Below the pieces are notes generated by a model that worked only from the letters and a program-made list of their open reading frames with translations, searched no databases and had not been told where the DNA came from. From Limonium bicolor (taxonomy: Eukaryota; Streptophyta; Magnoliopsida; Caryophyllales; Plumbaginaceae), in NCBI GenBank assembly GCA_023374045.1, contig CM041779.1, positions 272,338,062 through 272,402,061 on the forward strand: a stretch of DNA of 64,000 nucleotides, given 5' to 3'. This document shows positions 1-64,000 of the stretch, in pieces (the first letter of the stretch is position 1; every line of letters begins with the position of its first letter). A program made the translations under genes and the position numbers.

Positions 1-2202
1 CGTTTTCCAATAAAATGGTATTCTATCTCTGATAAGTGAAAGCCCAATTTGAGGGGTTTATTCCCACCCAAAGGCCTCACAACAAGGAGAGGTATCCCCA
101 CCCTAAAAGGAGTGGTTTGTTCTCCGCCCCCGTCAATAGTATCATCTCTATATTCTCACTGGTGCTCACTTGGCAATTCCTCCACAATTAAATTATAGGT
201 CATGTAACTGTTGTATCTACGAGTTGTAGTTCCTTCATGGCTTAGATAAGCCCCATTATGCCTTCTTTCAATTCTATCAACCGTCAGGTTACATCACTAG
301 ATGTAGTATTGGATTTCATGGTAAGTCGTTGCATTCTGCTTCCCACTATGGAAGTTCGCTCAGGTCGTCTGAGGTTAATCAGTGTTGTGACAATACCTTC
401 GCTCTCATAGACTTGCGCCTTTAGCAATTAAGGATAGGTTCGTATTAGGCATTTGCCTTACGGTGTCTAAGTTGGATATTTATCCTGGTTATCACGTGCT
501 TCTGTCTCAATGCTTCGTTCAACATTCGTTGACTACGCTACCCGTTAATGATTAATCATACTTGGGTATTAATGAGTTAGGCAAACAATACTGACCATCG
601 TTTATGGGTTTCGTTTGGCTCAACTATACCAACTCCGTGGTGTAGTCCTCTGAGCTTCCCTCTTTCGGGATTGTATGTCTTTGATCTTTGGTAGGTCATT
701 TCTTAAATTCATTTTCTCTGATTCCATTCCTATGGTTTACCAACATCTTCAATGAAGAATGTTGTTACTGGTATTCTTAGCGGTCATCCTGGGAGATTTA
801 CCCCGTTCTTGTTGAAAGTCGTTGCGTCAACTGCCCTCATTGTATCTCGTAATACATTCCTTGTAGGTTATTACTTACGTAGGGTTTTGCTCGCATTGTA
901 GTGTGATCTCTTCGGTTCTTCGCTTTGAGGTTTGGGATTGGTGTTGGATTGATGTCCTTACCTATAGTGTCGGTTGTTTGTTGTTGAAGTAGGTTTCCTA
1001 GGTCTGAGATTGATAAAGCCAAGGCTGTGAACTGTTGCTGATGTTTACATCGTTTAGTGTTCTGACCATGTCCAGCCCTCCGCTGAATGGTGTGCCAACT
1101 TAATTTCTTACGGTCAGGCTGTCAGGCCCTTCCAAGTTCTCGTTCTCCAGTTCTTAAGGATTTGTAATCCGGTACTAAAATGCATTATAGCTGTAGCATT
1201 CTATTATCTTGCCATGATGGCTTCCCGTATAGCTTTATCGTGGCAGCACTTGCTATGGCAAGTGCGCCATGCAAGATGGGCTATCGGTACTCTGTAAGTC
1301 GGTAGTGGTACCTTCTCCTAATCTCCATGTAACTTGTAGTCCACGGGACTCCTTCTTCGCCCTCTTAGTTTTGGATAATCGATTATCTGGGCAGCTCCGT
1401 GATTATCTCCACAGTATAGTTACTTATCAGGGTGTTCCTCCTTCTGAGGGAACCCTCTTTCATTTGCTTTCGCCTTACTTCTCGCTCTCGTTCCCACGCA
1501 TTGACTCTCCTTTAGGCACTACGTCGTAGTCCTATTCCAGTATATAACTTGCATGCGTTTTCATGGTCGTCTGCACTATGTCGGTCAGGTTTTTGTAACC
1601 TTTCGAGTTGTATAGGGTTTGGAGTTCCTCGTTTCGTAATAGACTTTTAGGTAGTCTTTATTCTCATGCGCGGCATTGTCCCGCTGTTATGCTCCTTCGG
1701 ACTACTGTTCGGTGTTCCTTTCACTTCTTATTTCCTCTCCACTGCACTCATAGTGCTTTCATTTTTATTGGTATGGCGGGTTATCTCGACTGCGTAGCAT
1801 GTCGACCCATGTTGCCGATAATTACCATTCTCTCATTGATAGGATTCCGTTGGCAGCGCCTGTTTCAACGTTGCGCTCCAATCAGGACCTTCAAGTTTTC
1901 GTAAACTATTGTATAACGAGGTATTTCTCGTATTACATAATGCTAACTAACTGCCAGATCGGGTTTTCCCCGAGTAAGAGAAGACTTTCTTCTTTCTGGC
2001 GTTCGTTCCCTTTTTCAGAACTAGGGACGCGGAGGGCGGGTATAGGTATTGTAGGTATCCGGTAACCACCGGGAAGTCCTAACTAACGCACCTCTCGCAC
2101 TATCTCTCAACCCTTAACCCATAACTCAAACTCTAACTTGGTATTCACCTAAGTTCGGTAATTCTAGTCATCAGAGCGTAACTACGCTCTGATGCCACTT
2201 TT
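1..2202 (-). mobile_element. degenerate internal region of a minus-strand Ty3/Gypsy-like element
   Basis: This stretch ends at a primer-binding site followed directly by an LTR start, so it should be the gag side of a retrotransposon read on the minus strand whose other end lies outside the window. The primer-binding site at 2186-2197 is the reverse complement of an initiator-Met-tRNA-type site with one change (GCTCTGATGCCA instead of GCTCTGATACCA). Neither strand has a long open frame, and I could not recognise a Gag domain. The element is either very decayed or this part is non-coding. Confidence 0.5.
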
Positions 2203-5200
2203 TGTAACACCCCAACTCAAAAAACCGGAATAATCGCATAACCTCCAAGTACTTATATTAACATTGCAGCGGAAATTTCTACAACAGTTGGTGTTACCGC
2301 CGTTAGTCACCCACGTGACTAACTAGGCCTACTAAATTCTTCAAGATCTAGCTACGGTCTGATGGACCCGAATATACCGAACATAAGTACTTACAAATCT
2401 TAACCAAAATACATACGAAAAGAACAAGTGTCTCTCATCCTAATACATCTTACTACAATAGTCTACCATACGAGTGTACATGCACAACTCGTATGTCAAA
2501 GGTAAACCCGTAATACATCTACCCCTTCCTACTCTCAAGCTGGGTCGTCTTCTGCCTCTTACCTGAAAAATAATATGGATGCCCCGAGGGGCTCAGCACC
2601 TTTGCTGGTACGATTAACGTGTAGCCCCCAAGCTAACGGGCTACGCTTGACTATTTTGTCGTATACATGTGATTTATTATTCATACAACAATAATAAGAA
2701 GTATAATAAAACACAACACAATCATGTGAACAATCACAGCTCAAACATATTGAACGACTTAATAAGCGTTCCTGAAGTAAGTGACTTAGCTTTTCAACTC
2801 CTTAAATTGAGAATCCTTTGATTTTCATATTCATCCTTATCTCAATGTACCAACCGTTCTTTAATTAGAATTGGTTGTTCCTTAATTCATTGTTATCTTT
2901 GTCGAGTCAAAAGTAACCCTAACCAATGAGCTATTAACTCCATTTGGTTAAATAAACAATATTTCTTAAAATTAGTTGGGATTTAGGTAGATCCCACCAC
3001 ACCATCTTAATAATGCCTCCCACCTTGAACAGAAATCGAGGTGGCCGAGTCTATTTGTTGACTCTAGGCGACTAGTCCAAAGACAAGTCTCAATGAAGGT
3101 TGGCTCTAATAAAAGGTAACCGGCCTCTTACTTCAAACATGCATGACCGAACCGTCCCGGATTCCTCACCCCACCACCCCCAAGTTCCAGTTAGTAGAAG
3201 TCTCGAAGACAATTTTTGTTAGTTAAACCTCTTTTATTTATTAACCAACTAATATTACGGAGTGTTCAATGTTCTCATACAATCGTTTACTAAACATAGT
3301 TAGTAAGTCCTCAAAGGTAAGTTGTGTTAGTTTAATACGCACACACAACAATGCAATAAACCAGTTGCATGCTTTATCTTGTTTAGTCGAAACATATAAA
3401 CAAACAGCACACAAGCCGAGGGACACCTTGTTAGCAAGCAAGCTACAAGAAAACCATACCGTTCACCGTTGTCGTCGGTTGTCTATCTCCTCTGGAGTCC
3501 AAATACTTAAATCCTATAACATTCATCAAATTGGGTGGTTAATTTCTTTTAATTAACCAAACTCATATCATCACTAACGATTCCCAACTAAATACCACTA
3601 AGTCATTGTAGTTCAAACTTAATTACATAAGTTGTTTACTTCTCATTATTTCTCACACTTGCTCACACCCCTAATGACCATAAAATGTCACCAAACAAGC
3701 CTTAACTATCATCTAACAACATTACTAATCAATCCCATTCATTTCCCTTCATAAAAAACTCACGATGCAATTTCTGGGTTGGTTTGGGTCTTGGTCCGGA
3801 CCTATAGTCCCGGACCAAGTCATTTCAGCAACTCTCGACAATAATAATGGGCTAGGTCCCGGACCACCTCTAAAGTGAAATTTCAGCAGGTTTTAAGTGC
3901 TGGTCCAGGACTTTATCCAAGGACCAAGTCCCGGACCTTACATTAAAATGTTAAATTTTACAGTTTTGAACTTCATTCTCCACTTGTTCTTTGGCCCAAT
4001 CTTCATCTAATCTCTCCACATGTATCCTAACATGCTCTAACACCATTTTAACCCCCTAAACCTTTTCATCTCAAGGTTACAACTCCATTACACCTTTACC
4101 CAAATATTGTAATTTGTTTACACTTACAACCTCAAACTCTCTTGCATTATTTCCTTGTAACTCATTCCTAACCTCATCTCAAGTGGTACTACTTACCAAT
4201 TCTCTTCACAACTCTTCCTAGAGTGTGTTAACCTCATTTCTTCAAGTATAACTTCATAAATCATTGTTTACCACCTAGTTATACTAGACTTAGTTATATT
4301 CCATTTCCATGCACAATTTCCTTTCCTTTACATTTCCTACTCATTATTCCCAAGCTTGCACATACATATGCATCTCTAGTCGTACTCTTATTACCTTACA
4401 TCTTCTTCTCATTCATCGTGACCATGCTAAATCCTCCTTTGACATTTTCATCTTCATCATCCAAGTCCACTCATTACTATCAAAGTCATACACACTAGTT
4501 CATACCTAAACCATCTCAAGGCATCATTCTCCTACAGATTTTTGCACAATCCCATACACCTGTCATACCATATTCTTGGTGTGTTTAATTCACCCATTTA
4601 ACCTCTAATTTCTCCTAATCAACTCTAGGTCATTCCTACTCATAAGAATACCTTAGTTAACTCATTTCTACTCAAATTTCCTTTAATGACTCCTAGTAAG
4701 TCCTAGGTCATATTAACTCACAAATACCCTTAAAACACTTGGTTTTCTACCCAAAGTTTGACATAGCTTCTCTAGTATATTGTTATGCCCAATTGCATAG
4801 TTTTTCTTCCCTAATCATCTAAAGCTAACTAAATCCTAGTGGGTGTTATTCACACATCAATTGCACTCAAATACATCAATTCCCATTACAATGCATAAAC
4901 CTTAAATTGCATAGCACTAAGGCTCTTAAATGACATGGCTCTTTGGACTTAAATGACATAAATTAAACACTGAATTTCCATCATTTTGAGTTATCAACCT
5001 GCATTAACATAATAATCCCATGGCAATACATAAAAGCCCTTATAGTTCATTTGTGATTGTTTTTATAACTCATATGCCATTTGCTCCTTATTCACAAGTT
5101 CATAAGCTTGTTCATATCTTTCCTAGGTCAATATAACCCATGTTTATAATTTAAGCTCTAGGCTACATTTTGTATCAATATAGACACAATCCCTTGAGGC

Positions 5201-6530
5201 ATTAAACTACATTAAGGTAAGTCATTTACCTTAAGATTTCAAGCCCTTTTTCTCTCTTCTTCTCTTGATTCCCTTGATTGAATTCAGCCAAGGAAGTTTG
5301 ATCACTTTCCATACTTTTAACCAAGGTTCAAATTAAGACAATGAGTACTAAGTGAGACCCTTAGACTCATTAAAACAACTCTTAAGTATTAAGAGGGTGC
5401 TTAAAGCACTAAAAAGGATAATTACCTTAGGAATCTTGGAATGGAGTTTGGTAGGGAATCAAAGCAAGGCTTCAACTAAGCTCTTGAACATTGAACCATG
5501 GCTAATACAAGGAATGAAATGAGCCATCTTAAGAAGCCAATTCGTCCATGTATAAAAAATGGAGGAAAGGATGATTTTTGAAAGCTTTTCTTACCTTAAA
5601 CCAAAGAGAGTGTAAACTAGCTCTTGAATATGAACTTTCCTCTTCAAATGGAGCTCCTTCAATGGATTCAAACTTCAGTTTTGGATGATTTGAAAAGAGC
5701 ACTTGAAAGGTCTTGACCCAACTAAGAAGCATATGTGATTTATTTGTGATTTGGAGTTTTGTGTTGACTTGGGCAAGCCATGGAAGTTCAAGAATAATGG
5801 AGGTTGGAGCTTTTACAGTTTTGGGGCAGAGAGAGTGAAGAAAATCATTTGGGGAAGAAGGAAGGAATGAGAGGAGAGGAGAGAGGAGGGAGTAAAGTAG
5901 ATATTTGTTACTTTTGTTAAAGCAAATAGTGAATTTACACTTCCCTTCTTCTTTTGTAAATGCTGGTAGCTAAGGATTGTGAGTCACCTTGTAAAAACCG
6001 GCTCCATTAGTTAATTAGGGATGGTCATTTGACCATTGACCAATCAAAGAAGATTTATGACTTAAATTGTTACTATTTGGGTACTATTCATAATTAGTGC
6101 ACAAATTTGTGAAATTTTTGTAATCTCTTTGATTTAGGCTTCCTAATGTGATACTAAGTAGCACACATGTTTATTAAGGTATAACCTTGGTCATTTAGCC
6201 ACTCAAAACTCATTTCCAAGACAATTTTTCAAAAATGTGCTTTAAGGTGTTTTAAAGCACAATTTGGGTTTTAGCTTGTTTTTGAGCTTGGTTTTCTTTG
6301 GTAATTTTTTTAACTTGTTCTTTAGCATGTTAATAAGGTCTAGGAATTCCCTTTGGGTCCTAACCAAGGTTACACAAGGTCTTGAGCTACTATTTGCATA
6401 AATTGCCTTTATGGTGTATTCTTGTGTTTTCTATGGTTTAACTTGTCTACCAATGTTTCTAAGGCATGTTTTAGACCTATTACATTATAACTTGATGTTT
6501 AATTACCATAGATAGGTTTGGGGTATTTCA
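2203..6530 (-). repeat. 4.3-kb LTR of the first minus-strand element
   Basis: The LTR begins TGTAACACCCC just after the primer-binding site and ends GGGGTATTTCA, the same termini as the chromovirus LTRs at 27223-30629 and 37014-42694. The interior shares landmarks with those LTRs: a 'GCAGCGGAAAT' block, a 'TAGTCACCCACG' block and a 'GCACCTTTGCTGGTACGATTAACGTG' type block. It is therefore a Tekay/Del-type LTR read on the minus strand, and probably the 5' LTR of the element at its left. No coding region is supported inside it. The flank after 6530 starts ACGCA, but the partner TSD is outside the window. Confidence 0.75.
3790..3945. repeat. cluster of GGTCCGGGACC-type palindromic words
   Basis: About 155 bp inside the LTR hold several copies of 'GGTCCGGACC', 'GTCCCGGACCAAGTC', 'GGTCCCGGACCACC' and 'AAGTCCCGGACC', facing each other in both orientations. 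The words resemble in style, but not in sequence, the hairpin arrays in other LTRs of this window. Confidence 0.6.
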
Positions 6531-7462
6531 ACGCAAGTGCAAGAATACTACGAACACTAACACATGTTGAAGGAATCTCAAATCTAAAAGCTCGGACTTA
6601 CAAAGGGTTAACCCACGGACCTCATAAGCAGATTCACTAACCAATTAAATAGAGCAAAAGATTACAGAAGGCTAAGCTTGGGGAACCTGAACAATGCTCA
6701 ACTTACTGCTAACTGGCTGATATAAGGAATGTTCCACCCTCGGGAGATGTCCTTATCCAAAGGACCAAACAAACCTCTCGAACTCACACCGCAGCCCACT
6801 CAAACCAGAGCACAACAGGCAAAGCTCTTCTGAACTCGCATCACACCGCTCAGAACTCACTAACCATCTCACACCCAAAATGCAGCACTCGTAGACTAAA
6901 CTCACACCCAAACTCACATCACATCGTATTACCTTACTCAAACTTGTAGCCCACACTCATCACATCCCCCCATAACTAAAGTGCAAATCTAGTCGGATCA
7001 CACAACCGAAGCACTCCTAAATCCACATCACCACTCATCACCTGAGCCAAACTCATCTGAACTCAGATACATCTCACGGCCCGAACACATCTCACTAACT
7101 CACATCCCAGAGCACAACGCAAACTCACAACCCAGGCACACAACCAAAGCTCATAACTCTAACAAACCAGAACTCACATTCGATCGTCCTTGTCTAAAGG
7201 ACCCGACTCCTTGTGACTCAAACTCAAAGCATAGAAAGTACACAGACAAACAGACACTACGCTTCCGCTGCGCTACCCTGACAGTGGACAACCACAAAGC
7301 CAACACACACAACTCCAAATATCAACCAAATCAGGTAGCAGATAACAGACATTTCACAAAACAAATAACACATAGCACATAACAGACAAAGACACAGAAG
7401 CGTAGACATGTAGACACCCACAAAACCCAACGAAATCCAAACCTGGCTCTGATACCACTAAA
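6531..7462 (-). mobile_element. primer-binding-site end of a second minus-strand LTR element
   Basis: This 0.9-kb piece lies between the end of the first LTR and the start of another. At its right end is GCTCTGATACCA (7446-7457), the exact complement of an initiator-Met primer-binding site, five bases before the next LTR. The rest is C- and A-rich with many imperfect repeats of 'AACTCACA' and 'CAGAGCACA' and no open frame. The simplest reading is that the first element jumped into the internal region of this one. Confidence 0.5.
7446..7457 (-). other. primer-binding site (initiator Met tRNA type) of the second element
   Basis: The sequence GCTCTGATACCA on the plus strand reads TGGTATCAGAGC on the minus strand, the usual match to the 3' end of plant initiator Met tRNA. 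It is five bases from an LTR that starts TGTAATGACCC. Confidence 0.75.
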
Positions 7463-9364
7463 TGTAATGACCCAAAAACTACCCTAGGAGTTAGGGACGT
7501 TACACACCACGTATCTATTACCTAATAACAGAAGGCTCTAATTCACGAAACCCAAAATGAAACATACACTTTTATTAACTAAACTATGGATTATAATGAT
7601 ACTCGAACATTTATGCGGAAGCCAAACTACATTACGTAACGGAACCAAATACAAAGGGGCCTCACACCACAGTTAAAAATGCAAAAAGGAAAGCAAAACC
7701 GAAAGCAAAGCAGAATCTTCGAATAGAGGCTTAGACCTGCAAATTACACGGAAGTAGAGGTGAGCCAAACTATAACTCAGCAGGTGATAAACCTCATCAG
7801 CTGAGCATGCTCAAAACATATACCGAATATACATATACATATACGAATACATAGCTTAACAAAAATAGATTAGAGGTCGAAGCGAAAATCAGACAGAAGA
7901 ATAAGCTTTCCTAAATCAGATAAGAAACATATCAAAACAGAAATAGAGAGCTTAACAAAACAAAGGTGGGACACTAGACACCAGCTGACACATCAGAAGG
8001 GCGAACACTAAAGCCCTATGGATCTACAGATCCCACACAGAAGTCGTTAAGATGACTATGGACCCATCCAAGGCTTAGAAGCTAAACATCTAGGTCCCAA
8101 AACAAAACCTTAATCAAAACAGAACAAAGAGTGTTGCAGGGCACTAACATCCAAGCACAAGGGCTCAAACACAACCAAAAACAGAATTCATAAGCTAAAA
8201 TAGAAGTCTTAAGCATGACTAGTAAAACATAGACGGTCAAACATAAATCAGAAGCTGAAACACGCCTTTAGAGCAAATTAGAGTTCAAAAGCTTATCAAA
8301 TACTTTTAGATCAAAATATGCACAAACACATGCTAAAACATGTGAAAACATATAGTATTCGAAAATAAGAATCCAACGCCGTAAACGGAACTCAAAACGA
8401 AGCTCAAATGAAGAAGTTACGCAAAAACTAAGGCCAGTCTGGACATGCGTCCGACCTTGCATGTTCGGACGTAAGCTGAGAGTCAGAAAATCCACCCGCG
8501 CATGATGTCCAAACTTACATGTTCAGACATAGCGAAAAATGCAAAATCAATTGCGGAAATCAGCTAGAACAAGGCCACAAATCCTCTACAAAACATACAT
8601 ATCTTATTGTAGCAAAATAGCCAATCGAAAACATACATCCACGGGGTTTTAACGCATCAAACGCACATCAAAATCAACCAAAAACATCACCAATCAGAGA
8701 GTCAAAATCAATCATATACGGAAACTAGAACGGAACCCCCGTGGTTGAACATACACAACTGAATCCATCTACCACCTACCTCACATCGAATGCAAAGCCA
8801 TCTCTGCGGACCCGACGACAAGCTCTACTTGAATCCCCACTCAACACAACGATCGGAGAACTAAACCATTCCAGAATCAAAAACCAAAATTAGAAAGGAG
8901 ATGGGAGAACTAAATGACAACGAAAATGGAATCTACAAACCAAACCTGAAGGACGAACAATCGATGACTGGGAGATCACAACGGACAACTCTAGCCACGA
9001 ATTGGAAGAGAAGAAGAATGGGAGAAGACGGAGCAAAGGGAAGAAGGGAGTGGAAGTTACTCCGTGAATGGCAGAGTGGGAGAACGATCGAGAAAAGAAA
9101 TGAAAGAAGGAGAGTCAATTAAACATAAATAGAAATTGGAAAAAAAAGGGAATTAGAAAAAGAAAGGAAAAGAAAATAATTTCCTAACTTATTAGCTAAT
9201 AACAAAATGAAAAGAATATGTTAAACCTCCTTCCTTCTAACTTATGATATTCTATCGTAAAAGACATCATTCCCCTAGAGACAAATACAAATATTATTAA
9301 CCTCCCTTTGCGAAACCGAAACAAAATAAAAGTAGAACGAAATAAAAAAAACTGGGGCATAACA
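7463..9364 (-). repeat. LTR of the second minus-strand element (right end inferred)
   Basis: The left end is firm: TGTAATGACCC next to the primer-binding site. The right end is proposed at GGGGCATAACA (9364), because it gives a TG...CA unit with roughly complementary tips and because the sequence beyond it looks unlike LTR. The partner LTR is outside the window, so the end is not proven. It contains one region of hairpin words (8435-8530) shared with other families. The plus-strand frame at 8901-9122 is a purine-rich chance frame. Confidence 0.5.
8435..8530. repeat. two copies of the GTCCGAAC hairpin word
   Basis: Two diverged inverted units are visible: one around 'GTCCGACCTTGCATGTTCGGAC' and one reading 'GTCCAAACTTACATGTTCAGAC'. 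Each is followed by a TAAGC- or TAGCG-type tail. They belong to the same family as the arrays at 11236-11513 and 28751-29213. Confidence 0.6.
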
Positions 9365-9593
9365 TCAAGTATACAACTTCCCGCGTTCTAGGGCTAGTAT
9401 ACCTTAAAATCGGGTCGCTGGGAGGAAGACAACTGAGTTGTCTACTTGCCTCTATATAAGCTTCGAATATGAACCAAATAAAACTCAGGTCTGAAGCATC
9501 GGAATCCATTATCCTGTGGTCCCATCCGACGTCTTTGTAGGCGAACACAACCCAGAGTCCTCCCGCTCTTCCCATTGTTGAAACTAACAACAA
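9365..9593 (-). pseudogene. coding-like fragment cut by the LTR, unassigned
   Basis: A minus-strand frame opens at 9593 and runs about 76 codons up to the proposed LTR boundary at 9364, after which it only reads LTR sequence. The peptide has a mixed, protein-like composition (GGLWVVFAYKDVGWDHRIMD near the start, then an acidic and aromatic stretch). It weakly recalls the N-terminal region of Mutator-like transposases, but no diagnostic motif is present, so I do not assign it. The upstream region (9600-9830) is purine-rich and could be a leader. It may also be chance. Confidence 0.2.
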
Positions 9594-11001
9594 ACTAAAA
9601 AAGAAATGGAGAGGATAGGTTTTAGAATCGAAATATCGTGAACTCGCTCCAAATCATAAGGGAACTATAGGGATGAGTGGGAAACAGAAATTGCTGGAGA
9701 AATCGAAGAAAGAAATCTGAATTTGGGGAAAATTAACAAGAATATCGATCGAAGGGAGCAAGTGAGAGTTGGAGGGAAATTGAAGAGACACTCAGTGATC
9801 ATAGAGAGAAGTTGGAAAATGGGTTTTTTACTGAAACAATAAAAAATTGGGCTAAAAATGGTAACTTTTCGTCAGGGGCATAATGGTCATTGTCCAGAGA
9901 GTGTTTACGGCAAATTTAACGTCCATCACCCAGTAGTGGCATATTGTGAATTTCAAACAAAATCATGGCATATGAGGGACAAGTCTCGAAAAAGGCATAT
10001 ATTGTGAATTATGAAACATTTAAATAGCATATTGTGAATTTTTCCAATATTTATTAGTGAAAATGAAATGTTTTCTACATTTAAAAAGACATGAAATACA
10101 ATGGAGATAAGAACATATAAGTAGTAGTAATAATAAAGATAATATAATAATAAAATGTACATAAAATGATTTAAAATAATTCTAAAATAATAATGATAAA
10201 GACAAAATAAAGTTTCTATCATACAAAAGCTTTTATCATTAACCCTTACTAATTCTTCATAATATGAAGAAAGCCATAGAAAACAAAAGTTTTTTTTATC
10301 ATACAAACAACATTTGTCTTACACCCACATTAGTCATTCACAAGAAAAGACCCCTTGTTCACTTCATAAACAAATAATCTGTTTTATTCTTGCTCCAATT
10401 AATTTACTTCAAAAGCCATTATTGACCTATAAAAACGACAAATCTATTCTAAAAATCATCATCAGCCTCCTAGTCAGTAATAAGAACTAATTTTTAACCA
10501 CATTGCAAAAGTCGGCCATCTGCTTGGTAAGATCATTAATAACGAGCTTAAGTACGTACTTCCTCCGTAGTTTGTAGAAGGTTGATCATCGTCACCACTG
10601 CATAGATAGACAAAAATTTAAATTCTTTCATATAAGCATACATACAACTATAAAAACTCATACATCATAGATAAACCACAAAAATAAGAGTAAACAAAGA
10701 AACATATAGAACAACCTCTTAAATGTCACCAGCATAGAACTTCTTTCATCACAAATGCATAACCAATTTAACCATTAAGTCAAGTTTCATAGGAACGCAA
10801 AGCCATATTATTGGTAGGTACTTATCACTTCATCCAAATCAAGGTGTGATGGTTATCTATGTAGGCATACCAAAAGATTAAATTTTTAATAGCTAAGATC
10901 AGATTCAATATCAAACACAAACAAGCACAATCTACGAGTAAGTAGCATCAAGGGACAATGTCCTTTGTTGACCCAACAAGTCTCACTCACACATGAACCT
11001 C
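9594..11001. other. flanking DNA left of the Athila element, no firm gene
   Basis: This region is AT-rich. Three copies of a 'GGCATATTGTGAATT'-like phrase lie at 9930-10050; such phrases are often seen near ends of DNA transposons, but I found no terminal inverted repeat pair. A minus-strand stretch around 10490-10590 could encode about 30 residues with many Lys, Leu and Val, ending in a stop. It might be the end of a decayed exon; it has no recognisable domain. The minus frame at 9953-10306 is a low-complexity AT frame. Confidence 0.3.
10997..11001. other. left target-site duplication ACCTC of the Athila element
   Basis: ACCTC just before the 5' LTR is repeated exactly at 62983-62987 just after the 3' LTR, 52 kb away. 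This ties the two LTRs to one insertion event. Confidence 0.9.
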
Positions 11002-11235
11002 TGATAAGTGAATGGGTTTTAGTGTTTTTTTAAATGCTTAATTTTCATACTTGCTTGATAATATTCCACACTTATCATGTTTTCCTTTAGTTTTTGTTCA
11101 AAAAGAATTGATACCTTTTTATGTGTCAAGCATAAAAAAGCCACAAAAAATAGTAGATTAACTCATGAGGGTGATGAGACAACAAACGGGGATCGAATCG
11201 AAGTCAGAATGAAGATTTTAGAGGCTTTTGAAGCT

Positions 11236-11513
11236 ATGTCCGAACTTGTGTCCAAACATCCATGTTCGGACACAAGTCAAAAGTTCCAGTGCTTTGCCTA
11301 AAGAAGTTTCCGAACTTATGTCCGAACCTCGAAGTTCGGACACAAAGCAATACTTGCAACGAAGAAGTCAAAACCCCGCTCCAAGACCATATGTCCGAAC
11401 TTGTGTCCGAACATTGAAGTTCAGACACAAGTCGAGACTTTTGCAAAAGAAGCCAGATCCGCGCTCCAAAACAAGGTGTTCGAACATTGAAGTTCGGACA
11501 GAAGTTCGGACGC
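11236..11513. repeat. array of four hairpin units in the Athila 5' LTR
   Basis: Four inverted units are spaced about 75-85 bp apart. The first pairs ACTTGTGTCCAAACAT with ATGTTCGGACACAAGT, and the third reads ACTTGTGTCCGAACAT against AAGTTCAGACACAAGT. Loops differ between units (CC, CGA, TGA). The array ends about 56 bp upstream of the TATA box, a place where promoter elements would act. Confidence 0.85.
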
Positions 11514-11568
11514 GGCTAAATTTTCAGCAAAAAGTGCTGCCTTTTGAAGAAAGGAAAGGGGGGAAAGC

Positions 11569-11578
11569 TTATAAAAAG
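11569..11578 (+). promoter_or_regulatory. TATA box of the Athila 5' LTR
   Basis: TTATAAAAAG stands in a purine-rich context and is conserved in the 3' LTR at 61949-61958. Transcription should begin about 30 bp downstream, marking the U3/R boundary. Confidence 0.7.
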
Positions 11579-12601
11579 CCCTAATAAGATAGAGGAAGAG
11601 GGCTCATCTTGGTGACAGAAAACAACGCTCTTTAACGACAATTAAAGCTCTCAAATTCTTCATCATCAGCACCATCATCCTCAATTCCATTCATCACACA
11701 AATAATCATTGCCATCAAGGAGAATCGTCAGAAGTGAGTCCACGTTCATCTTCAACCTCGCGTCAACAAATCTTCGAATCTGGATAACAAGTGGAATTAG
11801 GAGTTTATTTCTAACTCTTGATGAATTATCTTCCCATTGTATTTATTTGTTTCGTTGATATGTCTGGCTAGAGAGGATTGTTCTGGGGGGGTTGTTCGTA
11901 ATGGATATTAACTAGCTAGAATTTCTGTAATTTGAATATGAGGTTTTATCAGATTGTTTCAAGGTTAATGTATAACATTCATCTTTCTATTAATATCATG
12001 AGTTTATAGAGTTTTTTTGCGAATCTTGTTACAATCAGATCAGGTGACTAACAAGAAGTTCAAATTAATCTGAAAAATTATGGAGAACTAGTCGGATAGA
12101 TGAGTTTTCCCTGCAATTGCTAATAATTCTTCACACTTATTCCGCTATATGTGTTTTGTCTGCTTCTAGATTAGAGCTGGCATGTTCTGATAGGTGAGCT
12201 CTTCGTTAACTAGGATTTAGAATCGAAGAGAGTATAAGAATTGACCAATCCGTTTCACATAATAAAACTGTAGGTATTGCTAAATTTATCCAGTAAAGAA
12301 CAACCCAAACCCGGAGTTCCATTCATTTTATCAAACTTATCATTTATTTTCATTAATTGTTCATTTAAAATTTGGTTTGGCTTTAATTTAATTTAATCAC
12401 AAAAAAAATTCACAACCCCCCTGAATATCCAGTTTTCTTAGGAGTAGACTTATTTTCTTTCAAGTCCCGTGGATTCGATACCTGGTTACTTAATTTCTAT
12501 ACTATAGTGACCGGGATTTTTGCAACCCGACAAAGACGTTGATTTGTTATTTTCTAGGTTAATTAATTAGTTTTAGCATATCAATTTCCCTGTTTGCAAA
12601 A

Positions 12602-12619
12602 TGGCACCGTTGCCGGGGA
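12602..12619 (+). other. primer-binding site, Asp tRNA type
   Basis: TGGCACCGTTGCCGGGGA lies three bases after the LTR end. It differs at one position from TGGCGCCGTTGCCGGGGA, the complement of the Asp tRNA 3' end that typifies Athila elements. Confidence 0.88.
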
Positions 12620-13132
12620 CTTGACTTTGTCTAGTCCTTTGCCCTGGTTGTCAATTATTTTTACTTTATTTTTTAAAAATTATTTTTGCTTTAGTTATGT
12701 ATGTTTACTTTATTTTATTTTATTTTCGTTATTTATTTCTCTCTGGTTTTAAGTTCATTATAGTTTTAATTTCGTGTTTATTAGTTTTGTTTTAAATTTT
12801 TAATTTTTGATTTAGTTGTGTTTCTTAGTTTCGTTTATTTTCGTAATTCTCGTTTCTGGTGTTTATTCGGATTTCGTCATAATTTTAATTTGATTATCCT
12901 TAGTTGTTTTTTATTTTATTTTATTTTGCCTTGTTTTATTTTTATTGTTTCCTCAATCTTATTTAATTCTATCTTAATTTTTATTTCATTTTATTTTAGT
13001 TATAGTTTATTTTATTTTCCGTCATTTAGACATTTCCGTATTTATTTGTTTGCTTATTTATTCTTTATTTTATATCATTGCTAATTTTATTTTTACTTTT
13101 TATGTTTCAATTATTGCACAGATGTTTGGTGA
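12620..13132 (+). other. T-rich untranslated leader of the Athila element
   Basis: Between the primer-binding site and gag lie about 500 bp made largely of TTTTATTTTA-like sequence. The frame at 12818-13084 is a product of this low complexity and is not a gene. Confidence 0.6.
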
Positions 13133-15493
13133 ATGCACGACACCCGATCTCGTGGACCACCAAGATTTAATTTAGACCCAGAGATCAACCGTACAGTTCG
13201 ACAAGCGCGAAAAGCAAAACGAGCACTTAAGTTCACCATGGCTGAAATCAGACCAGCGAATAATAAGAACCTCACAATGGGGCGAATTAATCGTCTGCCG
13301 GCTGCCCCCAGAAGAGGCCCTGTGGTTCTAGCTCAACTGACAGTAGAATTAACAGCAGAATGGAAGAAACTCAAGCCTAGCCAACAAACAAACGCTGTTC
13401 GGAATCACCCTGCAGGGACCTTTTCAGGCGCAGACCCAGCTGATGCGCTCGACCATGTCCATCGCTTTCTAGTGCATCTGGATTCGTTGGGGCTGTCACA
13501 AGGTCTGGAGGAGTATGCTCAACTGTGCTTGTTCCATCACAGTTTGTCAGGGGAGGCATCAAAATGGTTCCATCGTCTGCCACCAGGTATTATCACTACC
13601 TGGGAGTAGATGAAATACAGGTTTTATGAGAAATATATCCCCATTTCCAGGACACGACAAATGATAGCTGATCTTACGGCCTTCAAACAGTCAGGTAGTG
13701 AGACATTCTGCGAAGCCTGGGATAGATTCAAGGAGCTTCTTCGACAGTGTCCTCATCACCGTCAGAATACCACATCTTTAGTTCAGGGATTCTTCTAGGG
13801 GCTGAAAGATGAGCATAGAGGTGAGGAAAGAGCAGCACTAGGCGGAAATATGCTTGCCAAAAGTGGAGAGGAGTTCATAACCTCTATGGAGTCTTACTGT
13901 GAGGAGCTCCGCTAGTGGAGCAGCAGTGGGGGTAGAGTATTCACAGTTGGTCGTAATTATACTCGGGCTTCAGACCTCATGATCTAGCAAATAGCTGCTG
14001 ACCAAGCCCAATTAAATACCACTGTTGGTAATATGGCGAAGATGCTTGAGCAGCTTACCCTGGGACAGACATCGGTACAGACGGTTAAGAAGGTGTCTAC
14101 TGGTTCCAGTGATGTCTGCTGCTCTCAGTGTCGAGACAACCATGAGTACGAGGATTGCCCAATGGTATATGAGATGAGGCAGATGGAGGAAGTAAATGTA
14201 GGTGGTCAGTACAACAGGCCACCTTGGATGCAGAATCAGCACCCAAACCTCAGGTAGGGGAATCCCAACAATGCCTAGAATTCACATCAGATGCAACCTC
14301 AGCGGGCAACCCAGGGAGGACCTCCTGGTTTTTCTAAGCCTCGGTAAGGTCAAATTAGGCCACAACAGTCTCAATCTTAGCTACCATCATTGAACTAGAA
14401 CAATGCCAAACTTCAAGAGATGGTAGACAAGTTAATGGCTTCTTAGGAGCAGCAGTCCGTGATTAACTAGAATCTGGCATCTGGTCAGCAGAAGTTGGAG
14501 AATGCCATGGTAGAAATGCAGGGGACGATGAGTCAGTTGACTTAGTTCCTCTTATAGTAGAGACCTTCTGGATCACTACCTTCCCAAACAGACCCCAATC
14601 CTAATGAGCAGTTGAAGGTAGTGTTGATCTCAGGTGTAGTGATGATTGAAGATTGTGAAGAGTCTGATGAGGTACAAGCAGTTACCTTAAGAAGTGGAAG
14701 AAAATTGATTAATGATAAAGTGGCAGGAAGCCAAACTGATGAGGAGACCGAGCCCTCCTCTATTACTGCTGGTGCACCATCAGGACATCCTGCCCCTCCT
14801 GAGGTAGTTCATGAGGAGACCCGGGCTCCTACTTCTTCTTCCCCTCATTTAACTACTGTTAAAAATACGAAAGGAAAAACATCTGCTTGAGAACTTTCTT
14901 TTCCAAACCGTCTCAAAGGGTGAGAGCTTGATGAGCAGTTTGGAAAAAATTTGGATGTCTTTCTTAAGCTTACTATTAATATTCCTCTTATTGATGAAAT
15001 CAGACAAATGCCTAACTATGCTAAATTTGTTAAGGATTTGATTTCAAATAAAATGAAGTACAAGGAGAAGGATATCATCCAGCTGACTGAGACCTATTCA
15101 GCAGCGATCCTGTAGAAGCTACCTCTTAAGCGTGGTGATCCAGGTTAGACCATCATTCCTTGCTCGATTGGAGATATGAACTGTGGATATGGCCTCTATG
15201 ATCTGGGAGCGAGCATTAATTTGATGCCATATACAATGTTCAAGAAGCTTCATGCGGGTGAGCTCGTTCTGATTCATTTTAATCTCTAGTTAGCTGATAG
15301 ATCTTCAATTACACCTCGAGGTATGGTGGAGAATGTGGTTGTTGGTGTTGGTAAGTTCTTCTTTCCAGCTGACTTTGTAATCCTTGACATGGATGAGGAT
15401 GTTGAGGTACCTTTAATTTTGGGTAGACCTTTCCTTTGTACTGCTAATACTGTTATAGATGTTGACAAGGGAAAGATCACCTTAATTTCATGA
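13133..15493 (+). pseudogene. gag: Athila gag-protease, one frame with 19 internal stops
   Basis: Gag coats the element RNA and the protease cleaves the polyprotein. From ATG 13133 one reading frame runs to 15493 without any insertion or deletion. It shows an N-terminal basic region, the capsid-like segment 'FHHSLSGEASKWFHRLPPG' (about residues 134-152), the cysteine knuckle 'CSQCRDNHEYEDCP' near 14122 and the protease core 'DLGASINLMP' near 15200. Nineteen in-frame stops interrupt it: 16 TAG, one TAA (14345) and two TGA (14888, 14921). Many TAGs sit where a glutamine fits, as in 'TWE-stop-MKYRFYEKY' at 13607, so they look like CAG codons changed to TAG. The frame ends at TGA 15491, and RT continues after a further break. 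Confidence 0.85.
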
Positions 15494-15499
15494 TGAAGA

Positions 15500-16920
15500 A
15501 TTGAGTTTTGATATTAATAAGATGATGCGAAAGAACTCTTCTTCTCATGCTGTATTTTCTATTGATTTGCTTGAAGATTTTTCTAATCTAGAGGATGACT
15601 ATATCCCTAGAGGTACTGATGATCGTTATTCCTTGTGTGAGTCTTCTAACATTTTATAGTAGGTGTTGAGCCTATCAATCGAAGATGACAAGGAAAGCTT
15701 TGAGATGGCCTCAGTTGTCCAGCAGCTCAATCAAGGGAGATCATATTTTCATTCATTCACTCCTCCTATGGAGAAGCTGGATCGACCTATCCAGCGGCCC
15801 ATCACTTCAATAGAGAAGCCTCCTATCCTTGAGCTTAAATCTCTTCCTTTGCATCTTAAATATGTTTTTCTAGCAGAGGGTAGCACCCTGCCCGTTATTA
15901 TCTCTGCATCTTTGTCTGTTTCGCAGGAAACTAGACTTCTGGAGGTGCTCAAAAGACATAAAGGTGCCATGGGGTGGTCAGTTGCTGACATCAGAGGGAT
16001 TAATCCAGGCTTCTATACTCAAAGATTTTATATGGAAGATGATTACAAGCGGTGAGGCAGCCCCGGAGAAGGTTAAATCCCAACCTGAAGGAAGTGGTAA
16101 AAGCTGAGGTCCTGAAGCTTCTTGATGTTGGTATAATCTACCCTATCTCAGACAGCCAGTAGGTTTCCCCTATTCAGGTCATTCCAAAGAAATGGGGGAT
16201 TGTAGCGGTCCCGAATGAGAAGGGTGAGATGGCTCCCCAGAGGTAGACGACCGGATGAAGAATGTGCATTGACTACTGTCGTCTCAACAATGCCACAAGA
16301 AAGGACCACTTTCCGCTCCCATTCATCGATCAAATGCTTGAGCGGTTAGCTGGTCAGAAGTGTTTTCTCGACGGGTACAATGGCTATTTTCAGATCACTA
16401 TTGCTCCAGAGGATCAAGAGAAGATGACCTTCACCTGTCCATATGGGACGTTTGCATAAAGGAGGATGTCTTTTGGTCTCTGTAATGCTCCTGCAATGTT
16501 CCAGAGGTGCATGATGGCTATCTTCAATGACTTCATTGAGACGAGCATTGAAGTTTTTATAGATGATTTTTTAGTATATGGACGAGCTTTGAGGTGTGCT
16601 TGGAGCAATTAGATCAGATATTGGGACGCTGTGAGGAGACAAACCCTGTGCTAAACTGGGAGAAGTGCCATTTTATGGTGCACGAGGTATTGTGCTAGGC
16701 CACAAGGTTTCAAAGGAGGGCATCCAGGTGGATAAAGCTAAGGTGGAGGTGATAGAGAAGCTTCCCCCCCGACTACAGTGAAGGATGTCAGATTTTTCCT
16801 TGGTCACGCAGGATTCTACAGGAGATTTATTCAAGACTTTTCAAAGATTGCTAAGCCCTGTCAGACCTGCTTCCGAAAGATGTCAAGTTCCAGTTTACTG
16901 ATGAGTGTTTGACAGCCTTT
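15500..16920 (+). pseudogene. pol: Athila pol, reverse transcriptase half before the Copia insertion
   Basis: Reverse transcriptase copies the element RNA into DNA. Visible blocks are the linker from about 15663, 'MCIDYCRLNNATRKDHFPLP' at 16265, 'FDGYNGYFQI'-type sequence (here FLDGYNGYFQ) near 16370, 'SFGLCNAPAMFQRCM' at 16468 and the active-site block 'VFIDDFLVYG' near 16552, which keeps both catalytic aspartates. There are stops at 16053, 16159, 16244, 16255 and 16457 and several frameshifts after 16580. Some stops look like former Trp codons (TGG to TAG or TGA), unlike those in gag. The gene is cut at 16920 by the SIRE element and resumes at 55397. Confidence 0.85.
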
Positions 16921-16925
16921 AAGAC

Positions 16926-19900
16926 TGTTAAGACAAGATCCTTTAGTTTTGATGATAGCAAAACTTGTATTGTCTATCTAATGCGTTTGTCAAGATTCAT
17001 GATTTAGATGGACAGGTAAATGAGTGGCTTAGCACGCAAGGTTGCAAGCGCGCTCAATCCACGACATGTGCCCAACCTGTAACACCCCTACTAATCCGGC
17101 TCCTAATTATAATATAAACGTCGTACTTAATAATTAAATCACAGCGGTAAATAACAGACTGTCGCTCTAATGGTGTCACTGTTATCACTCGCCCATACGG
17201 GTGATAACTAGTTACATGATAATCAACATACGAAACGTATTCCCGCAGTGACCACAAGAGATAGATAGTAGTGCTTAAACAATTTAAAACAAATCCAACA
17301 ACAACCGTTATTACAAACCGTACACGTGAGCGTCTAACCAAAATACACACCTCGGTTTACAAACCTAAGTCCAAAATAACAGTCGTCTCAAACCGTACCA
17401 AGTCTAGTCAAGAGTAATTATAACTGTCGCCTCGCGTCGACCCACCAGCTAGTCTCCTGAAATAAAAATGGTTTGTGGTATGGAATCAGCCCCTGCTGAG
17501 TATGTTATCACATGCCCCATCATGCCTCCTCAAACCCCTCAATTAATTGGTCGAGAGCATGAGATTCATTACATGCAATACCGTTTTAATATTTAAACTG
17601 TAAAACATTTAACAGTAATATCCATACAATAACACAACCATTCATACACATAATACAAACCTCACAGTATAACCAATGAACAACAAGGCGGAACAACGAG
17701 AATAATAAACAAGTATCAATCCCCGTCCTTGGTATAGAAACCAATATTGTTCGCCAAGGTACAAGTCTCAACTGTAATAAGTGTTCAGTTATACCTAGTG
17801 ACAACGCCTCGTAAAACGACGAGTCTCTAAATTACCCATATACTATGGCGGGTCACCCACGGCAGTAGCCACTCCAGCGGTAGAGTCTCCGACCAACGAG
17901 CCATCCTAGCTCACGGGAAATTTCTTGACACTTGCGGACCCGTACGCGGACATCCTAGTATCGTTTTTGTGATCACAGCGCGCACCAAGAGCCACATCCT
18001 CTTGGCTTTGTTATGTTTAATTAATTATACCATCGCATCGCATCACCAATTTTTCTAACACAGTAGACTAAGGTCGTTAGTCCAATCCGGAGTCTGTAAA
18101 CTCGGGATCCAGTGTTAGATACGAGAGCGGCGTTTAGAAAGGCCAGTGCTCCGTACTAAAGTCTCGGATAATATGTATATCTTATTATCCTAGTGCTACA
18201 ACGTTTTTCTGACGATCCTTATATCACATATAAGATAGCACCATAGCCGCTAGTTCGTTTTATATATAGGTTCATATATACGAACCAATACTGTTAACGC
18301 AGCAACAGTAAATAATAAGCAGCTATAAATATACAGTTCATGCATATTTATTCACACATTCAGACAAACAATCTTATCACAGATCACACAGAAGTCTGAA
18401 CTGAGGAAGCCCTCAGAGACAATCCGAGACACGTAACAACATACCGTTCACCCTGAATGTATAACCGTGGAGTATGAATCAGCTAGATCCGATGCTCCGG
18501 GTGTCGTCTCTAATAGTCTAACAATACATAATGCTACTGATTAGAATCCCGTATAATAACATAACTCTACGGTACCCCGTACCGTCACTAACACCTCCCG
18601 GTTACCCCCTGTTATTAACTGTCAACGTTCGTCGGGTTTCCGGCTTAACTCGAGGTTTGGAAAAACGTTATATTACATGCGTAGTCTTGCCTCGTATATT
18701 AATATACTTAATGCTAAACTTGTTATCGCATGTAACTTAGTATACTCTTGTATATCATATAGTTTGTTTCTGTATTGCATGTATAATTCCTAATCATATA
18801 TTATACATTTCACCTTAGTATTTATTTTCCTAAGGTTTGTTTTTCCAAGTTTAACGGAGTATAAATCTTATGTAAAAATACTTTGAATTATATGAATCCT
18901 TATTATTCCATGTAACTCTTAACATTAGAATTTCTATATCTAATGTTTGTAATTCTTTTCTCCTTATTTTGTATCATTTTAATTATGATAGTATATGGTT
19001 ATTGAACCATATTATATTTTCTACACCTTAACATATATTTATTTATATACATGTATCATGGAACTATTTATTATATGGTAAGTCTTTATAACATATCCAT
19101 TCTCTTTAATGAATATTTCTTATATTATAATGTTACACCCTTAATAACATTAAAAACCATATTATAAATTTTCATTTAAAAATGCCCATATTACCGAACA
19201 GCACCTATTTCTTTAAATATTTACAAAATCCACCACATAATTAATATAATGTTATATTATAGCTATATAACATATATTATGACATTTATGTCATTAAAAC
19301 AATTATAACCTATAGTTATATATTGTTAATACATACCAAACAACCCATTAAACTTTCGGTTTTTATTTTCTACCACTATACTTCCTTAATTTACAAATCA
19401 ACCCCAAATTATATTTCATTGTTACACTTATAATATATACCTTATATTATAATCCTTAAACCTTAATACAATTATAACCTATAGTTTTTAAAGGTCATAA
19501 TTTCCGAACAGACCCTAGGTCTGTTTTAATTAAATTCCCACCACCAAACTTTGTATATTTACCAAATCTCCCCAATTTATAATACATAGTTTTCTAATGT
19601 CATTAAAAACTATATATTATACATATATCTTTATAAAATCTTATATATAACTCCAAAAATTACCAAACTATACCAAAAGGTTATAAATATCATTCCTAAC
19701 CTTATACTTTCTATAATTCTCGGTTTTTACCCATATGTTAACCATTTGTAACAATGTTATAGAATATCATATATTATACTTATATAATTCATATAAACTC
19801 CAAATTTAACCAAATAAACTTCTAAAAATTCCTAATAACTTAAGGATTGTACTAAATCCCTTTTAGTACCCCAAAGTTTCAGAAATCACATTAAAACCCC

Positions 19901-22881
19901 ATCTCTTATAAATTTTACAATTTAATAACTATCTTAATATAAGGTAGTATTTTAATTTCTTAAATTCCCCAAACTTGGTCAAAGTCTCCTATATAGTCAA
20001 CTTTGAATTCTAATACCAAATTGGGACCAAACTTTCGGTAATTACCTAGTATACCCAATACTTTTCTATTTTTACAATTTTGACCCAAAACTTTATAAAA
20101 TGTTATAATTTTTATTAAATTCATTTAAAAACCCTAAATTCCTCTAAATTAAGCCCGCGGCTTTATATTTTACTAGTAATTACCATCTGACCCCAAACTT
20201 AATTATATAAGCATAAATTAACTAAATAAGCTTTAAACTTAAATTAAAATGGCCTAATGACATGGCCTTATTACAACTTTGCTTTATAACATAAAATTAC
20301 ACATAAAATTGCTCAAATTATAGTATAAGCTCTCGGCCTTGCTGTAGCTTAATTATTTTTCCACATAATGTCATAATTTGACCATTATGTTAATTAAATC
20401 ACTTAAATGACTAGCTTAATTTATCTTAGTCATTTTTTTCCATTCTTAGGTTAAAATAACCCATATAATTAACTCCACTCTCGGCACATATAATATATAT
20501 GCTAAGAAATCATAAAATCATAAGTTTAAGGTGTTTATAACTTGGTTTATCCCTTGTAATAACTCGGAAGCTTGGAGGAAAAATCACCACATCATTTAGA
20601 CATGTTTAATACACCAAAATAAGATATGGTTATACTCCAAGCATGAGCTTAACCATAAAGAACAATTAATGTAAGATTTAAGGCAAAAATCACCTTAAAA
20701 ATGCAAGGAAGTTTCCAAAGGATTTCGGCCTGAATTAAACACACCACATGGTGTTAAATTCACCATATAAACATAGGAAATAGTTAGACAACAACAAGCT
20801 GCTATGGTAATAGGTTTTACCTTAGCAAAATGCCTTAAAGAATGGTATTTCCTTTGATTTTCGGCCACCCTTGCTCCAAATGGTTAACCAACTGAATAAA
20901 CATGTAAATATGAAGATTATGAGTGAATAAACTCATAAAAATCAGAAGAAGAAAACCGGATGGAGAAAGGAGATGCTTAAGGTATGTTTTTACCTTAAAA
21001 TGCAAATCTTGGAAACCTTGGTCCCTAGACTTGCTTCAGCCGAGATTGAAGATTGTTCAAGGTTTAAAATGCTGAGAATAAGCCATGGAAAGTGATAGAT
21101 CATGAGCTCCAAGTGTAGGTAATGAAGAGATGAAGAAAAAGAGCTAAAATATGCCTTAAACCATTACCTTAGGTGCTTAAGAGATTGATTTGTCTTCCAT
21201 ACTCAAGAACACATCTTGAGAGAGTTTGAAGGGCTGATGGCTCAGCTGGAATGGGACAAGAGGCAAGAGAATGAGAGGAAAGGTGTTTAAATGGTTAAAA
21301 TGTATAAAAAGGAATAGTAACAAGGTGATTCATCACATTAGGAAGATATTTAGCACTAAAGTAGAATGAGCTGTCTTCTAATCTCCTTGCCTGCCGACAG
21401 CCCAAGGGTTAGAAGGGTCAATTATTTGACCATTGACCAAACTTGGTCAATTTGCTTGAAAATGCACTATTTGGGTTACTATTCACAAATGAATGCCATA
21501 TTTTCGATTTTTTTGAAATTTTGGATTTAGACCTCCCAATGTGGTACATTATAGTACATTAGTATATCAAGGTCTAATCCAATGCTTAACACCACTCAAA
21601 ACCCACTCAGAAGTCAATTTTCTCAAAAACCGTGCTTTAAGGAATTTAGAGCACATTTTGTGTTAGAACATGTTTTAGAGCTTGGTTTCCTTTGAGAATG
21701 GTTTTATAATGTTCATTACTTCATTATAATACTTAGGAATCCACTTTGGATCCTATTTGAGGTCATACAATCTCTATGGTGTCTTAAAGCACATTTTTGG
21801 CTTTACCGATCTTAAAGCATGTTTTGCCTTGTTGAGATCTTTTAGATTGTTCCCCAATGGTGTTTAGATGTTTATTAACCATCTTAGATCATTAATAGAT
21901 CATTTAATTAAGTTTTTAAGGTTAGGGGTATTTCACAACCAGTCGGGCACCTGTCTGCGAGAGCTCCGTAGAACCTCTAGCACAGACAACCACTCAGACA
22001 CCGCACGAAGATATCTCTCATGCTTAAAGATGAAAAACAAAGACAAAGGACTGCAAAGGATCGACACATTTAGATAAGACACATACACCCACATAAGCAA
22101 CTTGCTCACGACAAGTTCACGACAAAAGGAGAAGATCATTAATGCACAAGATAACAAGGCTATCAATGAACATTATTACATAACTGTAATAAATTCAGTA
22201 GAGGACATTTATGAGCATTTAATGAGCCAAACAGAATCAGGCAAGTGGGGCACACAAGTGGTGATCGACCTATCAAAAGGGCTACCACCAACTTGACAAA
22301 CCATAAGGCGACACGTAGTCCAGACACCTCCAGATCAAGTTGAAGACTCTCTACAAGTCTAGTGAGGCTAGTATGTGAATAATCGAAGCTGTAGTCGACT
22401 CCTAGAAGTCTAAAGACTAATAGAACGGTAGTTACATCCTAACAACCGTGTATATATACTTGCATTTATTCCTTATGTAAGTATGCCTGTACGAGAGAAA
22501 AGAAAGAGATAATCTGGGCAAGTGTGGATCAGACTTAGGAGTGTGTGTAAGTGCTAGAGAGTTGGTGAGCTTGATAGGACTGGGTTATAGTATCAATACA
22601 TTGGGTATTTGATAGACCGACAGGTCGGGGAACGGTCGGTGAACCGTAGGCCGATAGTCAGGAGAGGGTTAAGGACTTTAAGGGTAAAGTCAAAACTGTC
22701 CCGGGAGTCTGTGTGTGGGGCAAAGGAGATTAAGTGAATTTCGTGTGTGTAAATTCTCAATCGAAATGGGTTTTCCAGTTTAAGTTTATCTCGCATCCAT
22801 TCCTAAACTATCTAATTTTATTAGAGTCTACGATACGTCCACGACACGTCGGGGACGCATCCGGAGCGCTTGCTGGTTTCA
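16926..22881 (+). repeat. 5' LTR of the SIRE element, split by a solo LTR
   Basis: LTR sequence occupies 16926-17077 and 21941-22881 and matches 54299-55391 closely. TATATATA at 22451-22458 is the probable TATA box. A palindromic stretch with CGACAGGTCGGGGAACGGTC lies at 22617-22665. The frames at 21868-22296 are chance frames within LTR sequence. Confidence 0.93.
17078..21935 (-). mobile_element. 4.86-kb solo LTR in the SIRE 5' LTR
   Basis: The unit starts TGTAACACCCC, ends GGGGTATTTCA and is flanked by CAACC (17073-17077 and 21936-21940). It has no primer-binding site, polypurine tract, coding region or internal repeat of its own ends, so it is best read as a solo LTR left by recombination between the two LTRs of a Tekay-like element. 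Its ends match the minus-strand LTRs elsewhere in the window. Most of 18700-20500 is very AT-rich. I see no gene in these 4.9 kb. Confidence 0.85.
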
Positions 22882-22883
22882 AT

Positions 22884-22895
22884 TGGTATCAGAGC
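22884..22895 (+). other. primer-binding site of the SIRE element (initiator Met tRNA)
   Basis: TGGTATCAGAGC begins two bases after the 5' LTR end and is the standard complement of plant initiator Met tRNA. Confidence 0.92.
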
Positions 22896-22937
22896 GGGTC
22901 TCTTCTAGAAAGCTAACTGCTTTGGAAGGCGATCAAG

Positions 22938-23324
22938 ATGTCTTATGCAAGCATTCTAGTAGCAGAAGAAGGTTCTGCACCAAATCGACCACCACTCTTC
23001 AATGGAGACAACTACACTCACTGGAAGAATAAGATGGAGTTTCATATCAAGTCTGACGATCCAAGAATGTGGAAGGTGATAACACATGGAGAGTACACCT
23101 TCCAGAATACTCAAGGACAAGACATATCTATCGACAGCATGATGGATGATCAAATCAAGAAGCTGGTATTCAACGCGAGCCGTAAGAATACTTCACTGTG
23201 CACTACTACCTGAGCAATACTCCAAGATCGCTTCATCTAAAACAGCTCAATAGATTTGGAAAACTCTTGAGGTCACTTATGAAGGGAATGATGAGATCAA
23301 AAAGACTCGCATTGGGTTGCTACT
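22938..23324 (+). pseudogene. gag: SIRE gag, N-terminal part
   Basis: This encodes the start of the Copia Gag, the structural protein that packages element RNA. ATG 22938 is chosen because the peptide (PPLFNGDNYTHWKNKMEFHI at residues 19-38) matches the start of the Copia Gag domain and lies 42 bp after the primer-binding site. The frame is lost after about 23195, continues in another frame with one TAG (23251), and reaches 'VTYEGNDEIKKTRIGLL' at the point where the Tat-type LTR inserted. The CTACT TSD falls inside this gene; coding resumes at 45182. Confidence 0.88.
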
Positions 23325-24103
23325 TGTAGACACCAAAAATTCTCACCCCATAAAGCGAATTCCAAAATAATAAATAAAATAAGAGGGGTTATCGCCTTTC
23401 TTTTCAAAACTTATTCATGTGCATACCAAAATGAAGCTTTCATGACATATTTTCTAAATCAATTTTCAAAACATCCATTTTCAATCCCGTCCCTTTGGTT
23501 ATTCTACCATTTTATTTTTGATTTATTTCATGTAATCGATTCTGTATTATTCACGTATTCATCTGCCTATTTGTTTTTCTTTTGGTTTATGCTAAATTGT
23601 TACTTGTTTATTTTATCTCATTTCATTTCATTGATGTTTTTACTTTCTTTATTAGTACTTGCTTTTATTTTGTCATTATTACTTTTAGAATCATTTTCAT
23701 CATTTTATGTGCATATTTTGTTTTGTCGCTAATTTGATTAAACTTCCTCTTATCTCATCTTATTTTATTTTGTTACTTGTTTATTTTATCTTATTTACCG
23801 CGACTCGTACATATCTAATTCAGTCCTCATTTTTATTACATTCACTCGTATTTTTTTATTTTCATTATTACATGTACTTATTATTATGATATTTCATTTG
23901 TTTTATATTTTATTATGTTTTGTACTTTATTATTTACATTCTATAATTTCATGGCTCGTACGATGAAAACAATCTATTTTACTAGATTAAATTCTTTTAG
24001 CTTACTGTATATTTACATTGTAAACACTAGCGTTTTTAAAGATTTCCAATTCGAAGTATAGCATTTGTATTTTCATTTATCATTTGTACATTGAGTTCTT
24101 AGT

Positions 24104-24303
24104 TAGCATATCTGGTTAACATGTTCATTGGTGAAGCAACAGATCCTGGGTTCGAATCATGACTGGACAATGGTGGCATTTTTGTTTTCATACAGCTCGC
24201 TTGAAAGGATTATTTCTAATTCCTACATTTTTAGATTGAATTCCACCGTAGCTCAACAGGTTAACATGCTATATTGGCATAGTGAACGACCCGTGTTCGA
24301 ATC
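24104..24303 (+). promoter_or_regulatory. two tandem tRNA-like segments with RNA polymerase III A and B boxes
   Basis: Segment one has an A-box match TAGCATATCTGG (24104-24115) and a B-box match GTTCGAATC (24150-24158). Segment two has TAGCTCAACAGG (24249-24260) and GTTCGAATC (24295-24303). Both pairs are offset by exactly 145 bp, so this is an old tandem duplication. Both boxes fit the consensus and the spacing seen in tRNA genes, but neither segment can fold as a full tRNA by eye. They lie about 140-330 bp upstream of the LTR TATA box. Confidence 0.5.
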
Positions 24304-24437
24304 TGGGCATGAGCAGAAGGTTTTTATTTTCTACTGTTCGGTTTTGAAACATACCAAACTCATCCTTATATTTTTCCCGGTCAAACCCGACCCAAATTAA
24401 ACTGGACCAACATCTGTCCAAAAAACCCTACTATTCT

Positions 24438-24447
24438 TTTATAAAAG
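24438..24447 (+). promoter_or_regulatory. TATA box of the Tat-type LTR
   Basis: TTTATAAAAG is followed by a C- and T-rich, leader-like stretch full of TTCTTCC and CTCTCC words, typical of plant transcription starts. It puts about 1.1 kb of U3 upstream. Confidence 0.55.
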
Positions 24448-27222
24448 CACACAGATCCCAAAAAAACTACAGTAGCCACATCAGTCCCGCTTTCCTTCTT
24501 CCTCAATCCATAGCCGATTTCCCTCATCTCTTTTCTCCATCCATCTTCAACCTGAAAAAACGAGAATAGTAGCCGCTACCACCGTCTCTCCTCCATTTTG
24601 ACATCGATCATCTTCTTCCATCTAAAAAAAATAGAAGACCTTCTTCATTCCTTTCACACTGAACAAGGAACATACAAGCTACTTATTCTCAACCATTCTC
24701 TTCACTCTCGATGAATTTGCAAACCTTTCTGGTGAACAAGGAACACTCGCCTACTTCGTTCCCTTCACTACAGGTAATGTTGTAAGCCCAACAGCCAAAC
24801 AAGGATCCTCCATCTCTACCCTCTACTTCTTCATCGATTTTTCTCACCATCTGACTCGACTCTTCTCCTCTATGAACAAGAACTTCCCCAACTCCCTGAC
24901 GATTTGCTCTTCTTCTTCTCAAGTACACCCCAAAACACAGAGAACCCAGCCGACACAAACGTGTCTTCCTTCTATCTATCTTCTATTCTCTTCTTCCTAA
25001 ACATGTTTTAAAAAATCCTGGAAGTCGAGAGGTAAATACCCAGAAGAACAAAAGACCCTCATCTCTGAGAGCTCCTCCGCCATTCCTCCCTTCATCACTA
25101 AAACCAGAAGCCCTCCCGCCTCCATTTCTGGGACAACAGCCGCAACACCTCCTCACCTTCTCCTTCGAATTCTCCTCCCAGTGATTCGCTCTCCTTCTGC
25201 GTCTTCAATTCAGAAGCTGGCTCTAGTCTTTCTTTCTCTGTAAAAACGTGGAAACCTATACACAATACCCCAAAACCTCAGAGACCTTCATCTCAATTTG
25301 TGACCGCCCTAACGACATTTCACCGAAATCATGACCCGATCTCCTCTCTGCTCGATCTCATCCTTCTCGATTCAGCAACAAGGCAAGCAAATGCTAACCG
25401 GAGGGCCATATGATCGACCCGACTTCGTTGATCACGAACGATGATGGTTGATGAGGGAAGTTTTTGGCTATAATCGGAACCAACATTTTAGATGCCGGTG
25501 TTGGTATCACTGAAAAGAAACGCTTGTGTTTATCCCCTGTTAGGATTATTTTGAGATGATGAGACCCTCATTCTGGGTATTTGTTCGTTGATTTTGTTTT
25601 GCAGTGGTCTTATATACCCCTTTTCCGGCTTGCTTTTGCCTCGTTTGTGCTTGATCCATGCCAGATTAAGTTAGTCCTGGTAATAGGGAAGAAACCGACT
25701 GTAACACATGCGACCTTGTAGGTCTGCAAATTGCCACTTTGTTGATATAACTCTCTGCGCTGCACTTAGACATTATCTTCGACAGGTTACGCTTATGTGT
25801 GGAAATTAAAATTTTGTTTGCGATTGAACGTGCCTGCTATTCGTGTTCATCTCGTCATTTTGTTTGCTGTTCGTTCGATTATGCTAACGATTAACAATTT
25901 TGGTTTTGTTGATTACGTTTTTAGCTCTTTTGCAAGAGACATTGACTCTCCCCACTCCTCGGTATTTAATCTCAGCCCAGAAAAACTTCAAACTTGTTTC
26001 TGTTATTGCTTGGTTGGAGTGTTTCGTTTGACATCTGTGCAATGTATCATCGTTTGTACTCTGTATTTCCATATTCCTATGCAACCGTTTGATTCCATCG
26101 CAACTGATATGCACCTAATTCAAGGGAGCTAGAAGAGGGTGTTAGATGAGTTTGACTGCTTTAATCGCTTTGTACTTCCGGTGATGTGCGATGGCACTAG
26201 TGTTACCACTGCTAAACGTCAAATTGGAAAAGCGACATTGTAGATGATCGTTCCTTCTGGTTTTATGGTTTATGGACGGGTTTAAACAAAATTAGCTTCA
26301 CCGCTGTTAATGTGCACCTTGGAAAGGCTTGAAATGAATGTCTTCTCTTGTTTATTTTTGAATCAGTAGAGTATATATTAGGCTTTAGTAGTTCTAATAT
26401 TGAAATCCGAATTTGAGTTTCGTAAGTCTAATCTTATATGGGCTTAATAAGCAACTAACAAAAGCACAGAGAACATTAAGATGTATACTGGTTTTTCGAT
26501 TGTAAATAGTTCTTGATAATCTTCAGTTTATTTTGGAATATTTGTCTATCACGAACTCTGCTTAATCATTTCATAATGATCATGTACATATTTGTTGTCG
26601 TTTGTTTACTTCATAATTTGTCATCCGTTTACTTTCTTTCGTTTCTATTACGAGTTAGGACATTTATCTGTATTAATATCTCTATTTGTATTTACTGTTT
26701 GATTGGGACCGTTAGGATACTGCTATTTTTGGTTCAATTTAAAATTCATTTTGGGCTTGATCCATTGACTAGCCAAACCAGGTTTAATTCATGTGATTCT
26801 AGAAGCCCATTAGGTTACCCGTTTAATTTCTGGACATGTATGTCCAGTTAAGGCCCACATTTTTCTGTGGGTCTCTTTAGAAAAGCCCTAGGACCACTCA
26901 CAGATGTTACTCACATTAAGGTCGTAGTACCCGAGGGTCGTAGTACCTGTTTGTGGGGACATTTCTCCTAAAAAAACTCTCCAAAACAACCCACAATGAT
27001 AAGAATAAAATTCACAATCAACGGTCCAATTGAAAATCCATAAGGATAAATTCTACTTCGAAATCAAACAAAAATAAGATCCATATTCGGCCCAATTCTG
27101 AAAATTAATTTAAGGCCTACAATTTTGACCCAATTTTGAGGCACAATTTTGGCACAATTTTAAGCCTGATTTTGAGGCCCATACTAGCCCACATTTCAAA
27201 CCAAGCTTGACCAATTCAAGGT

Positions 27223-30200
27223 GTAACACCCCACCCAAAACCTTCGCATTTAGTCAATAATCGCAGCGGAAATCATAAACTGAACCATATACCAAAAGGG
27301 CGGTGTTACACGTCGTTAGCCACCCACGAGGCTAACAAGGCTGTTACTTACAATGTATCGGTCTGATTACGAGAATGCCGAGCATAATTACAGCCTTACA
27401 AAAATCACTTATCCAAAAGAATGACAATATACCGAGTGCAACTGTACAAAAATCACCAACTAGCTTTACATCCGCTAAAATATAAGGCCACGAGTGTACA
27501 GACACTACTCGGGTTCAATATCCAAAAATAACAAAAGTATCATCAATCTAGGACCTAAAGCCATTTTGCTTCCTCGATCCTCATCCTGCAATAAACATAG
27601 CCCCCAAAGAGGGTCAGCAACCTTTTGCTGGCATGGTTAACGTGCAGCCCGCTGACTACCGGGATACACGTAACTATTTGTCATGATAACATGGCGTTGA
27701 TTTTAACATACAACATGCATATACTTAACAGGAATTATTGTAGAACAATAACAACACATACATCGTGAAAACAACTCACTTTAGAAAACAACCAACACAA
27801 TTAGTCAACTTTTAAGCCTAGAGAATGACTTCATCCTCATGTTAAGCTTAACACATATCCCATTACTGTTTGTTAGTCGAATGAACAACTTAACTTAAAA
27901 GATGAGGCGGGTATGATTACCCGTACACATCAACACATAATTTCCCCCTAGCCCGAGTGGAAATCAGGTAGGTAAGCTTTGGCTAAGCTAATGGGAGGTC
28001 GAATTCCCCATAAAAGGAAAACTACCCTAACATAAGGAGAGAGCCGAATCTGATTCAGATGTTGACACCCATACATACACGCGTGACCGGAACGATCGGA
28101 TTCCTCACTCCCCAGGTTAGCACTCGTTAGAAGTCCCACAATGGGAGCTTAACAATATCTCACACAAGTAAGTGTTTAAGTCAGTTAGACAGACAAGGGA
28201 AGCAAGGCGCAATTCAACAACAAATACCACAACTAAACATACATAGCCGTGGTTAGAACGTTCCTTAGGTTGGGGACGTTATTACCGGATACCGTTCTCT
28301 TACGTTTCCTAGCTTTGGTTAATTAATAGTTAGCACGCATTCGAGGTTACCGGTATTGGTACGCACACGTTACATTAGTAATAAGAACTGTAAACTCATT
28401 TCATGGTTTAATCTTACAAGGTTGTAAACACCCAGAAAAAACAAACAACACACAAGCCGGTGTAAACCGGTAGGCAACAGACTGCAAGAAAACCATACCT
28501 TGGTCCTTGCTGTGATTGGTTCCCACCGCTGGAGAATCCTATACACATTTAGTAATGTCGGTTAATTAATGTACTAGACCTTTATTAATTTGTTACTTCA
28601 CATTCCTAGTCTATTTTTCTTTCACACTTTATTATGATTTTTCCATCTTCCTAGTTATCATTATAACCCACCTACATGTCCTAGACAAACCCCCGCAAAC
28701 GGAAGTCAAAACGGGGGTCAAACGAGCAAATTATGTTAAAAACAGTGACATGTCCGAACTTGTGTCCGGACATCAATGTTCGGACACAAGCCGAGACTTA
28801 GAAATTGAAAACTGGCGTTTGTCCGAACTTGTGTCCGATCTTTGAAGTTCGGACACAAGTCGAACAAAATTTTGGGAAGATTTTAGAAACGTCCGAACTT
28901 GTGTCCGGACATCAAAGGTCGGACACAAGTCGAGAGCGAATCTGGAAAATTTTTCAACGTGTCCGAACTTGTGTCCGGACGTCGAAGGTCGGACACAAGT
29001 CGAGACTAAAACTTGAGAAAAATTTTGACACGTCCGAACTTGTGTCCGGACATCAAAGGTCGGACACAAGTCGAGACTGAAACCTGGGGAAAAAAATTTA
29101 ACGTGTCTGGACTTCAAAGGTCGGACAGAAGTCCGGACATCACCCGAAACTCGGAAAATTTATAACACAACGAGGCATGTCTGAACTTCCAAGTCCGGAC
29201 GGTAGTTCGGACGTGCCTGTAAGTTCATTTTCAAATTGTATTTTCAACACAGAATTGCACCCAAACTTTATACAATTTTTGGCATGATCTCCCCATAGTT
29301 ATTATATGTTTCCCCCACATTATTTAGCCCACCAAAACACTTTGACATCAACTCATTCAAAAACACAAATTTGTATACAAATCCCATCAATTTAACAACA
29401 GCACCACAATGTGTATAACCCTTAAAGTTTGGCACTTAAACAACAACAAATTAAACACTGAATTTCCTCATATTATTAGCAACACCTGCATTACACCCAA
29501 CATTTATTTGCTCAAACAAAACACATTTCATAGCTCACACATTAGTTGAAGGTAAGTTAATTACCTTGATTATTCTTTCCAAACTTCCCCCTTCTCTTTA
29601 CTTCTTGTTCCACAATCGGTACTCAACGGGATAGATTGCTACACTAATGACCAAGCCAAGATAGCCACAATGAGTATTTAGGGTTTATAATTCCATTAAC
29701 CCTAGAATTTAGAAATTACTTGAACACATGGAGGGAACTACCTTCTACTTCGAGATGAAGTGATTGGCAATGAATTAGGGCTAGCTCCAACACCTCAAGG
29801 AGATTGAACAAGCTAACATGGAGAACAAGCATGGTATTCAAAATAGGGAAAATCGATTTCAAGAAGGAAATGGAGGAATAAGTGAAATTTTGGTTTCCTT
29901 CTTACCTTATAACAACAAGAAGATGATTGGCTTCAAGAATATGAAGTTTCTTCTTCGAAATGTGGTGCACCCATGGAGATGAAATATGGAGTTTTGAGAT
30001 TTTGAAAGGTGCAAAATGATCCCCAAGATGAGAGGAGTATTTTGGTGAAAGAATTTCTTGATTTGGAGCTAGAATGAAGAAGTTACAAGGAGTTGAAGTT
30101 GGGGTTTCTTTGGCTTGTAAAAATTGCCATTGCTGGCAACAAGAACAGGAAGAGAGAGAGCTGGGTGAGGGAAAAGAAAAACGTGAATGAGAGAATGAGG

Positions 30201-30629
30201 GGAAGAGAGAGAGTGTGAGAGGGGAATTTTATTATTTTGTAGTTTAGTAAATAAGTAGAATTAATAGAGTAGAGGGGAAAATAAAATCTGATTATATTAC
30301 AATGTGAGAGAGTGGCACTTGGTCATTAGTAGATAACACCCGTTAATTCCCGAACTGTCAGTTTTAACAGTCCGGGTCCGTTTCCGGAATGTATTTATAT
30401 ATTTTTCCTAAAAATTCTTAGACTTTAATTAGTATATAATTATAGTTATAAAATCAACTATAATTTATACAAGTCCGTTTTAGACGTTTAAAGTCACGTT
30501 TGTGCTTTTAATCCATTATATGGATTTGTTTCTTTCGGAAATTTCTCCCACATATTCTTAGTGACTAATTAAGTCTTAAATTATATTAATTATCTAATTA
30601 ACTAACATATTATGGTTTGGGGTATTTCA
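27223..30629 (-). repeat. 3' LTR of the chromovirus
   Basis: The plus strand reads TGTAACACCCC to GGGGTATTTCA. It contains the hairpin array at 28751-29213 and otherwise no gene; the frames at 27948-28139 and 28773-29117 recur in the other LTR and are not coding. It differs from the 5' LTR by scattered single changes and small indels. Confidence 0.93.
28751..29213. repeat. hairpin array in the chromovirus 3' LTR
   Basis: Six to seven inverted units, about 65-80 bp apart, share the arms ACTTGTGTCCG and CGGACACAAGT, often followed by CGAGAC. The central part of each unit varies, and the last two units are shortened. The same array is present in the 5' LTR. Confidence 0.85.
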
Positions 30630-30642
30630 ATCTACCCCCCTT
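30630..30642 (-). other. polypurine tract of the chromovirus
   Basis: On the minus strand the sequence next to the 3' LTR reads AAGGGGGGTAGAT, a purine run of the kind that primes plus-strand DNA synthesis. Confidence 0.8.
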
Positions 30643-30765
30643 AAAAGAACTTTGTCCCCAAAGTTCACACTTCCCACGCATCTTAAATATTAGAACACGG
30701 GGATTACCTCTGAAACAACGCTTCTATAACAACACACAAACATTCTTTACATCACATCGGACTCA

Positions 30766-30919
30766 AGGTCCCGGTACATAACATCACTTTAGACTCAAAG
30801 GTCTATAACATAACAACATAGACATGTATTCCAATACATGCCAGGTCCCGGTACATAACATCACTTTAGACTCAAAGGTCTATAACATAACAACATAGAC
30901 ATGTATTCCAATACATGTC
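30766..30919. repeat. 77-bp tandem duplication near the polypurine tract
   Basis: A unit starting AGGTCCCGGTACATAACATC occurs at 30766-30842 and again at 30843-30919, almost unchanged. It lies between the end of pol and the 3' LTR and is probably non-coding. Confidence 0.8.
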
Positions 30920-30989
30920 GTACATACATAACCGAAACGGCTTTACCCCCCTTAAATAGGGGTACGCCCCGTACCCTATACATACAAAA

Positions 30990-33900
30990 CTAAGAGGTAA
31001 ACAACGACGGGTACTTCACCCTCATCTTCTCCTCCAGCTCCCAAGTGGCCTCCTCGACTTCCTGGTTAGACCAGAGGACTTTCACCAATCTAACAAACTT
31101 ATGGCGAGTGTCTCGAGTCTTAGTGTCCAGGATCCGTACGGGAGTATCCACTGATCGCATGGTCGGCTCCAGTGTTAGCCTTTTGGGCTGAAGTACATGA
31201 GACGGATGAGACATATATTTCTTCAACTGGGACACATGAAATACATCATGTACCTTGCCCAGCTCAGCAGGTAAATCAAGCCTGTAAGCTACCGGGCCTA
31301 TCCGCTCCGTCACAACATAAGGCCCCACATATTTCGGGCTCAGCTTGTCTTTCTGGCCAAAACGAAACACTCCCTTCATGGGGGATACTCTAAGAAACAC
31401 CTGATCGCCACGGCGAACTCCAGGTCACGTCTGCGCACATCGGCGTATGATTTCTGTCTATCCTGAGCTGCTTTCATGTTAGCCCGGATTTGACATACTT
31501 CTGCTTGTACTTGCTCTAAATACTCAGGTCCTATAATGACCGTCTCACTCGACTCATCCCAGCATAATGGCGTGCGGTATGGTCTACCGTACAAAGCCTA
31601 GAAGGGAGACATCTTGATCGACGCATGGTAACTGTGTTATAGCTAAACTCGATCAGATGTAACTTATCAATCCAGCTGGTCTGAAAGTCAAGTGCACATG
31701 CACGTAACATATCCTCAAGCGTCTGTATAGTGCGCTCACTCTGACCATCTGTTTGTGGGTGAAACGCCGTACTCAACTTCAGTTCGGTACCAAGTGCTTC
31801 CCGTGTACTTCTCCAGTACGAGAGGAATCTGGTATCCCTATCAGACACGATAGTCTTCGGTACTCCATGGTGTCGTACTATCTCACGGTCGAAGAGCTCT
31901 GCTAGCTTCGCCACTTTCCAGGTGTCCTTCATCGGAATGAATCGGGCCACCTTGGTCAGTCGGTCAACAACGACCCATATCATATTCAAGCCTCCCCGAG
32001 TAGGCGGAAGCCCAACAACGAAGTCATGGAGATGTCATGAAACTCCATTCAGGAACGGGCATTGGCTGTACCATGCCACCAGGACGACGGTGCTCAAACT
32101 TGACCTTCTGGCAAGTGAGACACCTAACAACTTAATCTGTCACATCTTTCTTCATACCGGTCCACCAGAAATATCTCTTCACACTCTTGTACATTTTTGA
32201 AGCTCCGGGGTGGATAGAAGTAGAAGAGCAGTGTGATTCACTCAGTATGCGCTCCTTCAGCTCAGCGCTACTTCGTGGAATACAAAGTCGGCCATTCAGC
32301 CTGATCAAATCATCATCATGTAGTCGGAAATCATACTTTTGGCTCTCGAATGTGCCGTCCATAAGTTTCTGTTTGATCTCTTGCATGTACTGATCTGACA
32401 TCTGAGCACTCCGCACCTCTTCAACCAAGCTAGAGTGAGAGATAAGCGAATGGAGAGAGTGTGCTCGGCGACTCAATGCATCAGCTACAATGTTTGCTTT
32501 ACCTTCCTTGTACTGAAGGTTAATATCGTAATCAGTAAGGAACTCAACCCATCTTCTTTGCCTCATGTTCAACTCCTTCTGAGTGAACAGGTATTTCAAA
32601 CTCTTGTGATCTGAATAGATCGTCACATTCACTCCGTACAAATGGTGTCGCCATATCTTCAAGGCGAAGACAATGGCACCCAATTCTAGATCATGTGTAG
32701 GATAGTTTTCTTCATGTCGCTTCAACTGTCGGGAGGCGTAAGCCACGACCTTCCCGTGTTGCATCAAAACACACAAACCCCCCTTACCTGACGCATCACA
32801 GTACACCTCAAAACCCAGTACCCTCTGGTATAGTAAGAACTGGTGCAGAAGTCAAAGCATCCTTGAGACTCTGAATGAGCTCTCACAGTCAAGTCCACTC
32901 AAACGGTGCATCCTTCTTCATTAAGGATGTCAACGGTTTCGAAACACTAGAAAAATTCTTCACAAACCTCCGATAATAACCTGCCAGACCGAGGAAGCTC
33001 GGATGTCGGTAACCGTCTTCGGTCTAGGCCAGGTGCGCACAGCATCAATCTTGGCCGGATCCACAGCGATCCCGGCCTCAGAAATAACATGACCAAGAAA
33101 AGAGACTTGGTCCAACCAAAATTCACACTTCGAGAACTTCGCATAAAGCTGGTTCTCTCTCAATGTCTGCAATACACTCCTCAGGTGATCTTCATGCTCA
33201 ACCTTGGACTTAGAATAGATAAGAATATCATCGATGAAGACAACTACTGACTTATCCAACTGCTCTCGAAACAAACGATTCATCAAGTCCATAAATTTTG
33301 CGGTGCATTAGACAACCCAAACGGCATGACCGTGAATTCATAATGTCCATATCTGGTTCGGAATGCGGTCTTCTCAGTATCACTGTCTCTGATAGCAATC
33401 TGATGGTAACCCGATCGCAGATCGATCTTAGAGAATACAGATGCACCTCTCAGCTGATCAAACAAATCATCGATACGTGGCAATGGGTAACGGTTCTTCA
33501 CCGTCACAGCATTCAGCTCTCTGTAATCGATGCAGAGGCGGAGACTCCCATCCTTTTTCTTCACAAAAAGGACTGGTGCTCCCCATGGTGAAACGCTAGG
33601 GCGGATAAATCCCTTGTCGAGTAGGTCTCGCAGCTGCTCTTTGAGCTCTGTCATCTCAGCTGGAGCCATACGGTAGGGCGCCTTCGCTATAGGTCCGGTG
33701 CCCGGTACCAAGTCAATCTCAAACTCAACTGCCCGTGTAGGCGGCATGCCTGGGAGTTCCTTAGGAAAGACATCAGGAAACTCCGACACAACCGGTACAT
33801 CTGGGCTAAACTCAGGGTCTCTCTCTATGTCCTGGACATAGCAGAGGTATACATCATTCTTCCTTCTGATTTCGTGATACATGGCCATGGCGGAAATGAT

Positions 33901-34345
33901 CTGTGTCGAAGGCTCCCTGGGCCTCTGGCGGTATGAAATGGTAACCCCAGACGGACTCCGAAGAAGCAGACGGTGCTCGGCACATAGGATTCTGCCCTTG
34001 TACCGCTCCAACCAGTTCATTCCGACAATTACATCAAAACCAAGCCCTCGAACTCTATCAAGTCGATCGGGAACTCTTCATTCTTAATTCGTACAACAAC
34101 ATCTCGGTGTAGCGGGTACACCTGATCCGCTCTTCGACGGGAGAGTGACTAAAGTCTTGCATCTCTTCACCGTCTACCCCAGCCTCTTCGAAAGATAGCG
34201 AGAAAAGTGTGTGAGGCTCCGGAGTCGAACAAGACCGAGGCGTCCACGCCATTAACTGGGAAGGTACCGGTGAGGATGGTGCCGCTCTTGCCGGCCTCTG
34301 CCTCATTGCAGACACTCAGTATACCTCCCGTCCCGAGTGCACAGC
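30990..34345 (-). pseudogene. pol: chromovirus protease-RT-RNase H-integrase-chromodomain polyprotein, frameshifted
   Basis: Order on the minus strand: protease with 'DSGASHTF' near 34220; RT at 34020-32960 with '[20 protein letters not shown]', 'MPFGLSNAP' and the active site '[11 protein letters not shown]'; RNase H at 32806-32450 starting '[12 protein letters not shown]' and ending '[10 protein letters not shown]'; integrase with 'TIVSDRDTRF' and 'HPQTDGQSERTIQTLEDM', so the second Asp and the Glu of the catalytic triad are visible; and a tail at 31400-30990 with 'VHDVFHVSQLKKY' and a chromodomain-like segment (VEEATWELEEKMRVKYPSLF). There are several frameshifts: after the protease, at about 33290, 32960-32810, 32130-31990, 31550 and 31390. 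It cannot make a functional product as it stands. Its start at 34345 assumes the splice acceptor described under AlkB. Confidence 0.9.
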
Positions 34346-34415
34346 CTAATTTATTTCAGAAACTTTATAAGTATACGGTAATAACACGGTGGTTTACTCA
34401 AGAAATCAACACTGC

Positions 34416-34421
34416 TTTATT
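34416..34421 (-). terminator. AATAAA polyadenylation-type signal after AlkB
   Basis: AATAAA lies about 120 bp past the AlkB stop and upstream of the protease. It could be a remnant of the 3' untranslated region of the captured mRNA, or a signal for a short Gag-AlkB transcript. Confidence 0.35.
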
Positions 34422-34542
34422 CATAAAACTCATCTTTACACCATGATGGTATTACATTGGCTACATCGCTGAACTTAGCATACTAATGCATCACATACTT
34501 AACATACAACTGACTTCATACTTTACATGGTTACACATAACT

Positions 34543-35273
34543 TCAAAACTGTCTAAAGGTTAAGTTCAAACGTCCAGGCTTCATGTGTGTGGCATTGATT
34601 ATTGTCGGAGGTGCCGTATTCAATTTGATCTTCTTGATACCATGATACAGCATCCTTGACTGCCCACCCATGATTAACACATCTCCAGACTCCAACACTA
34701 GCTTCCTTGCGAGGTCCGCTCGCTTCTGCTCGCCATACATAAACACTGCGGTATCACCAATGGACCAAGACACCACGGGTACTCCCTTACTTAGAGACTC
34801 GGGTGTTTCGTCCTTGTCTTGGTGTAAACCCAACCTTCCACCTTTTTGGTAGAAATTGACAATACATAAGTCTGCCTCGATACTTGGAATTTGTTCTGGT
34901 TCAACTTGGTGAGCAATTCCCACGGTGTGGTTAACAACCGCAAGGAACTCCTCAGGTATACTCGGTATGGTAGCTCCATCTTCAGCTCGTGTGTCCTGAT
35001 ATGACTTGGTGTAAGGGTTCCAATCCTTACCCATGCACATCATCTTTAAATTCATTTTCCCACTTGGGTATTCGGGTGTGTAGAAACCTCCAGGTGCTGC
35101 TCCAAGCTCGTTGCACGTCGAATGATATGGATTTGTGCTTCGGGTGTCAAGTATCCTTTTAATAATATCATACCTGGTTGGATAACCTGACACTGTTCTG
35201 TCGGATAGTCGGGATGCCGATGGTGGTATCTCCGGGGTTCGGTGTGGGTGGGATTGGATAGATATTGAAGTTC
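34543..35273 (-). CDS. AlkB-type 2-oxoglutarate/Fe(II) dioxygenase captured by the chromovirus
   Basis: AlkB enzymes remove methyl groups from nucleic-acid bases by oxidation, using Fe(II) and 2-oxoglutarate. The open frame at 35193-34543 (216 codons counted from a GTG) has the full signature: 'FYQKGGRLGLHQDKDE' with iron ligands H124 and D126, 'PVVSWSIGDTAVF', 'ESGDVLIMGGQSRMLYHG' with H184, and 'GRLNLTFRQF' with 2OG-binding R208 and R214. No stop or frameshift occurs, unlike gag and pol on both sides. No good ATG is near the start. If the acceptor at 35274 is used, an in-frame N-terminal extension joins it to gag from 35273. AATAAA follows at 34421-34416. The sequence resembles plant AlkB homologues of the ALKBH1/bacterial AlkB type rather than viral ones. 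Substrate and activity are unknown. Confidence 0.88.
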
Positions 35274-35760
35274 CTAAGGTTTAGAATTACCTAATTTAGG
35301 TGGTTTTCACATTATACTTTAATTCATTACTTTGTGGTCATACATTTAGACTCACTAACACACATGCATGGAAATGCGGTAAGCAATCACTTATATCACT
35401 TAACGGTTTTAAGGGGTACCTGGTCTAGAAGACGATCCTGGTGCCTCTGACCGGTCCACCACGTTCAAGGTAGCCTTGCCTGCTCCCGGCCCCTTCCCCT
35501 TCTGGGACTCAGTATTCCCTTGCCCTAGGGATGGCTGATAAGTAGCTTTCGGGCCTTCAGTGGTCGCAGTGGCCTTACCCTTCCATTGCCCTCTAGGCCT
35601 ATAGTTTCTGCCATCAGGGTTATTGTAGCACTCGAAGTCACGGTGCCCCAGCTTCTTGCAGTAATGGCACTGCACATCGTTCCCTTTGCATCCTTGCCGG
35701 GATGGTCACCTTTGCACCACTTACAAATAGTGGCGCTCCGGTCCGAGCCCGTACTGGCTG

Positions 35761-35833
35761 CTATCACAAACACAATCAATACTTACAACATAGTAATACA
35801 TACTTGAATTGGTATTCGGAATTAACTAGTTAC
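35761..35833 (-). other. candidate 73-bp intron 2 in chromovirus gag
   Basis: The donor CCCAAGG/GTAACT has the same six intron bases as intron 1. The acceptor is TTTGTGATAG/CAGCC. Removal is phase 1 and leads in frame into 'ASTGSDRSATICKWC', the first zinc knuckle. The gap contains a stop in the gag frame. Confidence 0.5.
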
Positions 35834-36089
35834 CCTTGGGCGGGTGAGAGCGTAAGGGCTTAGCCGCATAGGCAAGTGAGCTTCAGCGGCTCCTCAGTGG
35901 TAGTGGGCTGGGCTTGGCCCTTGCATCTTGCTGCTGGCCCTTCTGGGGCTGAGGGTAAGGTTTCCTCTTCTTCCCTCCTTGGTACCCTTGCGAGCTTTGG
36001 CCCTCGCTCGAGATCTTGCGCTTATGCGCATTCTCCTCGTCCCTTAGGCGGACGGTGATCTCCACCTTAGTAGCGACATGATAGCACTC

Positions 36090-36180
36090 CTGAGGTTCAA
36101 GGTGTTAGTCATGCCCCGCAACATATTTACACACTCACATACAACATAACTCATTCACACTTAGGCATTATTGAAGTTAC
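36090..36180 (-). other. candidate 91-bp intron 1 in chromovirus gag
   Basis: The donor TTGCAG/GTAACT follows '...AEYNTLQ'. The acceptor is AACCTCAG/GAGTGC, preceded by GACTAACACC, a good branch-point match. Removal is phase 0 and continues into 'ECYHVATKVEITVRL', a sensible Gag sequence. Reading through hits a stop within the gap. Confidence 0.6.
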
Positions 36181-36996
36181 CTGCAAGGTATTGTACTCGG
36201 CTGGCCCCATGCCATAGCGTAGGCGGTGGCTCAACCCACTGTAAAAGCGATTCACTAAGACCCGGGTCGAGTAACCTAGGTCAGGTAGAAGATGAACAAG
36301 GTCGGTGAATGCGGTGTAGTAGTCGTCCACCGTCATTTTGTCTCCTTGCTTCAAACTATCGAGCTCCAGGCGCTTTGCCTCTTGCACGTGCACTGGATAG
36401 TACTTGGCCCTTAGTAATGTCGTGTACTGCTCCCATCCAAAATCCGGATCGGCCACTTTCTCGGCCCTCACAAGTTTCCACCAGTTCCTAGCCGAACCCT
36501 TCAAATAAAAAGCACAAGTCGGACCTTGGCATCAGCAGGAACGGCCAAAGTCTCGTAGGCGGTCTCGAGCTCCGAGATATACGCCTCTAGTTTGGAAGGG
36601 TCGGTCTCCTTTGAAAGACGGGGGCTCAAATCGGCCAACGCTTTCACCCAATTAGTCGCGTGGCTGTGGTGGTGGTGGTGGTTTCACGCTGATCCTGACC
36701 AACGGGCTGTGTTGCCTTGCTGCACTGCGGTTACATTTGAGGTATCACTTGAGTAGGGCGGCCGCATTGCCTTGCCATCATCTGAGCGGTAGGGTTCTCC
36801 CCTGGGTCTCCCAAACCACGCCCGCGGCCTCTTCCTGGTGGTCGCCCTGCCATCTGAATTTTACATGAAGCACATTAGTATTGTGCATACAAACTTATCG
36901 AGTCAAGTGTTTATAACGTCCTTTGGACGACAAGGTTTAAATTTCCTAACTCGGTATATTCCTAAGCTCGGTAATTGGTAATCAGAGCGATACTTC

Positions 36997-37008
36997 GCTC
37001 TGATACCA
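36997..37008 (-). other. primer-binding site of the chromovirus (initiator Met tRNA)
   Basis: GCTCTGATACCA on the plus strand reads TGGTATCAGAGC on the minus strand. It lies five bases from the 5' LTR, which starts at 37014. Confidence 0.9.
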
Positions 37009-37108
37009 CTTTTTGTAACACCCCATCCAAACCTTCACACTTATCAATAATCGCAGCGGAAATCATAAACTTAACATATACCAAAAGGGCGGTGTTACAC
37101 GCTGTTAG

Positions 37109-39365
37109 TGTAACACCCTAGATTTTGCCTTAAAACATAGGAAATAAAATAACAAAGCTAACGGTGAAAACGGCTTCGAAAACGGACTCCAAACGAGCCC
37201 TAAAGGTGCAAAACAAGCCTGGTCCGAACTTGTGTCCGGACATGGGAAGTTCGGAACAAGCCGAGACATTTAAACTGTGAAAAATCCATCCGTCCGAACT
37301 TGTGTCCGGACATTGATGTTCGGACACAAGTCGAGAGTTAAAAGGGTTTGAAAACCAAAGGCGTCCGAACTTGTGTCCGGACTTGGAAGTTCGGACACAA
37401 GTAAGTTTTGAAAAGTCCGAGAAATTTAACGTGGCGTGTCCGAACATCAATGTTCGGACCAAAGTTCGGACACGCCAAGACAGAGAGCCTCCAAAACGTT
37501 CGGGGCTTGTCCGAACATGGATGTGGACGGACGTTCGGACAGGTCCTGATGGGCATCCTTTCCAGCGAAAACAGAACCAAATTAACATCAAAATTAACCA
37601 TAAAACTCAGCAATCAAAGGAGAATCATTCCAATAACTTAGTACCTCAAATGATAGCAAAATATACCATCGCAAGATCTCATACACAATAAGTATCTCTT
37701 CATCAAATCCAAGACTTCTTAAAGAATTATTCGAGTAAAAACACATCAACTAAATAGCAGCGGAATAGCAAAATCCTTAAGGGCGTTACCGCCACACTCT
37801 AACAAAGAGTGCTCAGGCTTAAACCACTAACCAAAACCAAAACGTTTCCAAAACTTGTAAAACATAACAATTCCAAAACATAACTCAACTTGTTCCAAAC
37901 GTAGCAATTATTCAGTCATCCTAAGCTATGTGACAGCGTGTCCCCATCCCAATTCAGCCATGAGTACCTGCGATCATAAAACAACAATGGAAAACGCGAA
38001 GGGATCGCGCAAATCAGTGAAACTGAGTAAACATTGTCTCAACCTGTAAAATACATTTTGAAACCCAATTTACATTTGCAAAACATTAACTCACACCATA
38101 ATATTAACCAGCTTTACCAACACCAAACCACCATTAGAAAAATGTTTCGGGGGAGAACTTTCCAAGAATCAAATCAATGGTTTACACGGACGACCCAATC
38201 CGGGTCGCAATAATTAGAATTCCACCTCACTCTACGTCCTTAAGTGTGCACACCCCCCAGAAGGTAACTTATGACCCAAAGGAGTAGATCATTAGAGCTT
38301 AACTGCAAGTAATGTCTGCAGGCAAAAGTAATAAGAATATCCACGGGGTACATAGTACCAATAATTACACGGAGCGCCATAAGGCACCAATAATTTACAC
38401 GGAGCACCAGAAGGTACCAATCAATCCAATAACCAATTCAAAGAAAGTCTCCCAAAACGTTTAATCAAACCTTTCGCAAACATCACACCAGAATACACAC
38501 GGGGGAAATAAATCCCAAACTTCCACAATCTCAACCACAGTAAATCCAAATCATCGATAATCACAAAACACAGAGGTAAGAATGTTGAGCACAACATTTA
38601 CCTGGATACGCTCACAGCCACCGAATCACTCAGCAAGGTCAGCAGTAGCGTTCGTCAGGGAATTCGGTGTCTAGAATCGCAAGCAGAAATACAATCAGGA
38701 TCTACTCAAATCAAGGAATTAGTAACCTAACCTTACCAATGGATTCCCCTTACCCTTCTACACGAACCGGCACCAGAGAAGCGGCCTAATGACAATGGAG
38801 AATAAGAGCGTAAATTCAAAAGAGGTTGAGAGCTTGAAGAAAGAGAGGAGCGTTGTGACGGCGTATTGGGGATGAAGAAGATCGTGGTAAGATCGTGAGG
38901 TTAAATAGAAAATAATTAACATAATAAGATAGAAATAAATTGAAAATATATTTTTAAAAGGAGAGAGAACTGGGAAGTAGTTTGTAAAATAATAACTACA
39001 ATAATACTAATCTGAAAACCGAGTATTCAAATAACTTTTAAAACCCTGGAAGGATCTAGATTCAAGATTAAAGAGGTAATTAAATATTATCTGGTTAAAA
39101 TAAAATAGAAGAAGGCTGAATAATCAGATAAAAGAATAATTACATAATAGCTGAATAAATCAATTAGGAAGAGGAAATTATCTTAGGGAGAAGTAAAATC
39201 AATTTTGTATCCTTGAACATAGTAAAGTTGATTGAAGCGAACGCAAATATCTATATATGTAGATATATCTATATATATTGCTTCTCTGGGCCTTTATTAA
39301 TCTTACCAATAACATCCTTGACTATATACTAATTTAATCCTAAGCCAGAATTCACAGGTATTTCA
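37109..39365 (-). mobile_element. 2.26-kb solo LTR inside the chromovirus 5' LTR
   Basis: The unit starts TGTAACACCCT, ends AGGTATTTCA and is flanked by GTTAG (37104-37108 and 39366-39370). There is no primer-binding site or coding region. It is from a related but different family, with its own hairpin array at 37222-37540. This is the innermost and thus latest layer of the nest. The frames at 37130-37691 only read through the hairpins. Confidence 0.88.
37222..37540. repeat. hairpin array in the innermost solo LTR
   Basis: Five units share the arms ACTTGTGTCCG and CGGACACAAGT, for example ACTTGTGTCCGGACAT against ATGTTCGGACACAAGT at about 37299-37340. The last two are variant units built around ATGTTCGGAC. 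The array lies about 110-430 bp from the low-coordinate LTR end. Confidence 0.85.
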
Positions 39366-40800
39366 GTTAGCCACCCACGAGGCTAACAAGGCTGTTACTT
39401 ACAATGTATCGGTCTGATTACGAGAATGCCGAGCATAATTACAACCTTACAAAAATCACTTATCCAAAAGAATGACAATATACCGAGTGCAACTGTACAA
39501 AAATCACCAACTAGCTATACATCCGCTAAAATATAAGGCCACGAGTGTACAGACACTACTCGGTTCAATATCCAAAAATAACAAAAGTATCATCAATCTA
39601 GGACCTAAAGCCATTCTGCTTCCTCGATCCTCATCCTGCAATAAACATAGCCCCCAAAGGGGGTCAGCAACCTTTTGCTGGCATGGTTAACGTCCAGCCC
39701 GCTGACTACCGGGATACACGCAACTATTTGTCATGATAACATGGCGTTGATTTTAACATACAACATGCATATATTTAACAGGAATTATTGTAGAACAATA
39801 ACAACACATACATCGTGAAAACAACTCACTTTAGAAAACAACCAACACAATTAGTCAACTTTTAAGCCTAGAGAATGACTTCATCCTCATGTTAAGCTTA
39901 ACACATATCCCATTACTGTTTGTTAGTCGAATGAACAACTTAACTTAAAAGATGAGGCGGGTATGATTACCCGTACACATCAACACATAATTTCCCCCTA
40001 GCCCGAGTGGAAGTCAGGTAGGTAAGCTTTGGCTAAGCTAATGGGAGGTCGAATTCCCCATAAAAGGAAAACTACCCTAACATAAGGAGAGAGCCGAATC
40101 TGATTCAGATGTCGACACCCATACATACACGCGTGACCGGAACGACCGGATTCCTCACTCCCCAGGTTAGCACTCGTTAGAAGTCCCACAATGGGAGCTT
40201 AACAATATCTCACACAAGTAAGTGTTTAAGTCAGTTAGACATACAAGGGAAGCAAGGCGCAATTCAACAACAAATACCACAACTAAACATACATAGCCGT
40301 GGTTAGAACGTTCCTTAGGTTGGGGACGTTATTACCGGATACCGTTCTCTTACGTTTCCTAGCTTTGGTTAATTAATAGTTAGCACGCATTCGAGGTTAC
40401 CGGTATCGGTACGCACACGTTACATTAGTAATAAGAACTGTAAACTCATTTCATGGTTTAATCTTACAAGGTTGTAAACACCCAGAAAAAACAAACAACA
40501 CACAAGCCGGTGTAAACCGGTAGGCAACAGACTGCAAGAAAACCATACCTTGGTCCTTGCTGTGATTGGTTCCCACCGCTGGAGAATCCTATACACATTT
40601 AGTAATGTCGGTTAATTAATGTACTAGACCTTTATTAATTTGTTACTTCACATTCCTAGTCTATTTTTCTTTCACACTTTATTATGATTTTTCCATCTTC
40701 CTAGTTATCATTATAACCCACCTACATGTCCTAGACAAACCCCCGCAAACGGAAGTCAAAACGGGGGTCAAACGAGCAAATTATGTTAAAAACAGTGACA

Positions 40801-41264
40801 TGTCCGAACTTGTGTCCGACATCAATGTTCGGACACAAGCCGAGACTTAGAAATTGAAAACTGGCGTTTGTCCGAACTTGTGTCCGATCTTTGAAGTTCG
40901 GACACAAGTCGAACAAAATTTGGGAAGATTTTAGAAACGTCCGAACTTGTGTCCGGACATCAAAGGTCGGACACAAGTCGAGAGCGAATCTGGAAAATTT
41001 TTCAACGTGTCCGAACTTGTGTCCGGACGTCGAAGGTCGGACACAAGTCGAGACTAAAACTTGAGAAAAATTTTGACGCGTCCGAACTTGTGTCCGGACA
41101 TCAAAGGTCGGACACAAGTCGAGACTGAAACCTGGGGAAAAAATTTAACGTGTCCGGACTTCAAAGGTCGGACAGAAGTCCGGACATCACCCGAAACTCG
41201 GAAAATTTATAACACAACGAGGCATGTCCGAACTTCCAAGTCCGGACGGAAGTTCGGACGTGCC
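40801..41264. repeat. hairpin array in the chromovirus 5' LTR
   Basis: This is the counterpart of the array at 28751-29213 with only a few base differences. One of them is loss of a G in the first unit. Confidence 0.85.
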
Positions 41265-42699
41265 TGTAAGTTCATTTTCAAATTGTATTTTCAACACAGA
41301 ATTGCACCCAAACTTTATACAATTTTTGGCATGATCTCCCCATATTATTATGTTTCCCCCACATTATTTAGCCCACCAAAACACTTTGACATCAACTCAT
41401 TCAAAAACACAAATTTGTATACAAATCCCATCAATTTGACAACAGCACCACAATGTGTATAACCCTTAAAGTTTGGCACTTAAACAACAACAAATTAAAC
41501 ACTGAATTTCCTCATATTATTAGCAACACCTGCATTACACCCAACATTTATTTGCTCAAACAAAACACATTTCATAGCTCACACATTAGTTGAAGGTAAG
41601 TTAATTACCTTGGTTATTCTTTCCAAACTTCCCCCTTCTCTTTACTTCTTGTTCCACAATCGGTACTCAACGGGATAGATTGCTACACTAATGACCAAGC
41701 CAAGATAGCCACAATGAGTATTTAGGGTTTATAATTCCATTAACCCTAGAATTTAGAAATTACTTGAACACATGGAGGGAACTACCTTCTACTTCGAGAT
41801 GAAGTGATTGGCAATGAATTAGGGCTAGCTCCAACACCTCAAGGAGATTGAACAAGCTAACATGGAGAACAAGCATGGTGTTCAAAATAGGGAAAATCGA
41901 TTTCAAGAAGGAAATGGAGGAATAAGTGAAATTTTGGTTTCCTTCTTACCTTAGAACAACAAGAAGATGATTGGCTTCAAGAATATGAAGTTTCTTCTTC
42001 GAAATGTGGTGCACCCATGGAGATGAAATATGGAGTTTTGAGATTTTGAAAGGTGCAAAATGATCCCCAAGATGAGAGGAGTATTTTGGTGAAAGAATTT
42101 CTTGATTTGGAGCTAGAATGAAGAAGTTACAAGGAGTTGAAGTTGGGGTTTCTTTGGCTTGTAAAAATTGCCATTGCTGGCAACAAGAACAGGAAGAGAG
42201 AGAGCTGGGTGAGGGAAAAGAAAAACGTGAATGAGAGAATGAGGGGAAGAGAGAGAGTATGAGAGAGAGTTAGTGTGTGAGGGGAATTTTATTATTTTGT
42301 AGTTTAGTAAATAAGTAGAATTAATAGAGTAGAGGGGAAAATAAAATCTGATTTTATATTACAATGTGAGAGAGTGGCACTTGGTCATTAGTAGATAACA
42401 CCCGTTAATTCCCGAACTGTCAGTTTTAACAGTCCGGGTCCGGTTTCCGGAATGTATTTATATATTTTTTTCCTAAAAATTCTTAGACTTTAATTAGTAT
42501 ATAATTATAGTTATAAAATCAACTATAATTTATACAAGTCCGTTTTAGACGTTTAAAGTCACGTTTGTGCTTTTAATCCATTATATGGATTCGTTTCTTT
42601 CGGAAATTTCTCCCACATGTTCTTAGTGACTAATTAAGTCTTAAATTATATTAATTATCTAATTAACTAACATATTAAGGTTTGGGGTATTTCACAAGG

Positions 42700-42960
42700 T
42701 CCAGCCCAATTTCACTTCAAATTTTCAACCAGCCCAATCTCACTCCAAAACTCAATCCAATTTTAGCTTTTATTCAATCCAATCTCAACTCAATTCCAAT
42801 TCAACTTCAGTTCAAATCCAATTTAATTTCAATCCAACTTCAATTCAATTCAAGTTCAACTGCAACCAATTTCAACCAACCCAATTCATTTCAAATTCAG
42901 CCCAATTCAATTTAACCCGACTCAATTCAATTCAGCCGACTCGATCCAACATCAGCCCAA
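42700..42960. repeat. CAATTCAA-type simple repeat in the Tat LTR
   Basis: The first 260 bp after the chromovirus are dominated by CAATTC, CCAATC and AACTTCAA words, also seen just before the insertion at 27100-27217. The frame at 42682-42915 is only this repeat. Confidence 0.6.
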
Positions 42961-43404
42961 CTTGTACATTCAATTCAAACTTCCAAAAATAAAAATCTTT
43001 TAATTTTGTTCCAAACCTCAAAAATTCAAAACTCATTCAAATACATTTCAAATAAATTCAAATAAACCTTTTCAAAAATTCTAAGCAACTCCTTTTCTTT
43101 TATTCAAATCTCATCATATTTGTAAAGAAACCATTTTGTGAAATTTTTAAGGGAAAAACTCTTCTCACATCACAGAAAACTCTTCTCAAAACGCAGAAAG
43201 TTCTTCTCACATATACAGAATGTTTTCTCCTAAAAACATTTCTCAAAATCAGTGTTTCTTCATCGAGAATTCCGAACAACTTTCAAAGTTTTCTAACTTA
43301 GTTTTCAAATCCAAATAAAACGTTTTCAGGGAACAAGAAATGTCTAACCTCTTCAAAACATTTTCTTCCTAGTTAGACATCACTTGTCTCTCTTCCAAAA
43401 ATAA

Positions 43405-43565
43405 AAATCCGAGGCGGGGCACTAGGGTCGTCACATCCCTTGTCGCAGTCTGGATTTCTTTAGGCGGGGCATTCGGTGACAAACCCCCTAATTGCAGCCT
43501 AGATTTTTACAAGGCGGGGTGCTAGGGATGTAACTGCCTTCTTAGTAGCAGCCGGGATTTCAGAA
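43405..43565. repeat. three-unit minisatellite in the Tat LTR
   Basis: Three imperfect units of about 52-55 bp each start GGCGGGGC or GGCGGGGTGC and end near GCAGYCTGGATTT. They begin close to 43411, 43462 and 43514. Confidence 0.65.
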
Positions 43566-44204
43566 TCGTCTAACTCCCTTCCACTCGATTTCAATGTTTC
43601 CGGTTTTTAACGTTTTAAAACCCAGGAGTTAGAGACGTTTATTAGGGTTTGACCGAGAGCATCTCATTCATGATGTTTCTCTCTAAGCCCTACTTTTCGA
43701 CATAAATTCATTGCCCCATCTTTCGAGCCTCGGCACTTACCAATAATTAAGTGTCGTGTTCGAGGGGGTACATAGGGTAATCCCTCGGGATTATCTGCCC
43801 TTTTACAACAAAATGATTTTTCTCAACCGCTTTCGAACCTCAAATTTAAAAACCCCAGGCTCTCTATTCAAACTTCAATTGCCTCACACATACTCAAATC
43901 ATCTTCAAAACCCCAAAACACTTCATACGCAAATCACCATTCAAACTCCAAATCGCCTCAAACTCGAATCATCTCCCTAATCCCAACTCCTCTCTAACTT
44001 CTAACGTCTCACAGGCCCGAGCGCCTCACAGACTCGAACATCTCAATTTCTCCACCATTTTAAGATTCAAGTGTCTCACAGACCTGAGCGTCTCACAGGC
44101 CTTGAAATCCCATGCCAACCGTCTCATAGACCCGAGCGTCTCACAGACTAATCTCTCACACCCAAAACTTCAAACCCTTCAAAACTTCCAAAACCCCAAA
44201 ACCC

Positions 44205-44455
44205 CTGAACTACGTAAGGTCTGATCTCAACAGGGAGTTGAGTACGTAGGCAACCCACACAGGGTGCAACCCCACATCAATCAAAATGCCCTTTTGCACT
44301 CAGCCATCTCACCTTCAAACAACCCCGACTCCCAACCCTTGATTACCTCACAAAACTCCTAAATCCCAAAAGCGTGAACTACGTAAAGTCTGATCTCAAC
44401 AGGGAGTTGAGTACGTAGGCAGCCCATCTAGGGTGCAACCCCATTCCAATAAAAA
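44205..44455. repeat. repeated GAACTACGTAAG / GAGTACGTAGGCA phrase of Tat LTRs
   Basis: A phrase of about 70 bp (AACTACGTAAGGTCTGATCT, then CAACAGGGAGTTGAGTACGT and AGGCAACCC) occurs at about 44210 and again at about 44390. The paired ACTACGTA...TACGTAG motif is a hallmark of Tat-lineage LTRs as I know them. A CTCACAGAC/CCCGAGCGT repeat lies just before it at 44005-44160. Confidence 0.6.
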
Positions 44456-45181
44456 AAAACCCTTTCCCACTCTAAGGTGTTCTTCATACCTCTCAAAACA
44501 TTCAAATCCCTCTTGAATCCCATAAACCCTCGATTTCTTCAACTCTCAAAATCAGATTCCAAATCTTTCAGTCTATACTCATTCGAATTCATCAATTCTT
44601 CTTCTTGGCGTTAGCTTGGCAGAAAAGCTCACCTCATCCACTCGTTTTCTCTCCTCCTGTCCTAATCCTATCCTTGGCTTTTAAATGAATCTCTTCAATA
44701 AGGTTTTGAAAGAAGACAATCCCGACAATTGGAGACCGAGGTTTCCTCGGGCACCAATCTGAAGTCGTGGTCGTTGCCACTTCTAAGGGGTGTAACCCAG
44801 TGCGAACTCACAACAGAATCTCTGACATGACCAGATAAGTCCTATCCATAGGCAACAATCTCAGAGTCAATTAACGGTTCTTAGAACCCTTCTCCTCCCT
44901 TCCTAGTTCCTTAGGTCAAACTAGGTGGCGACTCTAGTCAATTTCCGCCCTTAGGGCATAAGTCCGCATGGAGCCCATTGAGAGCGGGTGTAGTGTTCAC
45001 TAACACTCCCCCTTATGCTTTCTGGGAAAGACGGACGATAGAGTAGGTATTTGAGGGCTGTCATGAATAACAGGTTTTCACCCTCCACAGAATGGCATTT
45101 TAGGATCTAGGCTTTTTAGTCAGACCATATTTTGATAGACCCCCCCCCCCCTCATACCGAAAAATCACCCTCCACACTACT

Positions 45182-46480
45182 CACTCATTGGGAGCTATTC
45201 AAGAAGGAAGAAAAAGAGAGAATTTTTGAAATGCATACAAGGTTCACCAAGCTGATCAACGAAATGTTGGCGCTTAGAAGAACTATCTCTAACGAGGATC
45301 AAATTCGGAAGTTCCTCAGATCTCTTCCTGTCTCCTTTGACAGCAAAGTCAATGCCATGCAAAAAGTACATGATCTCTCCAAGATGTCTCTGGCAGACAT
45401 GCTAGGATTTCTAATGGCTTCTGAGTTAAAACTACAACACAGGAATTCAGAAAGCTCATCAAGAGATAGAGGGAAAGGCATAGCCCTTCAAGTAGCTGAA
45501 AATGAAAGATCCGAGTCAGGAGACGACAATGATGAAATGGTCTTCTATGCTAAGAGGTACGTTCGAAAGTTCATAAGAAATAAAATGAAGAAAGGCAAGG
45601 AGTCCAAGGAGTCGGATGATCAAAAGAAAAACAATGACATGTGTTTTGGGTGTTCAAAACGCGGACATCATATCAAAGACTGTCCTCAACGATCCTGAGA
45701 GGACAACGGCAGGGTCAAGAGGCCTGTCCGACGATCATTCAACAAAGGACCAAAGAAGGAAGCCTTTGTTGCCGCATGGGGAGATTCTGAACGGAGTGAT
45801 GACAATAAAACCTCAGACAGCGACATCTCAAATGATGAGAAGGCTCACCTATGCCGTGAAGAAGTGTGCCTGATGGCACAAGACAATGATGTCTCAGAAT
45901 CAGAAGAAGAAGAAGAAGAAGAAGAAGAAGAAGAAGAACAACATAAGGTAAACTATTCTAAACTTAGAAGGAGAATTCAAAAGGTTGAACTTCTAGGACT
46001 TAGAAAGTTTTCTCTTACATTAGTTGATCACCTAGAGGCATTAGAAACTGAAAACGATGAACTTTTGGAGGAAAATGAGGAATTAAGAAAAACCTCGGAT
46101 AAAAGCAAGGTAGATAATCTCATGAGGACACTCATGAAATTACAAAGTAATTATAGTGAAATTCTCTCCGTTCATGAAAATTTGAAGCATGAAAAACAAC
46201 CTAAAATCGATGAATTGATTGTTGCGCTTAACGCAAAAGAAAAGGAACTAGCTACCATCAAAGAAAAACATTCTAAGATAGAATCTGTTTCTAAGACACC
46301 CATGAGGAGAAGCAAATGACAGGTCGGATACCGGTCAGAGACCAGTCATAGAGATGTCTGCAGCTTATGCAGACAACCTGGTCATCATGAATCCAATTGC
46401 TATAAAACGTGCTTTATGAGGCATTGACAACTCAAGAAACTAGGACTAAAATGGGTAGTCAAAAATGATCTTAGAACATT
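45182..46480 (+). pseudogene. gag: SIRE gag, C-terminal part with zinc knuckles and acidic coiled-coil region
   Basis: Coding resumes directly after the Tat LTR with 'HWELFKKEEKERIFEM', completing the Copia Gag domain ('ISNEDQIRKFLRSLP'). The first zinc knuckle is 'CFGCSKRGHHIKDC' at about 45642. One TGA follows at 45696; then the same frame continues through an acidic tract encoded by about 14 GAA/GAG codons (45901-45942), a heptad-like Leu/Glu region (about 46020-46310) suited to a coiled coil, a TGA at 46317, and a second knuckle 'CSLCRQPGHHESNC' at about 46358. TGA 46428 and two stops near 46477 end it. The SIRE lineage is known for long Gag with such spacers. Confidence 0.85.
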
Positions 46481-46483
46481 TAA

Positions 46484-49400
46484 GTGCAAAATCGAGTGAT
46501 AATGGACCCCTGCTGGTACATCGATAGTGGGTGCTCTAAACACATGACAGGAGACAAAAAGAAGTTCTTCTCACTCGAACCAGGAAGCCAAGGAACTGTC
46601 TCTTTTGGTGACAACAAGAAAGGAAAAATCATCGGTGTAGGTAAGGTTGGTATTACATCTGATTATGTCATAGATAGTGTAAATTTAGTTCATGGTTTAA
46701 AGTTCAACTTGCTTAGTGTTTCTCAAATTTGTGACAAAGGCAATTCAGTTCACTTCTATCCTAAACATTGTAGCATAGTAAGTCAGAACAATGGCAAAGA
46801 GTTATTAAAGGGGAAAAGGTGGAAAAATGTTTATGTAACTAGTTTAGAGGATATTGACAGTCCTAATCTTTCATGCTTGACTACTTCAATAGATAGTCTA
46901 TGGCACAAAAGACTAGGGCATGTTAGCACTTCCTTGTTAAAGAAACTTGTCAAGAAACAGTTGGTAAGAGGTCTTCCTGAGATTAAGAAATCTGAGACCA
47001 ATATTTGTGATACATGTGTTAGAAACAAGCAAACTAAGACTTCTTTCAAATCAAAGAACTTAGTTAGTACATCCAAGCCACTTGAATTACTTCACATGGA
47101 CTTATGTGGACCTATGAAAATCAAAAGTTTTGGAGGAAATTGGTATGTGTTTGTGATTGTTGATGATTACTCACGATTTGTTTGGACACTCTTCATTGCT
47201 TCCAAAGACGAAGTCTTTGAGAAATTCCAAGTCTTTGTAGGAAAAGTCCAAGTACAACTCAACCACAAAATCAAGGCTCTTCGGTCGATCATAGGTCAGA
47301 GTTTGAGAATCAACAATTCATGGATATGTGTAAACAACATGGGATTAATCACACATATTCATCACCAAGAACACCCCAACAGAATGGGGTAGTTGAGCGT
47401 AAGAACAGAACACTACAAGAGGTAGCCAGGGCCATGCTATTGAGGAGCAGTCTTCCTCAGATCTTCTAGGCAGAAGCAGTGGCAACTACATGCTACATCA
47501 CAAATAGAACGCTTATACGAACTATCCTCAACAAAACTTCCTATGAGTTAATCAAGGGAAGAAAACCAAACATAAGTCACTTTCAGGACCTTTGGTTGCA
47601 AATGTTATGTCCACAACAATGAAAAGAGTCCCCTTGGAAAGTTTGATGCCAGAAGCGATGTGGCCATCTTCCTTGGATACTCTGAAAGAAGCCGGGCATA
47701 CAAAGTATACAACAAAAAGACATTAAAGGTGGAAGAAAGTGTGCACGTGGTCTTTGACGAGGCTGACGTACTCAAGATCAAGAAATCTGATGAAGATGAA
47801 GAACTTGGATTTGATCTAGTTGACCAGGATCACACAGATAATCCCAAAGATGAATCATTGACTGAAGAAAAATTGCCTGACAGGTCAGCGATAGGTCAAC
47901 AACAGGTCGACAAAGGAAACAATGATGTCGAGGATCCTCTATCTTCATCAACCATTCATCAATCTCGTGCTTTGTACAAAAATCATCCATTGGAGAATAT
48001 CATATCAGACATATCCAAAGGAACTCAGATAAGAGCACAAACTCGAGATCTTCTAGCCTTCTTAACGACAGTCTCACCCATCGAGCCAAAGAACATCAAG
48101 GAAGCTCTTCGAGACTCAGACTGGATCAATGCAATGCAAGAAGAACTAAACCAGTTTGAAAGATGCTAAGTCTGGCATCTTGTGCCTCGTCCTTCACATC
48201 AAGGGATACTTGGCACAAAATGGGTCTTTAGAAACAAACTGAATGAGATGGGAGAAGTTGTCAAGAACAAAGCTCGTTTGGTAGCTCAAGGATATCGTCA
48301 ACAAGAAGGGATAGACTTCCAAGAAACCTTTCCTCCAGTAGCAAGGATGGAGTCCAGATTACTAATTGCATTTGCTGCACACAAAGGAATCAAACTCTTC
48401 CAACTTGATATCAAAAGTGTCTTCCTAAATGGGCACGTCAAAGAGGAAGTGTATGTTGAGCAACCTCATGGTTTTAAGACACAAGAAGGAAAGGACATGG
48501 TACTTAAACTCGACAAAGCTCTTTATAGGCTCAAACAAGCTCCAAGATCATGATATGATCGTCTTTCTTCCTATCTCTTGGAAAACCAATTTAAAAGAGG
48601 AAAGGTGAATAAAACCTTGTTTTTGAACAACAACAAGAGGGATTTCTTAATTGTGCAAGTATACGTTGATGATATAATCTTTGGAGCCTCTAATGAGAAA
48701 TATTGCAAGAAATTTGAAGCATTGATGAAAAGGGAATTTGAGATGAGTGATCTGGGTGAATTGAAGTTCTTTCTAGGACTTCAAGTCAAGCAAAATGATG
48801 AAGGGACTATCATATCCCAAGAGAAGTATGTAAAGGATTTGCTGAAGAAATTTGGAATGGAGGAATGTGAAACGTTTGACACACCAATGGCAGTTGGCAC
48901 CAAGATGGGCATCATGACTGATGACCAACCGGTCGACCAGCGATCATACAGGGAGATGATTGGTTCTCTACTATATTTAACTGCTAGTAGACCTGACATT
49001 ATGTATAGTGTTTACTTATGTGCCAGGTTTCAAGCAGATCCAAGAGAAAGTCACCTTATAGTTGTAAAAAGAATCATGCGTATTTTAAAAGGAACCATGA
49101 ATCTTGGTCTCTTTTATCCTAAGTTCACTAACTGTAACGTTGTAGGATTTTCAGATGCAGACTATGGAGGATCTATCACCGATAGAAAGAGTACGTCGGG
49201 GACAGCATTCTTTGTTGGGTCTTGTCTGATTGCATGGGGATCAAAGAAACAACAAAGTGTTGCCATCTCAACAGCTGAATCTGAACACATTGCTGGCATG
49301 TTGTTGTGCTCAACTCCTATGGCTTAAACAACAAATTGGTGATTATGGCGTCAAAACGGGTACGTTACCAATTATGTGTGACAATACAAGTGCCATCTCT

Positions 49401-49612
49401 ATCTCTAAAAATCATGTGCATCATTCTCGTACCAAACATATTGACATTAGACGTCACTTTCTTAGATATTGTTGTGTGAAAAGGAATTAGTTGGTCTAAA
49501 GTATATTTCTACTGAAGACCAACTAGCTGACATCTTTACTAAGCCATTAAGTAGTGAAAGATTTACTAAGATTGTTCATGATTTTGGAATGATATTCATT
49601 AATCAAAATTAA
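46484..49612 (+). pseudogene. pol: SIRE pol: protease, integrase, RT, RNase H
   Basis: Ty1/Copia order is clear. Protease/GAG-pre-integrase starts 'WYIDSGCSKHMTG' near 46508. The integrase zinc region has 'LWHKRLGHVS' and 'CDTCVRNKQTK', and the core has 'LHMDLCGPMK'. After a frameshift at about 47290 follow 'SDHRSEFEN' and 'QQNGVVERKNRT', so the catalytic D, D and E are all present, in two frames. RT spans about 47990-49000 with '[20 protein letters not shown]' and active site 'VQVYVDDIIFG' near 48656. RNase H has 'GFSDADYGG' and 'STAESEH', ending in another frame at TAA 49610. Stops at 47468 and 48551 replace Trp codons, and TAA 48167 lies before 'VWHLVPRP'. It is clearly inactive. Confidence 0.9.
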
Positions 49613-49903
49613 ACTGTCTTTTATTTCCCATGATCGGTCACCAACATGTGAGCAACACCTATTATATTGTCGTTCAGTAGTCAACGATCAGTTTAATGCA
49701 TAGAAATTATGTCAAACGACTACTTGAAACAGATTTGTCATTTTCCACAAAGTGAGGTTAGTTTAGAGATAGCTCAACGGGTAGAAAAGGGAAAATCGCC
49801 AACGATCGATGACAGACTGTCACGACCGCTGCCCGTTATGAATAGTACCATTGGGACATGTCAGCGAGCGAACGAGGAGCGGTCGTTGACCGTTACTTGA
49901 TAT
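49613..49903 (+). other. SIRE spacer after pol, rich in GGTCG-type palindromes
   Basis: This non-coding 290 bp holds several words such as GATCGGTCACC, GACAGACTGTCACGACCG and GCGGTCGTTGACCGTT. The last lies directly before the TATA box at 49904. The frame at 49709-49900 has no recognisable domain. Confidence 0.5.
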
Positions 49904-49912
49904 CTATAAAAG
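49904..49912 (+). promoter_or_regulatory. internal TATA box upstream of the SIRE envelope-position ORF
   Basis: CTATAAAAG is followed by about 190 bp of C/T-rich leader (CTCTCTAATCTCTCTAAGC and similar) and then ATG 50106. Together they look like a complete plant core promoter and 5' leader inside the element. Confidence 0.5.
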
Positions 49913-51004
49913 GGCAACGAAAGTTCCTCTCTTGTCACACTATTGCCCTCACTCTCTCTAATCTCTCTAAGCACTCGAAGCATTTTCTCTTCTCTCTTAC
50001 AAACACACTTGTGAGATTCAGTGCAAAGAACCCTCGCCTCACAGCCGCTAAAAGAACAACCCGATCGAAAAGTTTTAAACTCCAGTACAAATCATCTAAA
50101 CAAAGATGGCACCAAAATCTGTTCTCCGCTCCAAGAAGAAAGATGTCCTCAAAGAAACTTCCTCCATGCAAGTGGCTGACATACGACCAACAGGACACTC
50201 AAACAGAAGGAAAAGGTCAAGAAAAGGACATGACAGAACCTGACTCAGAAGTTGAAGCAAAACTCATCGAGGTATTTGGAGAACCAGTGGTCGACAGGTC
50301 CAGGACATCTCGTGATACCAGTCACGATGCTGATAGTGATACGGAGTCCTCTCTAATCATACCAACACTCGAACAAAGACTGAAGGCAGAGAAAGAGAAA
50401 GGGAAGCAAAAACTGGTTCTCTCACCACATGGTCAAGCACTAGAAGAACTCTTCCAAGTTAAGAAGAAGGCTGCAAAGCCGCAGCCACCTCAAGCACTCA
50501 AACGTCTAAAGAAGCTCAAAGAGCTGAAGCCATTGATGTTTATAGCAGAGAACGTCAGCGACAAGTCCTGTCCTGTCTTACCAAAGACGTTGGATTTGAA
50601 CTGGATGGAGCAAATGGGTCTTGGAAAGATTCAGGAGCTCCTGGAATTTCAAGGATGGGTAGACTTATTCCATGAGCCTATCCCCATCTACACTGAGCTG
50701 CTCAAAGAGCATATGACGTATCTTGGACCACTCTAGGACGACGACAACAACGAATATCTCATCTCCACAATCTACGGTGTCACCATCAATATCACCAAGT
50801 CTTGGATCTGCAAGACCTTTGGTTTGGAACCAAAAGGACTCGTGGTTCCAAAAGCAACCACCTGGAATGATTTGGGACACCAAGGAGGAAAAATGGTCCA
50901 GCTACTCAACCCGGGGCTACAATGAAATCTTCAACGCCATAGAAATGTCTATCCCTGACAGGGTGCTCTTCAGTATCCTCACCCACAACATCACCCCACG
51001 TAAC

Positions 51005-52630
51005 TGCTAACGGGAAAATTGTAGGAAAAACTATATACATAAAAGAATAAAATAATAAACTAAACCTACAACTCTACTACGGGTAGCAAATAAAACCCGG
51101 TCGAAGTATAGTGTAAATATATTACGACCGAGAGTATCGAACCCAAGGGACTTATAGAAAACTAGTTAATCCCGGTAATACCTATTTTAAGACAAGGGGG
51201 AATTGAAAGTGACAATTAAACTAAAATTACTAACTAAATAAACTCACTTTGATTTGGGAAGATATCAATGCAAGAGTATCATATGACCAATGATCAAGGG
51301 TGGCAAGTCTCAAAGAGGATTTGTGTCTCGCAAAATGCATATGTCGGGTGACATGCCGGACCTTAGATACCCGGCATAGTCAAGGCCTTTGAATGTGCCG
51401 GACAACTTCCCTCCGGCACGACATCCGGCATCGTACATTCCGTAAATACCACTTCCAGAATCAGTTCTAAATACCGGAACTCAATATTCATACTTGCATC
51501 GAGCACAGCCAATGCCTCAAATGTGCCGGACAACTTCCATCCGGCACGACATCCGGCATCGTACATTCCGTAAATACCACTTCCAGAATCAGTTCTGAAT
51601 ACCGGAACTCAATATCCATACTTGCATCGAGCACAGCCAATGCCTCAAATACAAACAGAATAATGGGAAAATAAGAGATTAATCCAAAACCTTAGCATTT
51701 GTTGCCCCTTTTTAGAACAACAATATTAAAGATTACCAAGATCCTAATCTATCCTATTCTTGCTCTTGTAAGCCTTAAATAGGACTTAGAGATAAGCAAA
51801 TAAGTGGCTAACTCATTCTACTTGTAAGAAGACTAGAAACCTCCATTAAGAAACTCGTAAATTCCATAAATGATCATAAGAGTTTTACAAGGAAATCTTC
51901 CCTAACCAAAAACCTAACAAGGAATTCAACAACACCATCCACACAACTACAAGAAGAGAATACAAAGGTGAAGAAGGAGATGTTCATAGCCTTAACCCGA
52001 CAAGGTCTTCTTCTTCTCTTCGCGTGGATGGTTCTGCAGCAATTCCTTGGACACCAACAATGGAGTGGGCGGAAATATAGAAGTGAATGGCATGGATTTG
52101 GTATGTTGAAGTGTCCCAAATGATGTAGACTCTCGGCCTATTTATAGAGCTTCAATATGTCTTTTACCGGGCGTCGTGCCGGATAGTCAGTAGCCGACAC
52201 ACGTGGGAAATGTGCCCAACTGTTAATGGTCAAAACCACCAATTCCACGTGAAACAGTGTATATGCCGGGTAGGATATACCCGGCATCATACCCGGCACC
52301 AGCCTAATCACCAACGGTCAATAACTGCTATCGCTTGGTCAACCGTGGCGACTCTCTACCTATGCCGGATGGGATACCTGGCATCGTATCTGACAAAGCC
52401 TCTTTTCTGATCTATGCTCGTGCCGTGCAGGATAATCCGGCATTGAGTTCGGCATCACTTGAACTTTTGCCTAGAAAATCATCCTTGCATGGAAAACATA
52501 TAAAAACATCAATCTGAACAAATAATAGACTTTAGACATAATATAGCATAAATAACATATATATAACCCTATTTACACAAATATAATCCTAAATCTAGTA
52601 CATAAAATATGATAAGTCTGTGGCTTATCA
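51005..52630 (-). mobile_element. 1.63-kb Athila-like solo LTR inside the SIRE extra ORF
   Basis: On the minus strand it starts TGATAAGCC and ends CCGTTAGCA, with TSD GTAAC (51000-51004 and 52631-52635). Like Athila LTRs, it has a 'CTTGGGTTCGATAC...GACCGGGT' segment near its end (plus strand 51080-51160). CTATAAATAGG on the minus strand (52138-52149) is its probable TATA box. No coding region is present. It holds CCGGCAT palindromic words and a 128-bp tandem duplication. Confidence 0.85.
51393..51649. repeat. 128-bp tandem duplication in the Athila-like solo LTR
   Basis: A unit starting at ATGTGCCGGACAACTTCC and ending at GCCAATGCCTCAA is repeated once with three or four changes. Each copy contains a hairpin with CCGGCACGACATCCGGCAT-type arms. 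Confidence 0.85.
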
Positions 52631-52863
52631 GTAACCAACGCACTCACATTGTCAATGAAAGAGATGTGAGATTGCTCTATGCTATGAAGACCAAGGAGAA
52701 AATAGACCTTCCAGCCATGATTCTGCTCACCATAGAGGAGAGTAGATATGTCAACCAAGGTCTTGTGCATGGTGGAGTGGTAACAAAAGCGCTACAAGAA
52801 AACGGAGTGGACACCGACATGTTCCATGAGTGCATGCGCACCACTCAGGACAGCATTTGTTGA

Positions 52864-53525
52864 GAAATGTTGTCCAAAATGGGGATAAAAACAAAGGGGG
52901 ATAAGCTTGTAGTTGCAGAGCCTACAAGAGCGAGGACTCAAGGTCGGAGCCTCAACCAACTATAAGAGCATCAGCATCAGAGGAAAAGAAGTCTCTATCA
53001 CCGGTCCACGACAGGTCGGGGACCAATCTGGATACTTCAGCTCGGGATGTTCTTCAGCGTGTGAGAGTTACTCTCATAACTGTGCAGGTTGTCTCCTCTG
53101 AACCAAGTGTTCATCACATGGTTCAAGGAGCAATAGATTTTATAGACTCTCACATAGCCTGAGTATTGTCTCCTAGAGACTCGAGTGAACCGTGAGAGCT
53201 AGATTTAGGATTAGATTTTTTTTCTTTTCCATTAATGTTTTATTTTGCCTTTGACTATCTGTTTCAAAGTAAACTTTTGATATCAATGAAAATGCAACTG
53301 GTTCTTGTCAACTTGAATGCTTATGATGGTTCTGAAATAATTTATTGTATTGACTGCTTCTTCCTTGATTAAAAATTGCAAAATGATCTGAGATATTTAG
53401 TCCTATCCATTCCACTAATCCAATCTCGGACCTTGACACCTAAAAAGCCTACAAACATAGCCCACAAGACGTAGCACCTCATTTATTACCACTCACCGAT
53501 CAGTCGTTGAGCATATCCAAAGTGT
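52864..53525 (+). other. SIRE region between the two extra ORFs
   Basis: The first 240 bp continue, in shifting frames, the tail of the envelope-position ORF. One copy of the ACCGGTCCACGACAGGTCGG word lies at 53000-53020. The rest is AT-rich with a T-rich run at about 53215 and no gene. Confidence 0.4.
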
Positions 53526-53534
53526 CTATAAAAC
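53526..53534 (+). promoter_or_regulatory. second internal TATA box of the SIRE element
   Basis: CTATAAAAC is followed by a 47-bp C/T/A leader with CACTCACACTCAGTCATTC and then ATG 53582. The arrangement repeats that at 49904-50106. Confidence 0.5.
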
Positions 53535-53581
53535 TTGCTTACTCCATCTGCCACTCACACTCAGTCATTCACATCTCACAA

Positions 53582-53941
53582 ATGGCACAAACTCCATAAA
53601 GAACATCCAGTTCGAATGAACAAATAGTGCGCTCCACAATTCGCAAGTTCATGGCCACAAAACACCCAAAGAAATAGGCCGCCCAAAGCTATGTTCAGCC
53701 AGACTCCGACTCATTTACAGCTTGGTCTATCACCTCAAGTGTCACTCTATCACATACACGTTCTCCACACTGCGTGGAGTTCACAATAGATTCTGATGAG
53801 TCCGACCTTTCAACCACAGCTGAATCACCTTTGATCAAACCTACCACAAGACCATCTTGGATCAAAGCTTCTTTTTCAGAGGAAGAACCCTTTGGCCCAG
53901 AAGATTATGAATGGGATAACCAACTACGTCACTCCATCTAG
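53582..53941 (+). pseudogene. second extra ORF of the SIRE element, 120 codons with two internal stops
   Basis: One frame from ATG 53582 to TAG 53939 is open except for TAA at codon 6 and TAG at codon 32. The peptide is rich in Ser, Thr, Glu and Asp, with an acidic end (FSEEEPFGPEDYEWDNQLRH). I recognise no domain. It follows its own TATA box, and the low number of breaks suggests it was once translated. Confidence 0.45.
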
Positions 53942-54298
53942 ATTATCTTGATCATGTTTGTGGTTTATACTCTATGGAATGTCATAGCCTTTACAACATC
54001 TTACGTCGTGTAGTTGCTCCCTATTTTGCTGTATGGAAAAGGGTGAAAGAAAAAGTATATGTACTTGTGAGAATATGTCTATCGTCCTTGTACTATGCAT
54101 CATCTTAATGAAAACATTATCTACTTTGGTTATAGTATAACATAAAAGCTGTCACTTATTGCTATCATTCGTTAAAGTTTTTCATACTTAAAACCCTTAA
54201 CAAACTCAGGGGGAATCCTTCTTAGAGGGAATCTCTCAATTTTTGAATTGCCAAGTACATATAATTGTATAGGTTGCCATCATCAAAAAGGGGGAAAT
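53942..54298 (+). other. SIRE 3' untranslated region with polypurine tract
   Basis: There is no open frame. The region ends in AAAAAGGGGGAAA (54285-54297), the polypurine tract, directly before the 3' LTR. Confidence 0.8.
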
Positions 54299-55391
54299 TA
54301 TTAAGACAATATCCTTTAGTTTTGATGATAGCAAACCTTGTATTGTCTATCTAATGCGTTTGTCAAGATTCATGATTCAGATAAACAGGTAAATGAGTGG
54401 CTTAGCACGCAAGGTTGAAAGCGCGCTCAATCCACGACATGTGCCCAACCAGTTGGGCACCTGTCTGCGAGAGCTCCGTAGAACCTCTAGCACAGACAAC
54501 CAGTCAGACACCGCACGAAGATATCTCTCATGTTTAAAGATGAAAAACAAAGACAAGGGACTACAAAGGATTGACACATTCACATAAGACACATACACCC
54601 ACATAAGCAACTTGCTCACGATAAGTTCACGACAAAAGGAGAAGATCATTAATGCACAAGATAACAAGGTTATCAATGAACATCATTACATACCCGTAAT
54701 AAATTCAGAAGAGGGCATTTATGAGCATTTAATGAGCCAAATAGAATCAAGCAAGTGGGGCACACAAGTGGTGATTGACCTATCAAGAGGGATGCCGCCA
54801 ACTTGACCAACCATAAGGCGACACGTAGTCCAGACACCTCCAAATCAAGTTGAAGACTCTCTGCAAGTCTAGTGTGTTTAGTATGTGAATAATCGAAGCT
54901 GTAGTCAGCTCCTAGAAGTCTAGGGACTAATAGGACGGTAGTTACATCCTAACTACCGTGTATATATACTTGCATTTATTCCTTATGTAAGTATGCCTGT
55001 ACGAGAGAAAAGAAAGAGATAATCTGGGCAAGTGTGGATCAGACTTAGGAGTGTGTGTAAGTGCTAAAGAGTTGGTGAGCTAGATAGGACTGGGTTAGAG
55101 TATCAATACATTGGGTATTTGATAGACCGACAAGTCGGGGAACGGTCGGTGAACCGTAGGCCGATAGTCAGGAGAGGGTTAAGGACTTTAGGGGTAAAGT
55201 CGAAACTGTCCCGGGAGTCCGTGTATGGGGCAAGGGAGATTGAGTGAATTTCATGTGTGTAAATTCTCAATCGAAATGGGTTTTCCAGTTTAAGTTTATC
55301 TCACGTCCATTCCTAAACTATCTAGTTTTATTAGAGTCCATGATACGTCCACGACACGTCAGGGACGCATCAGGAGCGCTTGCTGGTTTCA
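54299..55391 (+). repeat. 3' LTR of the SIRE element
   Basis: The LTR is 1093 bp, equal in length to the reconstructed 5' LTR. Its first two bases are TA instead of TG, a late mutation since the 5' copy has TG. A TATATATA box lies at 54961-54968, and the GGTCGGGGAACGGTCGG palindrome near 55130. It ends GGTTTCA before AAGAC. Confidence 0.94.
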
Positions 55392-55396
55392 AAGAC

Positions 55397-57155
55397 CATT
55401 AAGGATAAGCTTTGTTCAGCTCCGATTGTGGTTCCACCAGATTGGTCAGAACCATTTGAGATCATGACAGATGCGAGCGATTATGCTGTTGGCGCCGCAC
55501 TTTGTCAGAGGAAGGATAAGATACTGAGAGTAATTACCTATGCAAGCAAGACTCTGATAGATGCACATAAGAACTACACTACTATAGAGAAGGAGTTACT
55601 TGCTTGGGTATTTGCTTTGGATAAGTTTAGACCGTATTTGCTAGGAAGCAAAGTAATTGTTCACACTGACAATACGACACTTGAGTATCTTTTCCAGAAT
55701 AATGATTCAAAACCTAGACTCTTGAGGTGGATTTTGCTTCTCAAGGAGTTTAACTTGGAGGTTGTTGATAAGAAAGGGAAGCAAAATGGAGTTGTTGACC
55801 ATCTGTCTAGGTTGGACATTCCTGATGATGGAGTCTCAATAAATGAGTTCTTTCCTGATGAGAAAGCATTCGTTATTGGAAAGGTGAAAGAACCATGGTA
55901 TGCAGATGTAGCGAATTATCTTGCTTCTAGGTTGATCCCTCGTGACTATAGTTATAACCAGAAGAAGTAATTCTTATCAGAGGCCCGCCGCTATATCTGG
56001 GAGGATCCCTATCTCTTTAGGATTTGTGCTGATGGTTTAATGAGGAGATGCCTTCCATATGATAAGATTCAGAGTGTAATAGAATTTTGTCATTCTAGAG
56101 AGGCAGGTGGTCATCATGGTTCTACAAGAACAGCTGCAAAGGTGTTAGAGTGTGGATTCTTTTGGCCCACTCTACATAAGGATGTCCACCAATTTTTGTT
56201 CTCACTGTGACAGCTGTCACGGGATGGGAAATATCTCTAGAAGACATGAGATGTCTCAGCAAGGTATTCTTGAGGTCGAACTTTTTGATGTATGGGGTAT
56301 GGATTTCATAGGCCCCTTCCCTTCATCCCATGGAAATTAGTATATCTTAGTCGTTGTGGATTATGTCTCAAAGTGGGTTGAAGCTATTCCATGCCACACC
56401 GCTGATGCTAAGACAGTGGTGAAGTTTCTGAAAAAGCACATCTTCACCAGATTTGGGGTGCCCAGAGCGATCATCAGTGATGGTGGCTCTCACTTCTGCA
56501 ACTGAGCTTTCGATTCGTTAATGTCTAAATATGGGGTGACACACAAGGTAGCATTACCTTACCATCCCCAAACTAATGGTCAAGCATAAGTGACCAATCG
56601 TGAGCTTCAATGGATCTTGCAGAAGACTGTTAATGCATCAAGGAAGAATTGGTCAGTCAAGCTGGATGACGCTCTGTGGGCATACCGGACTACATTTAAT
56701 ACTCCTATAGGGATGTCTCCATTCAAGCTTGTGTACGGGAAAGCCTGCCATCTCCCAGTGGAATTAGAACATAAGGCATATTAGGCATTGAAAGCCCTGA
56801 ATTTTGACTTGCATGCCGCAGGAGAGAAAAGAAAGTTTCAACTGTCTGAATTGGAAGAGCTTAGGGAACAAGCTTATGATAGCTCAAGGATTTATAAGGA
56901 GCGCACCAAAAAGATCATGATCACATGATTCAGAAGAGTGAGTTTAAAGTGGGGGATCTGGTATTGCTCTTCAATTCCAGGTTGCGTCTTTTTCCAAGAA
57001 AGTTGAAATCACATTGGGCATGCCCCTTCAGAGTTGTAGGCGTCACATCCTATGGAGCATATGAGCTTGAAAACAAAGCGGGTGAAACCTTTAAGGTAAA
57101 TGGTGCTCATTTAAAACATTACATAGGTACTGATCATGAGCTTCTTTCTATGTAG
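55397..57155 (+). pseudogene. pol: Athila pol, RNase H and integrase half after the Copia insertion
   Basis: The frame continues the RT cut at 16920. RNase H spans 55430-55810 ('[20 protein letters not shown]', '[14 protein letters not shown]', '[11 protein letters not shown]', 'VVDHLSRL'). TAA 55968 follows, then the integrase zinc region (CHSREAGGHHGSTRTA), 'CDSCHGMGNISRRHE', first catalytic Asp in 'WGMDFIGPFPSSHG' and second in 'IISDGGSHFC'. The catalytic Glu, 36 positions after that Asp, is replaced by TAA at 56587. Other stops are at 56338, 56503 and 56782, plus a break near 56920. The C-terminal domain ends 'HYIGTDHELLSM' at 57155. Confidence 0.9.
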
Positions 57156-58679
57156 GCAGTGTTCTTTATTGAAGATGACTTCAGTTCTGCCACCAAGCTA
57201 GTTTCTCAGAAGACAAGTTCGAATATGAAGAAGAAATTTTCTTGGTGAATGTGGAAGGAGTTGGGAATGTTGAAGAAGCTTGTTGTAGGATGTTGTGGAG
57301 CTTCCGACCACACTTCCTGCATGAATTGAAGGGAAAATGTCTAGCTAAAAGACTTTAAACAGGAGCAGCTGACTGGGAGGCAACCCAGTGTTTTCGGTAT
57401 TTTAATTATACTTTATTTTGTTGTTTAGCTTTGTTTTACGTTAATAAATTGTCTTCTTTATTTTCAGTTGAGAAAAGAACAAGTTTTTGAATTTTTGGAC
57501 TTGTCTGAACTTGTGTCCGAACATGGATGTTCGGACACAAGTCGAGGGGATGAAGAACTGCACAGAACGATATGTCCGAACTTCAATGTTCGGACACATC
57601 GGACCAATGTTCGGACGCAATGCGGGAAGAACTTTAGAGCTGGGGAATGATATGTCCGAACTTCAGTCCGAACTTCAGTCCGAGCTTCAATGTTCGGACA
57701 AGGGTCGAGAGGAATACTGAGATTTCAATGGAGGTGTTCGAACTTCTGTCCTAACATCAAAGTTCGGACACGATACAAGAGTTCAATAAGGGAAAAACGA
57801 TGTGTCTGAACTTCAGTCCTAACTTTGAAGTTCGGACATGTAGCGAAGCGCTACCCAGGTAAGTGTGTCCGAACATGCAAGTTCGGACACTTCGATAAGT
57901 CCAAATTTAAGTACGAAATCCGAGCTTCAAACTACCAAAAAAAATTCCCCAAATCTGTTGCGAACAGCCTTCTCCCCCAAATCGCCTTCCTCATTCAATC
58001 CCTCATAACTTGCTCATTTTTCCACCAAATCTTACAAACTTGGTATCAATCTCTTTGTTTTGAATTCTCTATAACCCTAGCACCAGAAATCAACCAAAAA
58101 ATCCTTGAATCAGTCCGATTTTGATTCCAACATGTTCGAACCCTAACTTTTGAGATTTCAGAATTTGGAGTGGAATCTTGCAGATTTCATTGTTATTTTT
58201 ACTTCTACCTATATAGTCAACTCGAGAAAGGTATTTTCTTCACTTTCCTGCTTCATTTATAGTATTTTTGACAGATTTCGAAATTTGGAACGTATGTGGT
58301 CGAAAATATGAAGCCCGTGGTTGAATTTTCTGAAATTAATCTGCATGAATGAAGTTACTTATCTGTTACATTGTAAATGGGTGGTTAGAGAGAATTAAAC
58401 TGAATGTTGTGTTTATAATGATGGATTTTTGAGTTTGTGGTTTGATTTTGCTAGCCGAATTGACTGAGACTTAGTTGAAAGTGCTAGAATACCTTGTTAA
58501 GTCTCTGCTGGTCACTGTTTGATGAAGATTAACGCTGAAATTGAAAAATTGATTGAACCTTTCTGTGGAGAATGATGAATTTTTAGGGGAGACTCTGTCG
58601 GATTATGGATAGAATTTGTGCATACATTGAGCTATTTTATCTTTGCCATTTTTTATATTGACTGATTCTTTTTTAGCAG
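57156..58679 (+). other. Athila spacer between pol and the envelope-position ORF, with hairpin array
   Basis: A GGGAGGCAACCCAGT phrase lies near 57375. A hairpin array occupies 57502-57890, then comes a T-rich stretch that may be an untranslated leader (57900-58679). The frames at 57468-57720 and 57825-58124 are unsupported. Confidence 0.6.
57502..57890. repeat. hairpin array inside the Athila element, outside the LTRs
   Basis: Five to six units include ACTTGTGTCCGAACAT/GG/ATGTTCGGACACAAGT, an almost perfect 16-bp hairpin at about 57510-57543. Later units are diverged around AAGTTCGGACA. It is the same word as in this element's LTRs. Confidence 0.85.
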
Positions 58680-59847
58680 ATGATGCGCAAGTTAACCGGC
58701 AGGTCTAAGAAGTGTGGGAGAGCCGGTGCCAGTTCAAGCCGCCAAGGTCAGAATGACGTATTTAGAAACGACGCAGCGAGGGAGTGGTTTGAGAAGGGAG
58801 TAGATATTATCGCTGAGCGTCGCGTTGTACCTAAGCTTCAGCGTCAGCTGGGTTTACAGGAGCTCCTTGACGCGTACGGATGGGGCAAGATTTTGGACAT
58901 GGGGGGACCGTACTCCGAGCAGTTGGTGAGTATGTTTTATGCTAATGCTATCTGTCGGGACGGGCAAGTTTACTCCATTGTTCAGGGTCGTGACATCAAA
59001 ATTTCAACGGTGGAGATTGCTCGTTATCTAGGGATTCCTTACCCTGCTCCCCCTCCGCCCGAACACCTCAATCCCCATGACTTCCAGGCCGCTACAATTA
59101 ATCATTATCTCCCAGCCATGATCCAAGCCCCGCGTCGACGTAGAGGTGATGACCCGTCGAAGCAAGTCATCCCTGCTGATCTGCTTCAAGACCCACGGGA
59201 GCGAGTCCTCTTCGCGCTACTGGTTGCTAATGTTCTCCCCCAACAGAGCTCCGATCTGAACCACACCGACTGCTTACTCCTGCAGGCTGTGCTGAATCCA
59301 GCCTTTGCTGGGGCAGCTGAGATCACCTATTTACCGAGGGTCATCTCCCTGCATCTTCGCTTCATCGTAGAGCACAAGGACAAGCATAAGCTTAGCTTTC
59401 CTGTCATGCTATGTCAGTTACTTCGATGGCAGTTGGTATCCATTCCATCCGACGGGCTTCATCCTGCGAGGTCCCCTATTTGATATCGGCGCCATGAAAA
59501 AGATGTGGTTTGAGTTAGATGGGGTGACCTGGAGGAAGAAGGTTGTTCCGAGATCACAGAAGCGCTAGAGAGATACCGGTGAGGGTCCATCAGAGCCACC
59601 TCCTCCATCTACAGCTGAGGATGAGGATGCCTATGCAGCACTGCCGGCCCCAGGAAGCGAATATGCCACGAGATATGAGCTTGACCAGCTACAGCAGATC
59701 TTCGAGTCTCGCTTTGATGCCTTGGATCGGCTCTATCAGGCGGAGATTGAGATCCTTCAGGAGCAGGCTCGTCGCTCCCAAGAGGATTATGCGTCCCTCC
59801 TCGCGCAATTGCAGCAGTGGCAGGCATTCTATCCACCTCCACAATGA
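58680..59847 (+). pseudogene. Athila envelope-position ORF (plant-transposon-protein domain)
   Basis: ATG 58680 opens a frame of 267 codons with 'REWFEKGVDIIAERRVVPKL', 'AYGWGKILDMGGPYSEQLV' and 'GRDIKISTVEIARYLGIPYP', the domain usual in this position of Athila elements. Near 59465 the frame shifts by one; the other frame continues with 'GPLFDIGAMKKMWFELDGVT', a TAG at about 59565, a Pro/Ala-rich linker and a Gln/Glu-rich helical tail (LQEQARRSQEDYASLLAQLQ) to TGA 59845. So one shift and one stop break an otherwise long gene of about 390 codons. It is often called envelope-like, but I see no signal peptide or clear membrane helix. Function unknown. Confidence 0.82.
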
Positions 59848-61369
59848 TGGATGTCCTTGTTCTTTTCATTTTGATGTTATTTCTGGACTTGTTTTTCTTT
59901 CAGTTGTTATTTTATTTTGTTCTTCTTTTTCGTTTGTTTTCTTTTATTTATTTTAGTTGTATTTTAATTCTTTTCTTTTCTAGTTATCTTCTTAACTTGG
60001 AATTGTGGTACTAATCATTACTAATGAAATGCTTCACGCATATCTTTCTGGTTTTGATGTTTGTGTGCATGCTTGGTGCTACTGTGATAATTCTTCTGTC
60101 TCCATGGATGGACACTTGCTTGGATGCAAGTGTGAGGAAAATCTCTCCCCTATCAAGAAATTAAGTGTGAGGAAGAACCTCTTCCTCAATCAAAATCAGG
60201 GGAGTTTTAGTTTTCTCTTTTTTAAGTTTGTGTTCAGTCTGTGCTTTAATGTGTTTCATCTCTGTCAAATTTATCATGCCACTTCTTCCTCAATCAAAAT
60301 CAGGGGAGTTTTAGTTTTCTCTTTTTTAAGTTTGTGTTCAGTCTGTGCTTTAATGTGTTTCATCTCTGTCAAATTTATCATGCCACCGTTATAAGTTTGG
60401 CACATTACTTAAGGTCTTCTTCTTGATTTTATTTTGTGAACAATGAGGACATTGCTCCTCTTTAAGTGTGAGGAAGGGGAGATCTTTCTAAATGTGCCAG
60501 TCATTTTGCATCCCACATTGATTTTTGATTGTTCTTGAACTATATGGGGGTAAGTTCCTTGAAGTGCTTATATGTATTGAATTCTTGGGTGAGAATTCTT
60601 GTGGAAGTTTTTTTTAATCGAGTATGGTGATGACTTTAAAGATTGTTTTGCTCAGAGTTGTATGTTTTCGTGGTTTTGTAAATTGCAAAATTTCATTAAA
60701 ATTCTGTGGACAAGCTGATTATGAAGTCGGAACTGGTTTAACTTGGTGCCTTGGGAATGATGTGGAAGTATGGAATGCAAGGTTAAGGCAAGGTACTCCT
60801 CTGATCTAATAAATATTATGAACCAAAATGGGCCTCTTCCATCCAGTTATTAAGTCCTGGGGTTCTTTATCACCCATTTACCTAAGATCATCTGATCTGG
60901 GATAAAAGACCCAACACCGTTACAAGGATGGAGAGAGAGGTCTGGGGGATGAATTAATTGTGCGAACAATTGAATATTTATGCAAAGAAAAAAAAGGAAG
61001 CTCTCAAAAGCTTAAAGTTTTTTACAAATTACTTAATTAGATCATAAGTTCGTGGTGTTGAAAGGTACTGCGGAACATGGCAGTACTTCACACCCCTTGT
61101 CATCCATGGGTTTGAGGAAAGAAATGGTTAGAAGGTTGCGAGTTAATCCAGTTCTGTCTTTGTGATTTGACATCTTCATGATTTCGTTTTAAAAGCTTGT
61201 TTCACTGTTTAAGGAACGCATAGTTAAGAGCGAGATTGATCCTTGAATTATTACTATGGCTTGATTCCCTTGTACATTTGTTTAACCCCGAGATTTTGTA
61301 CTAAGGCATTTTGAGATAACTTATTTCTGTTTTGCTTGAGGACAAGCAAAATCCAAGTGTAAGGAGGTT
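59848..61369 (+). other. Athila 3' untranslated region and polypurine tract
   Basis: The region is T-rich with phrases such as AAGTGTGAGGAAG near 60130, 60160 and 60465. It holds the 104-bp tandem duplication at 60179-60386 and ends with AAGTGTAAGGAGGTT (61355-61369), the polypurine tract. The frames at 60005-60394 and 60624-60809 are not supported. Confidence 0.65.
60179..60386. repeat. 104-bp perfect-looking tandem duplication
   Basis: A unit from CTTCCTCAATCAAAATCAGG to TTATCATGCCAC occurs twice with no difference that I can see, at a period of 104 bp. It must be a recent slip or unequal exchange. Confidence 0.88.
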
Positions 61370-62982
61370 TGATAAGTGTGAAATACGAATGGTTTTAGTG
61401 GTTTTAAATGCTTAATTTTCATACTTGCATTGATAATATTCCACACGTATCCTACGTTTTCCTTTGGTTTCTTGTTCAATAAGAATTAATACCTTTTTGT
61501 GTGTCAAATGCAGAGAAAAGCCAAGAAAACAGTAGATTAACTCATGAGGGTGATGAGGCAAAAAACGGGGATCGAATCGGAGTCAGAACAAAGATTTTAG
61601 AGGCTTTTGAAGCTATGTCCAAACTTGTGTCCGAACATCCATGTTCGGACACAAGTCGAAACTTCCAGTGCTTTGCCTAACAAAGTGTCCGAACTTGTGT
61701 CCGAACTTCGAAGTTCAGACACAGTTCGAGACTTGCAACGAAGAAGTTGAAACCCCGCTCCAAGACCATATGTCCGAACTTGTGTCCGAACATTGAAGTT
61801 CGGACACAAGTCGAGACTTTTGCAAAAGAAGCCAGATCCGCGCTCCAAAACAAGGTGTCCGAACATTGAAGTTCGGACAGAAGTTCGGACGCGGCTAAAT
61901 TTCCAGCAAAAAGTGCTGTGTTTTGAAGAAAGGAAAAGGGGAAAAAGCTTATAAAAAGCCTAATCAGGTAGAGGAAGAGGGCTCATCTTTATGACCGAAA
62001 ACAACGCTCTTTAACGACAATCAAAGCTCTCAAATTCTTCATCATCAAAACCATCATCCTCAATTCCATTCATCACACAAACCATCATTGTCGTCGAGGA
62101 GAATCGTCAGAAGTGAGTCCACGTTCATCTTCAACCTCGCGTCAACATATCTTCGAATCTGGATAACAAGTGGAATTGGGAGTTTATTTCTAACTCTTGA
62201 TGAATTATCTTCCCATAGTATTTATTTGTTTCGTTGATATGTCTGGCTAGAGAGGATTGCTCTATGGGAGGGTTGTTCGTAATGGATATGAACTAGCTAG
62301 AATTTTTGCAATTTGAATATGAGGTTTTATCGGATTGTTTCAAGGTTAATGTATAACATTCATCTTCTCTATTAATATCATGAGTTTATAGAGTTGTTTT
62401 GCGAATCTTGTTACGATCAGATCAGGTGACTAACAAGAAGTTCAAATTAATCTGAAAAATATGGGGAGAACTAGTTGGATTGATGAGTTTTCCCTGTAAT
62501 TGCTAATAATTCTTCGCACTTATTCCGCTTATATGTGTTTTGTCTGCTTCTAGATTAAAGCTGACATGTTCTGATAGGTGAGCTCTTCGTTAACTAGGAT
62601 TTAGAATCGAAGAGAGTATAAGAATTGACCAATCTGTTTCTCATAATAAAACTGTAGGTATTGCTAAATTTATCCAGTAAAGAACAACCCAAACCCAGAG
62701 TTCCATTCATTTTATCAAACTTATCATTTATTTTCATTAATTGTTCATTTAAAATTTGGTTTGGCTTTACTTTAATTCATTCATAAAAACAATTCACAAC
62801 CCCCCTGAATTTCCAGTTTTCTTAGGAGTAGACTTATTTTCTTTCAAGTCTCATGGATTCGATACCTGGTTACTTAATTTCTATACTATAGTGACCGGGA
62901 TTTTTGCAACCCGACAGAGACGTTGATTTGTTATTTTCTAGGTTAATTAATTAGTTTTAGCATATCAATTTCCCTGTCTGCA
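61370..62982 (+). repeat. 3' LTR of the Athila element
   Basis: The LTR is 1613 bp, starts TGATAAGTG and ends CTGCA, with four hairpin units (61616-61893) and a TATA box at 61949-61958. Differences from the 5' LTR are scattered and more frequent than between the chromovirus LTRs, fitting an older insertion. Confidence 0.93.
61616..61893. repeat. hairpin array in the Athila 3' LTR
   Basis: Four units correspond one to one with 11236-11513. The first pairs ACTTGTGTCCGAACAT with ATGTTCGGACACAAGT perfectly, whereas the 5' copy has one change in the left arm. Confidence 0.85.
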
Positions 62983-63622
62983 ACCTCGAAGCTTAACTTT
63001 TCTCTTAAAGATCATGTAAGCAAGTTGGGATCGAGGGGGCAATTTAGGAACAAATACTTGATAATGCCTCGTAATTCAATCCTGACATAAGCGTTTGAGA
63101 CCACAGTATAGTCAATCCAAACATCACAACCGTTATTAGCCAACTAATGGTACAAATCAGTAACATAAAAAAAACATTAAGAAAAGAAAATAAAGTGATC
63201 ATATTTCCTATAGATTGTTGCTAATAATGGAACATTTTTATCATCTTGGCCATAATACTAGTTTCATATTATTGTATTATTTCATATTATTGTATTATAA
63301 TTTAACATTCTTTCTTCAGTCCTGAATCTCGAAGTCACTTTATATTTAGTTTATAAATAGAAGAATGTTATTATATGTCCAGCTAGCAACAAGTTCTTTA
63401 GATAAACAACAAATATTATGTAGTTTATAAAGTTTCATATGTGACTGCTCAAGAACATTAACTAATCTTCCAACTCAATACACTAGTTTAATACATTCAC
63501 CCAGATAGATAAAAATCCAGGTTCCACTCTTTCACACATAATCCACAATACAATGTATCTATAAATGCAACAAGTTAAGGACAGTAAAACACCCAAGTCG
63601 TATAAAAGTTTAGTGACTTAAA
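62983..63622. other. flanking DNA right of the Athila element
   Basis: It begins with the TSD ACCTC. The 640 bp are AT-rich with a repeated 'TTTCATATTATTGTATTAT' phrase near 63265. I see no gene or element in it. Confidence 0.5.
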
Positions 63623-64000
63623 TGAAATACCCTGAACTTAAATGTGCTAATAAATGGTATAATTATGGTTTTCAAAGGCTAATTAAGTCCTTAAGAACAT
63701 TGGTTTAGAAAATGAAAACCAAAAGAAAGAGTAAAACGCGTTAAAGTCACAAAAATGCAAAAACACGTATTTAATTATCTTAGGAGGTATATAACCTTGA
63801 AAAGGATCCGAGAGGGATTCCTAGGGCTTAATTAGGCCTAAATAGTATGTGGGAACAATTCCCGAAGAAAACGGATCCAAATAAAGGGTTAAAACGCTAA
63901 CGGAGTCTTAAAGCGCGTTTTTCGAGAAAACCCAAAAACATGACTTTAAACAGTTAAATGACCCCATAAAAATTATAGTTGATCATATAACTATAATTAA
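63623..64000 (+). repeat. start of a plus-strand Tekay-like LTR, cut by the window end
   Basis: TGAAATACCC at 63623 is the complement of the GGGTATTTCA end of the minus-strand LTRs. Downstream, 'CATATAACTATAATT' and the block before it match the complement of 30430-30510 in the chromovirus LTR. So a related LTR in the opposite orientation begins here. Confidence 0.6.

Follow-up and report, generated by a model that had tools for sequence, protein, structure and literature searches.

The window analysed here, 64,000 nucleotides of the Limonium bicolor genome (C4:272338062-272402061 of a 2.92 Gb assembly), holds a reading frame for an AlkB-type demethylase inside an LTR retrotransposon. This raises the question of whether the frame belongs to the element as a gene and, if so, how it may be expressed and on what its product might act.

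The element and its AlkB exon

All features of a complete LTR retrotransposon insertion were found (Table 1): two LTRs of about 3.4 kb, a primer binding site, presumably of the initiator tRNA-Met type, a PPT (AAGGGGGG, spotted by eye in 27222-42694) and a target site duplication. The order of gag, protease (PR), RT, RNase H and integrase (INT), followed by a chromodomain, is that of a chromovirus (Ty3/gypsy), with a Chromo match (PF00385) that is weak (21.5 bits, E 2.2e-4, under the Pfam cut-off of 25.1) and an SH3_Tf2-1 match of 86.8 bits. One RNase H region was found among the seven frames of the element that were scanned.

Table 1. Positions of the retrotransposon, its coding segments and its predicted introns in the window
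Feature	Positions	Strand	Remarks
Target site duplication CAAGG	27217..27221	.	same bases directly after 42694
Chromovirus-type LTR retrotransposon, complete, 15,473 bp with nested solo LTR	27222..42694	-	LTR pair, PBS, PPT, matching 5-bp target duplications
3' LTR	27222..30629	-	
pol exon (protease, RT, RNase H, integrase, chromodomain)	30990..34345	-	several frame breaks in the window copy
Non-coding stretch past the AlkB stop	34346..34542	-	contains AATAAA, ends in the pol acceptor AG
AlkB exon (ALKBH1-like dioxygenase)	34543..35273	-	first ~50 codons out of frame, catalytic core open
Predicted intron 3, first part	35274..35419	-	donor GTACC at 35419, AlkB acceptor AG at 35275-35274
gag exon 3 (zinc knuckle)	35420..35760	-	phase 1 end at the shared donor in unbroken copies
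Predicted intron 2 (GT-AG)	35761..35833	-	
gag exon 2	35834..36089	-	
Predicted intron 1 (GT-AG)	36090..36180	-	after phase 0
gag exon 1 (start codon, capsid domain)	36181..36853	-	broken in the window copy; PF03732 36504-36151; start codon by eye
Primer binding site (PBS) TGGTATCAGAGC	36997..37008	-	exact match
5' LTR	37014..42694	-	split by the solo LTR
Putative solo LTR, 2255 bp, inside the 5' LTR	37111..39365	-	CTAAC on each side; starts TGAAATACC, ends GGTGTTACA
Target site duplication CAAGG	42695..42699	.	

The interruption of the 5' LTR is probably a solo LTR, judging from its ends, the CTAAC duplication and the shared tandem units. The main part of the 5' and 3' LTRs differs by 27 substitutions at 3308 sites (K2P 0.008), the final ~94 bp (27222-27314 against 37014-37110) by 6 substitutions and 3 gaps, and this jump in divergence falls at the nested solo LTR. 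Gene conversion of the main part would explain such uneven divergence, and the element may only look young. Treating the repeat 27315-30629/39366-42694 as the whole LTRs was ruled out, as it has no target duplication; the solo LTR in the 5' LTR resolved the boundaries. Tandem units with many TGTCCGGACACAAGTTCGGACG-like inverted motifs are shared by several repeats of the window, including at least three different LTRs (28752-29114, 37222-37402, 40802-41161, 11237-11514, 57502-57838 and 61617-61893). Two more LTR-like pairs, 94-95% identical (11010-12599 with 61387-62983, and 21936-22882 with 54446-55392), enclose most of the window, which thus looks like a retrotransposon nest.

The AlkB frame comprises 216 codons (34543-35193, minus strand) and matched 2OG-FeII_Oxy_2 (PF13532) with an E-value of 2e-41. 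Its best match among solved structures was rice OsALKBH1 (5xeg; E 1.3e-63, 46-47% identity), which also headed the PDB matches in a fold search with the predicted AlkB model (pLDDT 87; TM 0.89). ALKBH5 was absent from the 21 PDB sequence matches and first appeared at rank 42 of the fold list, which does not fit an ALKBH5-type enzyme. The HxD...H and RxxxxxR ligands typical of AlkB lie within the PF13532 domain: in a 30-row alignment, H124, D126 and H184 are invariant columns, and R208 and R214 are conserved in at least 90% of the rows. The Pfam and PDB matches and the alignment columns thus agree with the preliminary description of this DNA, which had placed the same five ligands. Its location of AlkB between gag and protease of a Ty3/gypsy element also stands, with PF03732 at 36504-36151 and the start of the protease at 34307-34197 (tblastn), all on the minus strand.

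The gene was also described as intact, and this does not hold for the window copy. A tblastn search with relatives put the N-terminal homology (35252-35103) in frame -3 and the core (35115-34546) in frame -2, whereas open copies elsewhere in the genome read the AlkB exon in a single frame. The contrast between an intact AlkB and a broken gag-pol was consequently dropped as an argument, since the frame comparison shows the AlkB of the window to be broken too.

Copies, selection and relatives

A degenerate nucleotide pattern for GLHQDKDE was found at 16,627 exact places in the genome, and its reversed control at 0. A few of these places may be host genes, and the pattern undercounts, since at least one copy of a diverged family (L040) reads LHQDRDE. 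A search with the AlkB protein of the window scored 150 places among 59,256 first-look candidates, all of them matches. A host ALKBH1D query (P0034) scored 117 of 47,067 candidates, all matching from about residue 120 on, and the 12 loci read from it (L032-L043) form a second, diverged element family, D. All 12 are element copies and none is the ALKBH1 gene of the host itself; a short query from the N-terminus of host ALKBH1 gave no match in the genome, an empty answer that is uninformative. The AlkB-bearing family is very abundant. Some pattern places are evenly spaced at ~10.4-10.6 kb, three or four running, like tandem arrays of the element (C1:1430340-1461739, C1:4328130-4348979 and C1:7387134-7418992).

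Besides the window copy, 59 copies were read: 27 near that of the window, picked from the best matches to its own frame, 12 of family D, and 20 systematic ones. The last were sampled at every fifth place among the first 100 on C1 that match the pattern, a set that covers the first 11.1 Mb of this contig and carriers of the eight-codon motif only. The preliminary description had called for a search for further elements with AlkB in the same place, and they proved to be common: gag lies upstream in 53 of the 59 copies (26/27, 10/12 and 17/20, respectively) and protease-RT downstream in 58 (27/27, 12/12 and 19/20). In RT, the window element shares 71-77% identity with five D copies and 73-98% with ten copies of other subfamilies.

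In 30 of the 59 copies (9/27, 10/12 and 11/20), the exon is open all the way from FxIC to the stop. In the other 29, as in the window copy, it is not open, which means that many transposed copies cannot make AlkB themselves; as the 27, the A/B copies included, were chosen through the shifted frame of the window, the share of frameshifts is biased upward and a shifted N-terminus is favoured among them. All 30 open copies retain the metal ligands H, D and H, and the two arginines are present in 29 and 30 of them.

Selection was estimated by simple pairwise counting (Nei-Gojobori) of up to 8 copies of subfamily A against up to 9 of subfamily B, with bootstrap ranges that are too narrow because related copies with a shared history were pooled. 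The dN/dS of the AlkB exon is 0.09 (0.06-0.14), and that of its N-terminal 52 codons is 0.16 (0.06-0.35). The corresponding values are 0.06 (exon 1, over 36504-36181), 0.15 and 0.15 for the gag exons, 0.10 for PR, 0.03 for RT, 0.04 for RNase H, 0.04 for INT and 0.06 for the chromodomain. The other two frames of the same segments gave 1.2-4.1 (1.2 and 2.8 for the AlkB exon), and non-coding stretches beside AlkB gave 0.5-0.8 by the same count, so that its neutral level lies a little under 1. In comparisons between and within five subfamilies, dN/dS for AlkB is 0.07-0.16 wherever dS could be computed, with several dS values above 1 and therefore rough; between A and D, dS is saturated. Purifying selection acts on AlkB as it does on gag and pol.

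The view that AlkB is a passenger, a functionless piece of a host gene, could draw on the many exons that are not open and on the frameshift in the window copy, but is very improbable in the light of this constraint, of the high values in the other frames, of the metal ligands kept in every open copy and of the retention of AlkB through divergence at which dS is saturated. The preliminary description had named a single copy or neutral evolution of AlkB as the marks of a passenger; instead there are many copies, with dN/dS far below 1.

An unrooted tree with 45 rows is divided by a branch with 100/100 support. On one side stand 16 element AlkBs, those of 15 copies and of the window, together with five database ORFs (P0001-P0004 and P0079); on the other stand 24 rows, of which 18 are from named plants. 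In an unrooted tree of 76 rows, the window and the five ORFs were set apart in the same way. These ORFs branch between the D and the A/B elements (83/95 on the D side, with bootstrap support unsettled) and are thus probably element genes too; one of them, P0002, resembles family D by eye in residues from just ahead of the acceptor. The AlkB-bearing lineage is probably shared with other genomes, as far as these sequences indicate. The top matches are ALKBH1C/D or OsALKBH1, and the trees left out other ALKBH classes; on this sequence evidence the enzyme is ALKBH1-like. The separation from named plant ALKBH1 proteins in the kind of tree that had been suggested, the same place in nearly all 59 copies and the low dN/dS together bear out the earlier proposal that AlkB is a gene of the element.

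The homology to host ALKBH1C/D, with the best named matches 54-57% identical (among the best 120 of 404 matches), might suggest an expanded host ALKBH1 gene family merely flanked by elements, which is hardly credible when gag or protease-RT lies on at least one side of AlkB at 20 of 20 systematic places, and both at 16 of 20, and when 21 element-type sequences are set apart from the 24 other rows at 100/100.

Two further relatives in the same genome (L064 and L065), selected because their open frames are long, lack AlkB and read gag and protease as a single frame; between their gag capsid and that of the AlkB-bearing families, identity is 33-36%. A protein search with gag gave no match. An IMG/VR scan yielded no close relative of the element AlkB; three viral contigs (L001-L003), found there with the element AlkB alignment, carry distant AlkB relatives of 33-37% identity.

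Predicted splicing of gag, AlkB and pol

The preliminary description regarded gag and pol as broken at many points. Real frame breaks do occur, but the gaps at 36180-36090, at 35833-35761 and from 35419 on look like conserved GT-AG introns rather than damage. Splice sites were compared in 28 aligned rows, namely 27 copies and the window, one of them (L012) without exon 1. Donor 1 is GT in 26 of the 27 rows that have it and acceptor 1 is AG in all 28; donor 2 and acceptor 2 are kept in 27 of 28 rows each, one row being deleted across intron 2. Donor 3, the AlkB acceptor and the pol acceptor are each present in 28 of 28.

Between A and B, identity is 65% in intron 1 and 69% in intron 2, with many gaps, and 67% in the stretch from the AlkB stop to the pol acceptor, as against 77-90% in exon segments. 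At 77% identity, the first part of intron 3 is as similar as gag exon 1 (77%), which counts against the splicing reading. In the window copy, T makes up 31-41% of the introns and 13-26% of the exons.

The phases are consistent with this structure. In unbroken copies, exon 2 starts in phase 0 and ends in phase 1, and exon 3 stays in phase 1. A search string located the shared donor in 28 of the 59 copies read; 27 of these have it in phase 1, and in most a stop follows 8-17 bases past it. The AlkB and pol exons each start in phase 1, and in 20 of 28 rows the pol exon stays open in that phase from its acceptor as far as the protease motif. Among the 30 copies with an open exon, which span families with saturated dS, AG stands at the AlkB acceptor in all and at the phase-1 distance in 29. 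An apparent mismatch of phase between the AlkB exon and gag exon 3 was discarded as an artefact of the shifted frames of the window, since open copies are in phase. In family D, intron 1 is absent (L040, 480-570) and intron 2 is present by eye; the donor is in phase 1 in six of the seven copies in which it was recognised, and the AlkB acceptor is in phase 1 in ten open copies. Thus, intron 1, present in A and B, was gained or lost within the lineage.

One phase-1 donor that fits both the AlkB exon and the pol exon in frame would allow three products: Gag alone from RNA unspliced at this site, Gag-AlkB, or Gag-Pol. We infer this splicing and the fusion protein from the DNA, and the two AlkB-less relatives that run gag and protease as one frame were counted in favour of this scheme.

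Alternatively, AlkB may belong to the element and yet be translated on its own, starting at its first ATG, either through internal initiation or from a dedicated transcript, as has been proposed for ORF2 of orchid elements; the AG would then be incidental or serve another junction. There is an ATG in the AlkB exon at the start of the MILLKGYL block, at which P0001 and P0004 are predicted to start, an AATAAA lies between the AlkB stop and the pol acceptor, and the AlkB-bearing ORF2 of orchid elements is a separate frame (PMC9289625). The codons ahead of this ATG are, however, constrained (dN/dS 0.18, 0.05-0.42, against 2.66 and 0.76 in the other frames), which points to translation from an upstream exon; they include the FxIC motif, as in host proteins, and the acceptor AG keeps its phase-1 distance in all but one of the open copies. 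Production as a separate protein is thus unlikely, and the preferred reading is a Gag-AlkB fusion.

The protease linker of the AlkB-less relatives (LNVMSRAEAEA) seems, by eye, to be doubled around AlkB, with one version, LNVVDRSEAPG, at the end of gag exon 3 (~35470-35430) and another, ILSVCNEAEAG, at the start of pol (~34325-34290). This doubling may be a trace of how the AlkB insert arrived.

Possible role and comparison with known systems

The explanation that we consider likely is that a captured ALKBH1-type gene has been kept as a working gene of the element, and that a predicted Gag-AlkB protein brings the enzyme to the nucleic acid of the element. Long ago, a lineage of chromovirus LTR retrotransposons would have captured the gene from a plant and retained it as one uninterrupted exon between gag and protease. 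The element RNA would contain gag introns, with the last gag exon ending at the single phase-1 donor. Left unspliced there, it would give a Gag that stops within a few codons; spliced to the AlkB acceptor, a Gag-AlkB terminated by the AlkB stop codon; and joined to the protease acceptor, Gag-Pol. As part of the fusion, Gag would bring AlkB to the virus-like particle or inside it, and there the Fe(II)/2-oxoglutarate enzyme would demethylate the template RNA, the cDNA or the RNA:DNA hybrid, and the element might benefit by the clearing of lesions that block reverse transcription or by the erasure of a host mark. The full version of this scheme, in which alternative splicing at one gag donor makes Gag-AlkB beside Gag-Pol, the demethylase cleans or unmarks the template within particles, and the lineage is old, occurs in several plants and exceeds 16,000 copies in a single genome, is put forward tentatively.

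AlkB-type enzymes repair m1A and m3C, lesions that block reverse transcription. The use of the enzyme against methylation of the element's own nucleic acid, as the preliminary description had suggested, is a plausible predicted role. Rice ALKBH1, its nearest solved relative, is reported to act on 6mA in single-stranded or unpaired DNA and to affect R-loop regions (PMC10469495). By analogy, an enzyme with this preference would meet RNA:DNA hybrids during reverse transcription, and the same substrate makes a role in host chromatin possible as well. The enzyme might then act on host DNA or RNA, for example on 6mA in R-loops or on host m6A, weakening the silencing of the element, and not on nucleic acid in particles. 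In accordance with this, demethylation releases ONSEN RNA from stress granules, according to a recent review (PMC12786077). The predicted fusion to Gag points to particles, however, and a host target seems doubtful, although it is a serious competitor to the delivery of the enzyme to element nucleic acid.

The preliminary description knew of nothing of the kind, which needs correction: one precedent was found in the open-licence literature, the Phalaenopsis Ty3/gypsy elements of the Tat/Ogre type with an ALKBH5-like ORF2 (Gypsy_Pa_2799), published by Alvarado-Marchena et al. in 2022 (PMC9289625). The orchid ORF is active on m6A in vitro, its elements make up 8.6% of the P. aphrodite assembly, and a consensus screen of 121 plant assemblies by the same authors found the domain in no other plant (PMC9289625). 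A December 2025 review, in its one passage on AlkB, names the orchid case as the element-encoded one (PMC12786077). In both cases, plant LTR retrotransposons have captured a 2OG/Fe(II) enzyme of the AlkB family, kept its cofactor residues and multiplied. Gypsy_Pa_2799, however, is Tat/Ogre-related, with a dual RNase H and a tRNA-Arg PBS, and its ALKBH5/9/10-type AlkB ends a separate ORF2 of 565 aa, whereas the element described here belongs to a chromodomain lineage (with the weak Chromo match noted above), has a Met-type PBS and carries an ALKBH1-like exon of ~245 codons between gag and protease, with a shared predicted splice donor. Tat/Ogre elements are described as having no chromodomain (PMC6317226); in its Chromo match, though weak, and in its PBS, the window element departs from the orchid type.

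Compared with OsALKBH1 (5xeg) and plant ALKBH1C and ALKBH1D, the element enzyme shares the fold, the metal and 2OG ligands and the FxIC motif ahead of the domain, but its copies have no host N-terminal region, consist of one uninterrupted exon and form their own group. As to expression, splicing sets which part of the polyprotein is made in Ogre, BARE1, Bagy2 and CRR (PMC6317226, PMC3735527). The splice sites, phases and base composition of the window element fit an Ogre-like strategy; the choice predicted here differs in being between an enzyme exon and the pol exon at one donor, and gag has two further predicted introns in subfamilies A and B.

In RNA viruses, AlkB sits in the replicase polyprotein. 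Such domains occur in plant viruses of the Alphaflexiviridae, Betaflexiviridae and Closteroviridae, where they are thought to repair or unmark viral RNA (PMC9289625); by description, these too are parasites with an AlkB enzyme.

The chromovirus AlkB looks like a capture separate from that in the orchid Tat/Ogre elements, and it differs from that case in the lineage of the element, the class of AlkB, where the gene lies and how it is predicted to be expressed. An apparently independent second capture by an LTR retrotransposon, of another AlkB class and in another element lineage, means that the capture of nucleic-acid demethylases may recur in the contest between plants and retrotransposons. 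With AlkB present in thousands of copies, the annotation of genes in a genome and its 6mA and m6A maps may also be misled. The predicted Gag-AlkB exon offers a testable idea of how an enzyme could be delivered to element RNA or cDNA, and the effect of methyl marks or lesions on retrotransposition becomes open to simple biochemical and genetic tests. The sequences suggest that these genomic parasites are equipped with an enzyme for clearing methyl marks or damage from nucleic acid.
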